A stretch of 64,000 bases of DNA from Bacteroidales bacterium. GTDB taxonomy: Bacteria; Bacteroidota; Bacteroidia; Bacteroidales; UBA3824. The position numbers and the translations under genes were made by a program. Positions 1 through 64,000 of this stretch are shown here, one piece after another (the first letter of the stretch is position 1; each line of letters opens with the position of its first letter). The stretch lies in NCBI GenBank assembly GCA_017417315.1, contig JAFPZK010000024.1, positions 1 through 64,000 of the forward strand, read 5' to 3'. The notes beneath the pieces were generated by a model, which saw nothing but the letters and a program-made list of their open reading frames with translations, was not told the DNA's origin and ran no database searches.

Positions 1-1
1 A

Positions 2-121
2 AATGCCATCGCAGAACTAATCGCATGCGAAACGTTTGACCTTATCGACTCCATAATTAAAGATAACGAAAAGGTGGAACGCCTAAAAATCGTATTTGAC
101 AAATTCAGCAGGGCGGCTTAA
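2..121 (+). CDS. 3' end of an upstream reading frame, probably the N-terminal part of the AlwI-like endonuclease
   Basis: The frame is open from the window edge and ends in TAA at 119-121, giving about 39 residues ending KIVFDKFSRAA. No domain can be recognised in so short a piece. The next frame, open from about position 100, continues smoothly: joining ..FDKFSR to GGLNHLRNLSYLRL needs only one extra G in the GGG at 111-113. My inference is that this is the amino-terminal part of the restriction enzyme that follows, separated by a 1-bp deletion. It could instead be a separate upstream gene such as the methylase. Confidence 0.4.
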   Translation, partial: NAIAELIACETFDLIDSIIKDNEKVERLKIVFDKFSRAA

Positions 122-126
122 ATCAC

Positions 127-1143
127 TTGCGAAACTTGAGTTATTTAAGGTTGATAACTGAAAATAAAATTGGTGCGGATGAAGAAAAAGCATACAATTT
201 ATGTGTCAGTCAATATAGTCAGATAGATGCCGAACACGCCAAAGCAACTAAAAAAGAAACAGCGTTCAGAGATTATGGTAATACCGTATTTAGAGTTTTG
301 CAACTAACGGGTTTTGTTACAATCGACTATAAAGGCGTAATGTTGTTGTCGCCAAATGAAAATAGAATCGATTTTTATAATAGTCTGAAAAGCAAATCTT
401 TCTCTATCACTGAATCTGCAAAAGAAAATGAAGATGAATATTTTGAGCAAATTGGAAGTTTTGATTCGTCATTTGAGCAATTTGTTCAGTCGTTCCGTGA
501 AACAGAAAATTTATCCACGAATGAATATAACGTAAAGATTCCCCAAATTATTAAATCATATAATTTGAATAAAGAGACTATCGAGCAAGCGTTGATTAAA
601 ATATCGTCAGGAAACGTCAAGGGAAAAGATTGTTTTTGGTTTATTCAAGACCCTGTGAAATTTGAATTTTTACTTACCCTTTTTGTATATTCATACTATG
701 GAGATAAATTCATATATAAACCGAATTATATTTGCGACGAATCTGGTATACCCTATTCCCACGCGCCTGGCAATATTGGAGACATCGAGATTTACAACAA
801 AGAAAAATATTGGCTGATAGAAGCCACTTTGATAAAGGCTAAGACTCAACAGATTAATAATGAAACTGTTAATTTGTTTCGCCATATTGATGAAACTCGA
901 AATGGCAGTAAGTATTTGACCTTAGTTGCTCCATACATTCATGATGACACGCGTATGATTTTTAATGTGGCAACAGTCATAACCTTAATGCAAAACAATA
1001 AGTCTAAACTTTCGTCTATATCCCAATCAACAGACGATTTTGTATCAGCAATAAAGCAGAAAGATTATTTTGTTGATACTGACCGCAAAACACGATTATT
1101 TATTAGTGAATTGAAGAAAACATTAGCACAAGTTATTGATTGA
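127..1143 (+). CDS. AlwI-like type II restriction endonuclease, C-terminal portion
   Basis: Open from a TTG at 127, 338 residues. The part around residues 213-245 reads like the cleavage domain of the AlwI/BspD6I group: GD at 218-219, then the strand WLIEAT with Glu232, then NLFRHID, which fits a PD-(D/E)XK site in which the lysine is replaced (E-x-T). Residues 50-90 resemble the winged-helix region that precedes it in the family. Family members are usually 500-600 residues, so the N-terminal DNA-recognition part is missing from this frame; the frame ending at 121 probably holds it. No good start codon or ribosome site lies before residue 1. No cognate methylase is visible; it would lie upstream of the window. 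The assignment rests on recalled motifs. Confidence 0.55.
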   Translation: MRNLSYLRLITENKIGADEEKAYNLCVSQYSQIDAEHAKATKKETAFRDYGNTVFRVLQLTGFVTIDYKGVMLLSPNENRIDFYNSLKSKSFSITESAKENEDEYFEQIGSFDSSFEQFVQSFRETENLSTNEYNVKIPQIIKSYNLNKETIEQALIKISSGNVKGKDCFWFIQDPVKFEFLLTLFVYSYYGDKFIYKPNYICDESGIPYSHAPGNIGDIEIYNKEKYWLIEATLIKAKTQQINNETVNLFRHIDETRNGSKYLTLVAPYIHDDTRMIFNVATVITLMQNNKSKLSSISQSTDDFVSAIKQKDYFVDTDRKTRLFISELKKTLAQVID

Positions 1144-1304
1144 TTTTTCTATTAGATTCATTGCTTTGTACGCTCTATGCCAACCTTGAGGGGTATATGG
1201 TATGAATAACGATTTAGTTGCGAAAACGGTGGCATATATTTAAAGGACTATATAAAAACTGTATTATTTATTTAAAATGCTCCTTGTTAGTTAAAAAACT
1301 TTTA

Positions 1305-1313
1305 TAAATTTGC
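1305..1313 (+). promoter_or_regulatory. Bacteroidota -7 box for the 73-aa gene
   Basis: TAAATTTGC matches TAnnTTTGC and lies 41 bp before the start codon at 1354. The rest of the 210-bp gap after the endonuclease gene is AT-rich and shows nothing else. Confidence 0.5.
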
Positions 1314-1353
1314 TGTACGCAATTTGTTAGACATCTGAAAAAATTTTACAATT

Positions 1354-1575
1354 ATGCCCAGAGTATTTGAAATCACCCCGAAGCGCATCAAGCGCACCAA
1401 CAACACGGTTCTTACGCCCGAAATGAAAGTAACCGTTACGACAAAACTCAACACTTTCAATCCGTTTTACAACGGTGCGGTAGAAGTTAAAGAGGCGTAT
1501 ATGAGACTTTATGGTTTTGATTATAAGAAAGCATGTTGCACAGAGAGCGACTTCACGTTTAGGGCGTTGGATTAG
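1354..1575 (+). CDS. Conserved small protein starting MPRVFEITPKR (unknown function)
   Basis: A 73-residue protein with a basic N-terminus (MPRVFEITPKRIKRTNNT), a Val/Thr-rich middle and a C-terminal stretch with KKACC at about 58-62. It has no signal peptide or membrane segment. I recall similar unnamed small proteins in Bacteroidales but no function. A TAnnTTTGC promoter sits at 1305. Its last 17 bp overlap the convergent 3' end of the DUF1016 gene. The first 69 bp (1354-1422) recur at 2828-2896 with four mismatches, on the far side of that gene, and the homology stops abruptly inside the coding region. This shows a second copy was once present or was copied there. Confidence 0.7.
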   Translation: MPRVFEITPKRIKRTNNTVLTPEMKVTVTTKLNTFNPFYNGAVEVKEAYMRLYGFDYKKACCTESDFTFRALD

Positions 1576-2752
1576 AGAGTTTCTTCAATTTTCCACCATA
1601 TTTTGCCACTTCCTTTTTGAGCCAATCGGTCAGGAGGGATTCTTTGGGTAATGAAAGCCAATATTTTTGGATTAGGAGATTGTCGTCGATGCCGTCGGTG
1701 GCGTATTTTACAAGTTCCTTGCCCGCTTCGGTGCACATCAGTATTCCAACGGGAGGATTGTCATCGGACTGCATTATATTGTGCTTATAATAAGATAGAT
1801 ATAGGTTCATTTGTGCAACGTCGGAGTAACTTAGTTTTTCGGCTTTTAAATCTATCAGCACGTGGCATTTAAGTATTCTGTTGTAAAACACCAAGTCGCA
1901 ATAAAAATACTCGTCGTCAACCAAAATTCTTTTTTGCCGAGTTTCAAAACAAAAGCCCGTGCCAAGTTCCATCATAAATTCTTCAAGATGCTCAATTACA
2001 GCCTCTTCCAAATCCGATTCTTTTACAATTTCCTTGTCGCTCAATCCCAAAAACTCATAAACGTATGGCGTTTTGATTATATCTTCCAAGTCGGTTTTTT
2101 CGGCATTTGACTGAACATAACGGCTCATTTTTTCGGGGTTGCGGCTTATTCCGCTGCGAATGTAGTAGTTGGTGTCAATTTGGCGTTTTAGTTCGCGACT
2201 TGTCCACGTACCTTTGATGGCTTCGAGTTCATAAAACACCCTTGCAATCGGATCTTCCACGGGCAACAGTAATGCAAAGTGAGTGAAAGACAAATGTTTA
2301 AACAAAACGTCAGGCGGCATTTGTAATTCATCATCCAATTGGGCAATCAGTGATTGCCCAATTTGGCAACCACTGGTTGCCAAATCTTCTGACTTACAAT
2401 TATTCTCTGATAGACAGAGTGTTATGTCGCCAATCAACACATTTTCGGAAGCAAATTCGTTTACAACGAAATCATAAATTGGCTGCGACAACATAGGAAA
2501 TTCTTGATAAAACTGCCGATACAGTTTCAAATTTCTGTACGACAATGACTTGGCATTAAGACGCTCCGCCATTTTTTGCAGAGTCTTTTCGCCGTACTTG
2601 GCGCGGTCGCTGCCGTTTTGTTCGTAATTGACAATATAAAACCCTGTCAACCAATTTCTTGCGGTCAAATTTCTATTGATGGCTTTCGCCGCATTGTCTG
2701 TAAAAACTTGGTTGATTTTTTCAACTTGTTGTATTAGTGAGCCGAAATCCAT
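1559..2752 (-). CDS. DUF1016 (YhcG) family PD-(D/E)XK nuclease-like protein
   Basis: 397 residues from the ATG at 2752; the frame is open further upstream, but MDFGSLIQQVEKINQVF is the natural family start and a -7 box lies just ahead at 2770. The N-terminal half matches DUF1016_N (ARNWLTGFYIV, then YGEKTLQKMAERL and YRNLKLYRQFYQEFP). The C-terminal half is the YhcG nuclease-like domain with CDLVFY followed by HVLIDLKAEK, so Asp stands where the family usually has Glu in the (D/E)-x-K pair. Such proteins occur alone or in type I restriction and phage-defence loci; the natural substrate is not firmly known. It lies between two copies of the MPRVFEITPKR repeat, which suggests the gene was inserted there or that the repeats flanked a duplication. 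Confidence 0.85.
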   Translation of the reverse strand: MDFGSLIQQVEKINQVFTDNAAKAINRNLTARNWLTGFYIVNYEQNGSDRAKYGEKTLQKMAERLNAKSLSYRNLKLYRQFYQEFPMLSQPIYDFVVNEFASENVLIGDITLCLSENNCKSEDLATSGCQIGQSLIAQLDDELQMPPDVLFKHLSFTHFALLLPVEDPIARVFYELEAIKGTWTSRELKRQIDTNYYIRSGISRNPEKMSRYVQSNAEKTDLEDIIKTPYVYEFLGLSDKEIVKESDLEEAVIEHLEEFMMELGTGFCFETRQKRILVDDEYFYCDLVFYNRILKCHVLIDLKAEKLSYSDVAQMNLYLSYYKHNIMQSDDNPPVGILMCTEAGKELVKYATDGIDDNLLIQKYWLSLPKESLLTDWLKKEVAKYGGKLKKLSNPTP

Positions 2753-2769
2753 ATTGTTAAAATTTTGCA

Positions 2770-2777
2770 CAAAGATA
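2770..2777 (-). promoter_or_regulatory. -7 box for the DUF1016 gene
   Basis: On the minus strand this reads TATCTTTG, a match to TAnnTTTG, 18 bp before the ATG at 2752. The short leader supports that start. Confidence 0.5.
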
Positions 2778-2827
2778 ATTATTTTTTGAAATTTCAACTG
2801 CATTATTTAAATTTTAACCCCATTATT

Positions 2828-2896
2828 ATGCCCCGAGTATTTGAAATCACCCCGAAACGCATTAAACGCACCAACAACACGGTTCTTACGCCCGAA
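2828..2896 (+). repeat. Truncated copy of the MPRVFEITPKR gene start
   Basis: 65 of 69 bp match 1354-1422, beginning at the ATG and ending at codon 23 (..TVLTPE). One base after the homology ends is the stop codon of the minus-strand 76-aa gene (2898-2900). Three of the four differences are silent, so this was once a selected coding copy rather than random similarity. It has no recognisable promoter and is probably dead. Confidence 0.75.
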
Positions 2897-2897
2897 T

Positions 2898-3128
2898 TCA
2901 GCAAAACCGCCCTTCTGTTAACTCATTGTCCAAAAAAGAATATACATAACCGGGGCTTTGGTAATAAAGCCCTGTGTTTTTATCGCTTAGGTGCAAAAAA
3001 GTTTCACTATTATAAACAGTATCTAAGGCTTCATTTATAGAATAATGCCAACGATTCATAACTATCATTACAAGTTCGGAAAGCATATCCTCTTGCATTA
3101 TTTTTATTTGAGAATCAGTAAGTTTCAT
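2898..3128 (-). CDS. 76-aa protein paired with DUF3791, candidate toxin-antitoxin partner
   Basis: 76 residues with a helical N-terminus (QIKIMQEDMLSELVMIVMNR) and a conserved-looking tail (TGLYYQSPGYVYSFLDNEL). It lies 62 bp downstream of the DUF3791 gene on the same strand and probably shares its promoter. DUF3791 proteins are best known as partners of DUF3990 in putative toxin-antitoxin pairs; here the partner is this shorter family, which I recall only as hypothetical in Bacteroidales. There is no signal peptide. The frame is intact although its partner is broken. Its stop codon abuts the truncated MPRVFEITPKR repeat, so the module's edge coincides with a rearrangement junction. Confidence 0.65.
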   Translation of the reverse strand: MKLTDSQIKIMQEDMLSELVMIVMNRWHYSINEALDTVYNSETFLHLSDKNTGLYYQSPGYVYSFLDNELTEGRFC

Positions 3129-3190
3129 AATCTTTGAAGTTTAGAAAGTGCCAAATTAGTCCCGAAAAAATATTGATAAGTTATAAAGTA

Positions 3191-3425
3191 TCATACGCTG
3201 TATATAAGTTTTCCTCCGTTTCTATTGCAGATAGTTGATAAAGAACTGACCGTTTCTTCAAACGATAAAGTATGAAGAACGTCGTAAAATTCCGACAAAT
3301 AATCCATACCTTTAAACCGTTTCAAATAGTTGTAGGCTTGTTTTTCTCCGATGGAGAATTTTGCGGCAAATTCCTGCAATCAAAGCGATTATGTATTTTA
3401 ATTTGTTGGTTTCACTGCGAGACAT
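3191..3425 (-). pseudogene. DUF3791 protein gene, frameshifted
   Basis: From ATG 3425 the frame reads MSRSETNKLKYIIALI and then leaves the family sequence. One base later another frame continues QEFAAKFSIGEKQAYNYLKR, then GMDYLSEFYDVLHTLSFEET to the stop at 3191. Removing one G near 3379-3382 restores a 77-residue protein that matches the DUF3791 pattern (helical start, YNYL, FYDVLHT). A promoter box lies at 3447. The damage is one base, so recent mutation, sequencing error or translational slippage are all possible. If it is real, the neighbouring 76-aa protein lacks its partner. Confidence 0.7.
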
Positions 3426-3446
3426 TTTTTTCCCATTTAATTATGC

Positions 3447-3455
3447 GCAAAGATA
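3447..3455 (-). promoter_or_regulatory. -7 box for the DUF3791 / 76-aa gene pair
   Basis: The minus strand reads TATCTTTGC, 22 bp before the ATG at 3425. A second TATCTTTG lies about 10 bp further upstream. Confidence 0.5.
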
Positions 3456-3488
3456 ACAAAGATATTGTCATTTAACAAAAAAAATAAT

Positions 3489-3497
3489 TACCTTTGC
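3489..3497 (+). promoter_or_regulatory. -7 box for the nitroreductase gene
   Basis: TACCTTTGC, a match to TAnnTTTGC, 32 bp before the ATG at 3529. It is divergent from the DUF3791 promoter. Confidence 0.55.
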
Positions 3498-3528
3498 CGT
3501 GAAAATTAATGCATAAAAAAGTATACCT

Positions 3529-4041
3529 ATGGAATTTTTACAACTTGTAAAAGAGCGTTATTCGTGCCGAATGCTCACCGACAGAGCCGTTGAACAGGAA
3601 AAAATCGACAAAATAATCGAATGTGCTAATTTTGCGCCGACGGGTGTTAACAAACAGCCTTTTAAACTCTGGCTTATGCAAAGCGAAGAGGCTGTCGAAA
3701 ACATCAAGAAAGTAACCACTTACACTTTCGGAGCGGGACTTTTTCTCGTTGTCGGCGGCAACCCCAAAGAAGCGTGGGTAAGAAGTTTCGACAACAGAAA
3801 TATTGCCGACATCGATGCTTCAATCGTTGCGACACATATTATGCTTGCCATTCACGACCTCGGGCTTGCTTCTACTTGGGTGGGAAAATTCGATGCGCCA
3901 ATGCTTAAAACCATTTACCCCGAAATGGCTGATTACGACCTTATTGCAATTTTCCCGATTGGATACCCCGCTGATAATGCTCAGCCCGGACCGAGACATT
4001 TTACGAGAAAACAAGTGGACGAAATCGTTGTGAAAAAATAA
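3529..4041 (+). CDS. Nitroreductase family protein (FMN-dependent)
   Basis: 170 residues, the usual length for short nitroreductases. The N-terminal KERYSCRML is the FMN phosphate-binding R-x-S-x-R signature, followed by CANFAPTGVNKQPFKLWL, the conserved A-P-T/S-x-x-N-x-Q-P segment. The C-terminal part has DIDASIVATHIMLAIHDLGL and the terminal PGPRHFTRK typical of the family. The enzyme should be a cytosolic flavoprotein that reduces nitro groups or quinones with NAD(P)H; the physiological substrate cannot be read. It is followed after 3 bp by the MbnP-like gene, so the two are probably co-transcribed. Confidence 0.88.
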   Translation: MEFLQLVKERYSCRMLTDRAVEQEKIDKIIECANFAPTGVNKQPFKLWLMQSEEAVENIKKVTTYTFGAGLFLVVGGNPKEAWVRSFDNRNIADIDASIVATHIMLAIHDLGLASTWVGKFDAPMLKTIYPEMADYDLIAIFPIGYPADNAQPGPRHFTRKQVDEIVVKK

Positions 4042-4044
4042 ACC

Positions 4045-4761
4045 ATGCGGAAAATATTTTTATTAATTCTTTCAATTCTGTCTTGCGTAGAAGTTTGGGC
4101 GCAGGACGGAATTGTTTTTACTTTTTCATGCGGCGACAAACCGCTGAAACTAAGCGAGATGATTTACAAATCTAAACGCGGTTTGACGTTTCAGGTAAGT
4201 CAGGTTCAGTATTTTGTGTCGGATGTTTCCGTTATTTTCAAAGACAAAACCGTCAAAAAAATTGAAAATTCCGTTCATTATGTTGATGTTGAAATTCCAA
4301 GCACTTTAAAATGGATTCCCTCGGAGGATTTCAACTTGCAAAATGCTGACAGTTTGGAGTTTACATTCGGTTTAGATTCGCTTCAAAACCGCAGTTACAG
4401 ATTCAGAAATCCGCCTGAAAATCTGATGTTTTGGCCCGATTATCTCGGCGGCGGTTATCATTACATGAAGACCAACATTTTGTATCTTGACACCGAAAAC
4501 CAAATCAACGCTTTTAATTGTCATATCGGTCGCGGGCAGGTTTATAATGCTGACAATGAACCCGTTGAATATATCAACAATGATTTCCGCGTTAAAATTC
4601 CGATTAAACGTCAAGGCAACAATGCCGTCATAAATCTTGATATTTCAACAATGTTCGACTATCCACATGCCGAACTTTTCACTGATTATCACGGCATTAT
4701 GAACAATCAAAAAGCCATGAAAACCTTTGCCGAAAATATAAAGGCAGCGTTTGAAAAATAA
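4045..4761 (+). CDS. MbnP-like exported protein
   Basis: 238 residues with a cleavable signal peptide (MRKIFLLILSILSCVEVWAQ, cut after about residue 20). The remainder follows the MbnP-like pattern: an early beta segment, VQYFVSDVSVIF (the family L/QFYVSN element), HYVDVE, LEFTFGLDSLQNRS, and ENLMFWPDYLGGGYHYMK, equivalent to the GMYWxWxxGY segment. In characterised relatives this domain is periplasmic and linked to copper or methanobactin handling; Bacteroidota homologues are mostly uncharacterised. No MbnH-type cytochrome partner lies nearby. Only 3 bp separate it from the nitroreductase stop codon. Confidence 0.75.
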   Translation: MRKIFLLILSILSCVEVWAQDGIVFTFSCGDKPLKLSEMIYKSKRGLTFQVSQVQYFVSDVSVIFKDKTVKKIENSVHYVDVEIPSTLKWIPSEDFNLQNADSLEFTFGLDSLQNRSYRFRNPPENLMFWPDYLGGGYHYMKTNILYLDTENQINAFNCHIGRGQVYNADNEPVEYINNDFRVKIPIKRQGNNAVINLDISTMFDYPHAELFTDYHGIMNNQKAMKTFAENIKAAFEK

Positions 4762-4765
4762 GCGA

Positions 4766-4870
4766 TTTTATACCCGAAAGGTTATAAACTACCTTTAAAA
4801 TTACCATTTTATACCCGATAAGATATAAAACGGTAATTTTTATCCCATTTTATACCCGAAATGTGATAAA
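4766..4870 (+). promoter_or_regulatory. Three operator-like repeats before hipBST
   Basis: Each copy begins TTTTATACCC, at 4766, 4807 and 4848, exactly 41 bp apart (about four helical turns), and each ends in ATAAA. The first copy is an imperfect palindrome (TATACCC..AGGTTATA). The array lies immediately before the hipB -7 box. HipB proteins bind spaced palindromes in their own promoters, so this is the expected autoregulatory operator; that reading is inference. Confidence 0.75.
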
Positions 4871-4877
4871 TTGTATT

Positions 4878-4886
4878 TATATTTGC
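4878..4886 (+). promoter_or_regulatory. -7 box for hipBST
   Basis: TATATTTGC, 22 bp before the hipB ATG and 8 bp after the third operator-like repeat, so bound repressor could block it. Confidence 0.6.
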
Positions 4887-4907
4887 CGCAGAAAAAACGT
4901 AATTGTT

Positions 4908-5132
4908 ATGAAAGAACTCACTAAACTATCGCAATTTGTTAAAACGATGCGGAAACTGCGCGGACTTACGCAGCAGGATTTGTCCGATAAATCCGGCGTG
5001 GGATTAAGGTTTGTGCGCGATTTGGAACAAGGCAAAAAAACGCTCAGAATGGATAAGGTTAACGAGGTGCTTTTGCTTTTCGGAGCTGAACTCGGCGTTA
5101 CGGAAATAGAACGCAAAAACGTTGAAATATGA
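4908..5132 (+). CDS. hipB: HipB-like HTH antitoxin/repressor
   Basis: 74 residues from ATG 4908. It has a compact lambda-repressor-type helix-turn-helix: LSQFVKTMRKLRGLTQQDLS, then KSGVGLRFVRDLEQGKKT, the usual recognition-helix end, then MDKVNEVLLLFGAELGV. The length matches HipB. It is the first gene of a three-gene operon; its TGA overlaps the hipS ATG (ATGA), implying translational coupling. In HipBST systems HipB is the DNA-binding autorepressor. The three 41-bp-spaced repeats upstream are the likely sites. The frame is open further upstream, but that extension has no family similarity. Confidence 0.88.
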   Translation: MKELTKLSQFVKTMRKLRGLTQQDLSDKSGVGLRFVRDLEQGKKTLRMDKVNEVLLLFGAELGVTEIERKNVEI

Positions 5133-5449
5133 GAAAAGCAGATGTAATGTTTCGGGATATAATTGCTGGTCAACTCGTTGAAGATGAAAATGGTTATACT
5201 TTTACATACGACAACAAATATTTGTCGTCGCCTAATGCAGTGCCAATAAGTCTTACAATGCCGCTGACTAATAAGCCGCTCAGTTCAAAGGTTCTGTTTC
5301 CGTTTTTTGACGGTCTGATTCCCGAAGGCTGGCTGTTGGACATTACTGTCAAAAATTGGAAAATCAATCCTAACGACCGTATGTCGCTGTTACTGACGTG
5401 CTGCAAAGATTGTATCGGTGCAGTGGGAATTGTTGAATCAAAAAATTAA
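5129..5449 (+). CDS. hipS: HipS-like protein (HipA N-subdomain as a separate polypeptide)
   Basis: 106 residues corresponding to the N-terminal subdomain 1 of HipA: RDIIAGQLVEDENGYTFTYD, SPNAVPISLTMPLTNKPLSS, VLFPFFDGLIPEGWLLD, then CKDCIGAVGIVE. In ordinary HipBA these residues are fused to the kinase. In the E. coli O127 HipBST system the equivalent separate protein, HipS, is the antitoxin for the HipT kinase. Here it overlaps hipB by 4 bp and ends 5 bp before hipT. The split is not a recent frameshift, because each part has its own start and the C-terminal gene begins with its own zinc-ribbon-like segment. Confidence 0.85.
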   Translation: MRKADVMFRDIIAGQLVEDENGYTFTYDNKYLSSPNAVPISLTMPLTNKPLSSKVLFPFFDGLIPEGWLLDITVKNWKINPNDRMSLLLTCCKDCIGAVGIVESKN

Positions 5450-5454
5450 CAGCT

Positions 5455-6420
5455 ATGAGCAAATGTTTGTGTTGTTATAAGGAATTGGAGGACGGACAAA
5501 TTGATTATCATCCCGCCTGCGCAAAAAAGTTTTTCAGGAGTGCAAACATTCCGCTACTTCCGTATTCAAAGGCGGATATTAACGAATTGGCAAAACAGGT
5601 AATCATCAGTAAAACAGCAGTTACTGGGGTGCAACCGAAATTGTCAGTTGACCTTACCAAAGGCGGCAAAGATGAAACACAAAAACTAACGATTGTCGGG
5701 CTTTGGGGGCGTTATATCCTCAAACCGAAAACCGAAAAATATCCTTGGCTGCCCGAAGACGAAGACCTGACTATGCACTTAGCGGAAATTGCAAAAATCA
5801 AAGTGGTTCCTCATTGTCTGATTCGTTTTAGCGATGGCGAACTCACGTATATAACCCGTCGAGTAGACCGTTCTGATGACGGTACAAAATTTCCGATGGA
5901 AGATGCTTGTCAGTTGTCGCAACGCTCTTCCGCCGACAAATACAAGTCATCATACGAAAACATAGCAAAACTTATCGTGAAATATTCGTCTAATCCGCAA
6001 CTTGATTTGGTTAATTTTTGGGAAATAACGGTTTTTTCATGGTTGACTGGTAATTCGGATATGCACTTAAAAAATTATTCGCTTTTGAGTACGACACCGG
6101 GAAAATATTGGCTTTCACCGGCTTACGACTTATTAAACGTTCATCTTATTTTTGATGATTCGGAAGAACTTGCGCTGACTTTGGATGGTAAAAAGCGGAA
6201 ACTTACGCGTAAAAATTTTGTCCGCGCCATGCAAAATTCCGGACTGACAGAAAAAGTTATCGAAAACATTTTCAGTAAATTCATAAAAGTAGTTCCGAAA
6301 TGGAACGCCTTTATTGATCAAAGTTTTTTGCCCAACGACCTCAAAACAAAATACAAAGAAATTTTAGCAAAACGCTGTGAATTGCTTTTTCCTAAAATTT
6401 TTTCTACCTTTGCCTCGTAA
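5455..6420 (+). CDS. hipT: HipT-like serine/threonine kinase toxin (HipA C-terminal kinase)
   Basis: 321 residues. It begins with a Cys-rich segment (CLCCYKE...HPAC) common in Bacteroidota HipA-like proteins, perhaps a zinc site. The kinase core follows: a loop with SKTAVTGVQPKLS at 52-64 (the Gly-rich/autophosphorylation region), YILKPKT, ITRRVDR, the catalytic GNSDMHLKN with Asp202, and the metal-binding SPAYDLLN with Asp225. HipA and HipT kinases phosphorylate aminoacyl-tRNA synthetases (GltX, TrpS), blocking translation; the target here is unknown. It should be neutralised by HipS, HipB or autophosphorylation. The C-terminal coding end contains the -7 box of the next gene. Confidence 0.87.
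   Translation: MSKCLCCYKELEDGQIDYHPACAKKFFRSANIPLLPYSKADINELAKQVIISKTAVTGVQPKLSVDLTKGGKDETQKLTIVGLWGRYILKPKTEKYPWLPEDEDLTMHLAEIAKIKVVPHCLIRFSDGELTYITRRVDRSDDGTKFPMEDACQLSQRSSADKYKSSYENIAKLIVKYSSNPQLDLVNFWEITVFSWLTGNSDMHLKNYSLLSTTPGKYWLSPAYDLLNVHLIFDDSEELALTLDGKKRKLTRKNFVRAMQNSGLTEKVIENIFSKFIKVVPKWNAFIDQSFLPNDLKTKYKEILAKRCELLFPKIFSTFAS
6405..6413 (+). promoter_or_regulatory. -7 box for the lipoprotein gene, inside the end of hipT
   Basis: TACCTTTGC, 33 bp before the lipoprotein ATG at 6446. The downstream genes therefore need not depend on hipBST transcription. Confidence 0.55.
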
Positions 6421-6445
6421 AAACAACTTAAAAATAATTACCGAT

Positions 6446-8029
6446 ATGAAAAAAATTACAACTTTACTTGCTGTTTTGCCGATTCTTGCATCTTGCGGCG
6501 GCAATACGACGAATAATCAAAACACGTCTAACGAACAACCCAAACAGGAAACCTCAGCGGAGAAATCAACGCCTTCTCCGGCTTACAACATCGCATACGA
6601 AGCGGCTATAAAAATCAGTGCCGCTAACAAAAATTATCCGACTGTTGATACCTCTGACAAAACGAAAGCAGTTTTTTCGGGGCTTACTTCCGACGAATAC
6701 GACCTCGACAAATCAACGTCCGTTATCTGCAAAAACTATTCTTCCGGCGGATATTTGATTGTTTATCAAGTAGATGAAAGCGGTGTTCTCGGCGACGGTT
6801 TTATTGAAGACATCAAAGAATTTAAAGTTTTCTCTTATAAAGACGGCGTTTTGACAGAGAAAAACGACCTTCTGCCAAAACCTACTTTCAAAGATTTTTC
6901 TGCCTCTGACGAATTATTGGTCGCAAATACCGAAAACGACTTTTCTAACAATCTTAAAAGCGGTTACAATTATAAAATCAGCGGTGATAAAATCATTGCC
7001 GGTTTCGACGAATACGCATGGATAGAGTACGCTTGGGACGGTTCAAAATTTGTCGCTAACGGTTCGCCGGAAAATTGCTCGATGAATGTCCTCAACGGCG
7101 ACGGCTTAGCATCGCTGAAACTTGGCGGCAAAGTTCCCGAAACTCTCGGCGGTTTCGACAAAAAACAAAACGGTAACAACGTAGTTTTCAGTCAGAAAGG
7201 CGAAAAAGCATTTCAACTTGCTTTAAGCAACGACGGCAAAATCGACACGATAACCGTGTTCTCAAAAAAATACACTTATTCGCTTTGCTGCACGGGCGGT
7301 TGCGTTAATTTCGGCGTTGGATATTCGCCTTCTTACGATGTTATGGACTGTAAATTCCAGTTCAATCCCGACCAAACCGACGATTATTATGTTTGTAAAG
7401 ACGGCGTTTTTGTCAGAACAATGCAATTTGATAATAGCGTAATCGAATTTTACGGTTCAAAAAATACAATCACGAATTTAAAATACGATTTTGGAAAACG
7501 CATAACGATGGCTGACAAACCCAAATTTGCGGAATACGACAAAGACCCCGTAAAACTGATAAAACTTTACGCAAAAGGCGGCTTTTGTCAGACTTGCGCC
7601 CAAATGTCCGACAAAGAGAAAACAGACAAAATTCGTGCAATGTACAATTCAGTTGCCTCAGACAAAAATCTCAAAAAGAAAAGCGCGGAAACCGAAGACG
7701 AAGAATCGGGCTTTATCGTTGAATACAATTATTACTATCAAGACGGCAAACTCGTGATGGTGGAATGTTCTTGGGGCGATAGTTGGATGCAGAATTACAA
7801 ACTCTATTTAAGCGGCAACAGCGTGTATTTCTGCCTTGTACATCATAATTATCCTGACGGAACGGAAGCCTTTGAACGCTATTATTTATGCGGCAACAAG
7901 ATTTTCAAGGCTATTGACAAGGACAAAAAAGAGACCGTCAATCCTACGGGCGACGACATCACCGACTTAGAAAAACGTATGACGGAAATTTTAAACGAGG
8001 CATTAAAATTAGAAGAAAAGGCAAAATAA
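6446..8029 (+). CDS. Large lipoprotein of unknown function
   Basis: 527 residues from ATG 6446; an earlier in-frame start would extend into hipT and lose the signal peptide. MKKITTLLAVLPILASCGG is a type II signal peptide with lipobox LASC. A Ser/Thr/Gln-rich linker follows to about residue 50. The mature part is Asp/Lys/Tyr-rich with repeated beta-like segments (FVANGSPEN, NLKYDFGKRITM, CLVHHNYPDG) and several cysteines around residues 280-395. I recognise no named domain. It should be lipid-anchored in the outer membrane or periplasm. The gene is followed after 2 bp by the C_GCAxxG_C_C gene, so the two are co-transcribed. Confidence 0.8.
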   Translation: MKKITTLLAVLPILASCGGNTTNNQNTSNEQPKQETSAEKSTPSPAYNIAYEAAIKISAANKNYPTVDTSDKTKAVFSGLTSDEYDLDKSTSVICKNYSSGGYLIVYQVDESGVLGDGFIEDIKEFKVFSYKDGVLTEKNDLLPKPTFKDFSASDELLVANTENDFSNNLKSGYNYKISGDKIIAGFDEYAWIEYAWDGSKFVANGSPENCSMNVLNGDGLASLKLGGKVPETLGGFDKKQNGNNVVFSQKGEKAFQLALSNDGKIDTITVFSKKYTYSLCCTGGCVNFGVGYSPSYDVMDCKFQFNPDQTDDYYVCKDGVFVRTMQFDNSVIEFYGSKNTITNLKYDFGKRITMADKPKFAEYDKDPVKLIKLYAKGGFCQTCAQMSDKEKTDKIRAMYNSVASDKNLKKKSAETEDEESGFIVEYNYYYQDGKLVMVECSWGDSWMQNYKLYLSGNSVYFCLVHHNYPDGTEAFERYYLCGNKIFKAIDKDKKETVNPTGDDITDLEKRMTEILNEALKLEEKAK

Positions 8030-8031
8030 AA

Positions 8032-8421
8032 ATGACAATAGAAGAACGTGCTAAATACGGCTATGAATTAAAACAAAATGGCGTGTGCAACTGTGCAATG
8101 GCTGTTTTGAAATCTTTTTCGGACAAATTGGGCATTGACGAGGCGATGCTAAAAAATCTTTCATCGGGTTTTGCAGCCGGTATGGGCGGAATGGAAGGCA
8201 CATGCGGTGCAATTGTCGGTGCGGTGATAGTTGCCGGAGTTTTAAACGGCGGTATGGGTACGCCGAAAATTTCGCGCCGGATAGTTCAAAAATTCAGAGA
8301 AAAATCCGGTGCGACAATTTGCAAAGATTTGAAAACCATGACAGACGGCAAACCGCTTTGCGAATGTCCGCAATGTGTCTACAACGGTATTATCGCCTTA
8401 GGAGAAAGTATGGAAATTTAA
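8032..8421 (+). CDS. C_GCAxxG_C_C family protein
   Basis: 129 residues. The family name describes its cysteines and they are here: an early Cys (GVCNCAMAV), the G-x-x-G-M-G-G-M-E-G-T-C-G-A-x-x-G segment (FAAGMGGMEGTCGAIVGAV), and C-terminal CKDL plus CECPQCV. Members are probably redox-active or metal-binding cytosolic proteins; no reaction is established. It starts 2 bp after the lipoprotein stop codon and precedes the aminotransferase by 24 bp. Confidence 0.85.
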   Translation: MTIEERAKYGYELKQNGVCNCAMAVLKSFSDKLGIDEAMLKNLSSGFAAGMGGMEGTCGAIVGAVIVAGVLNGGMGTPKISRRIVQKFREKSGATICKDLKTMTDGKPLCECPQCVYNGIIALGESMEI

Positions 8422-8445
8422 TTCAACCAAATCGTAAATAAAAAA

Positions 8446-9573
8446 ATGCTTGAAGATATTACACCTTTTATAGTGATGGAGGTGCTTGAAAAGGCACAAG
8501 AGATGGAACGCAATGGCATTGACATCATTCACATGGAAGTTGGCGAGCCGGATTTTGACGTGCCGCCATGTGTCAGGGACGCCGTCATTAATGCGGTGAG
8601 TACCGGCAAGACACATTACACACATTCGCTCGGCAATCCTACGTTGCGTTCCCGAATCGCCTCATTATACAAAAAGGAGTATAATGTTGATTTTTCGCCC
8701 GAAAATGTTGTGGTAACGTCGGGTTCGTCGCCTGCGATATTGATGGCGTTGCGGACGTTGTGCGATGTCGGCGACGAGGTGTTGGTGTTCAATCCGGGAT
8801 ACGCTTGTTACGCAAATTTTGTGAGGGCTGTCAATGCCGTGCCGGTTATCATAGACCTTAATCCCCAAGACGGTTTCCGCATTGACATAGAGGAGGTTAA
8901 GAAGAAGATAACGCCCAAGACCAAGGCAATATTCATCAATTCGCCGTCCAATCCCTTTGGCGCGTTGATAGAGCCGGAGGTGATGAAACAAATAGCGGAT
9001 TTGTCCATTACGATAATATCCGACGAAATTTATCACGGGCTTGTTTATGAAGGCAAGGCACATTCTATTTTGGAATTTACTGACAATGCTTTCGTACTCA
9101 ACGGATTCAGCAAAAGGTTTGCAATGACGGGATTGCGGCTCGGTTATCTTGTTGCACCCGCTAAATACATGCGGACATTGCAGATATTGCAGCAAAACCT
9201 CTTTATCTGTGCGCCGAGTGATGCTCAGATGGGTGGCATAGCCGCAATAGAACACGCCGATGTCGATGTCAGCCGCATGTGCGCGATATACAACGAGCGC
9301 AGAAAATTCATAGTGGAGGGTTTGAAACGGCTCGGCTTCAAAATCTGGACTGAACCTGTGGGCGCGTTCTACGTGTTTGCCGATGCGAGAAAGTTCGCCG
9401 CCGACACTTACAAATTTGCCTTCGAGATACTCGAAAATGCCCATGTCGGAGTTACGCCGGGCATTGACTTCGGCTCGCAGGGGCAGGGATTCTTGCGGTT
9501 TAGTTACGCCAATTCGTTGGAAAATATCCGCGAGGGTCTCGCAAGGTTAGAGATTTATTTGAAGACATTATAA
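8446..9573 (+). CDS. Class I/II PLP-dependent aminotransferase
   Basis: 375 residues, usual size for fold-type I aspartate/aromatic aminotransferases. Visible motifs: HMEVGEPDFDVPP near the N-terminus, TSGSSPAILMA (PLP phosphate cup), NSPSNPFGALI with the cofactor-contacting Asn, ISDEIYHGLVYEG with the pyridine-binding Asp, and NGFSKRFAMTGLRLGYL with the Schiff-base Lys and the family Arg. The C-terminal FLRFSYANS carries the substrate carboxylate Arg. The substrate cannot be decided between aspartate, alanine-like and others. Codon use is visibly richer in G-ending codons than in the genes before it. Confidence 0.9.
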   Translation: MLEDITPFIVMEVLEKAQEMERNGIDIIHMEVGEPDFDVPPCVRDAVINAVSTGKTHYTHSLGNPTLRSRIASLYKKEYNVDFSPENVVVTSGSSPAILMALRTLCDVGDEVLVFNPGYACYANFVRAVNAVPVIIDLNPQDGFRIDIEEVKKKITPKTKAIFINSPSNPFGALIEPEVMKQIADLSITIISDEIYHGLVYEGKAHSILEFTDNAFVLNGFSKRFAMTGLRLGYLVAPAKYMRTLQILQQNLFICAPSDAQMGGIAAIEHADVDVSRMCAIYNERRKFIVEGLKRLGFKIWTEPVGAFYVFADARKFAADTYKFAFEILENAHVGVTPGIDFGSQGQGFLRFSYANSLENIREGLARLEIYLKTL

Positions 9574-9633
9574 AAAAGATACTCAATTTTGTCCGCAAAA
9601 TATTTTATCAATCCAACATATTAATAATAAGTA

Positions 9634-9732
9634 TTTTACAAACAAAAATCTTGGAATGGTGTAAAAATCGTTTGGAAAAATCCTTGGAATGGTGTAATTT
9701 TACACAAACAAAAATCTTGGAATGGTGCAAAA
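9634..9732 (+). repeat. 33-bp-period repeat array before DUF4143 ATPase gene 1
   Basis: CTTGGAATGGTG recurs at 9650, 9683 and 9716, exactly 33 bp apart, up to the ATG at 9732. Copies at 9634-9666 and 9698-9732 are bracketed by TTTTACA(C) and TGTAAAA or GTGCAAAA, so they are dyads; GTGTAATTTTACAC at 9693-9706 is a further perfect dyad. Because 33 is a multiple of three, the array reads in frame as LEWC every 11 residues from 9651, but the ATPase family starts at 9732, so I treat it as regulatory or leader sequence. Confidence 0.7.
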
Positions 9733-11084
9733 TGGAAAGAAAAATTTACAATAAGTTGCTTAAATGGAAGCATGAAGACAAAGGCTCGGTGGCTTTGCTA
9801 ATTGACGGCGCAAGGCGTGTCGGCAAAAGTTATATCGTTGAAAACTTTGCAAAACGTGAGTACAAGACGTACATTCTCATTGATTTTGCTAAGGCGGAAG
9901 ATGACGTGAAAAACTACTTCGTCAATTACAAGAATGACTATGACGGACTTTTCAGAAGTTTGTCATTGCATTATAGAACAAAACTTTATGAAAGGGAGTC
10001 TTTGATAATATTTGACGAAGTGCAGTTTTGTCCGCAGGCGAGGGCTGCAATCAAGTATCTTGTCGCAGACCACCGTTACGATTATATTGAAACGGGTTCG
10101 CTCGTCAGCATCAATTCTAATGTCGCCGACATCCTCATCCCTTCTGAGGAACGCAGGATAAAGATGTATCCTATGGATTTTGAGGAGTTTCTTTGGGCGA
10201 TGGGCGACGATATGATGATGCCTTACGTAAAGGAATGTTTTGAGAAGCAGAAACCTTTGGGCGAAAGCCTTCACCGCAGGGTGATAGATTATTTCCGTCA
10301 ATACCTTATTGTTGGCGGTATGCCTCAGGCTGTTGCGGAATACGTTGAAACAAAGAGTTTTGAACGCGCCGACACTAAAAAACGCGACATTCTTGACCTT
10401 TACCGTGCCGACATCAGGAAATACGCCAAAGGTTATGAAAGCAAGGTTACAAAAATTTTTGACACTTTGCCGGGACAGTTGCAAAAGCACGAAAAAAAAT
10501 TCCGACTTTCGGCTCTGAAAGAGAACGCAAGGTTCAGGGATTACGAAAGTTCGTTCCTTTGGTTGGAGGATGCAATGGTGGTCAACGTCTGTTACGCCGC
10601 CTCCGAGCCGTCGGCAGGACTGAGGCTCAAACAGGACGATTCGACGTTCAAGTGCTATATGGGCGACACGGGTCTGTTGGTAAGTATGGCTTTCAACGAA
10701 GCCGAAACCGCCAAAGAAGAGATTTTCCGTAAACTTATGCTTTCAAGGCTCGAAATCAACGAAGGAATGTTGGTGGAAAACATTGTAGCCCAAATGCTCA
10801 GGGCATCAGGACACGAATTGTACTTTTTTTCCAACTATTCCAAAACCGATTCCACGCAGACAATGGAAATAGATTTTCTTGTGCGCAAAAACAACGTTAC
10901 AAGCCGTCATAACATTTCGCCGATAGAAGTGAAATCCACAAAAAACTACACCACAGTTTCACTCGAAAAATTTCGACAGAAATATTCGTCGGCATTGTCA
11001 ACACCATACATCATCCACACCAAGGATTTGAAAGTGGAGAACGGAATCGTGTATATGCCGCTGTATATGACGCCGTTGCTGTAA
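9732..11084 (+). CDS. AAA ATPase with DUF4143 domain (1)
   Basis: 450 residues from ATG 9732 (MERKIYNKLLKW). Walker A is DGARRVGKS, Walker B LIIFDEVQF, and the sensor region ETGSLVS. The middle PMDFEEFLWAMGDD and VVGGMPQ-like IVGGMPQAVAEYV segments are typical. The C-terminal DUF4143 part has CYMGDTGLLVSMAF and a PD-(D/E)XK-like MEIDFLVRKN followed by ISPIEVKS. These proteins are widespread in anaerobes; their function is unproven, with defence or toxin-antitoxin-like roles proposed. The start at 9651 would add 27 residues made of LEWC repeats and is unlikely to be family sequence. A repeat array immediately precedes the start. Confidence 0.85.
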   Translation: MERKIYNKLLKWKHEDKGSVALLIDGARRVGKSYIVENFAKREYKTYILIDFAKAEDDVKNYFVNYKNDYDGLFRSLSLHYRTKLYERESLIIFDEVQFCPQARAAIKYLVADHRYDYIETGSLVSINSNVADILIPSEERRIKMYPMDFEEFLWAMGDDMMMPYVKECFEKQKPLGESLHRRVIDYFRQYLIVGGMPQAVAEYVETKSFERADTKKRDILDLYRADIRKYAKGYESKVTKIFDTLPGQLQKHEKKFRLSALKENARFRDYESSFLWLEDAMVVNVCYAASEPSAGLRLKQDDSTFKCYMGDTGLLVSMAFNEAETAKEEIFRKLMLSRLEINEGMLVENIVAQMLRASGHELYFFSNYSKTDSTQTMEIDFLVRKNNVTSRHNISPIEVKSTKNYTTVSLEKFRQKYSSALSTPYIIHTKDLKVENGIVYMPLYMTPLL

Positions 11085-11100
11085 ATGTATACACACGGCT

Positions 11101-11208
11101 TTAAAACTCCGGCACGGGTTCGTTATAAAGTTTTACAAAAACCTCACGCGCAGGAACATAAATTATGTTACCGTTTTCATCTCTTTGAACAACGGTTTGG
11201 TTTAACAT
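11101..11208 (-). CDS. Possible 35-aa protein downstream of the Fic remnant
   Basis: ATG at 11208 and stop at 11101 give MLNQTVVQRDENGNIIYVPA followed by REVFVKLYNEPVPEF. It reads like real protein (balanced composition, DENGNIIYVPARE) rather than a chance frame and lies 25 bp downstream of the Fic remnant on the same strand. It could be a small partner or the tail of a deleted gene. I cannot name a family. Confidence 0.35.
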   Translation of the reverse strand: MLNQTVVQRDENGNIIYVPAREVFVKLYNEPVPEF

Positions 11209-11232
11209 TCTTCGACGGGGCGTTTTTTTGCT

Positions 11233-11850
11233 TTAAACTTTACGCTTTTGCAGTTCTTGGAATAATGCCGCGCCCTTAGCCGTCAGAAGGTATTTTTGAC
11301 GGGGGTGGCGGGGCGAGTTAGGGTATAACATACGGACATAACCTTCGTTGATGGCTGGCGTAAGATAATTATACAAGAAACTGACACGGTCTTTCATACC
11401 GACAACAGACATCATTGTTTTTACTGATTTTTCGTCTTCTCCTATTGCTTGTAGCAGTTTTATAATGTTTGAATTTTCGGTATGTAACTTATCTTGTACT
11501 TGTTGGGTACTTGTTGGGTACTTGTTGGGTGCTTGTAATGTAGAAAAATTTGGCTGCGATTTTAATTCTTCAGTGGCGTTAATGTGGAGATAACGGTTTC
11601 GCAAATCCCAACCGTCGCCGAGCAATAAATTGCGGAAAAAACGTTCCAAGAATATCGGACTGTAATCAATGTTTTTCAATGCGTTGCGGTAGTTGGCACG
11701 TACCAATGCGTTGCGAAAATACCACGAATGTTCGGCAAATATATCGTTCTCAACGTTAAAGCCTAAATCTCTCAAATACAAAATAGTAAACACCGCCGTC
11801 GTCCGTGTGTTGCCTTCCCTAAAAGCGTGAATCTGCCATATTCCCGACAC
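11233..11850 (-). pseudogene. Fic family protein lacking its N-terminal part
   Basis: About 205 residues beginning just before the active-site motif: GIWQIHAFREGNTRTTAVF, a Fic core HxFxxGNxRxxA with Ala replacing the usual Pro. Then RNALVRANYRNA and a C-terminal winged-helix region (VGMKDRVSFLYNYLTPAINE, YLLTAKGAALF). Full-length relatives have roughly 100 more residues before the motif. Here the frame has only GTG at 11850 and no promoter, and the complete ATPase gene ends 45 bp upstream, so the 5' part is gone. Intact Fic enzymes transfer AMP or similar groups to target proteins; this copy should be inactive. It contains an 11-bp tandem repeat. Confidence 0.8.
11496..11536 (+). repeat. 11-bp tandem repeat within the Fic remnant
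   Basis: GTACTTGTTGG is repeated perfectly at 11496, 11507 and 11518, with a degenerate fourth unit (GTGCTTGT) at 11529. On the coding strand it gives NKYPTSTQQVQ. As 11 is not a multiple of three, loss or gain of a single unit shifts the frame, while three units equal 11 codons. Confidence 0.85.
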
Positions 11851-11895
11851 AAATCTTTTTGCAAATTTACAGACTTTTTGAAATTAACATCTTTT

Positions 11896-13200
11896 TTATT
11901 CCATCTTTCCCAATCCGAACATAAATCCATACAACGGAAAGTTGTACACGTTATTGGTCTGGTTGTAGGGTAGGGCGGAGATTTTGCAGGCGTAGTCGGG
12001 CTGATATTTTTGACAGAAGAAAGCAAAACTCTTGGCTTGGAGGTTTTCGCCAGCCTTTACTTCGATGGGGACGGCGTGTCCGTCGCGTTGAATCACAAAA
12101 TCCACTTCGTTTGTGCTGCGCTCGTTGGTCCAATAGCCGATGTAATCACAATTCAAAGCGGTAAGTTCCTGCATTACAAACTGTTCAGTAATTGCGCCCT
12201 TGAACTCCGTGAACACTCTGCCGCCGTCGGCTACAACATCAAAACTCAATCCCGTGGCGGCGCACAACAATCCTGTGTCCACCATATAAAGTTTGAACAC
12301 AGCCGAATCCTGATATGCTTTGAGCGGCATTTTGGGAACTTCAACGCGCTGCGATTTCAATATCAATCCGCAGTTAATCAGCCACATAATCGCCAATTCA
12401 AAATCCTTGGCACGCGCACCCTCGCGCAATACTCCATATATGAATTTTTTGTTTTCCTTTGATAATTGCGATGGCAGTGAATCCCAAACCATCGAAACTC
12501 GCGGTACTTGAAGGTCTGGTATATGCTTCGAGAAATCAGCCTGATATGAGTTAAGAATGTCGCGTTGTTTGTTCCTGATTGCAAAATAATCTTGTGTATC
12601 TACCCATTTCTGAACAACTTCGGGCATACCGCCAATCACCATATAAGTGCGCACAAGGCGGATGAGTTCGTCGTGGAATGTTTTGAGAATGTTCCATTGA
12701 CAATTAGTTAACGCATTGTACATCAACTCTTTGCCCATTGCCAAAAGGAACTCGCCAAATGTCATCGGGTGAAGTTCCAAAAAATTGACCTTGCCAACGG
12801 GGAACGAGCGGTTTTCGTGCATTGCGATGCCAAGAAGCGACCCTGCGGCAACGACGGCATACTGAGGGGCGTTTTCGCAAAAATATTTCAACGACGTTAC
12901 GCCGCCCTCCACCGCCTGAATTTCGTCAAAAATTATTAGTGTGTTGGCGGCATCTATTTTTTTGCCGTGGTAAAGTTCTATTGTAGAAAGAATACGCTGA
13001 GTATCAAAGTCTTCTATAAATAAATCCTTAAAACGCTTTTCGTATTCAAAGTTGATATAGATTGTGCTGGCAAAATTTCTTCTGCCAAATTCTTTCATCA
13101 GCCAAGTTTTGCCTGTCTGCCTTGCGCCTTTGATAATCAAAGGCTTGCGGTCTGTTGCCGCCTTCCATTCCGCTAATTGTTTAAATGCCGTGCGTTCCAT
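11896..13200 (-). CDS. AAA ATPase with DUF4143 domain (2)
   Basis: 434 residues from ATG 13200 (MERTAFKQLAEWK). Walker A IKGARQTGKT, Walker B LIIFDEIQ, sensor AAGSLLGIAM, then LHPMTFGEFLLAMG, VIGGMPEVVQKWV and the DUF4143 C-terminus with LYMVDTGLLCAATG and the nuclease-like NEVDFVIQRDG followed by VPIEVKAGENLQ. It belongs to the same family as the gene at 9732 but to a different subgroup (GARQTGKT against GARRVGKS). The function is unproven. It is divergent from gyrA; the gap carries a four-unit palindrome array starting 74 bp before its ATG. Confidence 0.88.
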   Translation of the reverse strand: MERTAFKQLAEWKAATDRKPLIIKGARQTGKTWLMKEFGRRNFASTIYINFEYEKRFKDLFIEDFDTQRILSTIELYHGKKIDAANTLIIFDEIQAVEGGVTSLKYFCENAPQYAVVAAGSLLGIAMHENRSFPVGKVNFLELHPMTFGEFLLAMGKELMYNALTNCQWNILKTFHDELIRLVRTYMVIGGMPEVVQKWVDTQDYFAIRNKQRDILNSYQADFSKHIPDLQVPRVSMVWDSLPSQLSKENKKFIYGVLREGARAKDFELAIMWLINCGLILKSQRVEVPKMPLKAYQDSAVFKLYMVDTGLLCAATGLSFDVVADGGRVFTEFKGAITEQFVMQELTALNCDYIGYWTNERSTNEVDFVIQRDGHAVPIEVKAGENLQAKSFAFFCQKYQPDYACKISALPYNQTNNVYNFPLYGFMFGLGKME

Positions 13201-13273
13201 ATTGCGTTATGAATTTTTAATTAATTTCACGGCAAATTTAAAGACTTTTTTGGAAACTAACAAACGTTTCTAT

Positions 13274-13404
13274 GATAAAAGTGTTATAAAATACATTTTT
13301 ATCTATGATAAAAGTGTTGTCTAACTACATTTTTATCTATGATAAAAGTGTTGTCTAACTACATTTTTATCGCGATAAAAGTGTAGACCGACTACATTTT
13401 TATC
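13274..13404 (-). repeat. Four iterated 30-31-bp palindromes before DUF4143 ATPase gene 2
   Basis: Copies at 13274-13303, 13307-13337, 13341-13371 and 13374-13404. Each begins GATAAAAGTG and ends CATTTTTATC, which are near-complementary arms around an 10-11-bp centre (GTTGTCTAA- or GTAGACCGA-like). The starts are 33, 34 and 33 bp apart with only 2-3 bp between copies, so it is not a CRISPR. The array lies between the divergent ATPase and gyrA genes and is closer to the ATPase start (74 bp) than to the gyrA start (147 bp). Likely an operator array or a series of hairpins in the ATPase leader. Apart from this array and the gyrA promoter, the 350-bp gap shows nothing else. Confidence 0.8.
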
Positions 13405-13506
13405 ATAAAAACTTAAAATCGTCGCGGCATTTTTTTTACCTTATTATAAACAACATTTTTTCCTGAAAAAATCCCCTTATTTTTTTGTTTTTTCGCAAAA
13501 AAGCCG

Positions 13507-13515
13507 TACCTTTGC
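13507..13515 (+). promoter_or_regulatory. -7 box for gyrA
   Basis: TACCTTTGC, 36 bp before the gyrA ATG, preceded by a T-rich stretch with TTTG about 20 bp upstream, as expected for the Bacteroidota -33 element. Confidence 0.65.
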
Positions 13516-13550
13516 AGAGTTATACAGAAAGATAAAATTTAATTGAAAAA

Positions 13551-16148
13551 ATGTCAGAAGAGACAAACGAAACTAACGAGATTAACGAAAGAATCGTTAA
13601 AGTAAACATAGACAAAGAAATGCGCTCGGCGTATATCGACTATTCTATGTCGGTTATCGTTTCGAGGGCGTTACCCGATGTCAGGGACGGCTTAAAACCC
13701 GTTCACCGCAGGGTGCTTTTCGGTATGAACGAAATGGGCGTGTTCGCTAACCGTCCAACTAAAAAATCCGCCAGAATCGTCGGTGAGGTCATGGGTAAGT
13801 TTCACCCGCACGGCGACTCCTCGGTTTATTTCACGATGGTAAGGCTTGCTCAGGACTGGGTTATGAGGTATCCTCTTGTTGACGGTCAGGGTAACTTCGG
13901 TTCGGTGGACGGCGACCCGCCCGCTGCAATGCGTTACACAGAGGCAAGGCTCAAAAAAATCGCAGAAGACACGCTTATCGACCTCGATAAAGATGCCGTG
14001 GATTTCGTGCCGAACTTCGACGAATCTTTGAAAGAACCCGTCGTTTTGCCCACAAGAATCCCCCTTCTTTTGGTTAACGGAGCGTCAGGTATCGCAGTCG
14101 GAATGGCAACTAACATGGCACCGCACAACTTGTCAGATACCATTGATGCTATCGTTGCTTATATCGACAACAACGACATTACAATCGAAGAATTAATTCC
14201 GATTATCAAGGCTCCTGATTTTCCGTCGGGCGGCATAATCTATGGTTATCAGGGAGTTAAGGACGCTTATATGACGGGACGCGGAAGACTTGTTATCCGT
14301 TCAAAATACCACATCGAAACCACTCACAGCGGCAAACCGCAGATTATTTTCGACGAAATCCCGTACATGGTCAACAAGGCTGAGCAAATCAGCAAAATCG
14401 CCGAACTTGTTAACGACAAAAAAATCGAAGACATCGTTCATGCTAACGACGAATCAGACCGCAAAGGTATGAGGGTTGTCGTAACGCTTAAAAACGGTGC
14501 GATTCCGAATGTCGTTGTCAACAAACTCTTTAAACTCACGCAGTTCCAGACGACGTTCAGCGTTAACAACATCGCGCTCGTTAACGGCAGACCGAAACTT
14601 CTTAACTTAAAAGAGTTAATCGAATGTTTCGTAAAACACCGTCAGGAAGTTGTCGTAAGACGAAGCAAATACGAGTTGGCTCAGGCTCAAAAACGCGCCC
14701 ACATTTTGGAAGGTTTGTTGATTGCGCTTGACCATTTGGACGAAGTCATCGCTTTGATTCGTGCTTCAAGAACACCTGACGAGGCAAGAGTCGGTTTGAT
14801 GGAAAAATTCGGTTTGACAGATGCTCAGGCAAGGGCAATCCTTGAAATGAGGCTTCAAAAACTCACCGGCTTGGAGCGTGAAAAGGTTAAACAAGAGTAC
14901 GATGAAATTATGAAATACATCGACTACTTGAACGAAGTTATCGGCAGCGTTGCAAAGCAAATGGAAGTTGTCAAAGACGAACTTTTGCAGATAAAAGACA
15001 AGTATCACGACGAGAGAAAAACTCAAATCGAATACGCTGCGTCTGAGGACTTTAACCCTGAGGATTTCTATGCTGACGAAGACGTTGTCATCACGATTTC
15101 TAATCTCGGTTACATTAAGCGCACGCCGCTTGCCGAATTTAAAACGCAGAATAGGGGAGGAAAGGGTTCAAAAGGCTCTACAACCCGCGACGAAGACTTT
15201 ATCAGTCATATTTTCTCGGCGACAAACCACAACACGATGTTGTTTTTCACCGAAAAAGGCAAATGTTTCTGGCTCAAAGTTTACGAAATTCCGGAAGGCA
15301 ACAAGACCTCGAAAGGTCGTGCTATTCAGAACGTTTTGAACATCGAGAGCGACGACAGCGTAAAAGCATACATCAACGTTAAGTCCATCACCGACCCCGA
15401 ATACGTAAATTCACACTATATTATAATGTGTACCAAGAACGGTGTCGTTAAGAAAACTCCGCTTTCGGAATATTCAAGACCGAGAACAAACGGTATCAAC
15501 GCAATTAATATCCGCGAAGGCGATATGCTTTTGGAGGCAAAATTAACTGACGGAACTAACGACATTTTAATCGGTATCCGTGGCGGAAAAGCGGTACGTT
15601 TCAACGAGGCGGATGCGAGACCGATTGGTCGTACAGGTACGGGCGTAAGAGGTATCACCGTTCCCGAAGGCGATGAAGTTATCGGTATGGTTGTTGCAAA
15701 CGCTGACGGCTCTGACGGTGACATCTTGGTTGTTTCGGAAAACGGTTACGGCAAGCGTTCAAAACTTGAAGATTACCGAATCACATCGCGCGGCGGCAAG
15801 GGTGTTAAGACGATTAACATTACCGACAAGACTGGTGAATTGATTGCAATCGATAAGATTACGGACAACGACGACTTGATGATTATCAACAAATCGGGCA
15901 TAACGATAAGGCTCAAAGCCGAAAACATCAGGACGGCTGCTCGTTTGACACAGGGCGTTAAGTTAATTGAACTTAACACGAAGAAGAAAGATTCTATTGC
16001 TTCGATAGCCGTTGTACCGAAGACCGACGACGAAGAAGAAATAGGAGAGGAGCAAGTATCTGAAAACGGTGAAGTTACTGAAAATGTAGCAGAAAATAAT
16101 TCAGAAACCCAATCAGAAAACAACAATACGGAAGAACAGGAAAATTAA
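13551..16148 (+). CDS. gyrA: DNA gyrase subunit A
   Basis: 865 residues. It introduces negative supercoils with GyrB by double-strand passage. The breakage-reunion domain starts after an acidic tail: [20 protein letters not shown], then [18 protein letters not shown] and the catalytic [10 protein letters not shown] with Tyr129. In the quinolone region the E. coli Ser83 position is Ser90 and the Asp87 position is Phe94, as I recall for wild-type Bacteroides, so no resistance change is evident. The C-terminal beta-pinwheel begins near residue 505 with the GyrA-box as [10 protein letters not shown], favouring gyrase over topoisomerase IV. The tail after about residue 825 is Glu/Asn-rich. A TPR gene follows after 25 bp. 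Confidence 0.96.
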
Positions 16149-16173
16149 TCAATATAATAAATTTTAATCAAAA

Positions 16174-17685
16174 ATGAAGAAAATATTTTTAACATTAACG
16201 ATGGCTGCGTTAACGGCGGGTTCGCTGTTTGCTCAGGCACCTGCGCCTGCTGATTTGAAGAAGGCTGTTGACAACGTAAAAGCCAAACTTGAAAGCAGCG
16301 ACAAAGATATTCAGGACGCTAAAAAAGGCGGAATATCAAAGACTTGGGAGTCAAGAGGTAAAGCATATCTTGAAGCCGCAAGGGTCAACACAAAAAACAT
16401 CAGTCAGAATATGTATGCCGCAAAATGCGACCAAAGTCCGTTCTATAATATGGAATTGATGTTGGGTCAGCCTCAGTCTAAAAGACAAGAGAAGGTTGGT
16501 AACGATGAGTATGAAGTATGGGTTTATCCGACAATGGACGTTTATGTTCAGAACAATCAGGTTGTTTTGTGGAAAGAGACTTACGTAGCAGATTCTAACG
16601 CACTTGACAAAGCGGCAGAGGCGTTTAAAAAAGCAGACGAACTTGACCCGAAAGGGGCGTTCAAAGGCAAAAAATCGACTATGGACGCTATCAAAGATTT
16701 GAGAATGGCATACTTTACAAGCGGTCTCAATGCTTATCAGTTTCAGGATTATAAAGGAGCGGCAAAGGATTTTGAAGGTGCTTTTAATCTTAACACATTT
16801 CCCCGCGATGCAAAAGATACGACTTTGAACGACGGTCAAATTGCATATTATGCTGCTTTATCGGCATTTCAGGGTAATGAAAAGGGCAAAGCCGAGAAAC
16901 TTTTCAAAGATGCTGCTGCAAAGAATTATCAGCCGGGAAGTTGTTATCACTACATCTATCAGATTAACATTGACAACGGCAAAGAGGCTGAGGCTGTAAA
17001 AATTCTTCACGATGCATACGAAAAATATCCGCAGGAGGAGCAGATTCTTTATGACGTAATCAACTATTATTTAGGCAAAAAGCAGACTTCTGAGGCAGAA
17101 AAATATCTTGACAAAGCCATTGCAAAATATCCGAAAAATGCAAGTCTTTACAACGTAAAAGCGGGTATGTATGTCGGACAATGTACTGATTTGTCAAAGA
17201 AATATGCTGATGAATTAAATAAAGCAGATTCTTTGAGAAAATTGGCTTTCAGAAACCGTTCAAATGCCAAAGAAGAAGCGCGTGTTAACGGAGAAAAAGA
17301 CAAAATGTTAGCACAAGCAGAGCAGACAAAGGCTGATTATGTTGCTAATCAACAGAAAGCAATCAATGCTTATAATCAGGCTATTGCAACAGATGCAAAG
17401 AACTTTGACGCACATTTTGCATTGGGAATCGTTCATTATAATATGGCGGATTTGATAACCTCTGAAAAGAATGCTATTCCTTATTCTGAGGACAAAGACG
17501 GTTCAAAAGCGGCAGCAAAAGAGACCGAAATTAAGAAATATATGGCACAATCTGCTGAGGAATTTGAAAAGGCTTCTGCTATAAATCCTTCAAACAGAGA
17601 CTGTTTGCAGAACTTAAAAACGTTGTATTACAAATTAGGCGACACCGCTAAATGGAACGACGTAAAAGCAAGAATGGAAAAATAA
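16174..17685 (+). CDS. Exported TPR-repeat protein
   Basis: 503 residues. A signal peptide (MKKIFLTLTMAALTAGSLFA, then QAPAPADL) is followed by helical repeats. Clear TPR-like units are ALDKAAEAFKKADELDPKGA, GLNAYQFQDYKGAAKDFEGA, AYYAALSAFQGNEKGKAEKL, AEKYLDKAIAKYPKNASLYN and, near the end, SAEEFEKASAINPSNRDCLQ. A highly charged insertion lies around residues 350-395. TPR proteins scaffold complexes; the partner is unknown and the location should be the periplasm. It follows gyrA by 25 bp and is closed by an intrinsic terminator, so it may be partly co-transcribed with gyrA. Confidence 0.88.
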   Translation: MKKIFLTLTMAALTAGSLFAQAPAPADLKKAVDNVKAKLESSDKDIQDAKKGGISKTWESRGKAYLEAARVNTKNISQNMYAAKCDQSPFYNMELMLGQPQSKRQEKVGNDEYEVWVYPTMDVYVQNNQVVLWKETYVADSNALDKAAEAFKKADELDPKGAFKGKKSTMDAIKDLRMAYFTSGLNAYQFQDYKGAAKDFEGAFNLNTFPRDAKDTTLNDGQIAYYAALSAFQGNEKGKAEKLFKDAAAKNYQPGSCYHYIYQINIDNGKEAEAVKILHDAYEKYPQEEQILYDVINYYLGKKQTSEAEKYLDKAIAKYPKNASLYNVKAGMYVGQCTDLSKKYADELNKADSLRKLAFRNRSNAKEEARVNGEKDKMLAQAEQTKADYVANQQKAINAYNQAIATDAKNFDAHFALGIVHYNMADLITSEKNAIPYSEDKDGSKAAAKETEIKKYMAQSAEEFEKASAINPSNRDCLQNLKTLYYKLGDTAKWNDVKARMEK

Positions 17686-17716
17686 ATCTTTTTCATTACA
17701 ATTAAATTAAATTCAA

Positions 17717-17757
17717 TAAAAACCGCCGGGAAATATAGTTTTTTCGGCGGTTTTTTT
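17717..17757 (+). terminator. Intrinsic terminator after the TPR gene
   Basis: Arms AACCGCCG (17721-17728) and CGGCGGTT (17745-17752) followed by a run of T. Confidence 0.85.
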
Positions 17758-18072
17758 CGTACCGCTCCTCCCCTTTAATTTTGTCCTATAATTAATATTA
17801 TGTTAACTACGATTTTTAGATAACCGACTATACGTGCTTCAAACCGCTATTTTAGCCAAATCTCGTAAAGATATATATTTGTCAGATTTTTGCATTTATT
17901 ATTGACTTTTCGCCCACAAGTCCTTGTTTTAACCCGATATAATGTCGATTAATTCATCTTTTTAGTGTATGTAAGCCCTAAAACCCGATAAGCCCCTCCC
18001 CTAATAATCTTTTAACATTTTTTTATAATATTATGTTAAGTAAAAGAAAAAAGATTATAATTATCGTTTCTT
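17758..18072. other. AT-rich gap without a recognisable gene
   Basis: 315 bp with stops in all frames and no convincing promoter, hairpin or repeat apart from two short pyrimidine stretches (CTCCTCCCC and CCCCTCCCC). I see nothing to annotate. Confidence 0.5.
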
Positions 18073-18249
18073 TCATATTTTGTCCAAAAGATATGCGAGA
18101 TATTCAATTAGAACGACCACAAAAATGACACATACAGCCAAACATCTTTTAAATCCGTATATCAATCCCAATAGAATTATTGAAATCAAAAAAAAGCCGG
18201 AAAGTAATATAAAAAGCCCATCCCATTTATTGAAATACCGTTTTTTCAT
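18073..18249 (-). CDS. 58-aa putative membrane protein
   Basis: ATG at 18249, stop at 18073. After a basic start (MKKRYFNKWDG) come two hydrophobic segments, LFILLSGFFLISIILLGLI and CLAVCVIFVVVLIEYLAYLL, joined by YGFKR, giving a two-helix inner-membrane protein. The composition is strongly non-random for a chance frame. No family is recognised. It is divergent from the Fic gene, 84 bp apart. Confidence 0.55.
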   Translation of the reverse strand: MKKRYFNKWDGLFILLSGFFLISIILLGLIYGFKRCLAVCVIFVVVLIEYLAYLLDKI

Positions 18250-18306
18250 AATTTTTAAAGCGAAATTTTAAGTGCAAAATTAATGCTTTTTTTGATTTTT
18301 TTCTGT

Positions 18307-18315
18307 TATTTTTGC
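18307..18315 (+). promoter_or_regulatory. -7 box for the Fic gene
   Basis: TATTTTTGC, 18 bp before the ATG at 18333; the leader would be very short and supports that start. Confidence 0.5.
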
Positions 18316-18332
18316 AGCAAAATCTTTTAAAA

Positions 18333-19133
18333 ATGACAAGCACGGATATTTTACAAACCATAAATAAATACAAACAACTCGGTATTGCAGAACAAATTGA
18401 TTATCAGAAGTTTTACTTATATTCTATAATCACACATTCTACTGCAATAGAAGGCAGCACCGTCACGGAGTTAGAAAACTTGTTGTTATTTGATGACGGG
18501 ATTACCGCTAACGGACGCTCGTTGCAGGAGCAAATGATGAATGTCGATTTAAAAAAAGCATATCAAGAAGCGCAACGTCTTGCCGCTGAACATACCGATT
18601 ATTCAACAAAAATGCTTTGCCGATTGTCCGCATTAGTAATGCGCAATACTGACGGCACATATAACACTATGCTCGGAACTTTTTCCGCTGCCGAAGGAGA
18701 ACTTAGATTAGTGAACGTTACCGCAGGATTCGGCGGACGGTCGTATATGTCATTTCAGAAAGTGCCGAAAGCCGTTGAAGAGTTTTGTAATTGGCTAAAT
18801 GTTGAGAGAAAAAAAATAAAAAACGACGACATTATTGCAGCGTATAACCTCAGTTTTTCTGCACATTATAGGCTTGTGGACATTCACCCGTGGGTAGACG
18901 GAAACGGCAGAATGTCAAGGCTCGTTATGAATATGTTACAGTGGGAATTTAATTTAATTCCTGTTAAAGTTTTGAAGGAACAAAAAACCGAATATATTCA
19001 GGCTCTTAACGATTCTAATAATAATGACGATGAAAAAATATTTTCATCTGTGATGTTTAGTTTACACAACAAAAACTTAAAATCAGAAATCTCTGAGTTT
19101 GAAAAATCTATGCAACGAGAAATCAAGTTTTAA
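18333..19133 (+). CDS. Fic family protein with N-terminal inhibitory motif
   Basis: 266 residues from ATG 18333. The core HPWVDGNGRMSRLVMNML matches HPFxxGNGRxxR: His for catalysis and the anion-binding loop are present. Near the N-terminus, THSTAIEGSTVT fits the inhibitory S/T-x-x-x-E-(G/N) helix that occupies the ATP site in class II Fic enzymes, so this is probably a self-inhibited protein AMP transferase (or deAMPylase). AEGELRLVNVTAGF is likely the flap that positions the target. It is intact, unlike the Fic remnant at 11.2-11.9 kb. The target protein is unknown, and the gene stands alone without an antitoxin gene. Confidence 0.9.
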   Translation: MTSTDILQTINKYKQLGIAEQIDYQKFYLYSIITHSTAIEGSTVTELENLLLFDDGITANGRSLQEQMMNVDLKKAYQEAQRLAAEHTDYSTKMLCRLSALVMRNTDGTYNTMLGTFSAAEGELRLVNVTAGFGGRSYMSFQKVPKAVEEFCNWLNVERKKIKNDDIIAAYNLSFSAHYRLVDIHPWVDGNGRMSRLVMNMLQWEFNLIPVKVLKEQKTEYIQALNDSNNNDDEKIFSSVMFSLHNKNLKSEISEFEKSMQREIKF

Positions 19134-19184
19134 TGTAAATAAAAATTTTACACGTTTTTAACATAGTAAATGTATTTTTTTTTC

Positions 19185-19193
19185 TACATTTGC
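19185..19193 (+). promoter_or_regulatory. -7 box for the small lipoprotein gene
   Basis: TACATTTGC, 43 bp before the ATG at 19236. Confidence 0.6.
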
Positions 19194-19235
19194 AGCGACG
19201 ATATTGTCAAAACAAATTAATATACTTTTAAAAAG

Positions 19236-19841
19236 ATGAAAAAAGTTTTATTCAGCCTTACGGCACTTGCGCTTTGCGCTATGATGTTTACGTCTTGCAA
19301 AAAGGACAAAGACAATGATGATAAAGAAGAAAGTAAAATTAGTGAGTTGTCAGCAACAGTAAACGATGGTTCGTTTAAAACAAGCACTGCTGCTTTTTTA
19401 AGTTCTAGTAGCGCAGATAATACAGGGACATCAAAATTGAGTCAAATTTTTAGTTCTACTGAAGGTTCAACCACAATTGCAGGAACTGAAAAAGGTAAAC
19501 AATTAGCAATTACAATTAAAGGGACTACAACAGGAACCTATAATCTATCAGTAGGTGCTAATACAACTGTTAACAAAGCCCTTATTGAGTTGCTTAGCGG
19601 TGGAACAATACAAGATGTTATAAAAGATGCTATTGATGTAGAAACCAATGCAATGATTATTTACAGAACAGTTGGTCAAACAGAAGGTAGCAATGATTAT
19701 TGGTTTTCAACAAAAGCAAGCGTTTCATTTGATAATTCTCTTGTTTTATATGCTACTGGAACGTTTACTGCTGATATGAGAAACAAATCAGGAGATACAT
19801 TTTCAATCACTGACGGTAAATTTAAAGTATTTGGTAAATAA
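19236..19841 (+). CDS. Small lipoprotein with predicted beta fold
   Basis: 201 residues. MKKVLFSLTALALCAMMFTSC is a lipoprotein signal with Cys21, followed by a Lys/Asp-rich tether (KKDKDNDDKEES). The mature part is rich in Ser, Thr, Gly and Asn with alternating beta-like strands (QLAITIKGTTTGTYNLSVG, ASVSFDNSLVLYATGTFTAD), ending in DTFSITDGKFKVFGK. This resembles small Bacteroidota surface lipoproteins built like a jelly roll or DUF6252-type fold, but I cannot assign one. It has its own promoter and a terminator shared with the convergent comF gene. Confidence 0.8.
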   Translation: MKKVLFSLTALALCAMMFTSCKKDKDNDDKEESKISELSATVNDGSFKTSTAAFLSSSSADNTGTSKLSQIFSSTEGSTTIAGTEKGKQLAITIKGTTTGTYNLSVGANTTVNKALIELLSGGTIQDVIKDAIDVETNAMIIYRTVGQTEGSNDYWFSTKASVSFDNSLVLYATGTFTADMRNKSGDTFSITDGKFKVFGK

Positions 19842-19861
19842 TTTTACTTTCAATAATAATG

Positions 19862-19894
19862 AAAAGGGACGTTGCTTGCAACGTCTCTTTTTTT
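19862..19894. terminator. Terminator between convergent lipoprotein and comF genes
   Basis: Perfect arms GACGTTGC (19868-19875) and GCAACGTC (19878-19885) with a 2-bp loop, flanked by A-rich and T-rich runs, so it can act on both strands. Confidence 0.85.
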
Positions 19895-20600
19895 ATGCCT
19901 TGGCTAAGGCAAAAATACTGATTTTACATTCGGGCATTGCCTCTAAAAGGACTTTGGCACATGTCTCCAAGGTCGCACCGGTGGTAAAAACATCGTCAAC
20001 TATCAAGAAATGCTTATCGCTTAACTCCCCTACCCTATTGGCTTTGAACGCGTTAGCAGAATTTGCCCGCCGTTGAACTTTATTCATTCTTGTTTGAGAC
20101 TTTATATTCTTTATTTTTTCTAAAACACCGAGTTTTAGCGGTTTATTTAACACTTCCGACAAACCTTCGGCTATTTTTTCCGCCTGATTATAACCACGTT
20201 TTTTCTGCTTTTCAGGGTGCATCGGGACGGGTAAAATGTAGTCAACCGTCTTGAAAACTCCAAGTTCTGTTAATTTAAGTGCCGCTATTCGTCCGAATTT
20301 TACCCCGAGTTCCGGGTGTCGAAAATACTTTATGTTATGAAGAATTTTTTGAGTGGTTTCTTTTTTGTCGAATTTCAAAAAAGCATAGCCGTGAACTATG
20401 TTTATGCCTTCCGATTTAAATGACTGAATTATAAGATTTTCTGCGTCAGGAGAAAAATCCGTTTTTTCGTAATTCTCCCAACAATTCGGACACAAAAAAT
20501 TCTCCTTCCCTGCCTTTAAATGACAACCGCACGAAATACAAGAATTTGGACAAATTATGTCCGAAATGTCCGTAAAAAACCTTCTTAAAAACTCCATCAC
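19893..20600 (-). CDS. comF: ComF family phosphoribosyltransferase-like protein
   Basis: 235 residues. The N-terminal zinc-ribbon cysteines are CPNSCISCGC and CPNCW. The phosphoribosyltransferase fold follows with VDYILPVPMHPEKQKKRGYNQ and the PRPP-binding FLIVDDVFTTGAT. ComF is needed for DNA uptake in naturally competent bacteria, probably with ComFA or PriA during import of single strands; in Bacteroidota its role is not shown. Its GTG/ATG region overlaps the stop of the acyltransferase gene by 4 bp, so three minus-strand genes (21517-22284, 20597-21520 and this one) form an operon. Confidence 0.9.
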   Translation of the reverse strand: MMEFLRRFFTDISDIICPNSCISCGCHLKAGKENFLCPNCWENYEKTDFSPDAENLIIQSFKSEGINIVHGYAFLKFDKKETTQKILHNIKYFRHPELGVKFGRIAALKLTELGVFKTVDYILPVPMHPEKQKKRGYNQAEKIAEGLSEVLNKPLKLGVLEKIKNIKSQTRMNKVQRRANSANAFKANRVGELSDKHFLIVDDVFTTGATLETCAKVLLEAMPECKISIFALAKA

Positions 20601-21520
20601 ATACCTTTATAATTTTCGCCGTAATGAATTTCACCGTTTGAATCTTTGGTGGCTTTCCAACGTTTATGACTCCAAAGCCAAGTTTCAGGCTGATTTCTCA
20701 TAACTTCCTCTAACTTAGACATATAACGCTGTGTGATTTCGCCCGGAGCGCATTTTGACGGATCTTCGGCTATCATTGACACATAACAACGGTAATAGCC
20801 GCGTTTTTCTCTTCGGATTTCCATAAAAATCACCGGCAAATCAAACATTTTAGCGTAAAATTCTATACCCGGCAGACATGCGGTTTCCATTCCGAAAAAG
20901 TTGACCCAAATCGCACGTTTGGTGTTCGGAGTGTTTTGGTCGCCCGCCATACAAAAGCCCGTAGGCTGTTTTTCTCTCATTCCGAAAGCAAAACGGGTTT
21001 TTTCGATAGGACAAAAATGCGTGCCGCGCTGCTCTCTGCATTTTACCGTAAAATTGCTGATAAACTGATTTTTCATCGGCTTGAAAATCGCACAGAATTT
21101 ATGTTTATGCTCGTATTTTACGGTCTGTGTAGTCCATTCCCAATTGCCGTGATGACCCATAGAAACAATCATGGATTTACCCTCGGCATAAAGTTTTTCA
21201 GGGATACTTAAATCATCGTAAGTCAAACGTTTACGAAGTTTTTCAGCAGGATAAGTGTAACCCTTTAAACTCTCCAACATCAAATCAACCATATACGGAT
21301 AATATTTTTTCTTAACACTGTCTCGCCACTCTTTTGATTTATCAGGGAAACACATTTCAAGGTTTTTGTCAACAACTTTTACCCTGTAACGGAAAACTCT
21401 GAACATCAAAAACGATATAATGTCAGACCAAAAATAAAGCACACACCAAGGCGTTATCCTGAAACCGAAAATAGCAACCCTGTAAAACAAATAACAAATG
21501 TATTGAAAAAATTTTTTCAT
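20597..21520 (-). CDS. Lysophospholipid/lipid A acyltransferase (LpxL/HtrB family)
   Basis: 307 residues. A hydrophobic N-terminus (YICYLFYRVAIFGFRITPWC) anchors it in the inner membrane. The catalytic HX4E motif is in MGHHGNWEWT. Further family segments are AIFKPMKNQFISNFT, FCMAGDQNTPNTKRAIWVNF and TACLPGIEFYAKMFDLPVIF. The C-terminus has PETWLWSHKRWKAT. The enzyme should add a secondary acyl chain to lipid A. It overlaps both neighbours by 4 bp. Confidence 0.92.
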   Translation of the reverse strand: MKKFFQYICYLFYRVAIFGFRITPWCVLYFWSDIISFLMFRVFRYRVKVVDKNLEMCFPDKSKEWRDSVKKKYYPYMVDLMLESLKGYTYPAEKLRKRLTYDDLSIPEKLYAEGKSMIVSMGHHGNWEWTTQTVKYEHKHKFCAIFKPMKNQFISNFTVKCREQRGTHFCPIEKTRFAFGMREKQPTGFCMAGDQNTPNTKRAIWVNFFGMETACLPGIEFYAKMFDLPVIFMEIRREKRGYYRCYVSMIAEDPSKCAPGEITQRYMSKLEEVMRNQPETWLWSHKRWKATKDSNGEIHYGENYKGM

Positions 21521-22284
21521 TTCTGATATTCTTTATATAACTGTTTGATAATTAAGTATAAATCGTAATCATTACGGCGCAGGATAAAATCCCTGTCAAG
21601 TTTGAAATGCAGCATAAATTTTTCTGCCTCCTCTTCATTCATGCCCGTAATTTCGGCAACGATTTTTGAATTATATTTTGCCGCCGCCTCGTTGTCCAAA
21701 GCGGTTTGACGTTTATCTTCGTTGACTTTTGCTATGGCTTTTTGACGTTTACGGTCTCCACCGAAAGCAAAACCGACACCGTTTGCAGCCTGAGTAATTT
21801 GTTTCAACTCGTTGAGGTCTATAAGGTTAGATTTCCAAGTTTCGATTTGTTCAACATATTCCGGCTCTTCTTCGGGGTCTATTTGACTCCATTCGTAAAC
21901 AAAGGATTTCCAACGCTCCGCATAAACAGAAACGACTTCGTGTTCAAAGGTTTTCGGTTTTAAAACTATAAATCCGATGTCGGTGTGCGAGCTTTTTTCT
22001 TCATATTCCTCCATTACGAAGTTTTGAAGGGTAAAGCCCGTGGTTTCATACCCCAAACACGAAATTTTTATCGTGTCCGATCTCATCATCAGAAGTCTGA
22101 AAACACCTTCCTGATTGCTTATACATGCCGTTCTTTTTTTTACGTTAACCACATGCGCAAACTGAACGGGACTTCCCGTTGTGTCGTAAAGTCTGCCTGT
22201 TACCGAATAGATTTTTTCTTGTGCGCTGCACAATATCGCAGCCGAAAGAAAAAAAAATAACGCCGTAAAAAATTTTATGTTCAT
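21517..22284 (-). CDS. Exported protein with carboxypeptidase regulatory-like domain
   Basis: 255 residues. The signal peptide MNIKFFTALFFFLSAAILCSA is followed by a CarboxypepD_reg-like beta-sandwich: VTGRLYDTTGSPVQFAHV, KKRTACISNQEGVFRLLM, TIKISCLGYETTGF. The rest is helical and charged, with NLIDLNELKQITQAANGVGF and a C-terminal EEAEKFMLHFKLDRDFILRR. Proteins of this type sit in the periplasm or at the outer membrane; no transporter domain is present. It is the first gene of the operon with the acyltransferase and comF. Confidence 0.8.
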   Translation of the reverse strand: MNIKFFTALFFFLSAAILCSAQEKIYSVTGRLYDTTGSPVQFAHVVNVKKRTACISNQEGVFRLLMMRSDTIKISCLGYETTGFTLQNFVMEEYEEKSSHTDIGFIVLKPKTFEHEVVSVYAERWKSFVYEWSQIDPEEEPEYVEQIETWKSNLIDLNELKQITQAANGVGFAFGGDRKRQKAIAKVNEDKRQTALDNEAAAKYNSKIVAEITGMNEEEAEKFMLHFKLDRDFILRRNDYDLYLIIKQLYKEYQK

Positions 22285-22306
22285 ACTTAATACGCTAAAA
22301 TTTTCA

Positions 22307-22315
22307 GCAAAATTA
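22307..22315 (-). promoter_or_regulatory. -7 box for the carboxypeptidase-like/acyltransferase/comF operon
   Basis: The minus strand reads TAATTTTGC, 23 bp before the ATG at 22284. Confidence 0.55.
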
Positions 22316-22417
22316 GAAATAAGATATTTCTGGCAAAATTTTTTTATGATTGTTTAACAAAAAAAAGACCGTTAGAAAAAAAACGATAAAAAATTTCCGC
22401 TTACAAAAAGTTTTTTT

Positions 22418-22425
22418 TAATTTTG
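22418..22425 (+). promoter_or_regulatory. -7 box for the clpC-like gene
   Basis: TAATTTTG, 26 bp before the ATG at 22451. This fixes the transcript start close to the gene, leaving no room for an upstream N domain. Confidence 0.55.
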
Positions 22426-22450
22426 TATCGAAATTTCAAAATGCAGTATT

Positions 22451-24550
22451 ATGTTAGAATACGACGAAGAAGAATACAAAAAATACAATATCCTCTCTCA
22501 GGCCGGTATTCCGGACGAAGACGAGGCGGACGAAGATGACGATGATGACGATTATGATTCTAAAAACGAAAAGCAGAATCAAAACGGCAACACCGAAACT
22601 CCCGTTCTTGACAATTTCGGCACTGACCTTACTAAATTGGCTGCTGAGAACAAACTTGACCCCGTTGTAGGACGTTCTAAGGAGATTGAAAGGCTTGTGC
22701 AGATTCTCTCGCGCCGCAAGAAAAACAATCCCGTACTTATCGGCGAACCCGGTGTCGGAAAATCCGCAATAGCCGAAGGTTTGGCTTTGAAAATCGTTCA
22801 ACACAAAGTTTCAAGGGTTCTTGACAATAAACGGGTTGTTTCCCTTGATCTTGCCTCTATTGTCGCCGGTACGAAATACAGGGGACAATTTGAAGAAAGA
22901 ATGAAGTCTATTCTTGCCGAATTGACTAAAAACCGCGATATTATTCTCTTTATTGACGAAATTCACACTTTAATAGGTGCCGGCGGAGCAAGTGGTTCGT
23001 TAGATGCAAGCAACATGTTAAAACCCGCTCTTGCCCGTGGAGAAATTCAATGCATCGGTGCGACGACCTTGGACGAATACCGTCAGTACATCGAAAAAGA
23101 CGGTGCATTAGAACGCAGATTTCAGAAAATCATTGTAGAGCCGACTTCCGTAGAAGAGTCTATCGAAATTCTTAACAATATAAAAGATAAGTACGAGACT
23201 TATCACAATGTTACGTATACTGACGCTGCAATCAACGCATGTGTCAGATTAACAAACCGTTACATTAACGACCGTTGTCTTCCTGACAAAGCCATTGACG
23301 CTTTGGACGAGGCTGGTTCGAGGGTTCATATCAACAAAATCACGGTTCCGATGAGAATTGACGAACTCGAAAAAGAAATCGAAGCAACCCGCGAAGAAAA
23401 GGTTAAAGCCGTTAAAGGACAGAATTTTGAACTTGCCGCTTCGTTCCGCGACAAAGAAGGCGAACTTCTTAAACTTCTTGACACGGAAAAAGAAAAATGG
23501 GACAAAGACGTTTCTAAAAAGCGCGAGGTTGTTGACGAAAGCAATATCGAAGAAGTTGTTGCGATGATGACAGGCGTTCCCGTAACGAGAATTGCTCAGG
23601 CAGAAAGTCTCAGACTCAAAAAAATGGCTCAGGAACTTCAAGAGAAAGTTATCGGTCAAAGCGAGGCGGTAGAAAAAATCGTCAAGGCCATTCAGCGAAA
23701 CCGTGCGGGCTTAAAAGACCCGAACAAACCAATCGGAACATTTATATTTTTAGGACCGACGGGTGTAGGTAAAACGCAGTTAGCCAAGATTTTAGCGGAA
23801 TATCTTTTTGATTCCAAAGACGCTCTTATCCGTATTGATATGAGTGAATATATGGAAAAATTCTCAGTTTCAAGACTTGTAGGTGCGCCTCCGGGTTACG
23901 TCGGATACGAAGAAGGCGGTCAGTTAACCGAAAAGGTAAGAAGAAAACCATATTCAGTGGTTCTTTTGGACGAAATCGAAAAAGCACATTCTGATGTTTT
24001 CAATATTTTGTTGCAAGTTTTGGACGAGGGACGTTTGACGGATTCGTTAGGCAGAAACATAGATTTCAAAAATACGATTCTGATTATGACCTCTAACATC
24101 GGAGCAAGAGATATTCAGAATTACGGACACGGTCTCGGTTTCGGCTCGGAAGAGACTGATGAAAACAACAGGGCTATTATAGAAAAGGCGTTGAAAAAAG
24201 CATTTTCTCCTGAATTTCTTAACCGTATTGACGACATTGTTTCGTTTAATTCGCTCTCAAAAGAGAACATTCATCAGATTATTGACATCGAACTCAAAGG
24301 GCTTTACAAGAGAATTGACGACCTTAAATATTCGCTCGTTGTTACCGAAAAGGCGAAAGATTTTCTTTCGGAAAAAGGTTACGACCCGAAATACGGAGCA
24401 AGACCGCTAAAACGTGCTATTCAAAAATATTTGGAAGACGAAATGGCAGGCGTAATCATTGACAGCGAAATGAAAGAGGGCGACGAAATTGTTGCTGATT
24501 TGAACGAAAAAGGCGATAAAATTGAAATAAAAATCAATCACGAAAACTAA
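22451..24550 (+). CDS. clpC: ClpC-like AAA+ unfoldase without the Clp N domain
   Basis: 699 residues; Bacteroidota ClpC proteins are about 830-850. The usual N-terminal Clp_N repeats (about 140 residues) are missing: the protein starts with an acidic segment (MLEYDEEEYKKYN, EDDDDDDYDS) and enters at TPVLDNFGTDLTKLA. Two AAA+ modules follow: Walker A GEPGVGKS near residue 98, Walker B ILFIDEIHTLIGAG, a UVR-like middle segment (KGQNFELAASFRDKEGELL), then Walker A GPTGVGKT near 435, VVLLDEIEKAH, and the ClpP-docking loop GHGLGFG. It should unfold substrates for ClpP, but adaptors that use the N domain cannot bind in the usual way. A promoter lies directly upstream and an Hpt gene follows after 12 bp. 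Confidence 0.93.
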   Translation: MLEYDEEEYKKYNILSQAGIPDEDEADEDDDDDDYDSKNEKQNQNGNTETPVLDNFGTDLTKLAAENKLDPVVGRSKEIERLVQILSRRKKNNPVLIGEPGVGKSAIAEGLALKIVQHKVSRVLDNKRVVSLDLASIVAGTKYRGQFEERMKSILAELTKNRDIILFIDEIHTLIGAGGASGSLDASNMLKPALARGEIQCIGATTLDEYRQYIEKDGALERRFQKIIVEPTSVEESIEILNNIKDKYETYHNVTYTDAAINACVRLTNRYINDRCLPDKAIDALDEAGSRVHINKITVPMRIDELEKEIEATREEKVKAVKGQNFELAASFRDKEGELLKLLDTEKEKWDKDVSKKREVVDESNIEEVVAMMTGVPVTRIAQAESLRLKKMAQELQEKVIGQSEAVEKIVKAIQRNRAGLKDPNKPIGTFIFLGPTGVGKTQLAKILAEYLFDSKDALIRIDMSEYMEKFSVSRLVGAPPGYVGYEEGGQLTEKVRRKPYSVVLLDEIEKAHSDVFNILLQVLDEGRLTDSLGRNIDFKNTILIMTSNIGARDIQNYGHGLGFGSEETDENNRAIIEKALKKAFSPEFLNRIDDIVSFNSLSKENIHQIIDIELKGLYKRIDDLKYSLVVTEKAKDFLSEKGYDPKYGARPLKRAIQKYLEDEMAGVIIDSEMKEGDEIVADLNEKGDKIEIKINHEN

Positions 24551-24562
24551 CAATAACTTATT

Positions 24563-24904
24563 ATGTATCAGCATATTAATATGAGTTATTTGAATGAAGT
24601 TTCAGGCGGAGACATCTCGATAAAAAAAGAAATTATCGAGATGTTTTTCAGCCAAATGCAAGAGACTTCTACCCTACTGAAAGAAAATTTATCAAACCGG
24701 AATTATCAAAAACTTTCAGAGGTCGCCCACACGACAAAATCATCTCTGAGGGTTATGGGCGCGGAAGATATAGCCAAAAAAATGGAAGAGTTGCAATTTA
24801 CTGCTGCAAAAAACGAAAGCACGGAAAATTATCCCGTGCTTGTAAATTATTTTTTAGAAAATATTCCGTTAGTTATTCAAGAATTGGAGTCCGAAATTTC
24901 ATAA
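24563..24904 (+). CDS. Hpt-domain histidine phosphotransfer protein
   Basis: 113 residues, all helical, the size of a free-standing Hpt module. The phosphoacceptor motif is EVAHTTKSSLRVMG (H-x-x-K-S-S, His at about 56), followed by EDIAKKMEELQFTAAKNEST, as in YPD1-like proteins. It should relay phosphate between receiver domains in a hybrid phosphorelay; no kinase or receiver gene is in the window. It lies 12 bp downstream of clpC and its 3' end overlaps the convergent membrane-protein gene by 28 bp. The start may be at the ATG for MYQHINMSYL or at the second Met. Confidence 0.85.
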   Translation: MYQHINMSYLNEVSGGDISIKKEIIEMFFSQMQETSTLLKENLSNRNYQKLSEVAHTTKSSLRVMGAEDIAKKMEELQFTAAKNESTENYPVLVNYFLENIPLVIQELESEIS

Positions 24905-25335
24905 TCCTCTAAATACTTGGACATTTTCGGAAAATTTATTGCGCATACAATCAACGTAACTGCGGTCAAAAGTTCAAACTGTTTTTGGTTTGTCAAAACA
25001 AAAAGTAAAATGTTTAACACAAACAAAAAGTAAATGATATAGTTTTGAACTTTTTTTGTCTTGATAAAACAGTCTTGTTTTATAGCCTCTTCAATAGAGT
25101 CCTTGTGCTTTTTCAACGTTTCAGAATAATTGTGATAGCCGTAAACTAAACCTCCGAGAGTCATAAAAATACCCGCATACTGCAAAGCCATAACAAGTTG
25201 CGGGTTTTCTATAACTGCACACCCAATATTGAGGACATTAGTGAGAAACCAAACAAAAAAAAACACAATCGAAAAACTTATTAATATAATAAGGTGTATG
25301 TTTTTTAATTTTTTTACTTTTTTCTCAAAGTCCAT
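24877..25335 (-). CDS. Four-helix membrane protein of unknown function
   Basis: 152 residues with four hydrophobic stretches in two pairs: IHLIILISFSIVFFFVWFL, VMALQYAGIFMTLGGLVYG, then after a charged loop (SETLKKHKDSIEEAIKQD) NYIIYFLFVLNILLFVL and LLTAVTLIVCAINFP. The C-terminus is acidic. No family is recognised. It starts 5 bp after the stop of the SiaC-type gene and is probably co-transcribed with it, which hints at a role in the same signalling process. Confidence 0.75.
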   Translation of the reverse strand: MDFEKKVKKLKNIHLIILISFSIVFFFVWFLTNVLNIGCAVIENPQLVMALQYAGIFMTLGGLVYGYHNYSETLKKHKDSIEEAIKQDCFIKTKKVQNYIIYFLFVLNILLFVLTNQKQFELLTAVTLIVCAINFPKMSKYLEDYEISDSNS

Positions 25336-25340
25336 TTGTA

Positions 25341-25748
25341 TTAGATTTCTTCATCAAGACCATCGTCAAAACCGCCCGAAGACTCTTTCAATGTAATCGG
25401 AACCTTAGAAACGTTCTGAAAATCTCTTCCGGCTTCCAACAAATCGCTGTCGCTGTAAAACCAAGTTATCGAAAGTTCTTTGCCGGGTTTTTCGTTGATT
25501 TTGTTAAGTTCTTTTAGAATATTATAAATCCAAATTTGCGAACTCGTATTGTAATAGTCCAACGAAAAATGTACGGTAGTCTTCTCCTTAGGTTCGGCGA
25601 CATATTCGCTAAGCACTTTAAACACAGGTTCATAAAACGAAAATGTGTTTTCGATAATGCTCCTCCCACGAAGTTCAAGAAAACCGTTCTCGCAATCGAA
25701 ATTGACATACGGACTTTTTGCTGTTTCGGCAATTTGTAAATTTTCCAT
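25341..25748 (-). CDS. SiaC family (DUF1987) regulatory phosphoprotein (1)
   Basis: 135 residues. Family segments: SPYVNFDCENGFLELRGRSI, ENTFSFYEPVFKVLSEYV, VHFSLDYYNTSSQIWIYNIL, and ELSITWFYSDSDLLEAG. The TSS in YYNTSSQ corresponds to the phospho-switch Thr of Pseudomonas SiaC. In Pseudomonas SiaC is phosphorylated by SiaB, dephosphorylated by SiaA, and when unphosphorylated activates the diguanylate cyclase SiaD. None of those partners is visible here. A second SiaC-type gene is at 40914. The membrane protein gene follows after 5 bp. Confidence 0.87.
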   Translation of the reverse strand: MENLQIAETAKSPYVNFDCENGFLELRGRSIIENTFSFYEPVFKVLSEYVAEPKEKTTVHFSLDYYNTSSQIWIYNILKELNKINEKPGKELSITWFYSDSDLLEAGRDFQNVSKVPITLKESSGGFDDGLDEEI

Positions 25749-25772
25749 CTTTAAGTATTAAAATTTTCCTTT

Positions 25773-25781
25773 GCAAATGTA
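25773..25781 (-). promoter_or_regulatory. -7 box for the first SiaC gene
   Basis: The minus strand reads TACATTTGC, 25 bp before the ATG at 25748. Confidence 0.6.
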
Positions 25782-25848
25782 GAAATAATTATTAATTGAA
25801 ACAAATTTTTTTTCGTTTTTTTTCGTTGCTAAACAAAAAAGTTTTTTT

Positions 25849-25857
25849 TAATTTTGC
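25849..25857 (+). promoter_or_regulatory. -7 box for the exported protein gene at 25881
   Basis: TAATTTTGC, 24 bp before the ATG at 25881, after a T-rich stretch. Confidence 0.55.
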
Positions 25858-25880
25858 GTTGTAATTTTTTTTTTCACGTT

Positions 25881-26324
25881 ATGAAAAAGACAATAATCTT
25901 TATATTAACGCTTTTTACCGCTTTAAGCGTTGAGGCACAAAACATTAATAATAACTCCGGCGAGTTGACAGGAAATTTTACACCGCTGAAAAAGTGGAAG
26001 TTTTCTCTTGCCACGGGTCTATCCTTGACGAGTTTCAAAACTCCTACAATGGAAGGTAATTATCATAATATCAAAGCGTTAACTAATTATTATTCGGCAT
26101 CGGCAAGTTATGCGGCTACCCGAAAACTTTCGCTATATTCTGCAATAACTTATTACAGAACATCATGTTACGGACAAGAAAAAAAAGGTTTAATGCCTTT
26201 TAATAAGGATGCATACGAGACGAGCATAGGAGCGCATTATCAAATAACACCGTCATTGTCGGTCGGTTTTGAAATAAAACATACCGAAAATATAAATCCT
26301 TACGGATTTTATTACGGTTATTAA
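25881..26324 (+). CDS. Small exported protein, possibly an outer-membrane beta barrel
   Basis: 147 residues from ATG 25881. The signal peptide is MKKTIIFILTLFTALSVEA, cut before QNINNN. The mature part alternates polar and aromatic residues in strands (WKFSLATGLSLTSF, NYYSASASYAATRKLSLYSA, TSIGAHYQITPSLSVGFEIK), typical of short beta-barrel or porin-like fragments. No family is recognised. It has its own promoter and stands alone. Confidence 0.75.
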   Translation: MKKTIIFILTLFTALSVEAQNINNNSGELTGNFTPLKKWKFSLATGLSLTSFKTPTMEGNYHNIKALTNYYSASASYAATRKLSLYSAITYYRTSCYGQEKKGLMPFNKDAYETSIGAHYQITPSLSVGFEIKHTENINPYGFYYGY

Positions 26325-26369
26325 AAAAACTTAATATTAGAATACAAAAATTTTTGTTAAAATTGCAGC

Positions 26370-26924
26370 ATGAATTTTTTGCAAAAAATGCGTGATGATA
26401 TGGGTTTTAAGTTGCTGAAAAGAACGGTAAAAAAACTCAAACATCAACGGACTTTCAATAATCTTTCATCGGCTAGTTCGGTCGGGATACTTTGCGATAC
26501 TTTCGCGGAAGAAAGTTTTTTGGCAACGGTTTCGTTTGCCGAAGACCTTGTTAAATCAGGGTTGAAGGTAACTATCTTAGGATATGTTTTAAATGAAAGT
26601 ATGGCTAATTATCTTCCTAAGAAAGAAGGGTTTAGTGTCTTTTCACGTCCGATAGTCAATTGGTTAGGTTATCCGAAGGAGGCTTCGGTAAGTAATTTTG
26701 TTTCAGAAGAATTTGATATTTTAATAAATTTGAGCACGCGTTCTGAGGAACTTTGTATCAATTACATTATGGGAATGTCAAAGGCAAAATTACGGGTTTC
26801 GCCGAAATTAAAATCCGATATGTTTGCGGATTTTATTTTGCAGTTGAGCCAAGAAACAGTCCGCGATACGCAAAAACTTATAAATTGTATAAAAGAATAT
26901 TTGTCAGCATTCAGCAAAGCATAA
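26370..26924 (+). CDS. DUF6913-like protein upstream of dapA
   Basis: 184 residues, cytosolic. The pattern NNLSSASSVGILCDTFAEES, VKSGLKVTILGYVLNESMAN, EEFDILINLSTRSEEL and YIMGMSKAKLRVSP matches a Bacteroidota-specific family that I recall as DUF6913 and as a frequent neighbour of dapA. The fold looks like a Rossmann-type alpha/beta protein but no cofactor motif is evident. It is separated from dapA by 1 bp and so is translationally linked to it. Function unknown. Confidence 0.7.
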   Translation: MNFLQKMRDDMGFKLLKRTVKKLKHQRTFNNLSSASSVGILCDTFAEESFLATVSFAEDLVKSGLKVTILGYVLNESMANYLPKKEGFSVFSRPIVNWLGYPKEASVSNFVSEEFDILINLSTRSEELCINYIMGMSKAKLRVSPKLKSDMFADFILQLSQETVRDTQKLINCIKEYLSAFSKA

Positions 26925-26925
26925 T

Positions 26926-27813
26926 ATGATGAGAAACAATCACCTTTACGGTACAGGCGTTGCCTTAGTAACGCCTTTTGACCAATCAGGCAAAACGGAC
27001 TTCACCGCTTTGGAAAAACACCTGAACAGAATTATTGACGGCGGAATCAATTACATAACCCTGCTCGGCACTACGGGCGAGCCACCGACAATGAAAAAAG
27101 AAGAAAAAAACGAAATTATCAAGTTCGTTAAGGAAAAAACTTCCGGCAGAGTGCCGATAGTTCTCGGAATAGGCGGCAACGACACCTCAGCGGTTGTGGA
27201 AGAGATTTTGAACACGGATTTAAGCGGTATAAACTCTATTTTGAGTATTTGCCCTTATTATACAAAGCCTTCTCAACGCGGTATTTATGCTCATTTTGCG
27301 GCAATTGCAAAAGCCTCTCCCCTACCCGTCATTCTCTACAACGTTCCGGGCAGAACTTCCAAAAACATCGATCCCGATACAGTAATAAAACTCGCTAACG
27401 ATTTTAAAAACATCGTCGCCATAAAAGAAGCCAGCGGCAATATGAATCAGATAATGAGCATTTTAGCCAATAAACCGGAGGACTTCGGAGTTATTTCAGG
27501 CGATGATTCGCTTTCAGTACCGATGATTTCGTTAGGGTGTGTCGGAGTGATTTCGGTAGCGGCAAACGTGGTTCCAAAACCGTTTTCTCAAATGATAAAA
27601 GCGGCATTGGAGGGAGATTTTTCTTCGGCAAGAGAAATTCATTTCAAACTACTTGGTTTAATGAACGCACTTTTTGAAGACGGTTCGCCTTCGGGAGCAA
27701 AAGCGGCTTTGAATATTCTCGGTATCATGGAAGAAAATTTACGACTTCCGCTCGTACCTGTTTCGCCCACGGTTAAAGAAAAAATCAGAACCCTGTTAGC
27801 AAAATTATCATGA
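26926..27813 (+). CDS. dapA: 4-hydroxy-tetrahydrodipicolinate synthase
   Basis: 295 residues. It condenses pyruvate with aspartate semialdehyde in the lysine and diaminopimelate pathway, in the cytosol. The motifs are present: GTGVALVTPFDQSGKTD, LLGTTGEPPTM with the active-site Thr pair, PVILYNVPGRTS with catalytic Tyr138, and NIVAIKEASGN with Schiff-base Lys167. Length is normal. The start could be either of two adjacent Met codons. Its last codons overlap the GH13 gene by 4 bp, and it follows the DUF6913 gene by 1 bp, giving a three-gene operon. Confidence 0.95.
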   Translation: MMRNNHLYGTGVALVTPFDQSGKTDFTALEKHLNRIIDGGINYITLLGTTGEPPTMKKEEKNEIIKFVKEKTSGRVPIVLGIGGNDTSAVVEEILNTDLSGINSILSICPYYTKPSQRGIYAHFAAIAKASPLPVILYNVPGRTSKNIDPDTVIKLANDFKNIVAIKEASGNMNQIMSILANKPEDFGVISGDDSLSVPMISLGCVGVISVAANVVPKPFSQMIKAALEGDFSSAREIHFKLLGLMNALFEDGSPSGAKAALNILGIMEENLRLPLVPVSPTVKEKIRTLLAKLS

Positions 27814-29468
27814 CAAAATATCCCTCTTGGGCGGCAGAGGTTGTTTGGTATGAAATTTTTCCTGACCGTTTTTGTCGGGGAAATTTTTCCAATCCTATTA
27901 TGGCGGACGATTTGATAGGCACTACGCCATGGAATTTTGACGGCGAAAATTGGGAAATTTCCGCTTGGAATGCCGAATGGAAAGGTCGTCAGCCTCACGA
28001 ACAAGACAACCGCAAAAGTCTTAAAATGAACGTTTTAAGGCGAAGATACTGCGGTGATTTGCAAGGCGTTATTTCCAAACTCGAATATTTAGCGGGTTTG
28101 GGAATAACGGCTTTGTATTTTACACCGTTACAGTTTTCGCCCTCGCTTCATAAATACGACGGTACCAATTTTCTTCATATCGACCCATTTTTGGGAACAG
28201 ACGCGTTGAATGACAAACAAATCATTAAAAATGAAGACTTTCTTGACTTTGAAAACGCGAAATGGACTTCCGCCGATTTGTTAGCCCTCATGATGATTGA
28301 AAAAGCACATTCTTTGGGCATGAAAGTCATTTTTGACGGAGTTTTCAATCATATCGGTTACAACAGCGTGCCTTTTCAGGACGTAATGAAAAACCGAGAA
28401 AAATCACGGTTCAAGGATTGGTTTTTTATTGATTTTGAAAAATCAACGAAGAAAAAACTCGTTTACGAGAAATTTTGGGGCTGCGTGAAAGAAATGCCGA
28501 AATTAAACTATTCTTGCAAAGAAGTAAAGCAATATGTATTTTCAGTTTTAAAGCGTTGGTTAAAACCCGTTGTTGAAGGCTCTGAGAGAGAAGGCATTGA
28601 CGGTTGGCGGATAGATCATGCGGTAGGTGTTCCGATGATGTTTTGGAAACAGGCGAACTCTTTTGTCAAGAGCATTAAAAAAGACGCTTTGTTTTTAGGC
28701 GAACTTATTGAACCTGACAACGTTATAAAACCGTATTTAGACGAAAACTGCTTTGATTCGGTTATGAATTACGGCTTTTATTTTGCTGCCTCAGAGTTTT
28801 TTGCCCCTGAAAACAATTATATTTCTGCTTTACAATTTGACAAAAAGTTGCGCAGTCAACTAAAACTTTTCAATCAAGGCTCTAACTTTTTGGCAATGAA
28901 CCTTTTAGGAACTCATGACACGGAGCGTTTCGCCTCGCTTGTTGTTAACGGCAATCTCAAACAATTCGGCTCGATAGAAAAGTTTTTTGAAAATACACAT
29001 TCTTTTGACAAAAAGTATAGTACCCGTCAACCTAATGAATTAGAGCGAAAAATTCAAAAAATGGCGGTAGTCTTTGAGTTTTCGATGGTTGGCTCGCCGA
29101 TGGTATTTTACGGCGACGAACTCGGAATGTGGGGCGCAAACGATCCCGACTGTCGAAAGCCTATGGCATGGGAAAACGGCGATGATGAAATGTTAATATT
29201 TTATAAAAAAATCATTTCTTTCAGAAATGCGAATAAATCCGTTTTGGCATGGGGCAAATTTATTACGTATTACGCCGATGAAAAAAAACGTGTTTATGTC
29301 TATTCCCGCAAAAAAGACGAAGAAGAAATATTTTTTGCTTTCAATCGGGAAACCGTGCCTGAGTGCGTTGAAATCGAGATTTCAGGCTGTCGCAAAAAAC
29401 TTACATTAGATAAATTAAGTTTTACAATATTTAAAAGTGCGAACAGGGTTGAAGAATTTGTGTTTTAA
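27810..29468 (+). CDS. GH13 alpha-amylase family glycoside hydrolase
   Basis: 552 residues without a signal peptide, so cytosolic. The four conserved regions are visible: KVIFDGVFNH (region I), GWRIDHAVG with nucleophile Asp269 (II), LFLGELIEPD with acid/base Glu298 (III), and NLLGTHDTERF with Asp370 (IV). The N-terminal VVWYEIFPDRF and YFTPLQFSPSLHKYD resemble cyclomaltodextrinase/neopullulanase-type enzymes, which cut alpha-1,4 and sometimes alpha-1,6 bonds in imported maltodextrins. His follows the nucleophile where most members have Val or Ala. It overlaps dapA by 4 bp, an odd coupling of starch and lysine metabolism. Confidence 0.92.
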   Translation: MTKYPSWAAEVVWYEIFPDRFCRGNFSNPIMADDLIGTTPWNFDGENWEISAWNAEWKGRQPHEQDNRKSLKMNVLRRRYCGDLQGVISKLEYLAGLGITALYFTPLQFSPSLHKYDGTNFLHIDPFLGTDALNDKQIIKNEDFLDFENAKWTSADLLALMMIEKAHSLGMKVIFDGVFNHIGYNSVPFQDVMKNREKSRFKDWFFIDFEKSTKKKLVYEKFWGCVKEMPKLNYSCKEVKQYVFSVLKRWLKPVVEGSEREGIDGWRIDHAVGVPMMFWKQANSFVKSIKKDALFLGELIEPDNVIKPYLDENCFDSVMNYGFYFAASEFFAPENNYISALQFDKKLRSQLKLFNQGSNFLAMNLLGTHDTERFASLVVNGNLKQFGSIEKFFENTHSFDKKYSTRQPNELERKIQKMAVVFEFSMVGSPMVFYGDELGMWGANDPDCRKPMAWENGDDEMLIFYKKIISFRNANKSVLAWGKFITYYADEKKRVYVYSRKKDEEEIFFAFNRETVPECVEIEISGCRKKLTLDKLSFTIFKSANRVEEFVF

Positions 29469-29606
29469 CCGTCAGAGAACTTTACGTAAAGTTGCCTAAT
29501 TAGGTGAGAATAAAATAAATGCAAAACAAAGTCTTTATTTTTTTTGGCACGAAGATTGTTATTGTTTAAGTACAAACTTATACATAAACAATAATACATA
29601 AACAAA

Positions 29607-29822
29607 ATGGCAAATTTAACTTGGGCGGGTATAATTTCAAAAGGCATCTTAAAGATGAAACTCGCATTTGACAAAAACGTAAAAGTTCCCGAAAGAATGA
29701 AAATTATGGAACATTGGGCGCAAGAGGTTTCACACTCTGACATCAGCGTTATCGAAACTGAACATTACGATACGATGAGTTCTATAAAGGCGATTATCAA
29801 GCGTCCTACAAAGCAGGATTAA
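29607..29822 (+). CDS. Small conserved-looking protein, 71 aa
   Basis: 71 residues: MANLTWAGIISKGILKMKLA, then FDKNVKVPERMKIMEHWAQE and VSHSDISVIETEHYDTMSSI. It is amphipathic, helical and without a signal peptide. No family is recognised. A strong intrinsic terminator follows, and the composition is not that of a chance frame. The 138 bp before it contain no clear promoter match. An overlapping minus-strand frame of 92 residues is less convincing. Confidence 0.65.
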   Translation: MANLTWAGIISKGILKMKLAFDKNVKVPERMKIMEHWAQEVSHSDISVIETEHYDTMSSIKAIIKRPTKQD

Positions 29823-29854
29823 AAAAAAGCAAATCTCGAAGAAAAACTTGACTA

Positions 29855-29899
29855 AAAAAAGCGGACTTAAAAAAAAAATTAAAGTCCGCTTTTTTTTTG
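29855..29899 (+). terminator. Intrinsic terminator after the 71-aa gene
   Basis: Perfect arms AAAGCGGACTT (29858-29868) and AAGTCCGCTTT (29882-29892), with an A-rich loop and a following T run. Confidence 0.88.
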
Positions 29900-29917
29900 T
29901 ATACGCAAAAAAATTTT

Positions 29918-29926
29918 TATATTTGC
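29918..29926 (+). promoter_or_regulatory. -7 box for the C1 peptidase gene
   Basis: TATATTTGC, 33 bp before the ATG at 29959. Confidence 0.6.
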
Positions 29927-29958
29927 CGTACAAAATTTTCTAAAAAAGAATTAAAAAA

Positions 29959-31890
29959 ATGAAAAAAAGTATTTTTTTAACTGCCTTGTTAGCGGTCTCG
30001 CTGACGGGTTTTGCTCAGCAACCTATTCACGGTAAGGGTCTTAACAAACCCGCTGACGCATGGAAGACGGCTAAATTTAAAGCACCTATGGCACGCAGCA
30101 TTTATGAAAACTTGCCTGCTGCCGCCTCCGTTCAAAAATGGTCGCCCGTACCAGCCTCTCAGGGTCAGACCGGTACGTGTGTTGCATGGGCTTCAACTTA
30201 TTGTGCAGCAACTATTTGCTGGGCTCAGAGCCACGGCGTTACAAACCGTGCAACTATCACCAAAAATGCAATGCTTCCCGCTTTCACCTATTACAGCATA
30301 AAGGACAACGGAGACCGTAATTGTCAAAACGGAAGTTGGGGCGGTGCGGCTTGCGAATTTTTGCAAAAAACCGGCGCAGTGCCTTACGCAAAATCTGCGG
30401 AAAAATGTTGTCTTCAAACCATTCCTGCTGAATTAAAAAATCTCGCAAAAGACAATAAAATAACAAGTTACGCTCAGTTATTTGAAGCGCAGAATAAGTT
30501 TGGCGTAAAATCCCGTGCCGAAATGGTCAAGAAAGAAATTTCTCAGGGACACCCCGTGATTTTCGGTATGATGTTGCCCGCTTCGTTTATGAACGACAGG
30601 GCTTTTACAAGCGAAGGACTTTATAAACCGACCGAAAATCTTCAATCTTATCAGAACGACGGCGGACACGAAATGTGTATCGTTGCCTACGACGACAATA
30701 AATTCGGCGGAGCGTTTTTGGTTCAGAACTCTTGGGGTACGTCTTGGGGTTACAAGGGTTATTGCTGGATAACTTACGATACTTTTATTTGGACTGTTGA
30801 CGACGCACACGTATTATATGCTCCGATTGCCTCGGCTACTAACAATTCTGTTGACCTCACGACCTCGAAACTTGACTTTTCGACTTCCGGCGGTGATAAC
30901 GGTTGTGATTCAGGCAATTATGACAACGGTGGTAATGACGGTGGCTATGATGACGGCGGTTACGATGACGGTGAATATGAGGACGATTATAATTACGTAG
31001 TTGACGATGGCAATAATGACAGCGACGGCGGTTACTATTACGATTACGACTACAACGATGACGAATACGACGATTACAATCAGTATTACGCAGACGATGA
31101 CAACGGAGCATGGGATTATTATGATGATTATTCATACGATTATGATGATAACGGCGGCGGATACGATTATTACAACGACTACTACGACGACGAAGATTAT
31201 GCCGGTTATGACAACTACGGTTATGACGATTACGACGATAATTATGGCGGTAATGACGGCGGATATTATTACGATGATTATTATGATGACAATTATTATA
31301 ATGACGATGATTATTGTTATAGTTACAGCCGAGGCATTACAATCAAAGGCGATACCGTTAACGTTTTCCGTTTCGGCGGCAACTTAAAACTCGTAAAATC
31401 CGACAAAACCGTTATGAAAGGCTCTTGTAAAGGCAACGTTATCGAAATGGACGGTGAATATAAAAGCGGTACTGAATTCCGCGTTTATATCGGCAACAAT
31501 CAGCCTGCATACGTTTATGTTTTCGGAACGGATTTAAGCAACAAGATGTACAACATTTTCCCGCGAAACAAAAACGTCAGTCCGTATCTTGACGCTAACA
31601 GCCGTATTGCCTTTCCTAACGAAGAAACTTGGTTGGAAATGGACAACAATGCCGGAACGGATTATTTGTACATAATTTATAGTCTTGTGCCGGTTAACGT
31701 TCCGCTCGTGATGCAGAAAATGGCTGAAACGCCGGGCAAGTTCGAAACAAAGATTTTCGACATTTTAGGACCTAAGGCTTTTTCTTTGAAAGATACCAAA
31801 TGTTTGGGCAGCGATGTATTCAAGTTTAATACACAGGTATCAGGAAAAGAAACTATGGTTGCAATTTTGAAATTCAGACACGTTCAATAA
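29959..31890 (+). CDS. Secreted papain-like (C1) peptidase with Asp/Tyr/Gly-rich linker and DUF4384-like domain
   Basis: 643 residues. After the signal peptide (MKKSIFLTALLAVSLTGFA) comes a C1A protease domain: SQGQTGTCVAWAST with catalytic Cys74, GGHEMCIVAYDD with His237, and VQNSWGTSWGYKGYCW with Asn257. Residues about 311-457 are an extraordinary low-complexity stretch made almost only of Asp, Tyr, Gly and Asn (for example YDDGGYDDGEYEDDY). The C-terminal part (from ITIKGDTVNVF) fits DUF4384: AYVYVFGTDLSNKMYNIFP, then LEMDNNAGTDYLYIIYS. No prodomain is evident. It is likely secreted or surface-exposed, with the acidic linker possibly binding calcium. A convergent terminator follows. Confidence 0.9.
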   Translation: MKKSIFLTALLAVSLTGFAQQPIHGKGLNKPADAWKTAKFKAPMARSIYENLPAAASVQKWSPVPASQGQTGTCVAWASTYCAATICWAQSHGVTNRATITKNAMLPAFTYYSIKDNGDRNCQNGSWGGAACEFLQKTGAVPYAKSAEKCCLQTIPAELKNLAKDNKITSYAQLFEAQNKFGVKSRAEMVKKEISQGHPVIFGMMLPASFMNDRAFTSEGLYKPTENLQSYQNDGGHEMCIVAYDDNKFGGAFLVQNSWGTSWGYKGYCWITYDTFIWTVDDAHVLYAPIASATNNSVDLTTSKLDFSTSGGDNGCDSGNYDNGGNDGGYDDGGYDDGEYEDDYNYVVDDGNNDSDGGYYYDYDYNDDEYDDYNQYYADDDNGAWDYYDDYSYDYDDNGGGYDYYNDYYDDEDYAGYDNYGYDDYDDNYGGNDGGYYYDDYYDDNYYNDDDYCYSYSRGITIKGDTVNVFRFGGNLKLVKSDKTVMKGSCKGNVIEMDGEYKSGTEFRVYIGNNQPAYVYVFGTDLSNKMYNIFPRNKNVSPYLDANSRIAFPNEETWLEMDNNAGTDYLYIIYSLVPVNVPLVMQKMAETPGKFETKIFDILGPKAFSLKDTKCLGSDVFKFNTQVSGKETMVAILKFRHVQ

Positions 31891-31894
31891 AAAA

Positions 31895-31920
31895 AAAAAC
31901 CGCCGAAAGGCGGTTTTTTT
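31895..31920. terminator. Convergent terminator between peptidase and phosphohexomutase genes
   Basis: Arms ACCGCC and GGCGGT around a GAAA-type loop, with A and T runs on the two sides, so it works in both directions. Confidence 0.88.
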
Positions 31921-31924
31921 GTCT

Positions 31925-33652
31925 TTATAATTTCATCGCTTTTTTGATTGTTGCGATTTTTTCGTCTGCCGTTTTTTCTGTTTCTTCGAGTTTCGTGATG
32001 TCCTTGACACTTTCTTTAACTCCGAAATAAAACTTAATTTTAGGCTCAGTTCCGGACGGTCTAACGGAGATTTTCGTGCCGTCTTCGAGAAAGAATTGAA
32101 GAACATTGCTTTTCGGTAAGTCAATGTTTTCGTCCGTACCGTCGATAATGTTTGAAGCCTTTTGCGTTAAGTAGTCTTTTATCATCACAACATTGCTGTC
32201 GTTGATAACAGCGGGCGGGTCGTTACGGTAATCGTCCATCATTTTCTGAATTTCTTCCGCACCCGATTTACCTTCTTTTACAACGTTTACGAGCGATTCT
32301 CTGTAATAGCCGTATTGAGCGTAAATGTCAAGAAGTAACTGATACATCGTTTTGCCCTGCTCAGCCGCCCAAGCCGCAGCCTCGGCAATAAGTGAACAAG
32401 CGTTAACGGCGTCTTTGTCTCTTACAAATTCGCCTGACAAATATCCGTAACTTTCTTCGCCGCCGCCGATAAAGGTCGTTTTGCCTTCGTTTTTGCGGAT
32501 AACGTCAGCAATAAACTTAAAGCCGGTTAAAACGTCGTAACATTTAACGTCGAATTTGTCAGCCATTGCTTTCAAAAGTTCGGTCGTAACGATTGTCTTA
32601 ACGATATATTGATTGCCGTCAAGTTTACCGTTTTCTTTCCATTTCGTCAACAAATAATATGTGAGAATAGCGGCAGTTTGATTTCCGTTCATAAGGACAA
32701 ATTCGCCGGCGTTGTTTCTGACAGCGATTCCTACACGGTCTGCATCGGGGTCGGTTGCCATAACGAGATCAGCACCTTTTTCCTTAGCAAGTTTTATTGC
32801 AAGGGTAAGAGCCTCGGCATTTTCGGGATTCGGTGATATGACGGTCGGGAAATTGCCGTCAGGATTACACTGCTCCTTTACGGTCATAATGTTTTCAAAA
32901 CCCTTCATTTTGAGGATTTCGGGAACCAATCTTACGCCAGAACCGTGAATCGGAGTATAAACGATTTTGATGTCTTTATGCTTGTTAATATCTTCCTGAG
33001 AAAGGGTAAGCCCTTTGATTTTTTCCAAATAAATCTTGTCGAAATCTTCGTTCAAGATTTCGATTAAAGCGGGATTGCCTTTAAATTTTACGTCCTCAAC
33101 TTTTACTTTCAAAGCCTCGTTTACGATGTTTACGTCGTGCGGAGCAACAACCTGAGCACCGTCAGACCAATAAGCCTTATAACCGTTGTATTCTTTCGGG
33201 TTGTGAGAAGCGGTAATCATAACACCGCTCTTGCAGCCTAATTGACGAACCGCAAAAGACAATTCCGGAACGGGTCTTAACGAATCAAACAAATACGCTT
33301 TGATGCCGTTGGCAGAAAAAATATCCGCACAAGTTTGAGCGAAAAGTCTGCTGTTGTTTCTGCTGTCATGAGAGACCGCTACTTTGATTTCTTCTCCCGC
33401 AAAGGTTTTGTTAAGGTAATTTGCCAAACCCTGAGTTGCCATACCTACGGTGTAGACGTTCATTCTGTTGGTTCCTACGCCCATAATTCCGCGCATACCG
33501 CCCGTACCGAATTCGAGGTTTTTATAAAAACATTCAACAAGTTCCTTTTCGTTGTTTTCCATCAAATCTTTGACTTGATTTCTGGTTTGTTCATCAAACT
33601 TTTCCGAGAGCCACTCTTTGGCTCTTTCGGCAATTTGTGCATCTACTGCCAT
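31925..33652 (-). CDS. Phospho-sugar mutase (phosphoglucomutase/phosphomannomutase)
   Basis: 575 residues, the length of the PgcA-like group. The catalytic serine loop is MITASHNPKEYNGYKAYW, the metal-binding loop ATDPDADRVG, the sugar-binding loop GGGEESYGYLSG and the phosphate-binding loop RPSGTEPKIKFYF. It interconverts hexose 1- and 6-phosphates for glycogen, cell-wall or capsule precursor supply; glucose or mannose specificity cannot be decided. The gene is monocistronic; its end is 5 bp from the terminator shared with the peptidase gene. Confidence 0.93.
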   Translation of the reverse strand: MAVDAQIAERAKEWLSEKFDEQTRNQVKDLMENNEKELVECFYKNLEFGTGGMRGIMGVGTNRMNVYTVGMATQGLANYLNKTFAGEEIKVAVSHDSRNNSRLFAQTCADIFSANGIKAYLFDSLRPVPELSFAVRQLGCKSGVMITASHNPKEYNGYKAYWSDGAQVVAPHDVNIVNEALKVKVEDVKFKGNPALIEILNEDFDKIYLEKIKGLTLSQEDINKHKDIKIVYTPIHGSGVRLVPEILKMKGFENIMTVKEQCNPDGNFPTVISPNPENAEALTLAIKLAKEKGADLVMATDPDADRVGIAVRNNAGEFVLMNGNQTAAILTYYLLTKWKENGKLDGNQYIVKTIVTTELLKAMADKFDVKCYDVLTGFKFIADVIRKNEGKTTFIGGGEESYGYLSGEFVRDKDAVNACSLIAEAAAWAAEQGKTMYQLLLDIYAQYGYYRESLVNVVKEGKSGAEEIQKMMDDYRNDPPAVINDSNVVMIKDYLTQKASNIIDGTDENIDLPKSNVLQFFLEDGTKISVRPSGTEPKIKFYFGVKESVKDITKLEETEKTADEKIATIKKAMKL

Positions 33653-33807
33653 AACAGTTTAATAGTTTTTAGTTTAACTTAATTAAAATTAATTACTGAT
33701 ATTTCATAACTTACGTTAACAAAAAAAATTTGTTTAAGTAACGCCGCTAATTTAGCAATTTTTTTGTTACCAAAACAAATTTTTTTTAAATTATTTTCTT
33801 ACAATTT

Positions 33808-35910
33808 TCAAAATCTTTCAAAATCAGAATCCGAAGTGTCATCTTTGAGGTTTATAAACGTTCCTTTTTTCTGAGAAACGGTTTCTTCGGGTATCTGTTT
33901 TTTATAATTTTTGTTTTTATTGTTTTTTACGGCGACCGAAGTTGACGGGTTAAGAGCCGGAGCGTCTGTTCTATCCTGCGTTTTTTTGGTCGTCTGTTGT
34001 TGTCTGTAATCCTGCTGTTTTGCGCCGGTGTTAATTTTACCGTCAAATTTTTTGCCGTTAGTTGGTCTGAAAGTCTCTTTTTTGTCTTGTTCCGAGGTTT
34101 TGAAGAAAGAGATTGTCTCTTTGAGTTCCGCGCTTCTTGCGTCGAGTTGCTGACTTGTTGCGGCAAGTTCTTCTGCCTCGGCTGCATATTTTTGCGTAAC
34201 CTCATTCAACTGCTGAACGGCTGTCGTAATCTGACCTATACCCGTTGACTGCTCTACGCCGGCGGCTGCGATTTCACGAACCAAATCGGCTGTTTTTTCG
34301 ATTTCGGGGATAACGTTGTGAAGAAGTTTTTCAGCATTTTCCGAAATTTGAACGCCTTCTTTTGAAACTTTGTCAATATCTGCTGCTGCTATCGCACTGC
34401 GTTCTGCAAGTTTTCTTACCTCTGCCGCAACAACTGCAAAACCTTTACCTTGTTCGCCTGCTCTTGCCGCCTCGACAGCCGCGTTAAGAGCCAAAATATT
34501 TGTCTGGAACGCTATTTCGTCGATAATTGAAATTTTGCCTGCGATTTCTTTCATAGCAGCCATACTTTTCTGACTTGCCTCAGAGGTTTCTTTGATGTTT
34601 TGCAAAACCATAAGTGCAATTTTTTCGGTCTGACGGGCGTTATCGGTATTTTGAGAAATTCCGGCACTCATTTCTTCTATCGAAGACGAAACCTCTTCTG
34701 CCGAAGAAGCCTGCATACCTGCGCCGTCGCTCATAACCTGCGCTGTTTTAGCAATTTCCGAACTATTTTGCGCAATGCTGAGTGCACCGATACGGAATTT
34801 GCCGATAATATTTCGGAGCGTATTCGTCATAGACTTTATGGAGTCTGCCATCTGACCGAACTCGTCTTTGGAATCTATGTTAATGTCCTTGGTCAGGTCA
34901 CCGGCGGCAATACTATTGATACTTTCAAGTGTATCGGCTGCTCTTTGACCGACTTTTTTCTTGATAACGGCAACCGCAATAACGCTTATGAGAATTATCA
35001 ACAACGCTACGAGAACAAACATATTGATAATTTTCAGTTGGTTGGAGGCCATTAATTTAAGCGATTGTGCGGAAGACTCGCCGGAGGTTGCAATAATTTT
35101 CTGAACGTTTTCGGTAAGTTTATCGCATACCGAACTTAGTTCTGCTTTTGCTCTGTCAGCCTCGGCTTTATAACCGTAATATTCTTTTGATTTGGTAATA
35201 TATTCTTTAAAAAGTTTTATTCCCGTTTCGTAAGTACTTGTCATACCGATACTTCCAACCCAAGTTTGTAACTCTGCAAGATTTTTTTGAAGACCTGCCA
35301 AAATACCTTGAACGGCTGCCATATCATTCATTTTACCTTTTGCCGTTTCAACAGCCCTAATCATTTCGGAAAGAACAACAATTCTGCGTTGCGTTTCTCC
35401 CTGATTGCCGAATGTGTGTTCGTATTTTGAACGTATATCTGCAAGAGCACCGGTAAAGCCGCTTTTGAGTGCTTCCATCGAATTGTATAACGCACTCATT
35501 TTTTGATGCTTGTCAATTACCAAAGACGTAAGCGAAGAAAAACTATCAAAACTGCTTTTTAAATCTCTGAAAGCAGCGGCTTCTTCATCTTCTATAAGCG
35601 CGCTCATTGCGTTGATAGCCGCCTCATTTTTTGAGCGGTATTCATTATGCTCACGAAGAGCCTCTTGGTTACCGTCAAAAACATACGTGTTGAAACAATT
35701 AATGTCCAACGCGGTGTTATATTTTATTTCCTGAGCCAGTATGCTTTTAGGAATCACTTGACTTTCAGCATAGTTCATGTGCGACATAGAAGTATTTGCC
35801 ATAAAAATCACAAAAATTCCCACTACCACTACCACTGCAAAAATCACCGTAAAACAAAATGCGAGTTTCGCACTTACCTTTAAGTTTTTTAGAAATCCGA
35901 AAAGTTCCAT
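33808..35910 (-). CDS. Methyl-accepting chemotaxis protein
   Basis: 700 residues from ATG 35910. TM1 is about residues 12-38 ([20 protein letters not shown]), then a helical periplasmic sensor domain of four-helix-bundle type, TM2 ([20 protein letters not shown]), a HAMP domain with [16 protein letters not shown], and the signalling hairpin with [20 protein letters not shown] and [18 protein letters not shown]. It binds CheW and CheA in known systems. The C-terminus has a Gln/Lys/Asn-rich tail and no pentapeptide receptor. No che or motility gene lies in the window, and chemoreceptors are uncommon in gut Bacteroidales, so it may serve a non-flagellar output. Confidence 0.92.
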
Positions 35911-36014
35911 ATTGTTAATTTGATTAAAAGTTTCATATAATTTATACAAATATCTTGCAAAAAAAAACAATTTTTATAACTTTTGCAAATTTTTTTTCAT
36001 GTATATTTCTTAAT

Positions 36015-37358
36015 TTATCCTAAAACAAGATTTTTGCCTTTCCATTTTTTTGAATGCCAGCGTTTTAAAAGTATAATTCCTCTGACGTTTTCGTCTAAGG
36101 CAAAGCCGCACCACATACCTATAAGCCCAAAACCGAGCGGTATTCCGAGTAAATAACTAACACCCACGGCAATAATCCACTGAAAGGAAATTCCTACTAC
36201 AACGGGGAAAACGGCATCGCCGGTGCTTCTTAAAGTCCCGACGGCAAAAATATTGGAAACCCTGCCCACCGAAAGTATGACATCAATAAAAAATATAATT
36301 GTACCGACTCTTATAATTTCTTGATTATCAGTCAATAATCCTAAGAGACTTTTACCGGAGATTGCAAGCGTAAGGCTGACAATCATAGTTATCAGCATTG
36401 CGCGTTTGAATATAAAATTTCCCATTTTATACGCCGCCTCGTTTTTATTTTTGCCGACCAAATGTCCTACCAAAATGTCGCCGCCCTGAACAATGCTGCA
36501 AACGAATAAGTTAACGAACATAATTGCATTAGCACAAAAAGTACGGGTTGCGAGAGCCTCGTTTCCGAGTTTGTTAATAAAATAAGTGATTACCACCTGA
36601 CTTGAAGAATAACTTATCTCCTCTCCTGCCGCCGGAATGCCGATTTTTAAAACTTTTTTTAATTCCTGCCACGGAAACGGTTTGAAATACTCTTTCGGAA
36701 ACCTTCCGATGTGCTTTTTTGTGTGGACGATTATCAGCAAAACCATTGACACAAAACGACTTAAAGCAGTTGAAAGAGCCGCTCCTTTTACGCCCAATTC
36801 AGGACAGCCGAAATGTCCGAAAATCAGAGCGTAGTTTCCGAAAATGTTAACAATGTTAACCACGAGAGTTATCCGCATCGGATATTTTGCGAGGTCGGCA
36901 CTTCTGAGCGAGGCCGAAAACGCCAAAGAAACCGCCTGAAAAAACGACAGCGACCCCGTGATTTTGAGATACGTCAAACCGTATTCCTGTAATTCAGGGC
37001 GTAATCCCATCAAAACTAAAAGTTCTTCTGCATAAAAATACAACAAAAAACTTACCGTCAAGCCCAATATCAAGTTGACAATCACCGCAATACCGACTAC
37101 TTGAACCAAACGTTTTTTAAGTCCCGCACCTATATATTGAGCGCAGACAATCGCCGCCCCCATGGAGATAAACTGATAGATTAAAAAGACAAGGCTAATA
37201 AGTTGATTATCAAGACCTACGGCTGCAACGGCATTGTCGCTGTTTTCTTTTAAATTGCTCAGCATAACCGTATCGACTGCACCTAAAAGCATAATCAGGG
37301 CTATTTCTATGAAAATAGGTGTGGTAAGTGTTTTGAGTTGTGTTTTAAGACTATTCAT
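36015..37358 (-). CDS. MATE family efflux transporter
   Basis: 447 residues with about twelve membrane segments in two similar halves. Family features: IEIALIMLLGAVDTVMLSNL in TM1, the VGLDNQLISLVFLIYQFISM segment, YIGAGLKKR, TGSLSFFQAVSLAFSASLRS, and in the second half AGEEISYSSSQVVITYFINK and HLVGKNKNEAAY. MATE proteins export drugs or metabolites in exchange for Na+ or H+ across the inner membrane; the substrate is unknown. It is transcribed alone from a -7 box at 37374. Confidence 0.92.
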   Translation of the reverse strand: MNSLKTQLKTLTTPIFIEIALIMLLGAVDTVMLSNLKENSDNAVAAVGLDNQLISLVFLIYQFISMGAAIVCAQYIGAGLKKRLVQVVGIAVIVNLILGLTVSFLLYFYAEELLVLMGLRPELQEYGLTYLKITGSLSFFQAVSLAFSASLRSADLAKYPMRITLVVNIVNIFGNYALIFGHFGCPELGVKGAALSTALSRFVSMVLLIIVHTKKHIGRFPKEYFKPFPWQELKKVLKIGIPAAGEEISYSSSQVVITYFINKLGNEALATRTFCANAIMFVNLFVCSIVQGGDILVGHLVGKNKNEAAYKMGNFIFKRAMLITMIVSLTLAISGKSLLGLLTDNQEIIRVGTIIFFIDVILSVGRVSNIFAVGTLRSTGDAVFPVVVGISFQWIIAVGVSYLLGIPLGFGLIGMWCGFALDENVRGIILLKRWHSKKWKGKNLVLG

Positions 37359-37373
37359 CTCTTTTTTTTAACG

Positions 37374-37382
37374 GCAAAAATA
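37374..37382 (-). promoter_or_regulatory. -7 box for the MATE gene
   Basis: The minus strand reads TATTTTTGC, 16 bp before the ATG at 37358. Confidence 0.5.
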
Positions 37383-37490
37383 CGTTTTTTTCTGTTTTTC
37401 TATATTAAAATTATGTTATAATAAAAAAAAGTTATAATTTTGACCGGCTTTTTTAAACGGATAAAAACAGCCGGTTAATTGTTTTATTTT

Positions 37491-38456
37491 ATGGGACTTT
37501 TTAGTAAAAAAATCAAAACTTTTTCCCTTCCGGAAGGCACGGAAAAAATCGAAACGGCGGCTTTTAAGGGAAACGCCGATTATAAGGAAATAAAAATTCC
37601 GTCAAGCGTAAATTACATCGGTGCGGAGGCATTTTCGGATTGCACGACACTCGAAGGCGTGGAATTTTCCGACAACCTTTTCAACATCAAGCGCAAAACG
37701 TTTTACAACTGCAAATCTCTGAAAACGGTTAAAATTACCGGTCCGGTAAAATTTATCGGAGCCTCGGCTTTTGAAAACTGCACCTCTTTGGAGGAAATTT
37801 CAATTCCCGATCCGGTTATGAAATTAGACGACCTTGCATTTGCAGGCTGTACTAATCTGAAAAAAATTACATTTTCAGACTCAGTTTCAACCTTAGGCAA
37901 AAGCGTGTTTATGAATTGCACATCGCTTGAAGAAATCACTTTGCCAGAAACTCTTAAAGGTATCGGACAAACAATGTTTTACGGCTGTACGGCTTTGAAA
38001 CGGGTTAAGATTCCCGCCTCGGTGATTTATATGGGGCATAATCCTTTCTACGGCTGCAAAGACATCGAAATCATTAGCGAAAACGAAAATTACAAAATCG
38101 AACAGGACTTTTTTCTTGACATCAAGAAAAAACGCGTAATCGCATATTTTGGCAAAAAAGATTCGTTGATTTTGCCTTACGGAACGCGGCGGACGGGAGA
38201 TTTTTCTTTCAAAGACAATCAGACCTTGGAAATAGTCATCGTCCCCTCCTCTACCGAAAGAATCGGACGGCAGACTTTCGCAAACTGTAAAGCGTTGAAA
38301 GAAGTTTCGATGTACAACACCGTTAAACGAATTGACGAAGGTGCTTTTGAGGGTTGCACTTCGCTTAGAAAAATTTACATTCCGATAGGTTGTACCGAAA
38401 AGTTCAAAACCCTATTGGACGAAAAATTGTGGGATAAAATTGAAGAAGTAGAATAG
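37491..38456 (+). CDS. BspA-type leucine-rich repeat protein, cytosolic
   Basis: 321 residues from ATG 37491. It lacks a signal peptide and consists of about ten LRR_5 (BspA-like) repeats of roughly 23 residues with the pattern I-x-x-x-A-F-x-x-C-x-x-L-x-x-I-x-I-P: AFSDCTTLEGVEFSDNLFNI, AFENCTSLEEISIPD, AFAGCTNLKKITFSDSVSTL and VFMNCTSLEEITLPETLKGI. Secreted BspA proteins bind host surfaces; the absence of an export signal here suggests an intracellular binding role. A 9-bp dyad, ACCGGCT...AGCCGGT, lies just upstream at about 37443-37474. The SSF gene starts 14 bp downstream. Confidence 0.9.
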   Translation: MGLFSKKIKTFSLPEGTEKIETAAFKGNADYKEIKIPSSVNYIGAEAFSDCTTLEGVEFSDNLFNIKRKTFYNCKSLKTVKITGPVKFIGASAFENCTSLEEISIPDPVMKLDDLAFAGCTNLKKITFSDSVSTLGKSVFMNCTSLEEITLPETLKGIGQTMFYGCTALKRVKIPASVIYMGHNPFYGCKDIEIISENENYKIEQDFFLDIKKKRVIAYFGKKDSLILPYGTRRTGDFSFKDNQTLEIVIVPSSTERIGRQTFANCKALKEVSMYNTVKRIDEGAFEGCTSLRKIYIPIGCTEKFKTLLDEKLWDKIEEVE

Positions 38457-38470
38457 AATAAAAAAAGAAA

Positions 38471-39949
38471 ATGTTAATCAAAATTTTACTTACCGTCATA
38501 TTTTTGGCGGTTATGGTCTCAGTAGGCCTTTATCAGAGAAAAACGGCAAAAAGCGTTGAAGGTTTTGTTTTAGGCGGCAGAAACGTCGGACCTTGGCTTA
38601 CCGCTTTTGCTTATGGAACGTCGTATTTTTCGGCGGTTGTATTTGTTGGTTATGCCGGACAATTCGGTTGGAAATACGGACTTTCGAGTTCGTGGATTGG
38701 TATCGGAAACGCTATTATCGGTTCGCTTTTCGCATGGCTCATTTTAGGAAAGCGGACAAAACTAATGACTCAGCACATTCAGAGCAAAACCATGCCTGAT
38801 TTTTTCGGCACAAGGTTTTCGTCTCAGGGGTTAAGAATTGCAGCCTCAGTAATTGCTTTCGTTTTTTTGATTCCCTATACGGCGGGCGTTTACAAAGGTA
38901 TTTCAACGCTTTTTGAAATGGGATTCGGCATTTCTTACGAGGTTTGCGTTTGCATAATGGCGGCTTTGACGGCTCTTTACGTCATTCTCGGCGGTTATAA
39001 GGCAACAGCCGTCAACGATTTTATTCAGGGCGTGATAATGCTTTTCGGCATTGCGGCGGTGATTTTTGCCGTTTTGGAAACGAAAGGTGGTTTAAGCGCG
39101 GCTGTTGAAAGTCTTTCGCAAATTCCTGCCGATAACGACCCGTCTCAAAACGGACTTTTTGCCGATATATTCGGTCCTGACCCGTGGAATCTTATCGGTG
39201 TCGTAATTCTCACGTCCTTAGGCACTTGGGGATTGCCTCAGATGGTCGGAAAATTCTATTCGATAACCGACGAGGCGGCTATTAAACGCGGAACGGTGAT
39301 TTCAACGGTTTTTGCATTTGTTGTTGCCGGCGGCTGTTACTTTTTAGGCGGTTTCGGACGACTTTTCGGCACGCCTCCTACCCTTGCTAATGGCAGATTG
39401 GATTTCGATTCAATAGTCCCGAAAATGCTTGAAACACTGCCCGATGCGTTAATCGGATTAGTAGTTTTGTTAGTGCTTTCGGCTTCGATGTCAACGCTTG
39501 CCTCTTTGGTTTTGACATCAAGTTCTACGATGACCCTCGACCTTATTTACAGAGACAAAAAAGGTGAAGATATTGAAAAACGTAAAATATTGGTTATGAG
39601 AGCATTAATCGTGTTTTTCATCGCCGTGTCGGTCATAATCGCACTTAATCCCCCGACATTTATTGCTCAGTTGATGGGTATTTCTTGGGGGGCGTTAGCG
39701 GGTGCGTTTTTAGCACCGTTTATGTTAGGACTTTATTGGAAAGGCGTTACAACCTCTTCGGTTTGGGCTTGCTTTGTTTGGGGCGTCGGCATAACGGTTT
39801 TGAATATGCTCTTGGGCAATCCTATGTCTCCGATTAACTGCGGTGCAATCGCAATGACGGGCGGTTTTGTCGTGGTATTTTTAGTTAGTTTGTTGACTAA
39901 AAAGCCTGAAAAAGAGACTATTGAACAAATTTGGCAATGTTATAAATAA
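38471..39949 (+). CDS. Sodium:solute symporter (SSF family)
   Basis: 492 residues with about thirteen membrane segments. Typical SSF features: VEGFVLGGRNVGPWLTAFAY in TM2, GTSYFSAVVFVGYAGQFGWK, TLPDALIGLVVLLVLSASMS with the Na+-binding Ser pair (SASMSTLASLVL), and ISWGALAGAFLAPFMLGLYW. It imports a small metabolite with Na+; proline, pantothenate and sugar carriers all belong here, so the substrate is open. The gene directly downstream encodes ketopantoate reductase, which makes a pantothenate link possible but unproven. Confidence 0.92.
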   Translation: MLIKILLTVIFLAVMVSVGLYQRKTAKSVEGFVLGGRNVGPWLTAFAYGTSYFSAVVFVGYAGQFGWKYGLSSSWIGIGNAIIGSLFAWLILGKRTKLMTQHIQSKTMPDFFGTRFSSQGLRIAASVIAFVFLIPYTAGVYKGISTLFEMGFGISYEVCVCIMAALTALYVILGGYKATAVNDFIQGVIMLFGIAAVIFAVLETKGGLSAAVESLSQIPADNDPSQNGLFADIFGPDPWNLIGVVILTSLGTWGLPQMVGKFYSITDEAAIKRGTVISTVFAFVVAGGCYFLGGFGRLFGTPPTLANGRLDFDSIVPKMLETLPDALIGLVVLLVLSASMSTLASLVLTSSSTMTLDLIYRDKKGEDIEKRKILVMRALIVFFIAVSVIIALNPPTFIAQLMGISWGALAGAFLAPFMLGLYWKGVTTSSVWACFVWGVGITVLNMLLGNPMSPINCGAIAMTGGFVVVFLVSLLTKKPEKETIEQIWQCYK

Positions 39950-39962
39950 TCGGACATAACAA

Positions 39963-40862
39963 ATGAAATATTCAGTTATAGGCACGGGTGCGGTAGGCGG
40001 TTTTTACGGTTCAAAACTTGCAAATGCAGGTTTTGACGTGGAATTTCTGCTGCACTCTGATTATCAGTATGTTAAAGAAAACGGTTTGAAAGTACTTTCA
40101 TGCAACGGGGATTTTTATCTGAAATCCCCGAAAGTATTTTCGTCAACTGAAAAAATGAGTAAATCTGATGTCGTTTTAGTCGGCTTAAAATCTGTTAATC
40201 AGGAACTTCTGTACAAAATTTTGCCTCCGCTGTTAAAAGACAACACGCTTGTAATCTTGATTCAGAACGGAATCGGTTTGGAAGAGGATTTGCAGAAAAA
40301 GTTTCCTAATCTTTACATTGCGGCGGGTTTGGCGTTTATTTGTTCTCAGAAAAAACAGCCCGGGGTTATCGAACATTTGTTTTACGGAAGCATTAATTTG
40401 GGAAATTTTTCGTGCAAGGATAAGGCGTTGTTCAGCAACGTGTTGAACGATTTTGTTAAAGTGGGGATTCAGGCTCAGGAAGTTGAATATTATCAAGCAC
40501 GTTGGAAAAAAGCCGTTTGGAATATGCCTTTCAACGGAATGACCGTCGTCCTGAATACTACAACGGACAAATTGTTAAAGAATCCCGACACAGAACGCCT
40601 CATTTACGACCAAATGAAAGAAGTAATTGATGCTGCACAAATACTTGGCGTTAAAGGTCTTGACTACTCGTTTGCCGACAAAATGATTGAAATGACAAAA
40701 GAGATGATACCTTATTCTCCGAGCATGAAACTCGATTACGACTTTTCGCGTCCGATGGAAGTGTATTATCTTTACACCCGTCCTATTTCGGAGGCTCGAA
40801 AAGCGGGCTTCGAGATGAAAAAGTTGTCAATGTTGGAAGCACAATTGAAATTTTTGGGCTGA
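39963..40862 (+). CDS. panE: 2-dehydropantoate 2-reductase
   Basis: 299 residues. The NADPH-binding Rossmann start is YSVIGTGAVGGFYGSKLANA. Further family segments are DVVLVGLKSVNQE, VILIQNGIGLEEDL and the catalytic-lysine helix region ARWKKAVWNMPFNGM, followed by a C-terminal helical domain. The enzyme reduces ketopantoate to pantoate for coenzyme A. It starts 13 bp after the SSF gene and is followed after 51 bp by the second SiaC gene, so the three may share a transcript. Confidence 0.9.
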   Translation: MKYSVIGTGAVGGFYGSKLANAGFDVEFLLHSDYQYVKENGLKVLSCNGDFYLKSPKVFSSTEKMSKSDVVLVGLKSVNQELLYKILPPLLKDNTLVILIQNGIGLEEDLQKKFPNLYIAAGLAFICSQKKQPGVIEHLFYGSINLGNFSCKDKALFSNVLNDFVKVGIQAQEVEYYQARWKKAVWNMPFNGMTVVLNTTTDKLLKNPDTERLIYDQMKEVIDAAQILGVKGLDYSFADKMIEMTKEMIPYSPSMKLDYDFSRPMEVYYLYTRPISEARKAGFEMKKLSMLEAQLKFLG

Positions 40863-40913
40863 AATTTGCAAGAGAGAAAAAGTAAATATGTTTTTAAACA
40901 AAAATTTAAAATT

Positions 40914-41327
40914 ATGGAAAACGAAAACTTGAACAACAATACTTTACCGGTTATAAATATTTCTGAGGCATTTGACACGCCTGAGGTAACCTTGGATAAA
41001 GGACAAGGAATTTTTAAGATAACGGGTAATTCTTATCCGGAAGACCCCGTTTCTTTTTACAGACCGATACACGAATGGTTTACAAAATACGCCATGCACG
41101 CCAATGAGGAAACTATTTTGGAAGTTTATTTTAAGTATTTCAGTACGTCGTCAACGCAGATTTTCTTTGATATTTTCAGGATTCTCGAAGATTTGAAACG
41201 TGAGGGTAAAAAAGTAATAATCCGTTGGTTTTACGATGCTGAAAACGAAGAAATAAAAGAAAACGGAGAAAACTATTCAACGTTGTTTTATGTGCCGTTC
41301 GAATTTGTAGAAGTTAAAGGAGAATAA
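40914..41327 (+). CDS. SiaC family (DUF1987) regulatory phosphoprotein (2)
   Basis: 137 residues from ATG 40914; an upstream TTG would add 16 basic residues. Family segments are TPEVTLDKGQGIFKITGNSY, PVSFYRPIHEWFTKYA, LEVYFKYFSTSSTQIFFDIF and KKVIIRWFYDAENEEI. STSST matches the phospho-switch Thr of SiaC. Together with the gene at 25341 the window carries two diverged members, as if parallel signalling modules exist. No kinase or phosphatase partner lies beside it. A strong convergent terminator follows. Confidence 0.87.
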   Translation: MENENLNNNTLPVINISEAFDTPEVTLDKGQGIFKITGNSYPEDPVSFYRPIHEWFTKYAMHANEETILEVYFKYFSTSSTQIFFDIFRILEDLKREGKKVIIRWFYDAENEEIKENGENYSTLFYVPFEFVEVKGE

Positions 41328-41336
41328 ACAATAAAA

Positions 41337-41371
41337 AAATTACGGGATTTTTTCTCCCGTAATTTTTTTTA
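41337..41371. terminator. Convergent terminator between SiaC (2) and the P-type ATPase gene
   Basis: Arms ATTACGGGA (41339-41347) and TCCCGTAAT (41355-41363) with A and T runs outside. The ATPase stop codon lies inside the left arm. Confidence 0.88.
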
Positions 41372-44153
41372 TCTCTCCTATTATCATCACCGCTGACGTT
41401 AAGCCTACTATCCAAAGCCAGTCGGTTAAATTCAAGTGGCAGACATTGAACATTTTTCCGCCGATTTCAACTATAAAAATCTGCCCGAAAAATATTACTG
41501 CCGCAATCATTAAAAAGCCTCTGCAAGTTTTTATCTTATCAAACGCTGATTTTCCAGTCATAAAAGACTTTGCGTTGAACATATTCCAAAACTGCAAAAA
41601 TACGAAAGTGGTGAAAAACAAACTCAATTCGTATTCGCTCAAACCGTCATAAACGCCCCAAGTATTCGTGAACAAATCCGTAAAAGCCGTTATGTCAGAG
41701 TGTTGCATAATCAACAAAACGCCTAACAACAACGCCGTAAACATTCCGCCGGTAAACAAAATATGTTTTAACATAGGTTTCGAAATTATCGAATCCGTCA
41801 TTTTTCTCGGTTTTTCTTTCATCACCGAAACATCAGGCGGAAGCGATGCCAAAGCAATAGCCGCAAAAGTATCCATAATCAAATTTACCCAAAGCATTTG
41901 AGTTACTGTCAGCGGCGATTCAGTACCCGTGAAAGCACCGATTAACACGATAAGACACGCCACAACGTTAATTGTCATCTGAAACATAATAAACCGCTGA
42001 ATGTTTTTGTACAGCGACCGTCCCCACATTACGGCATTTGTTATCGTGCCGAAAGAGTTGTTTTGAATCGTCATGTCAGAGGCTTCTTTTGCGACAGCCG
42101 TACCGTCGCCCATCGAAAGACCTGCATCAGCAGCATTCAAAGCGGGTGCGTCGTTTGTGCCGTCGCCCGTAACTGCAACAACTAAATCTTTTGCTTTCAG
42201 TAGTTTGACGAAACGTTCTTTGTCAGAAGGTCTTGCCCTTGCGATAATTTTTATGTCCAAAACTCTTTCTAAAAGTTCTTCGTCGAAAAGTGCCGCAAAA
42301 TCCGTTCCCGTGATGATATTTTTGTCGGTGTCGTTTTCGGTAAAAAGTCCGATTTGACGACCAATTTCTTTCGCAGTGTTAACGGTATCGCCGGTAACGA
42401 TTTTTACTTGAATACCGGCTGCCGTACACTCTTTTACAGCCGCAGGCACTTCGTCGCGCACGGGGTCTGAAATGCCGAAAACACATGCCAAATGAAAATC
42501 TTTTACTATAAGTTTTCCGTTTTCAAAAGGTTTTTCACTGCCTTCTAACTTCTTGTAAGCCAACGCCAAAGTACGCATTGCTTTATTCTGATATTCAGAC
42601 AAGGTTTTATAAAAATCCGCTTTTTCGTCCTCTGACAAACTGCAAAATTCCAAAACGATTTCAGGCGCACCTTTCAAAAGTAAAACATTATCTTCCGTCT
42701 GTGTTACCATATATTTGTTTTCGGTTGTAAACGGCAAACGGTCTTTAAGTCCGATACTTTCTCTAATTTGTTTGTAATCAATGTTTTGAGAATTTAGCCA
42801 CAACAAAAGCGCACCTTCTGTCGGGTTGCCGACGGCTTTTATTTTTTTAGAATCCGAAAAGTCGAGGTTTGCCGTAGAATTACATGCAATCGCCTGATTG
42901 ATAATATTTTGGTCAGTTTCTAAAAATTTACAATCCGCAACTTGCATTTGATTTTTGGTGAGCGTTCCCGTTTTGTCGGTACAAATAACCGAAACTGCGC
43001 CCATAGTTTCGCAGGAGTGCATTGTACGCGGTAAAGTGTTCTCGTTCATAAGTTTACGCATACTGAATGCTAACGAAAGAGTAACTGACATCGGCAGACC
43101 TTCCGGGACGGCAACAACAATTAACGTTACTGCAATCATCACGGTTTCAAGCATATACGTTATGAAATCGAGCCAGCCTTCCTGACCGTCAAAATTAGCG
43201 TTACCGTTAACGAAATACATTATTATTCTTCCGACAACAATCAAACCGGCAATAATATTGCTTGCTTTTGTGATTAAATTTGCAAGGCTGTCAAGTTTTT
43301 TTGACAACGGAGTTTCGTCGCCCTGCTCAACCTGAGCCGCTTTGAAAACTTTTCCTGCCTCGGTTTTGTCTCCGACCATTAACACCTCTGCCGTACAATA
43401 GCCTTCTGTTATTGTCGTACCTTTCATAATTCGGTCTGTGGGATAAGTGGCTTCTTTATCGGCTTTTGACGGGTCAGCACTCTTGCGGCATTGAAGTTCG
43501 CCGGTCAGAGTAGATTCGTTAACTGTCAGATTAAGAGATTCTTTAAGAACGCAGTCAGCCGGAATTTCTTCGCCGGTTTCAAGCAAAACGATGTCGCCGA
43601 CAACAACTTCTTTTCGCGGAATTTGACACGTATTATTGTTCCTGATGACTTTTACGGGGGTGTCGTCATTAACTTCGTTGAGGCTTTGAAAAGTTTTTTC
43701 GTTGTTTTTTTCCAGAAAATACGCTACGCCCGTTGCCAAAAGTAATGCGGCAATAATTCCGACGGGTTCAAAAAAGACGTTCATATCCTTACCGACCCAC
43801 ACGAACTCATAAATCGAAATGCCGATTGACATTATAAAGGCTGTTATAAGAATTTTAAACAGAGGGTCGTTGAAACCGCCGAAAAAACCTGTCATAATGA
43901 TTAAAACAGTAGAAATTGCCATAACAGCCGTCATTGCCCAAATTCTTTCGAGCGGTAAAAACAGCGGTGTTAAAACGGCGGCGGCAAAAAGACAAAACAT
44001 CACGATAGAAATCGGGTGTTTGAAAGTTTCAAGAAGTTTTTGCCAAAAAGTTTCTTTTTCGGGTTGTGATAAAACGTTGATGCCGTGCAGTTTACGGCTT
44101 TCTAAAACTTCATTATCGGATAATCCTTTGTAATGATGAATGGTTTGTGTCAT
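41340..44153 (-). CDS. Calcium-type cation-translocating P-type ATPase
   Basis: 937 residues from ATG 44153 (MTQTIHHYKGLSDNEVLESR), which has a -7 box 24 bp ahead. Key motifs: TGEL in the actuator domain (STLTGELQCRKS), VAVPEGLPMSV in TM4 with the ion-site PEGLP, the phosphorylation site CTDKTGTLTKN, KGAPE in the nucleotide domain, and VTGDGTNDAPALNAADAG. The layout is that of type IIB Ca2+ pumps (PMCA-like), as in many Bacteroidota. A hydrophobic stretch near residues 30-85 appears duplicated: FKHPISIVMF and, about 50 residues later, FNDPLFKILI, which adds a pair of membrane helices before the usual TM1. Confidence 0.93.
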   Translation of the reverse strand: MTQTIHHYKGLSDNEVLESRKLHGINVLSQPEKETFWQKLLETFKHPISIVMFCLFAAAVLTPLFLPLERIWAMTAVMAISTVLIIMTGFFGGFNDPLFKILITAFIMSIGISIYEFVWVGKDMNVFFEPVGIIAALLLATGVAYFLEKNNEKTFQSLNEVNDDTPVKVIRNNNTCQIPRKEVVVGDIVLLETGEEIPADCVLKESLNLTVNESTLTGELQCRKSADPSKADKEATYPTDRIMKGTTITEGYCTAEVLMVGDKTEAGKVFKAAQVEQGDETPLSKKLDSLANLITKASNIIAGLIVVGRIIMYFVNGNANFDGQEGWLDFITYMLETVMIAVTLIVVAVPEGLPMSVTLSLAFSMRKLMNENTLPRTMHSCETMGAVSVICTDKTGTLTKNQMQVADCKFLETDQNIINQAIACNSTANLDFSDSKKIKAVGNPTEGALLLWLNSQNIDYKQIRESIGLKDRLPFTTENKYMVTQTEDNVLLLKGAPEIVLEFCSLSEDEKADFYKTLSEYQNKAMRTLALAYKKLEGSEKPFENGKLIVKDFHLACVFGISDPVRDEVPAAVKECTAAGIQVKIVTGDTVNTAKEIGRQIGLFTENDTDKNIITGTDFAALFDEELLERVLDIKIIARARPSDKERFVKLLKAKDLVVAVTGDGTNDAPALNAADAGLSMGDGTAVAKEASDMTIQNNSFGTITNAVMWGRSLYKNIQRFIMFQMTINVVACLIVLIGAFTGTESPLTVTQMLWVNLIMDTFAAIALASLPPDVSVMKEKPRKMTDSIISKPMLKHILFTGGMFTALLLGVLLIMQHSDITAFTDLFTNTWGVYDGLSEYELSLFFTTFVFLQFWNMFNAKSFMTGKSAFDKIKTCRGFLMIAAVIFFGQIFIVEIGGKMFNVCHLNLTDWLWIVGLTSAVMIIGEIKKITGEKIP

Positions 44154-44176
44154 ACTTTGTTGTGATTTTTTAATGC

Positions 44177-44206
44177 GCAAAATTATAAAAAAAACTTTAA
44201 TTTTGC
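44177..44206. promoter_or_regulatory. Divergent -7 boxes for the P-type ATPase and TSUP genes
   Basis: TAATTTTGC on the minus strand at 44177-44185, 24 bp before the ATPase ATG, and TAATTTTGC on the plus strand at 44198-44206, 29 bp before the TSUP start. Confidence 0.6.
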
Positions 44207-44234
44207 ACCTTAAAAAAAATGAAATTAAATTTAA

Positions 44235-44954
44235 ATGATAACTGCATTTTTAATTTTTTTATTATCGTTTGCGGGTTCGTTTGTTCAGAGGGTCTGCGGA
44301 TTCGGGTTCGGAATTTTTATAATGACGATTTTGCCTTATTTGATGCCCACGTATCAAGAGGCAACGGCATTGAGCGGTTTTTTGAGCCTTATTCAATCGG
44401 GTTTGGTTTTGATTACGATTCGTAAATATTTGAATATTAGAAATTTGTACGTTATTTTTCCGAGTTTTTGTGTATTTTCGTTTTTTGCGATAAAATTTGT
44501 CAGCGTATCCGACGATGGCGTTTTGAAAATAATTTTAGGCACGGTTTTGATTTTGCTCGCGGTATATTTTTTGTTTTTTTCAAAGCGAGCCGTCGTAACA
44601 CCGACGTTAAAATGGCAAGTTTCGCTCGGAGGACTTTCGGGCATAATGGGCGGACTTTTCGGTATGCATGGACCCGCTGCGGTGGTTTATTTCTTATCGT
44701 GCGAGAAATCGAAAGAGCATTATTTGGCGATAGCACAAGCGTATTTTGTTATCACGAATATTTATATGTCGTTTTTTAGGGCGGGGTACGGTTTTGTGAC
44801 GGCAAATGTCGGGCTTTCGTTGCTGTATGCTCTGCCGGGAATTTTTTTAGGTATTTATTTCGGCAAAAAAGTTTTCGAGAGGATAAATGCTCAAACTTTG
44901 AAAAAAATTATTTATTACTACATGATTTTAGCAGGAATATTGCAGATGATTTAA
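44235..44954 (+). CDS. TSUP family permease (TauE/SafE-like)
   Basis: 239 residues with seven or eight membrane segments. TM1 carries the family motif in FAGSFVQRVCGFGFGIFIMT, and the second half repeats it as LGGLSGIMGGLFGMHGPAAV. TSUP proteins export or import sulfite, sulfoacetate, thiosulfate or related organosulfur anions through the inner membrane; the substrate is not readable. It starts at the ATG for MITAFLIFLL. The acetyltransferase gene follows after 15 bp. Confidence 0.88.
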   Translation: MITAFLIFLLSFAGSFVQRVCGFGFGIFIMTILPYLMPTYQEATALSGFLSLIQSGLVLITIRKYLNIRNLYVIFPSFCVFSFFAIKFVSVSDDGVLKIILGTVLILLAVYFLFFSKRAVVTPTLKWQVSLGGLSGIMGGLFGMHGPAAVVYFLSCEKSKEHYLAIAQAYFVITNIYMSFFRAGYGFVTANVGLSLLYALPGIFLGIYFGKKVFERINAQTLKKIIYYYMILAGILQMI

Positions 44955-44969
44955 AATATAAAATGATTA

Positions 44970-45545
44970 ATGAACATTAAAACTATGAACATCAGATTCG
45001 CCACCGCCGACGATGCGGAAAAACTTTTGGAAATTTACGCCTATTACGTTGAAAATACGGCAATTACCTTTGAATGGACAGTCCCCACGGTAGAAGAGTT
45101 CCGCAAGAGGATTGAGAAGGTAACGTCGTTTTACCCCTACCTTGTGGCTGAGAAAAACGGCAAAATCATCGGATACACTTACGCCTCACGTTTCCGCGAG
45201 CGCAAGGCATACGATTGGTGTGTGGAGACCTCAATCTACATCTCCAAAGACCACCGTCACGCAGGACTCGGCTCATTGCTCCTCAACGAACTTGAACGCC
45301 TCCTCAAACTCCAAGGAATCACCAACATAAACGCGAGCATCACCACATCCTCCGACCCCTCCGACCCATACGTTACCGACGCGAGCCAACGTTTTCACGC
45401 AAAGCACGGCTACCACCTCGTCGCCCGTTTCACCAACTGTGGTTACAAGTTTCAGCGTTGGTATTCGATGGTATTTATGGAGAAGGTGATCAACGAGTAC
45501 GGGGTGAAGAACGAGGGGGTGAAGAATGTGAAAGAGATAGCGTGA
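44970..45545 (+). CDS. GNAT N-acetyltransferase (phosphinothricin acetyltransferase-like)
   Basis: 191 residues. MNIRFATADDAEKLLEIYAY, VENTAITFEW, then EKNGKIIGYTYASRFRER, YISKDHRHAGLGSLLLNEL (the acetyl-CoA binding R-x-x-G-x-G/A pattern, here RHAGLG) and FHAKHGYHLVARFTNCGYKF. This is the PAT/YncA subgroup that acetylates amino groups of small toxic amino-acid analogues such as methionine sulfoximine. The C-terminal 20 residues (NEGVKNVKEIA) are extra. From about 45080 the codon use shifts to C-rich codons, unlike the TSUP gene before it, suggesting a separate origin. The first ATG at 44970 or the second at 44985 could be used. Confidence 0.88.
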   Translation: MNIKTMNIRFATADDAEKLLEIYAYYVENTAITFEWTVPTVEEFRKRIEKVTSFYPYLVAEKNGKIIGYTYASRFRERKAYDWCVETSIYISKDHRHAGLGSLLLNELERLLKLQGITNINASITTSSDPSDPYVTDASQRFHAKHGYHLVARFTNCGYKFQRWYSMVFMEKVINEYGVKNEGVKNVKEIA

Positions 45546-45592
45546 TTACGCCACATTTTTGTAATCCACAATCGAAACCTCTTGTTTCAATT

Positions 45593-46162
45593 CTATCCTG
45601 TGATATACACGTCCAAAGCCTTAGCCATTTTGTATTGAGAGAGTTTTTCGGCGAGCAATCTCCTCAGCAATCCAAAAATTCTTCCGTATGTTTCCATAAG
45701 AATCTTGCCTTCAAGACAGATAATTACTGCCTCGTGGTTGCATCTGAGTTCATGGCTGAAAGATCCTTCAACTTCCATCCAAATTGGATCGCCATACTCG
45801 TCATTTTGGAAGTTTTCACAACTTTTCTCGCTTGCATAGTCCAACATATCCTGATATGTTTCCACCTTTTCCAAGCGTTCCAAAATCTCGTCCCTATCAT
45901 AGTTTCGCCCACCGAAGCACAGTTGAAAAAAATCATCTAAAAAAGGCACGATTTCTTGTTTGATAACTTCGGATTTGAGCGTGAACAAGGCGTATTGCTC
46001 CTTATTATAGCCTTCTTTGATGCACATATCATAGAGTTCCTCAGGCGCACGTCTTTCCCTTACTATACTGATGGCTTCCTCAAAGGTTTTATCAGCCTTT
46101 TTTGACGCGCTTTGAGAAACCGTAAAAGCGTGATTGATGCCTATTGCCAACATTCGTCCCAT
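45593..46162 (-). CDS. Protein of unknown function, 189 aa
   Basis: 189 residues from ATG 46162; the frame extends upstream only with a TTG, and a -7 box at 46196 supports the ATG. The protein is acidic and largely helical: ADKTFEEAISIVRERRAPEE, YALFTLKSEVIKQEIVPFLD, ETYQDMLDYASEKSCENF, and a C-terminal SHELRCNHEAVIICLEGKIL. There is no signal peptide and no motif that I recognise. It heads a minus-strand cluster of unrecognised genes (45.6-47.9 kb), convergent with the acetyltransferase gene 47 bp away. Confidence 0.7.
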   Translation of the reverse strand: MGRMLAIGINHAFTVSQSASKKADKTFEEAISIVRERRAPEELYDMCIKEGYNKEQYALFTLKSEVIKQEIVPFLDDFFQLCFGGRNYDRDEILERLEKVETYQDMLDYASEKSCENFQNDEYGDPIWMEVEGSFSHELRCNHEAVIICLEGKILMETYGRIFGLLRRLLAEKLSQYKMAKALDVYITG

Positions 46163-46195
46163 AATTGCAGTGTGTTTTTGGATTATTGTTTGCGA

Positions 46196-46203
46196 CAAAG
46201 ATA
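46196..46203 (-). promoter_or_regulatory. -7 box for the 189-aa gene
   Basis: The minus strand reads TATCTTTG, 34 bp before the ATG at 46162. Confidence 0.5.
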
Positions 46204-46364
46204 GTATTTATTTTGTTGATTACAAAAAATTTGACAAAAAATGCAAGAAAAATATGTCGGATGAAATAATAATGTTTGCGCTCCTTAACAGGAACTTTGA
46301 ACTTTTTTATGCTCTGAAATGCCGACACGTGCATAATTATATATCGGGTGTAAACATAGAAATA

Positions 46365-46601
46365 TTAATCGTCCGTAACACCTAATAGTTTTTTCATTAG
46401 TTTGACACAATCCCTGCCTTGTTGTCTGCAATTTTCATTAACATAACATTGAATACCAAAACCATTATATGCGCTGTTTCGAGGTACTACATAACCCGTA
46501 ACCATTACATATAAAGGTTCTATTTTGTGGTCTCCTTTTGGTGTTAATACTATCCAACAAAAAATCATAATAATTGTCAAGCATATCCCACACACTAGCA
46601 T
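46365..46601 (-). CDS. Small membrane-anchored protein, 78 aa
   Basis: 78 residues: one N-terminal hydrophobic segment (CGICLTIIMIFCWIVL) acting as uncleaved anchor or signal, then a soluble part with KIEPLYVMVTGYVVPRNSAY and two cysteines (GIQCYVNENCRQQG) that could form a disulfide outside the cytoplasm. The start lies 4 bp after the stop of a 30-aa frame, so the two are probably one transcript. Unknown family. Confidence 0.5.
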   Translation of the reverse strand: MLVCGICLTIIMIFCWIVLTPKGDHKIEPLYVMVTGYVVPRNSAYNGFGIQCYVNENCRQQGRDCVKLMKKLLGVTDD

Positions 46602-46605
46602 CCGC

Positions 46606-46698
46606 TTATTCTTTGAATGTCAAATGGGCTTCTTCGTATAATTGATTTGCTTTTGCTGTCAATTTGTCTGCAAATGCTTTGGGTAATGATTCATTCAT
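46606..46698 (-). CDS. Possible 30-aa protein
   Basis: ATG at 46698, stop at 46606: MNESLPKAFADKLTAKANQL followed by YEEAHLTFKE. It forms one amphipathic helix of balanced charge and fits tightly between the 78-aa genes on either side (35 bp and 4 bp). It could be a micro-protein of the small operon, or a leader peptide. Confidence 0.4.
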   Translation of the reverse strand: MNESLPKAFADKLTAKANQLYEEAHLTFKE

Positions 46699-46733
46699 AT
46701 TTAATCTCTAATTTCTTGATTGGTTTTAGAAAA

Positions 46734-46970
46734 CTATCCGCATCCATCATAAGATTTCGGCAATGTCGGTCGCAGGTCGATGTACTCCTCTTCGGGTTGA
46801 GGAAAACAAGAATAATCAGTCAACACAGCGATGTAACCTTTTTCTGGGACAAATTCGTTGATTTTCAAGTACCTGACGAGCAGTTCAGGGGCTATGATTT
46901 TCTGCCTCGTGCCGTTGTACTCGAAAATTGTGTAATGCCCTTCGTTTGAGAGATATGCGGTGTCGGACAT
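46734..46970 (-). CDS. Small soluble protein, 78 aa
   Basis: 78 residues from ATG 46970 (a TTG 15 bp upstream is less likely). The sequence MSDTAYLSNEGHYTIFEYNG, then KIIAPELLVRYLKINEFVPE and YIAVLTDYSCFPQPEEEYID, ending DLRPTLPKSYDGCG, is globular, acidic and without a membrane segment. No family is recognised. It precedes two still smaller genes on the same strand, forming a mini-operon. A terminator-like hairpin separates it from the Abi-like gene upstream. Confidence 0.55.
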   Translation of the reverse strand: MSDTAYLSNEGHYTIFEYNGTRQKIIAPELLVRYLKINEFVPEKGYIAVLTDYSCFPQPEEEYIDLRPTLPKSYDGCG

Positions 46971-46991
46971 AGATGATGTTTTCAATTAAAA

Positions 46992-47018
46992 TGCCCGACC
47001 GCTTTAAGCAATCGGGCA
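46992..47018 (-). terminator. Terminator after the Abi-like gene
   Basis: Perfect outer arms TGCCCGA (46992-46998) and TCGGGCA (47012-47018), followed on the minus strand by a short T-rich stretch. It lies 6 bp after the stop of the gene at 47024. Confidence 0.7.
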
Positions 47019-47023
47019 ATAAA

Positions 47024-47917
47024 TTAGATACTTTTCCAAAGTGGTTCGGTCTGCCAATTGGGAACAAATCCCAAGTAATCCGCAGCGGCTAAAGGAATGT
47101 CTTGCAATAAACACTTGATTCTTTCCCGCGCATTTTTGCAATCAATATCAGAAAATTTCGACGTGATGTAAACGAGGAAACTTATCCTTCCATAAAAATA
47201 GCAAAAATCAAGTGGATAATTAACGCAAGGATAAAGCATTTGAACAGAATCAATTCTATGCTGAATGCTTGGAATGGTTCGATATGAAGATTTGACGTGA
47301 TAATCGAAATTTCTAACATATTTTGCCAAAATTTTAACTCCACTGCTGAAATTGTCAGGCTTCAAACATCCGAAATATCTTGATATTTTTTCTTTTGGCT
47401 GATAGCCTGCAAAGAAATAGTATATCTGCGACAATTCGGTGAATGAAAGCAAGTTGTAAACAATTTCACCCGCAGTTTCATTTCCGTTCAAAATGTAATG
47501 CGGACTTTGATTTTGAATAATATTAACCACCTCAGTATAAAAGTTTCGTTGTGCATTTTTAAAGTTGCGCTGAAACCACCTTGCACTTTGATGCCAATAT
47601 TTATCTCCCGAATAACGCTCAAATTGAACTGCAATCATATCTTTTAATATTCGTTCAACTTCCATAAGCAATATGGACGTCTGTCGCTGAATCGCCTCGC
47701 AAGTTTTTATAAACTGCAAAATATCAGAAACAGAAACATTCGGTACAAAATCAGTATCCAAATTTAACCTTGCAATCTGAGACTTATCTTCCGAATTGGT
47801 ATTTAAACTGCTGTTAACCACAAAAGGCTCACAATAGTCTGCGAACTTAGCAAAGTTCATATTTTTGAGCCTACTATCTGCTTTACAGATGTTAAAAAAC
47901 ATATTTGTAATCATCAT
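47024..47917 (-). CDS. Abi-like protein (abortive infection family, tentative)
   Basis: 297 residues from ATG 47917, chosen because an AAAGGA ribosome site lies 3-8 bp before it. The protein is helical. QLIYYFFAG-like ELSQIYYFFAGYQPKEKISRYF and especially VKILAKYVRNFDYHVKSSYR resemble the RN-x4-H region of Abi_2/AbiD/AbiF proteins (a HEPN-like ribonuclease motif), here RNFDYH. Those families cause growth arrest on phage infection. The match is partial, so confidence is limited; a HEPN-type protein of another family is possible. It stands alone, with a hairpin covering its ribosome site and a terminator after it. Confidence 0.45.
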   Translation of the reverse strand: MMITNMFFNICKADSRLKNMNFAKFADYCEPFVVNSSLNTNSEDKSQIARLNLDTDFVPNVSVSDILQFIKTCEAIQRQTSILLMEVERILKDMIAVQFERYSGDKYWHQSARWFQRNFKNAQRNFYTEVVNIIQNQSPHYILNGNETAGEIVYNLLSFTELSQIYYFFAGYQPKEKISRYFGCLKPDNFSSGVKILAKYVRNFDYHVKSSYRTIPSIQHRIDSVQMLYPCVNYPLDFCYFYGRISFLVYITSKFSDIDCKNARERIKCLLQDIPLAAADYLGFVPNWQTEPLWKSI

Positions 47918-47920
47918 TAT

Positions 47921-47948
47921 ATCCTTTAAAAGTTTCCTTTTAAAGGAT
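47921..47948 (-). promoter_or_regulatory. Perfect hairpin covering the ribosome-binding site of the Abi-like gene
   Basis: Arms ATCCTTTAAAAG (47921-47932) and CTTTTAAAGGAT (47937-47948), 12 perfectly paired bases with a 4-base loop. On the minus strand the distal arm contains AAAGGA directly before ATG 47917. In mRNA the ribosome site would be paired, so translation should be low unless the hairpin is opened. Confidence 0.75.
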
Positions 47949-48050
47949 GTTGCCCTTACCAAGACAAGCAAGGCAGGGATTATTAATATTTTTATGGTTA
48001 TACTTTTTTTGCTATTTTGACCTCTCTCACTTTGTCAAAGAACCTTTTGT

Positions 48051-48059
48051 GCAAAAATA
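48051..48059 (-). promoter_or_regulatory. Possible -7 box for the Abi-like gene
   Basis: The minus strand reads TATTTTTGC. The leader to ATG 47917 would be about 125 nt and would include the hairpin at 47921-47948. Confidence 0.45.
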
Positions 48060-48110
48060 TGATTTTATTTTTATTTGCCAAAATTTTTGATCAAATTTTT
48101 AATATTTTTA

Positions 48111-48146
48111 ACAACGCCGTCTAAAACTCACTTTAAACGGCGTTGT
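48111..48146 (-). terminator. Terminator of the arabinose operon
   Basis: Perfect arms ACAACGCCGT (48111-48120) and ACGGCGTTGT (48137-48146) with a 16-base loop, 23 bp after the kinase stop codon. The following minus-strand sequence is only moderately T-rich. Confidence 0.7.
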
Positions 48147-48168
48147 ATTCAATTCTCAACTTTCAATT

Positions 48169-49758
48169 TTACTTCGCCTCCACTGCCTTCTTCTCTATCT
48201 CCAACCCTTTTTTGTAGTTTTCGATGTACTTGTTGAAGCCTTCTACTTCGGCGGGTGTCGGGGCGATTTCGGTGCCGGTATTGCCGGCGAAGACGTTGTT
48301 TTCGAGCCAGTCGGGAAGGGTCTGTTTGGCGGGGTTGTTGACTACAAACGACGCCAAGAGGGCTATGCCCCACGCGCCGCCTTCGCCTGCGGTCTCCATT
48401 ACAGAGATGGGCGAGTTGAGGGCTGCGGCAAGGAACCTCTGCCCTACTCCTTTGGTCTTGAACAAGCCGCCGTGGCCAGTGATGCGGTCGATTTTTACCT
48501 TCTCTTCCTTGATGAGGATGTCGTTGCCGATTTTCAACACGCCGATTGAGCCGTAGAGGTGTACGCGCATAAAGTTGGCGAGGTTGAACTTGTCGGTTGC
48601 GCTGCGGACAAACATCGGACGGCCTTCCGACAAGCCTGTTACGGGTTCGCCCGAAATGTAGTTGTACGAGAGCAAGCCGCCGCAGTCGGTGTCGCCGTTG
48701 AGGGCGTTGGTGTAGAGTTTGGTGTAGAGTTCGCCCATATCAACTTTCTGACCCATAAGTTCTTGGAACTCTTTGAAGATGTTTACCCAAGCGTTGAGGT
48801 CGGAGGTGCAGTTGTTGCAGTGAACCATTGCCACGAGTGAGCCGTCGGGGGTTGTTACCATATCGATAGCCTCGTAGGGTTTTGAAAGTTCCTTTTCGAG
48901 TACAATCATCGAGAACGACGATGTGCCTGCCGAAACGTTGCCGGTGCGCTGTTTAACAGCGTTGGTGGCTGCCATTCCTGTGCCGGCGTCGCCCTCGGGA
49001 GGACAGAACGGGATTCCGGCTTGAAGGTTGCCCGATACGTCGAGGAGTTTTGCACCCTCGGCGGTGAGTCTGCCAGCGTCTTCGCCCGCTACGAGTACTT
49101 TTGGGAAGATGTCCAACAGTTTGAATCCGAGGTTGTAAGGCTCGATGAGTTTGTCGAACTTCTCCACCATCTTGGCATCGTAAGTCTTGGTCTTGGGGTC
49201 AACGGGAATCATACCCGAAGCGTCGCCCACGCCGAGAACTTTCTTGCCGGTGAGTTGCCAGTGGATGTAGCCCGCGAGGGTGGTTTGGAACTTGATGTCC
49301 TTGACGTGGCTCTCCTTGTTGAGGATGCACTGATAGAGGTGCGAAATCGACCAGCGGAGGGGAATGTTATAGACAAAGAGTTCGGAGAGTTCCTTGGCCG
49401 CCTGAGCGGTGTTGGTGTTGCGCCAGGTGCGGAAGGGCACGAGGATTTCGGCCTTGTCGTTGAATGCCATATAGCCGTGCATCATTGCGCTGATGCCAAT
49501 GGCGGCGAGGTTCTTGATTTCTACGCCGTATTGTTTCTTGACGTCGGCGCGAAGGTCTTGGTAACAGTCTCGGAGACCTTTCCAGATGATTTCCTGACTG
49601 TACGACCAGAGGCCGTCAACGAGTTGGTTTTCCCATTCGAAACTGCCTTGTGCGATGGGGGTGTTGTCGCCGTCGATGAGGACGGCCTTTATGCGTGTGG
49701 AGCCAAACTCTATGCCGAGGATGGCTTTGCCTTGCTGAATTGTATCTTTTGCGTTCAT
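48169..49758 (-). CDS. FGGY-family sugar kinase, probable L-ribulokinase
   Basis: 529 residues. It belongs to the FGGY fold: [20 protein letters not shown] (phosphate 1 loop), [20 protein letters not shown], then [20 protein letters not shown] and [15 protein letters not shown], with [20 protein letters not shown] in the C-terminal domain. Bacteroides arabinose loci carry this xylulokinase-annotated kinase in place of classical AraB, so with araA and araD beside it the likely reaction is phosphorylation of L-ribulose. It is the last gene of the operon. A 170-bp hairpin separates it from araA, and the sequence is clearly more G+C-rich than the flanking accessory genes. Confidence 0.88.
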
Positions 49759-49779
49759 TGCTTTATTAAAATTAAAAAG

Positions 49780-49951
49780 GCTCGCCGCCGGGCGTTCCCT
49801 TTAAAAAAAGGGAACCGGAAAACTTTTATATTCGGCTCACTGCGTTCGCCGGACGTTCTTACCGTAACGGTGCTAACATCCGGCGAGTGAAACGAGCCGA
49901 GTATAAAAGTTTTTGGTTCTTTTTTTCAAAAAAGAACGCCCCGCGGCGAGC
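49780..49951. repeat. Long imperfect inverted repeat between araA and the kinase gene
   Basis: The outer arms GCTCGCCGC (49780-49788) and GCGGCGAGC (49943-49951) are perfect. Moving inward, GGCGTTC pairs with GAACGCC, AACTTTTAT with ATAAAAGTT, TCGGCTC with GAGCCGA and CGCCGGA with TCCGGCG, down to a centre near 49865. Each arm has an internal small hairpin (CCCTTT...AAAGGG on the left). It may be a MITE- or REP-like element inside the operon, and could lower downstream kinase expression or protect mRNA ends. Confidence 0.75.
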
Positions 49952-49962
49952 GGTAAAATTTA

Positions 49963-51498
49963 CTACTTCAACGCCTTGTTAAGCATAAAGTACACCTCGT
50001 TGTTGCGGAGGGTTTGCTTGAAGTCGCTGATGTTGGTGTTCTTGTTGATGCGGACGTACTCGATGCCGAGGATTTCGGCGAAGTCTTCCCAATACTCTTC
50101 GTTGATGTCGTATGAGAATGCGCTGTGGTGTGTGCCGCCGGCAAGTATCCACGCTCCTGCGCCAACTTCGAAGTTGGGCTGAGGTATCCAGAGGGCAGAT
50201 GCCACGGGAAGTTTGGGCAGAGGCTTGGGCTCGATGCACTCTACTTCCTGACTGATGAGGCGGAAACGGTTGCCAAGGTCAACAACGGTTGCCTTGATGC
50301 CGTAGCCGGTCTTGGATGTGAACACGAGGCGTGCGGTCTGCTGTTTGCGGATGCCGATGCCGAGGAAGTGAACCTCCAATTTGGGTTTGTCGGATGCGAT
50401 GAGCGGGCAAACCTCCAACATATGGCTCTGCAAGCACGATGAGCGGTCGCCGGCAAAGTTGAGGGTGTAGTCTTCCAAGAACGAGCAACCTGTGGGCAAG
50501 CCCTGCTGAATAACCCAGAGTGTGCGGTAGAGACAAGCGGTCTTCCAGTCGCCCTCTGCACCGAAGCCGATGCCTTCCTGCATCAAACGCTGTGATGCGA
50601 GACCGGGGATTTGGTCGAAACCGCAGAAATTCGGGTCGTTGATGTCGGCGTCGCCAAGGTCGTCGAAGTTGGTGGTGAATGCTGTTGCGCCTTCGTCCTT
50701 CAAAACGCGGCGGAGTGCGATTTCGGCTTTTGCGGAGTTCTTAACCTTCTCCCAGTAAACCTTTTCGCCCGACTCGTCGATTTTGATGGTGTAGAGCCTC
50801 TTGTACTCCTCTACAAGTTCGTCGGCTTCCTTGTCGGTTACCTTCTTGTAGTATTCCATCAACGATGAAACGGGGTAATAGTCAACGTGATAGCCGAGAC
50901 GCTGCTCAAATTCTACGCGGTCGCCGTCGGTAACTGCCACGTTGTTCATATTCATACCGAACATCAGGCAGCGTACATTGTGAGCGTCAGCAACACCGGC
51001 TGCAACACGTGCCCATACAGCGATTTTCTTCTGAACGTCCTCGTTTTTCCAGTAGCCGCAAACCACCTTGCGGGCCACGCGCATACGGGTGCAGATGTGT
51101 CCGAACTCTATGTCGCCGTGAGCCGATTGGTTGAGGTTCATAAAGTCCATATCCATTGTGTCCCAAGGAATTTCGGCGTTGTACTGAGTGTGGAAGTGGA
51201 GCAACGGTTTTTCCAACTGCTGCAATCCCTTGATCCACATCTTAGCGGGCGAGAATGTGTGCATCCAAGTGATGATGCCGATACATTTCTCGTCGTTGTT
51301 GGCGGCCTTCATCACGGCTTCAACTTCCTTGCTGCTGTTTGCCGTACCCTTGTAAACCACCTTCACGGGAATGTTTCCGCTGTTGTTGAGTCCGTCAACC
51401 ATCTCTTTTGAGTGTCCGTCAACGATTTTCACGGTTTCGCCGCCGTAAAGCAACTGGGCACCGGTAACCCACCAAATTTCGTTATTTTCAAATGCCAT
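49963..51498 (-). CDS. araA: L-arabinose isomerase
   Basis: 511 residues from ATG 51498 (MAFENNEIWWVTGAQLLYGG). Family sequence runs throughout: GIITWMHTFSPAKMWIKGL, HTQYNAEIPWDTMDMDFMNL, the metal- and substrate-binding region GFGAEGDWKTACLYR with Glu, DYTLNF, and QSHMLEVCPLI with the metal-ligand His, and AWILAGGTHHSAFSYDI. It converts L-arabinose to L-ribulose, requires Mn2+, and acts in the cytosol. The frame extends upstream only through a tandem heptamer repeat (read as SIVNCQLSI), which is not coding sequence. It lies between araD and the kinase gene. Confidence 0.95.
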   Translation of the reverse strand: MAFENNEIWWVTGAQLLYGGETVKIVDGHSKEMVDGLNNSGNIPVKVVYKGTANSSKEVEAVMKAANNDEKCIGIITWMHTFSPAKMWIKGLQQLEKPLLHFHTQYNAEIPWDTMDMDFMNLNQSAHGDIEFGHICTRMRVARKVVCGYWKNEDVQKKIAVWARVAAGVADAHNVRCLMFGMNMNNVAVTDGDRVEFEQRLGYHVDYYPVSSLMEYYKKVTDKEADELVEEYKRLYTIKIDESGEKVYWEKVKNSAKAEIALRRVLKDEGATAFTTNFDDLGDADINDPNFCGFDQIPGLASQRLMQEGIGFGAEGDWKTACLYRTLWVIQQGLPTGCSFLEDYTLNFAGDRSSCLQSHMLEVCPLIASDKPKLEVHFLGIGIRKQQTARLVFTSKTGYGIKATVVDLGNRFRLISQEVECIEPKPLPKLPVASALWIPQPNFEVGAGAWILAGGTHHSAFSYDINEEYWEDFAEILGIEYVRINKNTNISDFKQTLRNNEVYFMLNKALK

Positions 51499-51509
51499 TT
51501 TTTTAATAA

Positions 51510-51537
51510 TTGACAATTGACAATTGACAATTGACAA
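51510..51537 (+). repeat. Four perfect tandem TTGACAA heptamers
   Basis: Units at 51510, 51517, 51524 and 51531, followed by degenerate AATTAATCAATT-type sequence to about 51565. They are reverse complements of the TTGTCAA arrays at 51978-52043, so the two arrays face each other across the four-helix-bundle gene. Confidence 0.85.
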
Positions 51538-51597
51538 TGAAGCCAATTAATCAATTATCAATTGTATGGTTAATATTTTATTTATTTATCTTAATAA

Positions 51598-51960
51598 TCA
51601 ATTGGTTATGTTTTTCTTTTTCATCCTTTTTATTATCGAAATAAGAATTTTATTTATTTCGCTACAATCAGCCATTATACTTTTATAATGTTCTTCTTCG
51701 ATATATTCTGACTGAAAAAGTAATTCTATCCAATATTCAGTTTCGTTTGCTTCTTTTAGGGCAATATTTAATTTATAAATAAAGTCTGCGGGACTTTGTG
51801 CTTGTTCAGCCTCCCTGACATTTGCGCCAACACTTGTGCCTGACCTTAGAACTTGTTTGCTTAAAACATATTCTGATTTCTTTTCCGTCAGGAATTTGTA
51901 CATTTTTACAATTCTGAGCGCAAATTCAAAACTCTTTTCTTTAATCGTGTTATTGCCCAT
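51598..51960 (-). CDS. Four-helix-bundle protein (23S rRNA intervening-sequence protein family)
   Basis: 120 residues. The family pattern is clear: KSFEFALRIVKMYKFL, the signature LSKQVLRSGTSVGANVREAE followed by QAQSPADFIYKLNIALKEAN, and ETEYWIELLFQS. Members are encoded in intervening sequences of 23S rRNA genes and in many scattered loci; they form pentamers of four-helix bundles and have no proven role. Here the gene sits inside the arabinose operon between araD and araA, in the same direction, and is bracketed by oppositely oriented tandem heptamer arrays, as if it had been inserted as a cassette. Its AT content is higher than that of the ara genes. Confidence 0.9.
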   Translation of the reverse strand: MGNNTIKEKSFEFALRIVKMYKFLTEKKSEYVLSKQVLRSGTSVGANVREAEQAQSPADFIYKLNIALKEANETEYWIELLFQSEYIEEEHYKSIMADCSEINKILISIIKRMKKKNITN

Positions 51961-51977
51961 AGTTCAGTATGTTATAA

Positions 51978-52043
51978 TTGTCAACTGTCAATTGTCAATT
52001 GATTGCCACTTAGCATTGTCAATTGTCAACTGTCAATTGTCAA
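51978..52043 (+). repeat. Two arrays of YTGTCAA heptamers
   Basis: Units TTGTCAA, CTGTCAA, TTGTCAA at 51978-51998, and TTGTCAA, TTGTCAA, CTGTCAA, TTGTCAA at 52016-52043. They fill the gap between the four-helix gene start (51960) and the araD stop (52048). Confidence 0.85.
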
Positions 52044-52047
52044 TTGC

Positions 52048-52749
52048 CTAATGTTTTTGTCCTTTCTGTCCGTAGTACGCATTAGGTCCGTGCTTGCGCA
52101 TGTAGTGCTTCTCAATCAACAAGGGATTCATTGTTGTGTTGGGATTGACTGAATACGATACGAATGCCATTTTTGCAACGTACTCCATCACAGTGGCGTT
52201 GTAGACAGCGTTGGCGGGTGATGTACCCCACGAGAAAGGTCCGTGGTTCTTCACCAATACACCCGGAGTGTGGTCGGGGTTGTAGCCGTTGAAACGCTCC
52301 ACGATGACGTTGCCGGTTTCGAGTTCGTAGTCGCCCTTCACTTCCTTCTCGGTCATATCGCGGGTGCAAGGAATCTCCTTGTAGAAATAGTCGGCGTGAG
52401 TGGTGCCGATGTTAGGAATGTCCTTGCCAGCCTGAGCCCAAGCCGTAGCATACTGAGAATGAGTGTGAACCACTCCGCCGATGTTTTTGAAAGCGCGGTA
52501 GAGTACGAGGTGGGTCGGGGTGTCTGACGACGGATTGAGGTCGCCTTCTACGGTTTTGCCCGTGTTGAGGTCAACAACCACCATGTCAGAGGCTTTCATA
52601 ACGTCGTAGTCAACGCCCGAAGGTTTTATTACTACGAGACCTTTTTCGCGGTCGATACCGCTGACGTTGCCCCATGTAAAAAGCACCAAACCGTTTTTAA
52701 CCAAATCTAAGTTGGCTTTAAAAACTTTTTCTTTTAATTCTTCCAACAT
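52048..52749 (-). CDS. araD: L-ribulose-5-phosphate 4-epimerase
   Basis: 233 residues, class II aldolase/epimerase fold. Visible are [46 protein letters not shown], the zinc site [14 protein letters not shown] and [11 protein letters not shown], and YYGQKGQ at the C-terminus. It converts L-ribulose 5-phosphate to D-xylulose 5-phosphate, the last step linking arabinose to the pentose phosphate pathway. First gene of the operon; a Bacteroidota -7 box lies 35 bp upstream at 52784. Confidence 0.95.
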
Positions 52750-52783
52750 ATCTTGTATTGTTTTTTATGAAAAATTGTCTGGT

Positions 52784-52792
52784 GCAAAGATA
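52784..52792 (-). promoter_or_regulatory. -7 box for the arabinose operon
   Basis: The minus strand reads TATCTTTGC, preceded at about 20 bp by TTTTTGATTG, a plausible -33 element. Confidence 0.6.
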
Positions 52793-52872
52793 GTGTTTTT
52801 TTTACAATCAAAAAATAAAAAACAAAAATTTTTTAACGGTGAGTTAATATTTTTTTAAAGGTGTAGAATGTT

Positions 52873-53868
52873 TTACATTTTTATTTCCAACACCTTTTTC
52901 ACCTCGTCAAGCGGAATGTCGAGTTGAACAGCGATTTGGTCGGGGCTTGCACCAAAAGTTGACAACATTTTGATTGATGCCGCTAACGCCTTGTCTTTTT
53001 CTTCCAATGTTTTATGGCTTTTTTCCAATTCCTTGTCTTTTTCTTCCAATTTCTTGTCTTTTTGCCTTAATTCTTCGGTGAACTTTGCAAGTTCGGTTTT
53101 AGCAGCAAGATGTTCGAGATGTTCCTGATATTCTTCGTTTTCAATCATCATCAGTTCGGTGGTGTGGCTGTCGGTGAAAACCATCGAAAGTCTGTTGACC
53201 ACTCTCTGCATATCGCTGTCACCTTCGATTAAGTCGTTAGAAACCTGCATCTTGAAACCTGACTTTTGAACCGAGAATTTTTGATTGAACACCTGCAAAA
53301 TCTTTTCGGCGCGGTTGCGGATTTTGCCCGACAACAGCGGCACTTGAACGATAATACAATTGTGCGAAAGGCTTTCGGCGAACTTGTCGGGAACGCCGGT
53401 TGTAAGTTCGTTGCCGTCGTAATCCATATACTTACGGTTGAGGTATGTAACTGGTTCGGTGAGGTTGCCGACACGGTGGTTGAGGATATACACGGCGACG
53501 ATTGGCAGACCGTATGCGCGGTTGTCCACAGGGTCGCGGAATATGTTTTCGGGTGCGATATAGTTGTGTCCGAGGTAACGACGAAAACGCGGCACTTCAT
53601 AATTGACCCACGCCTTTTGAAGTTCAATAATTATCAGTCTGTCAACTTCTTTGCCGTCCTTATCCTTGTCGAGAATATGCGCTCCGAAGTCAATTTTCAT
53701 CACCGAAAGTTCGCCTTCCTCACCCTTCTGCATAAACTCGTTTTTACGCGTTTCAAGTTTAGTGACGGTGGTCTTCAACAAAGCCGACAGCAATATTCTT
53801 GCTGCCACTTCGTCCTGCAAAAAGAACTTAAACACCGAGTCGAATATGGGGTTGCCGATTGTTATCAT
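52873..53868 (-). CDS. PD-(D/E)XK nuclease family transposase (Rpn-like)
   Basis: 331 residues from ATG 53868 (MITIGNPIFDSVFKFFLQDE), supported by a -7 box at 53895. The family start, a region KIDFGAHILDKDKDGKEVDR and LIIIELQKAWVNYEVPRFRR with the nuclease-like E-x-Q, then YIAPENIFRDPVDNRAYGLP follow the PDDEXK_2/Rpn pattern. The C-terminal 90 residues form a coiled coil with the heptad-like repeat KLEEKDKELEKSHKTLEEKD. Rpn proteins promote RecA-independent DNA exchange; Bacteroidota copies are numerous and often variable. No terminal inverted repeats are visible, so it is not a complete insertion sequence. Confidence 0.85.
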   Translation of the reverse strand: MITIGNPIFDSVFKFFLQDEVAARILLSALLKTTVTKLETRKNEFMQKGEEGELSVMKIDFGAHILDKDKDGKEVDRLIIIELQKAWVNYEVPRFRRYLGHNYIAPENIFRDPVDNRAYGLPIVAVYILNHRVGNLTEPVTYLNRKYMDYDGNELTTGVPDKFAESLSHNCIIVQVPLLSGKIRNRAEKILQVFNQKFSVQKSGFKMQVSNDLIEGDSDMQRVVNRLSMVFTDSHTTELMMIENEEYQEHLEHLAAKTELAKFTEELRQKDKKLEEKDKELEKSHKTLEEKDKALAASIKMLSTFGASPDQIAVQLDIPLDEVKKVLEIKM

Positions 53869-53894
53869 AGCCAATGCACGTTTTAGTTGATGTC

Positions 53895-53903
53895 GCAAAG
53901 TTA
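53895..53903 (-). promoter_or_regulatory. -7 box for the PD-(D/E)XK gene
   Basis: The minus strand reads TAACTTTGC, 27 bp before the ATG at 53868. The 200 bp beyond it, up to the type III endonuclease gene, show nothing that I can name. Confidence 0.5.
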
Positions 53904-54100
53904 AAAAAAGAGATTGGAATGGCAAAATGATTTTTTGTCCGTTTGCGGCACGATGATTTCATGTACCCCGCACCTCCTGCGCAACGCTTGTATGTACTTA
54001 GGTTTGGAAATGCCGTTCTCCAAACGGCAGAATAGTAAAAAAATAATAAACGACCCGCCTAAATCCAAAAACATATTCGCAATTGTAATTATTATGCTTT

Positions 54101-56785
54101 TTACAATTCCCTTAATGTTTCTAAAAAACTCTCTTTTGTTTCTGCGCCGTCAACTTTCTTGGTGTTATAAACCATGAAATAACGGTATTTATCCATGCCG
54201 CATTTTTCTTGCCAACGTTGACCAAGTTTTATTTTATCGGCGGCATCAAGATGGTCGCCTTTGGTTTCAAGCAAAACTAAAATCCCGCTTTTCGTATAAA
54301 TTATAAAGTCAGGATAGTGTTTTATAAAACCGTTTATGCAAAAATCACGTTTCTCCAAATTACGTGTCCAAAACAAAATGTTATCAAGGTTGGCAACCTC
54401 TTCTATAACTTCATTTTCAAAGTCGTTAACTTTTTCTTCTGTTCCGTACAAGGCGTTAGGAATGTTTTTGCCCTGCTCTTTCAATGATAACGTTTTTTTG
54501 AATACGTAAGACGGTTCTGCCTTTATTTTGTTCTGTTTAAACCATTTTTCAAATTGTTCTTTTTTGAACTCGTTTTCACATTCCTTTATTTTCTCTTTGA
54601 TTTTTTCAATGCAACCGTTAAGATGCGTGGTGAAAAATTCCAACTCATCGCTCCTTAAATTTGAAAGTACACGCTCCGTATATTTTCTGACATCATTTTC
54701 TGACGAAGGCGGCATTTTGCCAATTTTATTAACAACTACTCCGGCAATCAATTCTATCTTATTTTCGCGGGTTTTGCTGTCAGAGCGGATTGTGTTTATA
54801 AGATATTCTACTTGCGCATCATCTTTCACTTTAAAGAAATTGAGTTTGTGTTCGTCCGTTTGCTCGTCAATATCAACACGGTACAGACTGGTTTGAGCCG
54901 TCGAAAAATTTATATCGTATTTTCCGAAAGTCAATAACTTGAAATCTTTTAGCAAATGCGTATCTTCTAATTTCACTTGGTCGCCGCCAAAAACAGATTT
55001 GCTTAAATCAGGATTTTCAACAAAAAACTGCGGAATTTTTATGCCCGCCGCAATTTCTGAATATACGCTTTGAATCTTTACTTTTTTAATCATATCTTTT
55101 AAATCTGTTTGAGGTGAATCATCGTTATTTTCAATTTTCATTTCCATTTCATTATTCGCTTTTTCACCTTCTTCAATAATTTTTTCAACATCAGACTTTT
55201 TGTCGGTTTCTGTATCAGACTTTTCATCTGTTTCTGTTTTGGACTTTTCATCTGTTTCTGTTTTAGACTTGTCATCTGTTTCAGACTCTGTATTTTCTTC
55301 CGTTTCCGTTTTAGAATTATCATCTATTTTTGTATCGGAATTATCATCTGTTTCAGATTTTGTATTTTCGTTAGTTTCAGATTTTAATTTTTCGTCTGAT
55401 TCTGAATTTTCATCTTCATTTATTTCAGGCTGCTCTATCGCTCGGACATCGCGCTCCGAAAAACCTGCATTGTTAAGACCCACAACAACACTTTGCAAAG
55501 TTTCCTGAAATTTTGCCGAAGATGTCAAAACATAACTCATATTCAAAATCGAATCGGGATTTTTAAGAGTATACGGTTGACGTAAAACACGCCCGACAAT
55601 TTGCTCAACATCAACAGCCGAACTGCGGTCGGCAAGCGAAGCAAGAATATACGCAAAAGGACAATCCCAGCCTTCTTTCAAGGCGTTAACCGTAATTATA
55701 TAGCGGATTTCGCTTTCGTCTTTTTTCAATAAGTCAATGCCTTTTATTTCATTGATTTCAGCGGTTTTTATTGCGATTTGATTTTCAGGAATACCCAAAT
55801 CAATCAAATCCTGTTTCACTTTGTCAAAAGTTTCACGGTCAGAATTGCCGTTTTTGGATTCCGCCTGAAACAACACTATCGGACGGATATAACGGTCTGT
55901 GTATTTGTTTGCGGTATCTTCCAAACGGTTGCGCAAATGAATGGCTGAATCAATAACCTGCGATTTATTTTGGTGGTTGTAGACAATTACGGGCAGTTTT
56001 ACCATGTTATCTTTTTTGAGTTCAAGGGCATCGGTAAAACATATAACATTGCTGTTTTTGCGCGGCGTGGCGGTCAGGTCAAGCACAAACGACGGATGCA
56101 AATCCTTAATCATATCTTCGCTGAGTTTGCTCGTGGCGTTGTGGCTTTCGTCAACAATTACAACAGGTTGCAAGGCCTGAAAAACACTATTTAAAGATGT
56201 GTCCGTGTCGTTTTTCCTTGTTAACGGCTCAAAAGATTGGAGAAAACCGTTTTCTTGATAAACCTTTCTGCCGTCTTTGTTTTTAGCGCGAAAACTGTCA
56301 AAACTCGCGACAATTATGCAGAGATTTTCACGCGCCGTCTGTATATTAAAGCCTTGTCCGTTGAGTGCTTCTTCTTTGCTAAAAACTGCGGTGCGGTTTT
56401 GAAAACCTATGTCAATTTTTTGACGGTAATGATGAGTTTTATCTTTTAAGTTTTTGAGTGTCTGCTCCAAAATCGCATTTGACGGCACAAGCCAAACCAC
56501 CGTGCGGAAAGTTTCTTTGCCCGAAGCGTCAAAAATTACTTTCAACGCAGACGAAGCAATAAACGTTTTGCCGCCGCCTGTCGGAACTTTTATGCAAAGA
56601 TGCGGTGCGCCCGGCACGTTGTCTTTGTACGGTTCAACTGCCTGACCAAAAAACGGTTCAATACTCGGATTGCCGTTTTTCCAAAATTTGTAATAAGCGT
56701 TTTTTATGTTGTTTTCTTGTTTGAGAATCGTCAAAAAACGCTCCAATTCGTTGAGTATATGTTGTTGATATTGTTTGAGTTCCAT
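54101..56785 (-). CDS. Type III restriction enzyme, Res subunit (helicase-nuclease)
   Basis: 894 residues. Superfamily 2 helicase motifs: CIKVPTGGGKTFIA (I), VVWLVPSNAILEQTL (Ia), VIVDESHNA (II), LDLTATPR (III), and VEQIVGRVLRQPY (VI). The C-terminal nuclease has HYPDFIIYTKSGILVLLETK, a PD...E-x-K site. Res needs Mod to recognise DNA and cuts about 25 bases away after ATP-driven translocation or sliding. An insertion at about residues 453-551 is a low-complexity Ser/Thr/Glu/Asp/Lys stretch with an 8-residue period (KSKTETDE), unusual for the family. The gene follows mod by 2 bp. Confidence 0.92.
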   Translation of the reverse strand: MELKQYQQHILNELERFLTILKQENNIKNAYYKFWKNGNPSIEPFFGQAVEPYKDNVPGAPHLCIKVPTGGGKTFIASSALKVIFDASGKETFRTVVWLVPSNAILEQTLKNLKDKTHHYRQKIDIGFQNRTAVFSKEEALNGQGFNIQTARENLCIIVASFDSFRAKNKDGRKVYQENGFLQSFEPLTRKNDTDTSLNSVFQALQPVVIVDESHNATSKLSEDMIKDLHPSFVLDLTATPRKNSNVICFTDALELKKDNMVKLPVIVYNHQNKSQVIDSAIHLRNRLEDTANKYTDRYIRPIVLFQAESKNGNSDRETFDKVKQDLIDLGIPENQIAIKTAEINEIKGIDLLKKDESEIRYIITVNALKEGWDCPFAYILASLADRSSAVDVEQIVGRVLRQPYTLKNPDSILNMSYVLTSSAKFQETLQSVVVGLNNAGFSERDVRAIEQPEINEDENSESDEKLKSETNENTKSETDDNSDTKIDDNSKTETEENTESETDDKSKTETDEKSKTETDEKSDTETDKKSDVEKIIEEGEKANNEMEMKIENNDDSPQTDLKDMIKKVKIQSVYSEIAAGIKIPQFFVENPDLSKSVFGGDQVKLEDTHLLKDFKLLTFGKYDINFSTAQTSLYRVDIDEQTDEHKLNFFKVKDDAQVEYLINTIRSDSKTRENKIELIAGVVVNKIGKMPPSSENDVRKYTERVLSNLRSDELEFFTTHLNGCIEKIKEKIKECENEFKKEQFEKWFKQNKIKAEPSYVFKKTLSLKEQGKNIPNALYGTEEKVNDFENEVIEEVANLDNILFWTRNLEKRDFCINGFIKHYPDFIIYTKSGILVLLETKGDHLDAADKIKLGQRWQEKCGMDKYRYFMVYNTKKVDGAETKESFLETLREL

Positions 56786-56787
56786 AA

Positions 56788-58338
56788 TTATATTTTTTTA
56801 ATGTCCCTTGGTATTTTTTTGAAAACAATATTCAGTTGTTGCATTTCGGAATCACTTAACAAACAGCGGTCAGCATAAATGATGTATTGATCCGCTTTTT
56901 GTGTTATTGTCTGCAAAAAGTCCCAATCAAGGGTTGTTTCTTCGTTTTTTTCATAGTAAAAATAATAGTCGGCACGGCCGTATGTACCTAATAAATAATT
57001 GTTTGTTGATTTTGGTGCGCAAAACGGCGTATGCGTTTCTGCAAACCAAACATATTCGCGGATTTTTTCGGTGTCGGCGTTGTTGTTTAATAAACCTGTT
57101 TTGCTGTCAAAAATTTCAGTTCCGAGTTCGTAAAAACTAAATCCGCCGCCCGTGCCTTCTTTTTCACCGTAACCGTTTATAACCCTGCGGACGCGCTCTG
57201 CTGTAATATTTTCGGCATAATCGCACATTTCAACAAGGATAAATTTTCGGTTTCCGCCATCGGTTTTGTTTAGATTTAAAACGGCATGAGCGGTAGTTCC
57301 CGAACCAGCAAATGAATCAAGGATGATGGCGTCTTTGTCTGAGGCAATTGATATAAAATGTTTAATTAGAGAAACTGGTTTTGGATAGTCAAAAGGCTTT
57401 GTTCCGAAAATAGCCTTAATGTCATCGTTACCGGTTTCCGTTCGTCCGTAAACTGCATCAATTAATAAACTTCTTTGTGTTATACCCTTTGGTCGATAAT
57501 ATTTTGTATATACTTTACCGTTTTTAAAAACAAGTTCGTTGTATTGTTTTTGGACTTTTTCTTTACTCCAACGCCAACACGATTGTTTCCCTTTAACAAT
57601 TCTTGGTAATAATTTTTCCCCTGATGGAGTTTCTATTTCAAATACTAATGATTGACTAAACTGAATTGATGCTTTATCCAAAGTGATTAATCCATATTGA
57701 CCTTTTTCATCACTTAAAGGATATAATTTGTCATCTAATTGATAATTTTCATCTAATCCTAATCTAAATGAAGAAAATGATTTTGAATAACTAATAATAT
57801 ATTCGTGTTCAACTACTACATTATTGGAATCATTACCACCTCCTTGTTTCTTTTTCCATATTAATTCGCCTATAAAATTGCTTTGTCCGAAAATTTCATC
57901 GCACATCAACTTCAAATTTGCTTGTTCATTATCGTCAATTGAAATAAAAATTGCGCCGTCATTGGATAAAAGTTTTTGGAGAAGAACAAGCCTCGGATAC
58001 ATCATACAAAGCCATTTATCGTGGCGCGTGAGGTCGTCAACGGTAATGCCCGATTCATGAAAAGTATCGTGCAGCCATTTTTGAATGTGCGGGTCGTTTA
58101 CATTGTCATTATAAACCCAATGCTCGTTTCCTGTATTGTACGGCGGGTCGATGTAAATACATTTGATACTATTTTCGTATTTCGGCAACAAGGCTTTCAA
58201 GGCTTCAAGATTGTCGCCGTGAATAATCATATTTTCAGTGTCATCGCCAAAGGTGTATTTCTTTTCTAACACTTTGAACGGCACATCATTATGATGATTA
58301 ACTATTTTATCTTTTCCTATCCAATTTAATGTCGGCAT
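56788..58338 (-). CDS. Type III modification methylase, Mod subunit (N6-adenine)
   Basis: 516 residues. Motif IV IYIDPPYNTGN (DPPY at 64-67) precedes motif I DSFAGSGTTAHAVL near residue 345, the beta-class order used by type III Mod; the target-recognition domain lies between (residues about 150-320). The start MPTLNWIGKDKIVNHHNDVP is the family form. Length is shorter than many Mod proteins (about 600-650). Mod methylates adenine in an asymmetric site and gives specificity to the Res subunit encoded downstream. I see no simple sequence repeat in the frame that would make it phase-variable. A 92-bp cruciform lies 46 bp upstream. Confidence 0.92.
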   Translation of the reverse strand: MPTLNWIGKDKIVNHHNDVPFKVLEKKYTFGDDTENMIIHGDNLEALKALLPKYENSIKCIYIDPPYNTGNEHWVYNDNVNDPHIQKWLHDTFHESGITVDDLTRHDKWLCMMYPRLVLLQKLLSNDGAIFISIDDNEQANLKLMCDEIFGQSNFIGELIWKKKQGGGNDSNNVVVEHEYIISYSKSFSSFRLGLDENYQLDDKLYPLSDEKGQYGLITLDKASIQFSQSLVFEIETPSGEKLLPRIVKGKQSCWRWSKEKVQKQYNELVFKNGKVYTKYYRPKGITQRSLLIDAVYGRTETGNDDIKAIFGTKPFDYPKPVSLIKHFISIASDKDAIILDSFAGSGTTAHAVLNLNKTDGGNRKFILVEMCDYAENITAERVRRVINGYGEKEGTGGGFSFYELGTEIFDSKTGLLNNNADTEKIREYVWFAETHTPFCAPKSTNNYLLGTYGRADYYFYYEKNEETTLDWDFLQTITQKADQYIIYADRCLLSDSEMQQLNIVFKKIPRDIKKI

Positions 58339-58383
58339 AATTGTTTTTTTTGCTGAACTTTTACGCCGAAGACTAAAAAAATA

Positions 58384-58475
58384 GCGTGTGCCGTTTCTTT
58401 TCTTAGTTGCTTATTTAGAAACTGTTGGCTCCGCCAAGAACCATTAACGATAAATAAGCACGAAACGGCTCACGC
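58384..58475. repeat. 92-bp cruciform upstream of the type III methylase gene
   Basis: Outer arms GCGTGTGCCGTTTC (58384-58397) and GAAACGGCTCACGC (58462-58475) match at 13 of 14; inner arms TGCTTATTTA (58408-58417) and TAAATAAGCA (58451-58460) are perfect; the tip has TTGGC/GCCAA. A second dyad CTTATTCTCTCG...CGAGAATAAG follows at about 58501-58555. The gap 58339-58678 has no gene. It may be a MITE, a structured RNA or an attachment site of the restriction module. Confidence 0.7.
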
Positions 58476-58678
58476 ATATACAGCGTGAACCTTATTCGCA
58501 ACTTATTCTCTCGTTAATTATAAAATTTGGCGGATTTTACAGTTTCGAGAATAAGAGCGTAAAGCCCAATGTTATAATATGTTAGTTATAAATTTCTGTT
58601 TCGTATTAAAGTATAAATGTTTGCGGTGTAAAAGTAGGATTTTTTTTTGTGTTACTAAAATTTTTTTTGACAAAATTT

Positions 58679-58892
58679 TCACCCCTCAAACAAACTATCC
58701 ATCGTGATACATTTTTGAATATGTCCGCTGTATTCGTTGGGGGTTAAACCGTAAGTAGTTATGAGTGTGAGGTGCGGATTTAAAATTATGGCTTTAAACT
58801 TAAAATTTGTTGTGTATTTTTTGAAAAAAAACGTTGTACAAATCATCTAACTTGCTCTTTTCCAACTCTCTACCTATAATTAACTCTCTCAT
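58679..58892 (-). pseudogene. AAA ATPase remnant: both ends present, middle deleted
   Basis: From ATG 58892 the frame reads MRELIIGRELEKSKLDDLYN, the start of a common Bacteroidota AAA ATPase family (RELIIGRE.EK..L..LY). It changes frame at a run of eight A (8 T on the coding strand) and continues to the stop at 58679 as KAIILNPHLTLITTYGLTPN, then EYSGHIQKCITMDSLFEG, the usual C-terminus of the same family (ITTYGLKxNEYSG.IQ..VTMDDLF). Walker A, Walker B and about 300 residues are missing. Its upstream 33-bp-period array is still in place. Confidence 0.8.
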
Positions 58893-58899
58893 GCCGTTC

Positions 58900-58953
58900 A
58901 AAATTATTCCGCCGCAATTGCATAAAAATACCCTATTCCGGCGGAATAATTTT
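58900..58953. repeat. 15-bp perfect inverted repeat before the ATPase remnant
   Basis: AAAATTATTCCGCCG (58900-58914) and CGGCGGAATAATTTT (58939-58953) are exact reverse complements with a 24-bp spacer, 8 bp upstream of the remnant's ATG. Operator or leader hairpin. Confidence 0.85.
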
Positions 58954-58955
58954 AC

Positions 58956-59050
58956 AAAAGTTTCCGTTATATCAGAAACTTTTACCCAAAAAGTTTCCTT
59001 TATAGCGGAAACTTTTATCCTAAATCTTTCCTTTATAGCGGAAATTTTCA
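58956..59050 (-). repeat. Three 29-bp palindromes with 33-bp period before the ATPase remnant
   Basis: Copies at 58956-58984, 58989-59017 and 59022-59050. The first two begin AAAAGTTTCC and end GAAACTTTTA, the third is degenerate (AAATCTTTCC...GGAAATTTTCA). The centre is TTTATAGC or TTATATCA. The architecture matches the array at 13274-13404 although the sequence is different. The array also reads in frame with the remnant as 11-residue repeats (KVSAIKETF), but lies upstream of its family start. Confidence 0.8.
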
Positions 59051-59143
59051 CCCTAAACTTTTGAAATTTCACCCTTCAAACAACCAAAAATTCTGTAAAA
59101 ATAATTTTGAAGATTTCAAAAATATTCCTAATATTGCACCGTT

Positions 59144-59215
59144 AACCTCGAAAAGGTGTATTATAAGCACATTGCTAAACCTCGAAATGGTGCAAGTTAT
59201 TGATTATTTTACACT
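59144..59215 (+). repeat. Orphan 34-bp-period repeat pair resembling the array of ATPase gene 1
   Basis: AACCTCGAAA recurs at 59144 and 59178, 34 bp apart. Each is bracketed by complementary arms: TTGCACC...GGTGTA and GCAC...GGTGC. The second copy (CTCGAAATGGTGCAA) is close to CTTGGAATGGTGCAA at 9716 in front of the first DUF4143 ATPase gene. No ATPase gene follows here; a short lipoprotein frame starts at 59224. Confidence 0.65.
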
Positions 59216-59223
59216 AAAAAAAT

Positions 59224-59421
59224 ATGCTGAAAAAAACATTTACCGCTTTGACATTTGCTGCGCTTTTGGCGGGCTGTTCAGGCGGCGTTAACAACAATCA
59301 GGCAGCTCAAAACGCTAATTTTGAGCGCATTAAAGCCGACCTTGGCTTGAATCCGCCAAAAAGCAAATCCGTAGCCGCCGCTACGCAAAGGCATATTTGG
59401 ATTCAAGCAAACGCATCGTAA
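59224..59421 (+). CDS. Short lipoprotein, possibly truncated
   Basis: 65 residues. MLKKTFTALTFAALLAGCSGG is a lipoprotein signal with lipobox LAGC (Cys18). Only 47 residues follow (NFERIKADLGLNPPKSKSVA and an Ala-rich tail). After position 59382 another frame would continue as KAYLDSSKRIVKLAIKFSWL for about 35 residues, which looks more protein-like than the annotated tail, so a frameshift is possible. It has no clear promoter and is convergent with the SNF2 gene 37 bp away. No family is recognised. Confidence 0.5.
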   Translation: MLKKTFTALTFAALLAGCSGGVNNNQAAQNANFERIKADLGLNPPKSKSVAAATQRHIWIQANAS

Positions 59422-59457
59422 AACTCGCCATCAAATTTTCGTGGTTAAAATATCTCT

Positions 59458-60813
59458 CTACTTTATCGCCTCGACACTTTCCCTAAGCAACTTAATTACA
59501 TCGTCGGCTGAAATGCTTGTGAAGATGTCTGCGTCTTGCAGGAGCGCGTCGGCGAGTGAACGTTTGTTTTGATGGAGACGGATTATCTTTTCCTCGATGG
59601 TGTTGGCGGCGATGATGCGGTAAACCGTTACCGGACGCTCCTGCCCGATGCGGTGTGCGCGGTCGGAGGCTTGGTCTTCTATCGCGGGATTCCACCACGG
59701 GTCAAGATGAATTACGTAGTCGGCGGCGGTGAGGTTGAGCCCTACCCCACCCGCTTTGAGCGAAATCAAAAACAGCGGCTCGTCGCCCGTCTGAAATTTT
59801 TTGACCAAACTGTTGCGTTCTTGCGCCGATGTGCTGCCGTCAAGATAAAGGTATTCGAGAGGGCGGGTGTTGTCGGCGGCGTTTATCCTGTCCAATTCCT
59901 CGCGCACCAATGCCAAATGGCTCGTGAACTGACTGAAAACCAACGCCCTGTGTCCGCTCTGATGAAGTTGCTGTACAAGGTTTAAGAACGCCTGCATCTT
60001 GCTCGACTGCAATTCAAGTTTCGGGTTGACGAGTTTGGGATTGCAAGCCGCCTGACGAAGTTTTGTGATTTCCGCCAACGCTTTGAGCGAGTTTTTGCGG
60101 TCGTTTTCGAGGTTGGCGATGGCAGTCTGTCGGAGGTTGTCGTAGAGAGCCTGTTCGTCGTCGCTGAGTTCCACGCGAAGAGTGATTTCGGTTTTTTCGG
60201 GCAGTTCGTTGAGGACGTCCTCCTTGGTGCGGCGTAGCATGAAGGGCGTGAGCATGTTTTTCAGGATGCGTTGACGCGAGGTGTCGTGGTCGCGCTCTAC
60301 GGGCAAAATAAAACGGTCGGTGAACTGTTGGAACGTTCCCAAAAGTCCCGGATTGGCAAACTGAAACAGATTCCAAATCTCGCTCAGATGGTTTTGCAAC
60401 GGAGTGCCGGTGAGCAACAGGCGGAAGTCGCCTTTGAGTTGCATCGCGCCTTTGGAAGTCTGAGTGTCGCGGTTTTTGATTGAGTGCGCCTCGTCGAGGA
60501 CTATCGTCGTCCAGACTTTGCCGGTAAGAAGTTCACATTCCGTCACCAAAAGTCCGTATGTGCAGATTACCACGTCGCCGCTTTCGCAACTCTCGATTAT
60601 CGCCTTTCGGTCGCCTTGGTTGAAGTTTTTGACCGTCAACGCCGGGGCAAAACGGTTGAGTTCCTGCTGCCAGTTCATCAGGACGTTGGTGGGCATCAAT
60701 ACAAGTTGGGGACCGAGTGCCGCACGGCTTTGCATCACCGTTATCGCCTGAATTGTCTTACCCAAGCCCATATCGTCGGCAAGGCACGCGCCCGCGCCCC
60801 AATCAATATGCAA
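59458..60813 (-). CDS. SNF2-family helicase, C-terminal (motor) fragment
   Basis: 451 residues with the whole SNF2 motor: CLADDMGLGKTIQ (I), TNVLMNWQQEL (Ia), IVLDEAHSIKN (II), LLTGTPLQNHLSEIWNLF (III), VFSQFTSHLALV (IV), LISLKAGGVGLNLTAADYVI (V) and DRAHRIGQERPVTVYRIIA (VI). The frame opens at a TTG at 60813 inside what should be continuous coding sequence; the N-terminal fragment ends in the next frame 11 bp downstream. Restoring CA after GCA near 60806 joins ..MSRLA to HIDWGAGACLADD, the normal family reading. Rad54/RapA-like proteins remodel protein-DNA complexes with ATP. As sequenced this part would not be translated from the normal start. Confidence 0.85.
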   Translation of the reverse strand: MHIDWGAGACLADDMGLGKTIQAITVMQSRAALGPQLVLMPTNVLMNWQQELNRFAPALTVKNFNQGDRKAIIESCESGDVVICTYGLLVTECELLTGKVWTTIVLDEAHSIKNRDTQTSKGAMQLKGDFRLLLTGTPLQNHLSEIWNLFQFANPGLLGTFQQFTDRFILPVERDHDTSRQRILKNMLTPFMLRRTKEDVLNELPEKTEITLRVELSDDEQALYDNLRQTAIANLENDRKNSLKALAEITKLRQAACNPKLVNPKLELQSSKMQAFLNLVQQLHQSGHRALVFSQFTSHLALVREELDRINAADNTRPLEYLYLDGSTSAQERNSLVKKFQTGDEPLFLISLKAGGVGLNLTAADYVIHLDPWWNPAIEDQASDRAHRIGQERPVTVYRIIAANTIEEKIIRLHQNKRSLADALLQDADIFTSISADDVIKLLRESVEAIK

Positions 60814-63493
60814 GGCGGCTCATCCATTTGTAACCGTCTATTTGGTACGGACGGAGTTCGGCGTGAATGTTTGTCGGTATGGGAAAATCTTTCTTTTCCG
60901 ATTCGCGGATTCTTGCTATCAGGTCGTTGAACTGTCCGTCTGCCTTGACCTTTGCGCCCATTTCTTCCAACGCCGAAAGTTGGATTCCGTTGATGGCTGC
61001 GATTTTCAAGTCTTTGCCCTTGCCGACAGTCATTTGTGAAATGGCTTGAAGTTGACGACGGAGTTGTTCGCTTACGGCTATGTATTCGTCGCCTTCGAGA
61101 CGGATGAAATTACCCTCGGCATTACGCAGGCTTTCAAGAAGTTGAGCCATCTTGATTTTTTCTTTTTCACCGATTTTGAGTTCGCCTTCCAATTCAAACC
61201 ACTGACCAGCACCGCTAATTTTGATGTTGAGCATTTTTGCCTCAATCATCGGTTTTACGACACGCATTTTAACACCTTGCGGCCATTCCACAAAAGCCGT
61301 TTCGGGCATTGTGCGGACTATTTCAAGAAGTTGAAGGCATTGCTCGGTGTCGATAGTCCATTGGTCATCGCCGTCAGAAGACCCGTTAATGGCTTTACAA
61401 ATTTTCTGATAATTTTTCTTTTCGGCATTGAGATCGCGCTCGGTCTGCACTTTTTCGCCGTCGATAGTGGTGCTGACGATTGACATTCCGCGACCGGGCT
61501 TCTGATACGGCGGACACGTCCCGAATGGCTTGACTGCCAGCGAGATGCTGTAATCGTTGGAATTGTTGACGGGCGAAATTTGGACGGCGATAAGCGGCGA
61601 CGAATCCACGCGCTTCAATGTCGTCGAGTTTTTCAAAAGCGGACTCATCACAGTGAACGAGCCGCTGAGTTTTTCAAGTGTACGGGTGAGTTTTTCTTTA
61701 CTTTTGGCGGGGAAAGTCCCAATTGTTTTGAAGTTTCCGAGTATTTCGATTTGTTGGTCGTTGGCTCTTACAACCGTGAATTGTCTGTCGCCGGTACGTG
61801 TTACGGTAATTTTATCATAACTGCCGTCCGTAAAAGCGGCGTTGGTGGAAATGTGATAATCGTCTCTGCCTTGATTGACAGTGATTTGTAACGGTTCTTC
61901 TATGACGTCAATTTTTTGTTCGGTCATCTCGTCATAAACCCTCTGACAGCCGACAAGTGCGGCGATTGTGTCCTCATATACCATTAAATATTCACTTCTC
62001 CAACCGAAACCTCGAACTTCAAGAGCGGCTGCAACTTTGCGGTCAAAATCGTCCATACATTCGTATTCATTATTTGCTAACGATGACAATGTTACGACAC
62101 GTCCTTTGCTCCAAGAAATTCCGCCGTCTTTGGATTTTTGAAGTTTTACGGTAATAATTTCTCTTTTGGTGTCAACAAAATAAACCAAACGTTCGCTGCT
62201 TGCCGTCGGTTTTGTCAACGCCAAAGTATTGTTTTCAAGTATTGAATCGAGAATTTTTTCCCACTTTTCTATCTTTTGGTATTCGGGAAAAAACGAAGTG
62301 TTGATGCCGGTTTTTTGGCACAATTCGTCCGAAGTTTTTTTCAAATGGTCAAATTCAAACGAAAACAGCAATTTCATATAGTCGGAATTGCAGTCGGGAA
62401 GTAGTTGTAATGCTGATGCGATAATCTGATTTTTTGGAGTAACATCGCAAAAATGATTTAAGAACAATGCAGCCAACATTTTATCTTTCGGATTTGAGAA
62501 CTTGTATGATTCGCGTGCATATTCGCCGCTGTCATAAAGATATTGCTTCAAAACGACATACATTGCATTGCATTGCGGTAAGTCTCGTGCGGACAATATT
62601 TTCATTAAACTGCCCGCTGACTTTTTGGATTTCGGCGTGTTAAACAGCATGATTGACAGCGCATAAAGAAAATTAGAGAGGCTGTCGTCGAATACTTTTT
62701 GACCGAGTTCTTTCAGAATGGCTTGATATGTTTTGAACGCTTCGCCGTATTCCTTGTTGTGCATAAGTTTGAGCGCAACGAAATATGCTTGATACGGATT
62801 TCCGTCAAGTTTTTCCATAATTTCGTTGATGTTTCCGGTCTGTATAAACTCGTTATTATACAGATACATACCGCGCATTCGATCCCTATCTTGTTCCGGC
62901 AGATTGTTATTGTTATAAAACTCTTTTGCCACCGTTTTTTTATCGGGAATAAAGTTTAAATCCTCCCAATATAGGAGGAGATAACGGTTGAATATTTTTC
63001 GCAATAAATCCTGCGGCAACCAAGTTGCCAAGCCGCTACATTCGGGTAACATGAGCGCACTGAATATAAAAATCCAAGCATATTCACAATCATAGTTTAT
63101 TAAATACCAACTTACTTTTCTTAAATCCTCGGCAAACGGTTTTCCCTTAATACATTTCCAGACGGGATATGTTAACGAGAAGGCAGTTGTAAAATTGTGG
63201 TCATTTTTAGAACCGATTTTTTTTATGTTTTGAATGTCCGTGTCGCCGATAGTACGCAGAATGTTCACCCAATAATCCGAGTTGATTCCGTATTTATATA
63301 TCGTCGAGGTATATGAAAGGGTTTCATATTTTATAACTATTTTATCTTTAACCCATTGACGGGTTTCGTCCTCCACATTGCCCTTGTAGCGGACAAGTCT
63401 TGCAATATCAGAAATTTCAGTCTTGTTAAAGTACTTGAAAGAACAAGCCATTGCTTGCAAAACAGGGTGCGAAAAATATTTTTCAATGTCCAC
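60803..63493 (-). CDS. SNF2-family helicase, N-terminal fragment (frameshifted)
   Basis: 896 residues from ATG 63493. The N-terminal 450 residues are helical without a named domain (FKYFNKTEISDIARLVRYKG, ALMLPECSGLATWLP). From about residue 700 onward DDQWTIDTEQCLQLLEIVRT, FVEWPQGVKMRVVKPMIEAK and ELRPYQIDGYKWMSRLAY lead into the helicase core, where the frame ends in TGA at 60803. The C-terminal motor continues in another frame (59458-60813). Full length would be about 1,340 residues, usual for large SNF2 proteins of Bacteroidota with an N-terminal helical extension. A -7 box lies at 63521, divergent from the next gene. Confidence 0.82.
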   Translation of the reverse strand: MDIEKYFSHPVLQAMACSFKYFNKTEISDIARLVRYKGNVEDETRQWVKDKIVIKYETLSYTSTIYKYGINSDYWVNILRTIGDTDIQNIKKIGSKNDHNFTTAFSLTYPVWKCIKGKPFAEDLRKVSWYLINYDCEYAWIFIFSALMLPECSGLATWLPQDLLRKIFNRYLLLYWEDLNFIPDKKTVAKEFYNNNNLPEQDRDRMRGMYLYNNEFIQTGNINEIMEKLDGNPYQAYFVALKLMHNKEYGEAFKTYQAILKELGQKVFDDSLSNFLYALSIMLFNTPKSKKSAGSLMKILSARDLPQCNAMYVVLKQYLYDSGEYARESYKFSNPKDKMLAALFLNHFCDVTPKNQIIASALQLLPDCNSDYMKLLFSFEFDHLKKTSDELCQKTGINTSFFPEYQKIEKWEKILDSILENNTLALTKPTASSERLVYFVDTKREIITVKLQKSKDGGISWSKGRVVTLSSLANNEYECMDDFDRKVAAALEVRGFGWRSEYLMVYEDTIAALVGCQRVYDEMTEQKIDVIEEPLQITVNQGRDDYHISTNAAFTDGSYDKITVTRTGDRQFTVVRANDQQIEILGNFKTIGTFPAKSKEKLTRTLEKLSGSFTVMSPLLKNSTTLKRVDSSPLIAVQISPVNNSNDYSISLAVKPFGTCPPYQKPGRGMSIVSTTIDGEKVQTERDLNAEKKNYQKICKAINGSSDGDDQWTIDTEQCLQLLEIVRTMPETAFVEWPQGVKMRVVKPMIEAKMLNIKISGAGQWFELEGELKIGEKEKIKMAQLLESLRNAEGNFIRLEGDEYIAVSEQLRRQLQAISQMTVGKGKDLKIAAINGIQLSALEEMGAKVKADGQFNDLIARIRESEKKDFPIPTNIHAELRPYQIDGYKWMSRLAY

Positions 63494-63520
63494 GATTATT
63501 CAGATTTATTTTTTTAAAGG

Positions 63521-63529
63521 GCAAAGATA
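63521..63529 (-). promoter_or_regulatory. -7 box for the SNF2 gene
   Basis: The minus strand reads TATCTTTGC, 28 bp before the ATG at 63493. Confidence 0.6.
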
Positions 63530-63573
63530 AAAATATTTTTGTACAAATAATATAATTTTCCGAATTTTTTTTT

Positions 63574-63582
63574 TATCTTTGC
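63574..63582 (+). promoter_or_regulatory. -7 box for the AAA-ATPase-like gene
   Basis: TATCTTTGC, 27 bp before the ATG at 63609; divergent from the SNF2 promoter. Confidence 0.6.
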
Positions 63583-63608
63583 CTTTGTAACCAAAAACTT
63601 CACCCGCT

Positions 63609-64000
63609 ATGGAAACTCGCAGATACCCTGTTGACACGCAGACGTTTAGCAAAATTATCGAAGGTAATTGTGTCTATGTAGATAAGACGGACTTGGTCTA
63701 TAAAATGACCCATGACTACGACTATGTATTCTTGTCAAGGCCTCGACGCTTTGGCAAGTCGCTGTTGTGCAGCACGTTGAAAGAATATTTCAACGGCAAT
63801 AAGGATTTGTTCAGGGGATTGAAAATTGATGCGTTGGAGAAGGAATGGGTGAAATATCCTGTGATTCATCTTTCGTTTGCAAGTGCAAAAGACGTTTCCG
63901 AAAAAAGCATCAATTCCATTATCGACAAAATGCTATTGTCATACGAAAAATTGTTCGACCTTGACAAGGCTGATGACGATTGCGGCGTAAGGTTCAAGGA
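63609..64000 (+). CDS. AAA-ATPase-like / PD-(D/E)XK family protein, 5' part
   Basis: About 130 residues before the window ends. METRRYPVDTQTFSKIIEGN, then CVYVDKTDLVYKMTHDYDYV and FLSRPRRFGKSLLCSTLKEY are the standard start of the AAA-ATPase_like family (PF09820), with the P-loop in RPRRFGKS; complete members end in a PD-(D/E)XK_9 nuclease-like domain. They are highly expanded in gut Bacteroidota and their function is unknown. The gene has its own -7 box. The C-terminal domain lies outside the window. Confidence 0.9.
   Translation, partial: METRRYPVDTQTFSKIIEGNCVYVDKTDLVYKMTHDYDYVFLSRPRRFGKSLLCSTLKEYFNGNKDLFRGLKIDALEKEWVKYPVIHLSFASAKDVSEKSINSIIDKMLLSYEKLFDLDKADDDCGVRFK

Follow-up and report, generated by a model that had tools for sequence, protein, structure and literature searches.

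Genes for DUF4143-type ATPases in a Bacteroidales genome and in relatives from several phyla are preceded by short arrays of DNA repeats with a period of about 33 bp, and each array is probably the operator of the ATPase that it precedes, which would bind its own array and autoregulate its promoter. This reading is built on computational results: the arrays and their period, their tie to ATPase genes, the fixed placement of the -7 box relative to the repeats in many loci of Bacteroidota and the covariation of array bases with ATPase residues. PADLOC lists ATPases of this kind as the phage defence candidate PDC-S01 and their archaeal-type relatives as PDC-S27, both unvalidated according to the accessible parts of two surveys (PMC12988326, PMC13356809). 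In the same parts, PDC-S01 is reported to rank fourth in frequency among the (putative) defences of prokaryotes and first among single loci in rumen genomes, no mechanism having been described for it (PMC12988326, PMC13356809), and its protection against phages is given as unvalidated in the literature (PMC12988326). An earlier note on this DNA, which described the ATPases as lacking an established function, was right that their function is unproven, but as candidate defences in PADLOC they are not wholly unannotated.

The window, by which we mean the whole stretch of 64,000 nucleotides analyzed here, encodes two such ATPases, each with an array in front of it:

9634-9732, + strand: putative operator array, a three-copy 33-bp direct repeat in front of the 450-aa ATPase
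9650-9661, + strand: core copy 1, CTTGGAATGGTG, exact match
9683-9694, + strand: core copy 2, CTTGGAATGGTG, exact match
9716-9727, + strand: core copy 3, CTTGGAATGGTG, exact match
9732-11084, + strand: ATPase with AAA_14, winged helix and DUF4143/PD-(D/E)XK domains, 450 aa, PDC-S01 (Pfam, PADLOC)
11896-13200, - strand: second AAA_14 and DUF4143 ATPase, 434 aa, PDC-S01 (Pfam, PADLOC)
13269-13404, - strand: palindromic array of four 34-bp units, located 68 bp upstream of the second ATPase (TRF-type call, 34 bp x 4.1)

In the first array, the core recurs in two exact 33-bp steps and its last copy ends four bases 5' of the ATG at 9732, as the earlier note had stated for an exact recurrence running up to the start codon; TRF agrees (33 bp x 2.9). 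A whole-genome search located this 12-mer at just three places in 3,936,900 bases, all of them in this array, and returned zero matches to the reversed pattern; the 3.94-Mb genome thus holds no trans target for the exact core elsewhere. The repeats had also been described as dyads with TTTTACA/TGTAAAA arms. These arms are present around the array, without in-register repetition, and the array itself repeats an asymmetric core in direct orientation, with an RNA-fold z of 0.17 (9634-9731 against shuffles). The dyad description does apply to the array before the second ATPase, which had been reported at 13274-13404 and is real, and to another one at 58956-59057; both consist of palindromic units, with RNA-fold z values of -7.6 and -6.0, respectively.

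Between the two ATPase genes lies a truncated Fic gene (11233-11850) in which just the final 25 positions of the domain remain and which contains an 11-bp repeat, GTACTTGTTGG, in 3.7 copies at 11496-11536. Elsewhere in the window, defence- or toxin-like genes encode an AlwI-type restriction enzyme, a YhcG nuclease and a HipA-like protein (127-6420), and a type III-like restriction pair consists of ResIII helicase and N6/N4 methylase genes (54101-58338), with 24-bp coding repeats at 55190-55404. Repeats of 7 bp (AATTGAC/AATTGTC) occur at 51508-51538 and 51976-52046, and the same repeats, of the AATTGACAGTTGACA type, are also found before other genes of the genome.

Both window ATPases match Pfam AAA_14 and DUF4143 above the cut-offs and the PADLOC PDC-S01 profiles over their full length (1.8e-115 for 9732-11081 and 1.1e-176 for 11899-13200); NCBIfam and PHROGs searches yielded nothing informative, and a sequence search against solved structures gave no match. 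An ORC/archaeal-ATPase-like P-loop domain is followed by a winged helix and then by a PD-(D/E)XK nuclease-type domain. The Walker A/B and PD-(D/E)XK residues are kept, with R28, G31, K32, S33, D95, E96, D381, E399 and K401 invariant in 80 ATPase sequences. In the AlphaFold model (pLDDT 91), the recognition helix of the winged helix spans residues 268-280, residues 267 and 269 stand at its start, and residues 369-371 belong to a loop (369-377) preceding the PD-(D/E)XK catalytic strand. Fold neighbours identified with Foldseek are archaeal Walker ATPases, Apaf-1 and ORC/Cdc6.

The association of arrays with these genes is not peculiar to the window. The host genome contains 53 DUF4143 matches, and a sample of 1.54 Mb (39% of the genome, 1196 ORFs, with start codons taken as the first ATG and possibly wrong for a few genes) served as background. 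With an upstream self-match score of at least 18 at a lag of 31-35 as the definition of an array, direct repeats precede 28 of the 49 genes for DUF4143 ATPases, as against 5 of the 1090 other genes that do not adjoin an ATPase (Fisher p 9e-38), so that arrays of this type are far commoner upstream of these ATPases, contrary to the outcome that the earlier note had named as its refutation. Two of the five background genes are pieces of DUF4143 ATPases, one flanks a broken ATPase, and the other two arrays precede hsdM and cas6; the array before cas6 is a two-copy 33-bp repeat (G000:C40:126786-126850). A minority of DUF4143 members are without clear arrays, among them the full-length genes C8:45724 and C17:196636.

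Relatives beyond this genome were sought with a protein-pattern search blind to the upstream DNA; a profile of 20 diverse paralogues was too variable for searching the collection, and a closer set of 8 worked. It produced 80 named relatives (53-64% identity) from Bacteroidales, Clostridia, Bacilli, Spirochaetales, Kiritimatiellae and one alphaproteobacterium. The best upstream self-match falls at a lag of 32-35 in 77 of the 80, compared with 40 of 400 shuffles (10%) and 27 of 220 flanks, and a score of at least 16 is reached in 57 of the 80, always at a lag of 32-35, compared with none of 400 dinucleotide shuffles and 1 of 220 same-locus flanks. A motif fit gives the shared core as AAAATCTTGAAAAnGTGTA and, in 78 of 81 loci, finds two or more core sites following each other at 31-36 bp, no core being found in L223 and L233; an array has two to six cores, mostly three, 33-34 bp (about three turns) apart. 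Members that are more distantly related, from across the order and from viral contigs, reach a score of at least 16 in 18 of 40 cases, all at a lag of 32-33 and with other cores. Arrays of the same lag (32-33), again with other cores, also accompany plasmid members in Segatella copri, Agathobacter, Collinsella, Acinetobacter, Vibrio and Criblamydia, which adds Gammaproteobacteria, Chlamydiota and Actinomycetota, with weak arrays in plasmid members L323, L324 and L330. The array sequences, described earlier as private, do differ from one paralogue to another in the same genome. Members of one clade, however, keep their core even across phyla, and it drifts along with the protein.

The repeats exceed background at the ATPase gene's own promoter in the genome sample, in the 80 relatives and in the -7 register of the Bacteroidota loci. 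A TAnnTTTG -7 box begins right after the GTG of a core in 17 of the 42 loci from Bacteroidota. Which repeat copy carries the box varies between loci, and the array therefore straddles the promoter; in many loci the promoter has cores within it or upstream of it, and in some loci the array follows the -7 box and precedes the start codon. A -7 box could not be clearly identified for the array at 9634-9732.

The earlier note had proposed a comparison of array sequence with ATPase clade, and such a comparison, carried out at the level of single bases and residues, succeeded: core bases track residues 369/371 and 265/267. Across 76 loci, mutual information was computed between core bases and 450 protein columns, and two pairs stand out, core position 10 with residue 371 (0.64) and position 11 with residue 369 (0.53), the next value being 0.30. 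G at op10 is paired with R/K371 in 50 of 53 loci and A at op10 with a deleted residue 371 in 15 of 17, while G at op11 is paired with Y369 in 15 of 15. G at op16 and G at op18 go with R/K267 and R/K269, respectively, in 74 of 74, and the two exceptions for each residue have lost the G. These pairings are chemically sensible. On a tree built without the covarying columns, the independent pairs stand at 6:0 and 7:0, with tree-corrected p values, to be read as nominal, of 0.016 and 0.031; the recognition-helix pairs 16/267 and 18/269 are represented by one or two independent changes each. In whole-protein tree scans, residues 371, 369, 267 and 265 come first for op10, op11, op15=G and op15=C, respectively; the first two belong to the nuclease-domain loop and 265/267 to the recognition helix of the winged helix. 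Among held-out proteins, the op11 rule holds in 6 of 6 and the op10 rule in 4 of 6, with C67 (op10=G, V371) as an exception and C40:103495 as an ambiguous case; the held-out L281, with A267, has T at op16. Each ATPase is linked to its own array, in keeping with the operator proposed in the earlier note, and most likely it is the ATPase itself that reads the array preceding its gene. In the 450-aa ATPase of the window, the residues predicted to do so are N265, R267, R269, Y369 and K371.

We propose that the N-terminus of the recognition helix (R267, R269 and their neighbours) would read the nGTG half of the 12-bp core, and the loop 368-371 of the nuclease-type domain its TTGA half. Several protomers would be held side by side and in phase on or next to their own promoter, and the ATPase would therefore limit its own synthesis. 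Physical binding, contact through two elements, cooperative occupancy and repression rather than activation are what this model predicts, repression being assumed from the position of the arrays. Control of its own gene is probably the purpose for which the ATPase reads the array. More speculatively, the ATP state or infection might release the ATPase, with the nuclease domain acting afterwards. It is conceivable, although we regard it as doubtful, that PDC-S01 and the related PDC-S27 make up a very large set of self-reading switches that are mutually orthogonal, every protein being parked on an array private to it and silencing its own gene, and that un-parking by ATP state, infection or array loss frees both the promoter and the nuclease-type effector.

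The main rival to autoregulation is an array that the ATPase reads as a loading or assembly platform, comparable to ORC/Cdc6 boxes, iterons or parC, on which an oligomer is nucleated that then acts on DNA, promoter control being secondary. The fold relatives include ORC/Cdc6 bound to origin DNA, the constant 33-34 bp phase and the predominance of three copies suggest a fixed multimer, and the catalytic D381, E399 and K401 are invariant in the 80 sequences. However, the arrays are situated at the gene's own promoter, with a fixed -7 register in many Bacteroidota loci, and we consider a platform unlikely. A role as origin or centromere is likewise unlikely because there are dozens of unlinked chromosomal copies with different cores. 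Archaeal Orc1/Cdc6 and ORC similarly combine a P-loop ATPase with a winged helix and repeated boxes (Foldseek 2v1u, 2qby, 7jgr), but the fold match is distant (TM about 0.25), and the arrays described here are promoter-linked and their ATPases carry an extra nuclease-type domain. The best fold matches, the archaeal Walker ATPases 2QEN and 2FNA (TM 0.4-0.5), have 15% identity, and their entry titles mention no array.

Binding of the arrays by a separate regulator instead of the ATPase has a precedent in the nearest described arrangement, that of RptR, a small repressor that binds three direct repeats in the promoter of a restriction-modification/DarTG2 defence island and whose release on phage infection has been proposed (PMC12255303). 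RptR is a separate small homodimer recognizing TAGCTA within 9-bp repeats (PMC12255303), whereas here a 450-aa ATPase-nuclease apparently reads 12-bp cores 33 bp apart that differ between paralogues. At the window locus the array directly precedes the ATPase frame, with no separate small regulator gene beside the repeats. The covariation of core bases with ATPase residues in two regions predicted to contact DNA, the change of core from paralogue to paralogue and a pairing that holds across phyla make an independent regulator very improbable. Promoters of toxin-antitoxin systems and controller (C) proteins are likewise compact units with their own feedback operator (general knowledge; summarised in PMC12255303), but the loci described here have no separate antitoxin or C protein, one protein being both reader and putative effector.

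Slightly less probable still is a mobile or homing unit formed by array and ATPase, with the repeats as its ends or target sites. In its favour are the range of 2-53 DUF4143 matches per genome within one genus, the orphan arrays and broken genes of the window, the spread across phyla and the absence of the whole 8033-13472 stretch from two genomes of the genus (G005 and G009), in which gyrA comes immediately after the gene at 6377-8029; in G003 the place is taken by other DNA. Yet the absent stretch contains other genes and does not end at an array, arrays flank the gene on one side only, and the one empty site examined, by gyrA, has neither a target duplication nor a terminal-repeat junction. 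Finally, the structured RNA leader or attenuator that the earlier note had offered as an alternative can be dismissed as barely credible: folding is expected of palindromic arrays like the one at 13269-13404 (z -7.6) and some arrays do lie between the -7 box and the start codon, but the array at 9634-9732 does not fold beyond shuffles and in many loci the cores are upstream of or inside the promoter.

Near the end of the window, at about 58.7-59.2 kb, is an ATPase graveyard with an internally deleted ATPase, its own inverted repeat and two orphan arrays:

58682-58892, - strand: archaeal-type ATPase remnant (PF01637), residues 1-20 and 446-481 of a C40:102049-like protein
58900-58953, - strand: inverted repeat AAAATTATTCCGCCG / CGGCGGAATAATTTT in front of the remnant
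58956-59057, no strand assigned: orphan palindromic array, 33 bp x 3.1, of the DUF4143 type found before C51:148286 and C49:32002
59129-59192, + strand: orphan promoter and two cores, left over from a C40:103495-type ATPase

The remnant is an internally deleted relative of C40:102049, and the inverted repeat is of the same kind as at that gene and at other archaeal-type ATPases. The adjacent array, reported earlier at 58956-59050 as preceding the remnant, is real, but it does not belong to the remnant: it matches the arrays of C51:148286 and C49:32002, which are of a different DUF4143 clade. The orphan noted at 59144-59215 does contain two cores, CTCGAAAAGGTG (59147-59158) and CTCGAAATGGTG (59181-59192), and with the -7-like TAATATTG at 59129-59136 it is what remains, promoter and array, of an ATPase of the C40:103495 type that has lost its reading frame beginning with the start codon. 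Just past the window, another orphan 33-bp array (G000:C77:65181-65266) has the core CTCAAAAAGGTG, a core also found in the clade with residue 371 deleted, and no ORF assigned alongside.

Among archaeal-type ATPases (PF01637) of the host genome, 26 of 30 have an upstream inverted-repeat score of at least 12, many of them doubled at 51-54 bp, compared with 121 of 1090 other genes. Across the order just 3 of 15 score at least 15, and this link is therefore weaker and limited to some members. The archaeal-type ATPases L111-L140 have private inverted repeats before their promoters, often two at a spacing of 51-54 bp, and the orthologous MYYREL ATPases L141, L143, L144, L147 and L149 have one common promoter palindrome with compensating changes in its arms.

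The PDC-S01 and PDC-S27 surveys deal with the same proteins and describe their ATPase and PD-(D/E)XK domains, abundance and distribution, and their accessible parts make no mention of operator arrays (PMC12988326, PMC13356809). A literature search, with subscription papers and preprints outside its range, likewise found no description of repeats or operators tied to these ATPases, in agreement with the earlier note, which knew of none. Through the arrays, the DNA target of each member is known and unique in its genome, and a contact code is predicted; binding, regulation and triggering can therefore be tested directly. The paralogues of a genome, dozens in number and with different cores, constitute a natural series for the divergence of protein-DNA specificity, which apparently uses the nuclease-domain loop together with the winged helix. 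In genome annotation, an array of about 33-bp period can point to a member of the family, intact or lost, whether the array precedes an ATPase or stands as an orphan. If the more doubtful reading as self-reading switches is true, one of the commonest prokaryotic defence candidates still lacking an explanation would combine sensor, repressor and effector in one gene, and its protein-DNA code would be evolvable.
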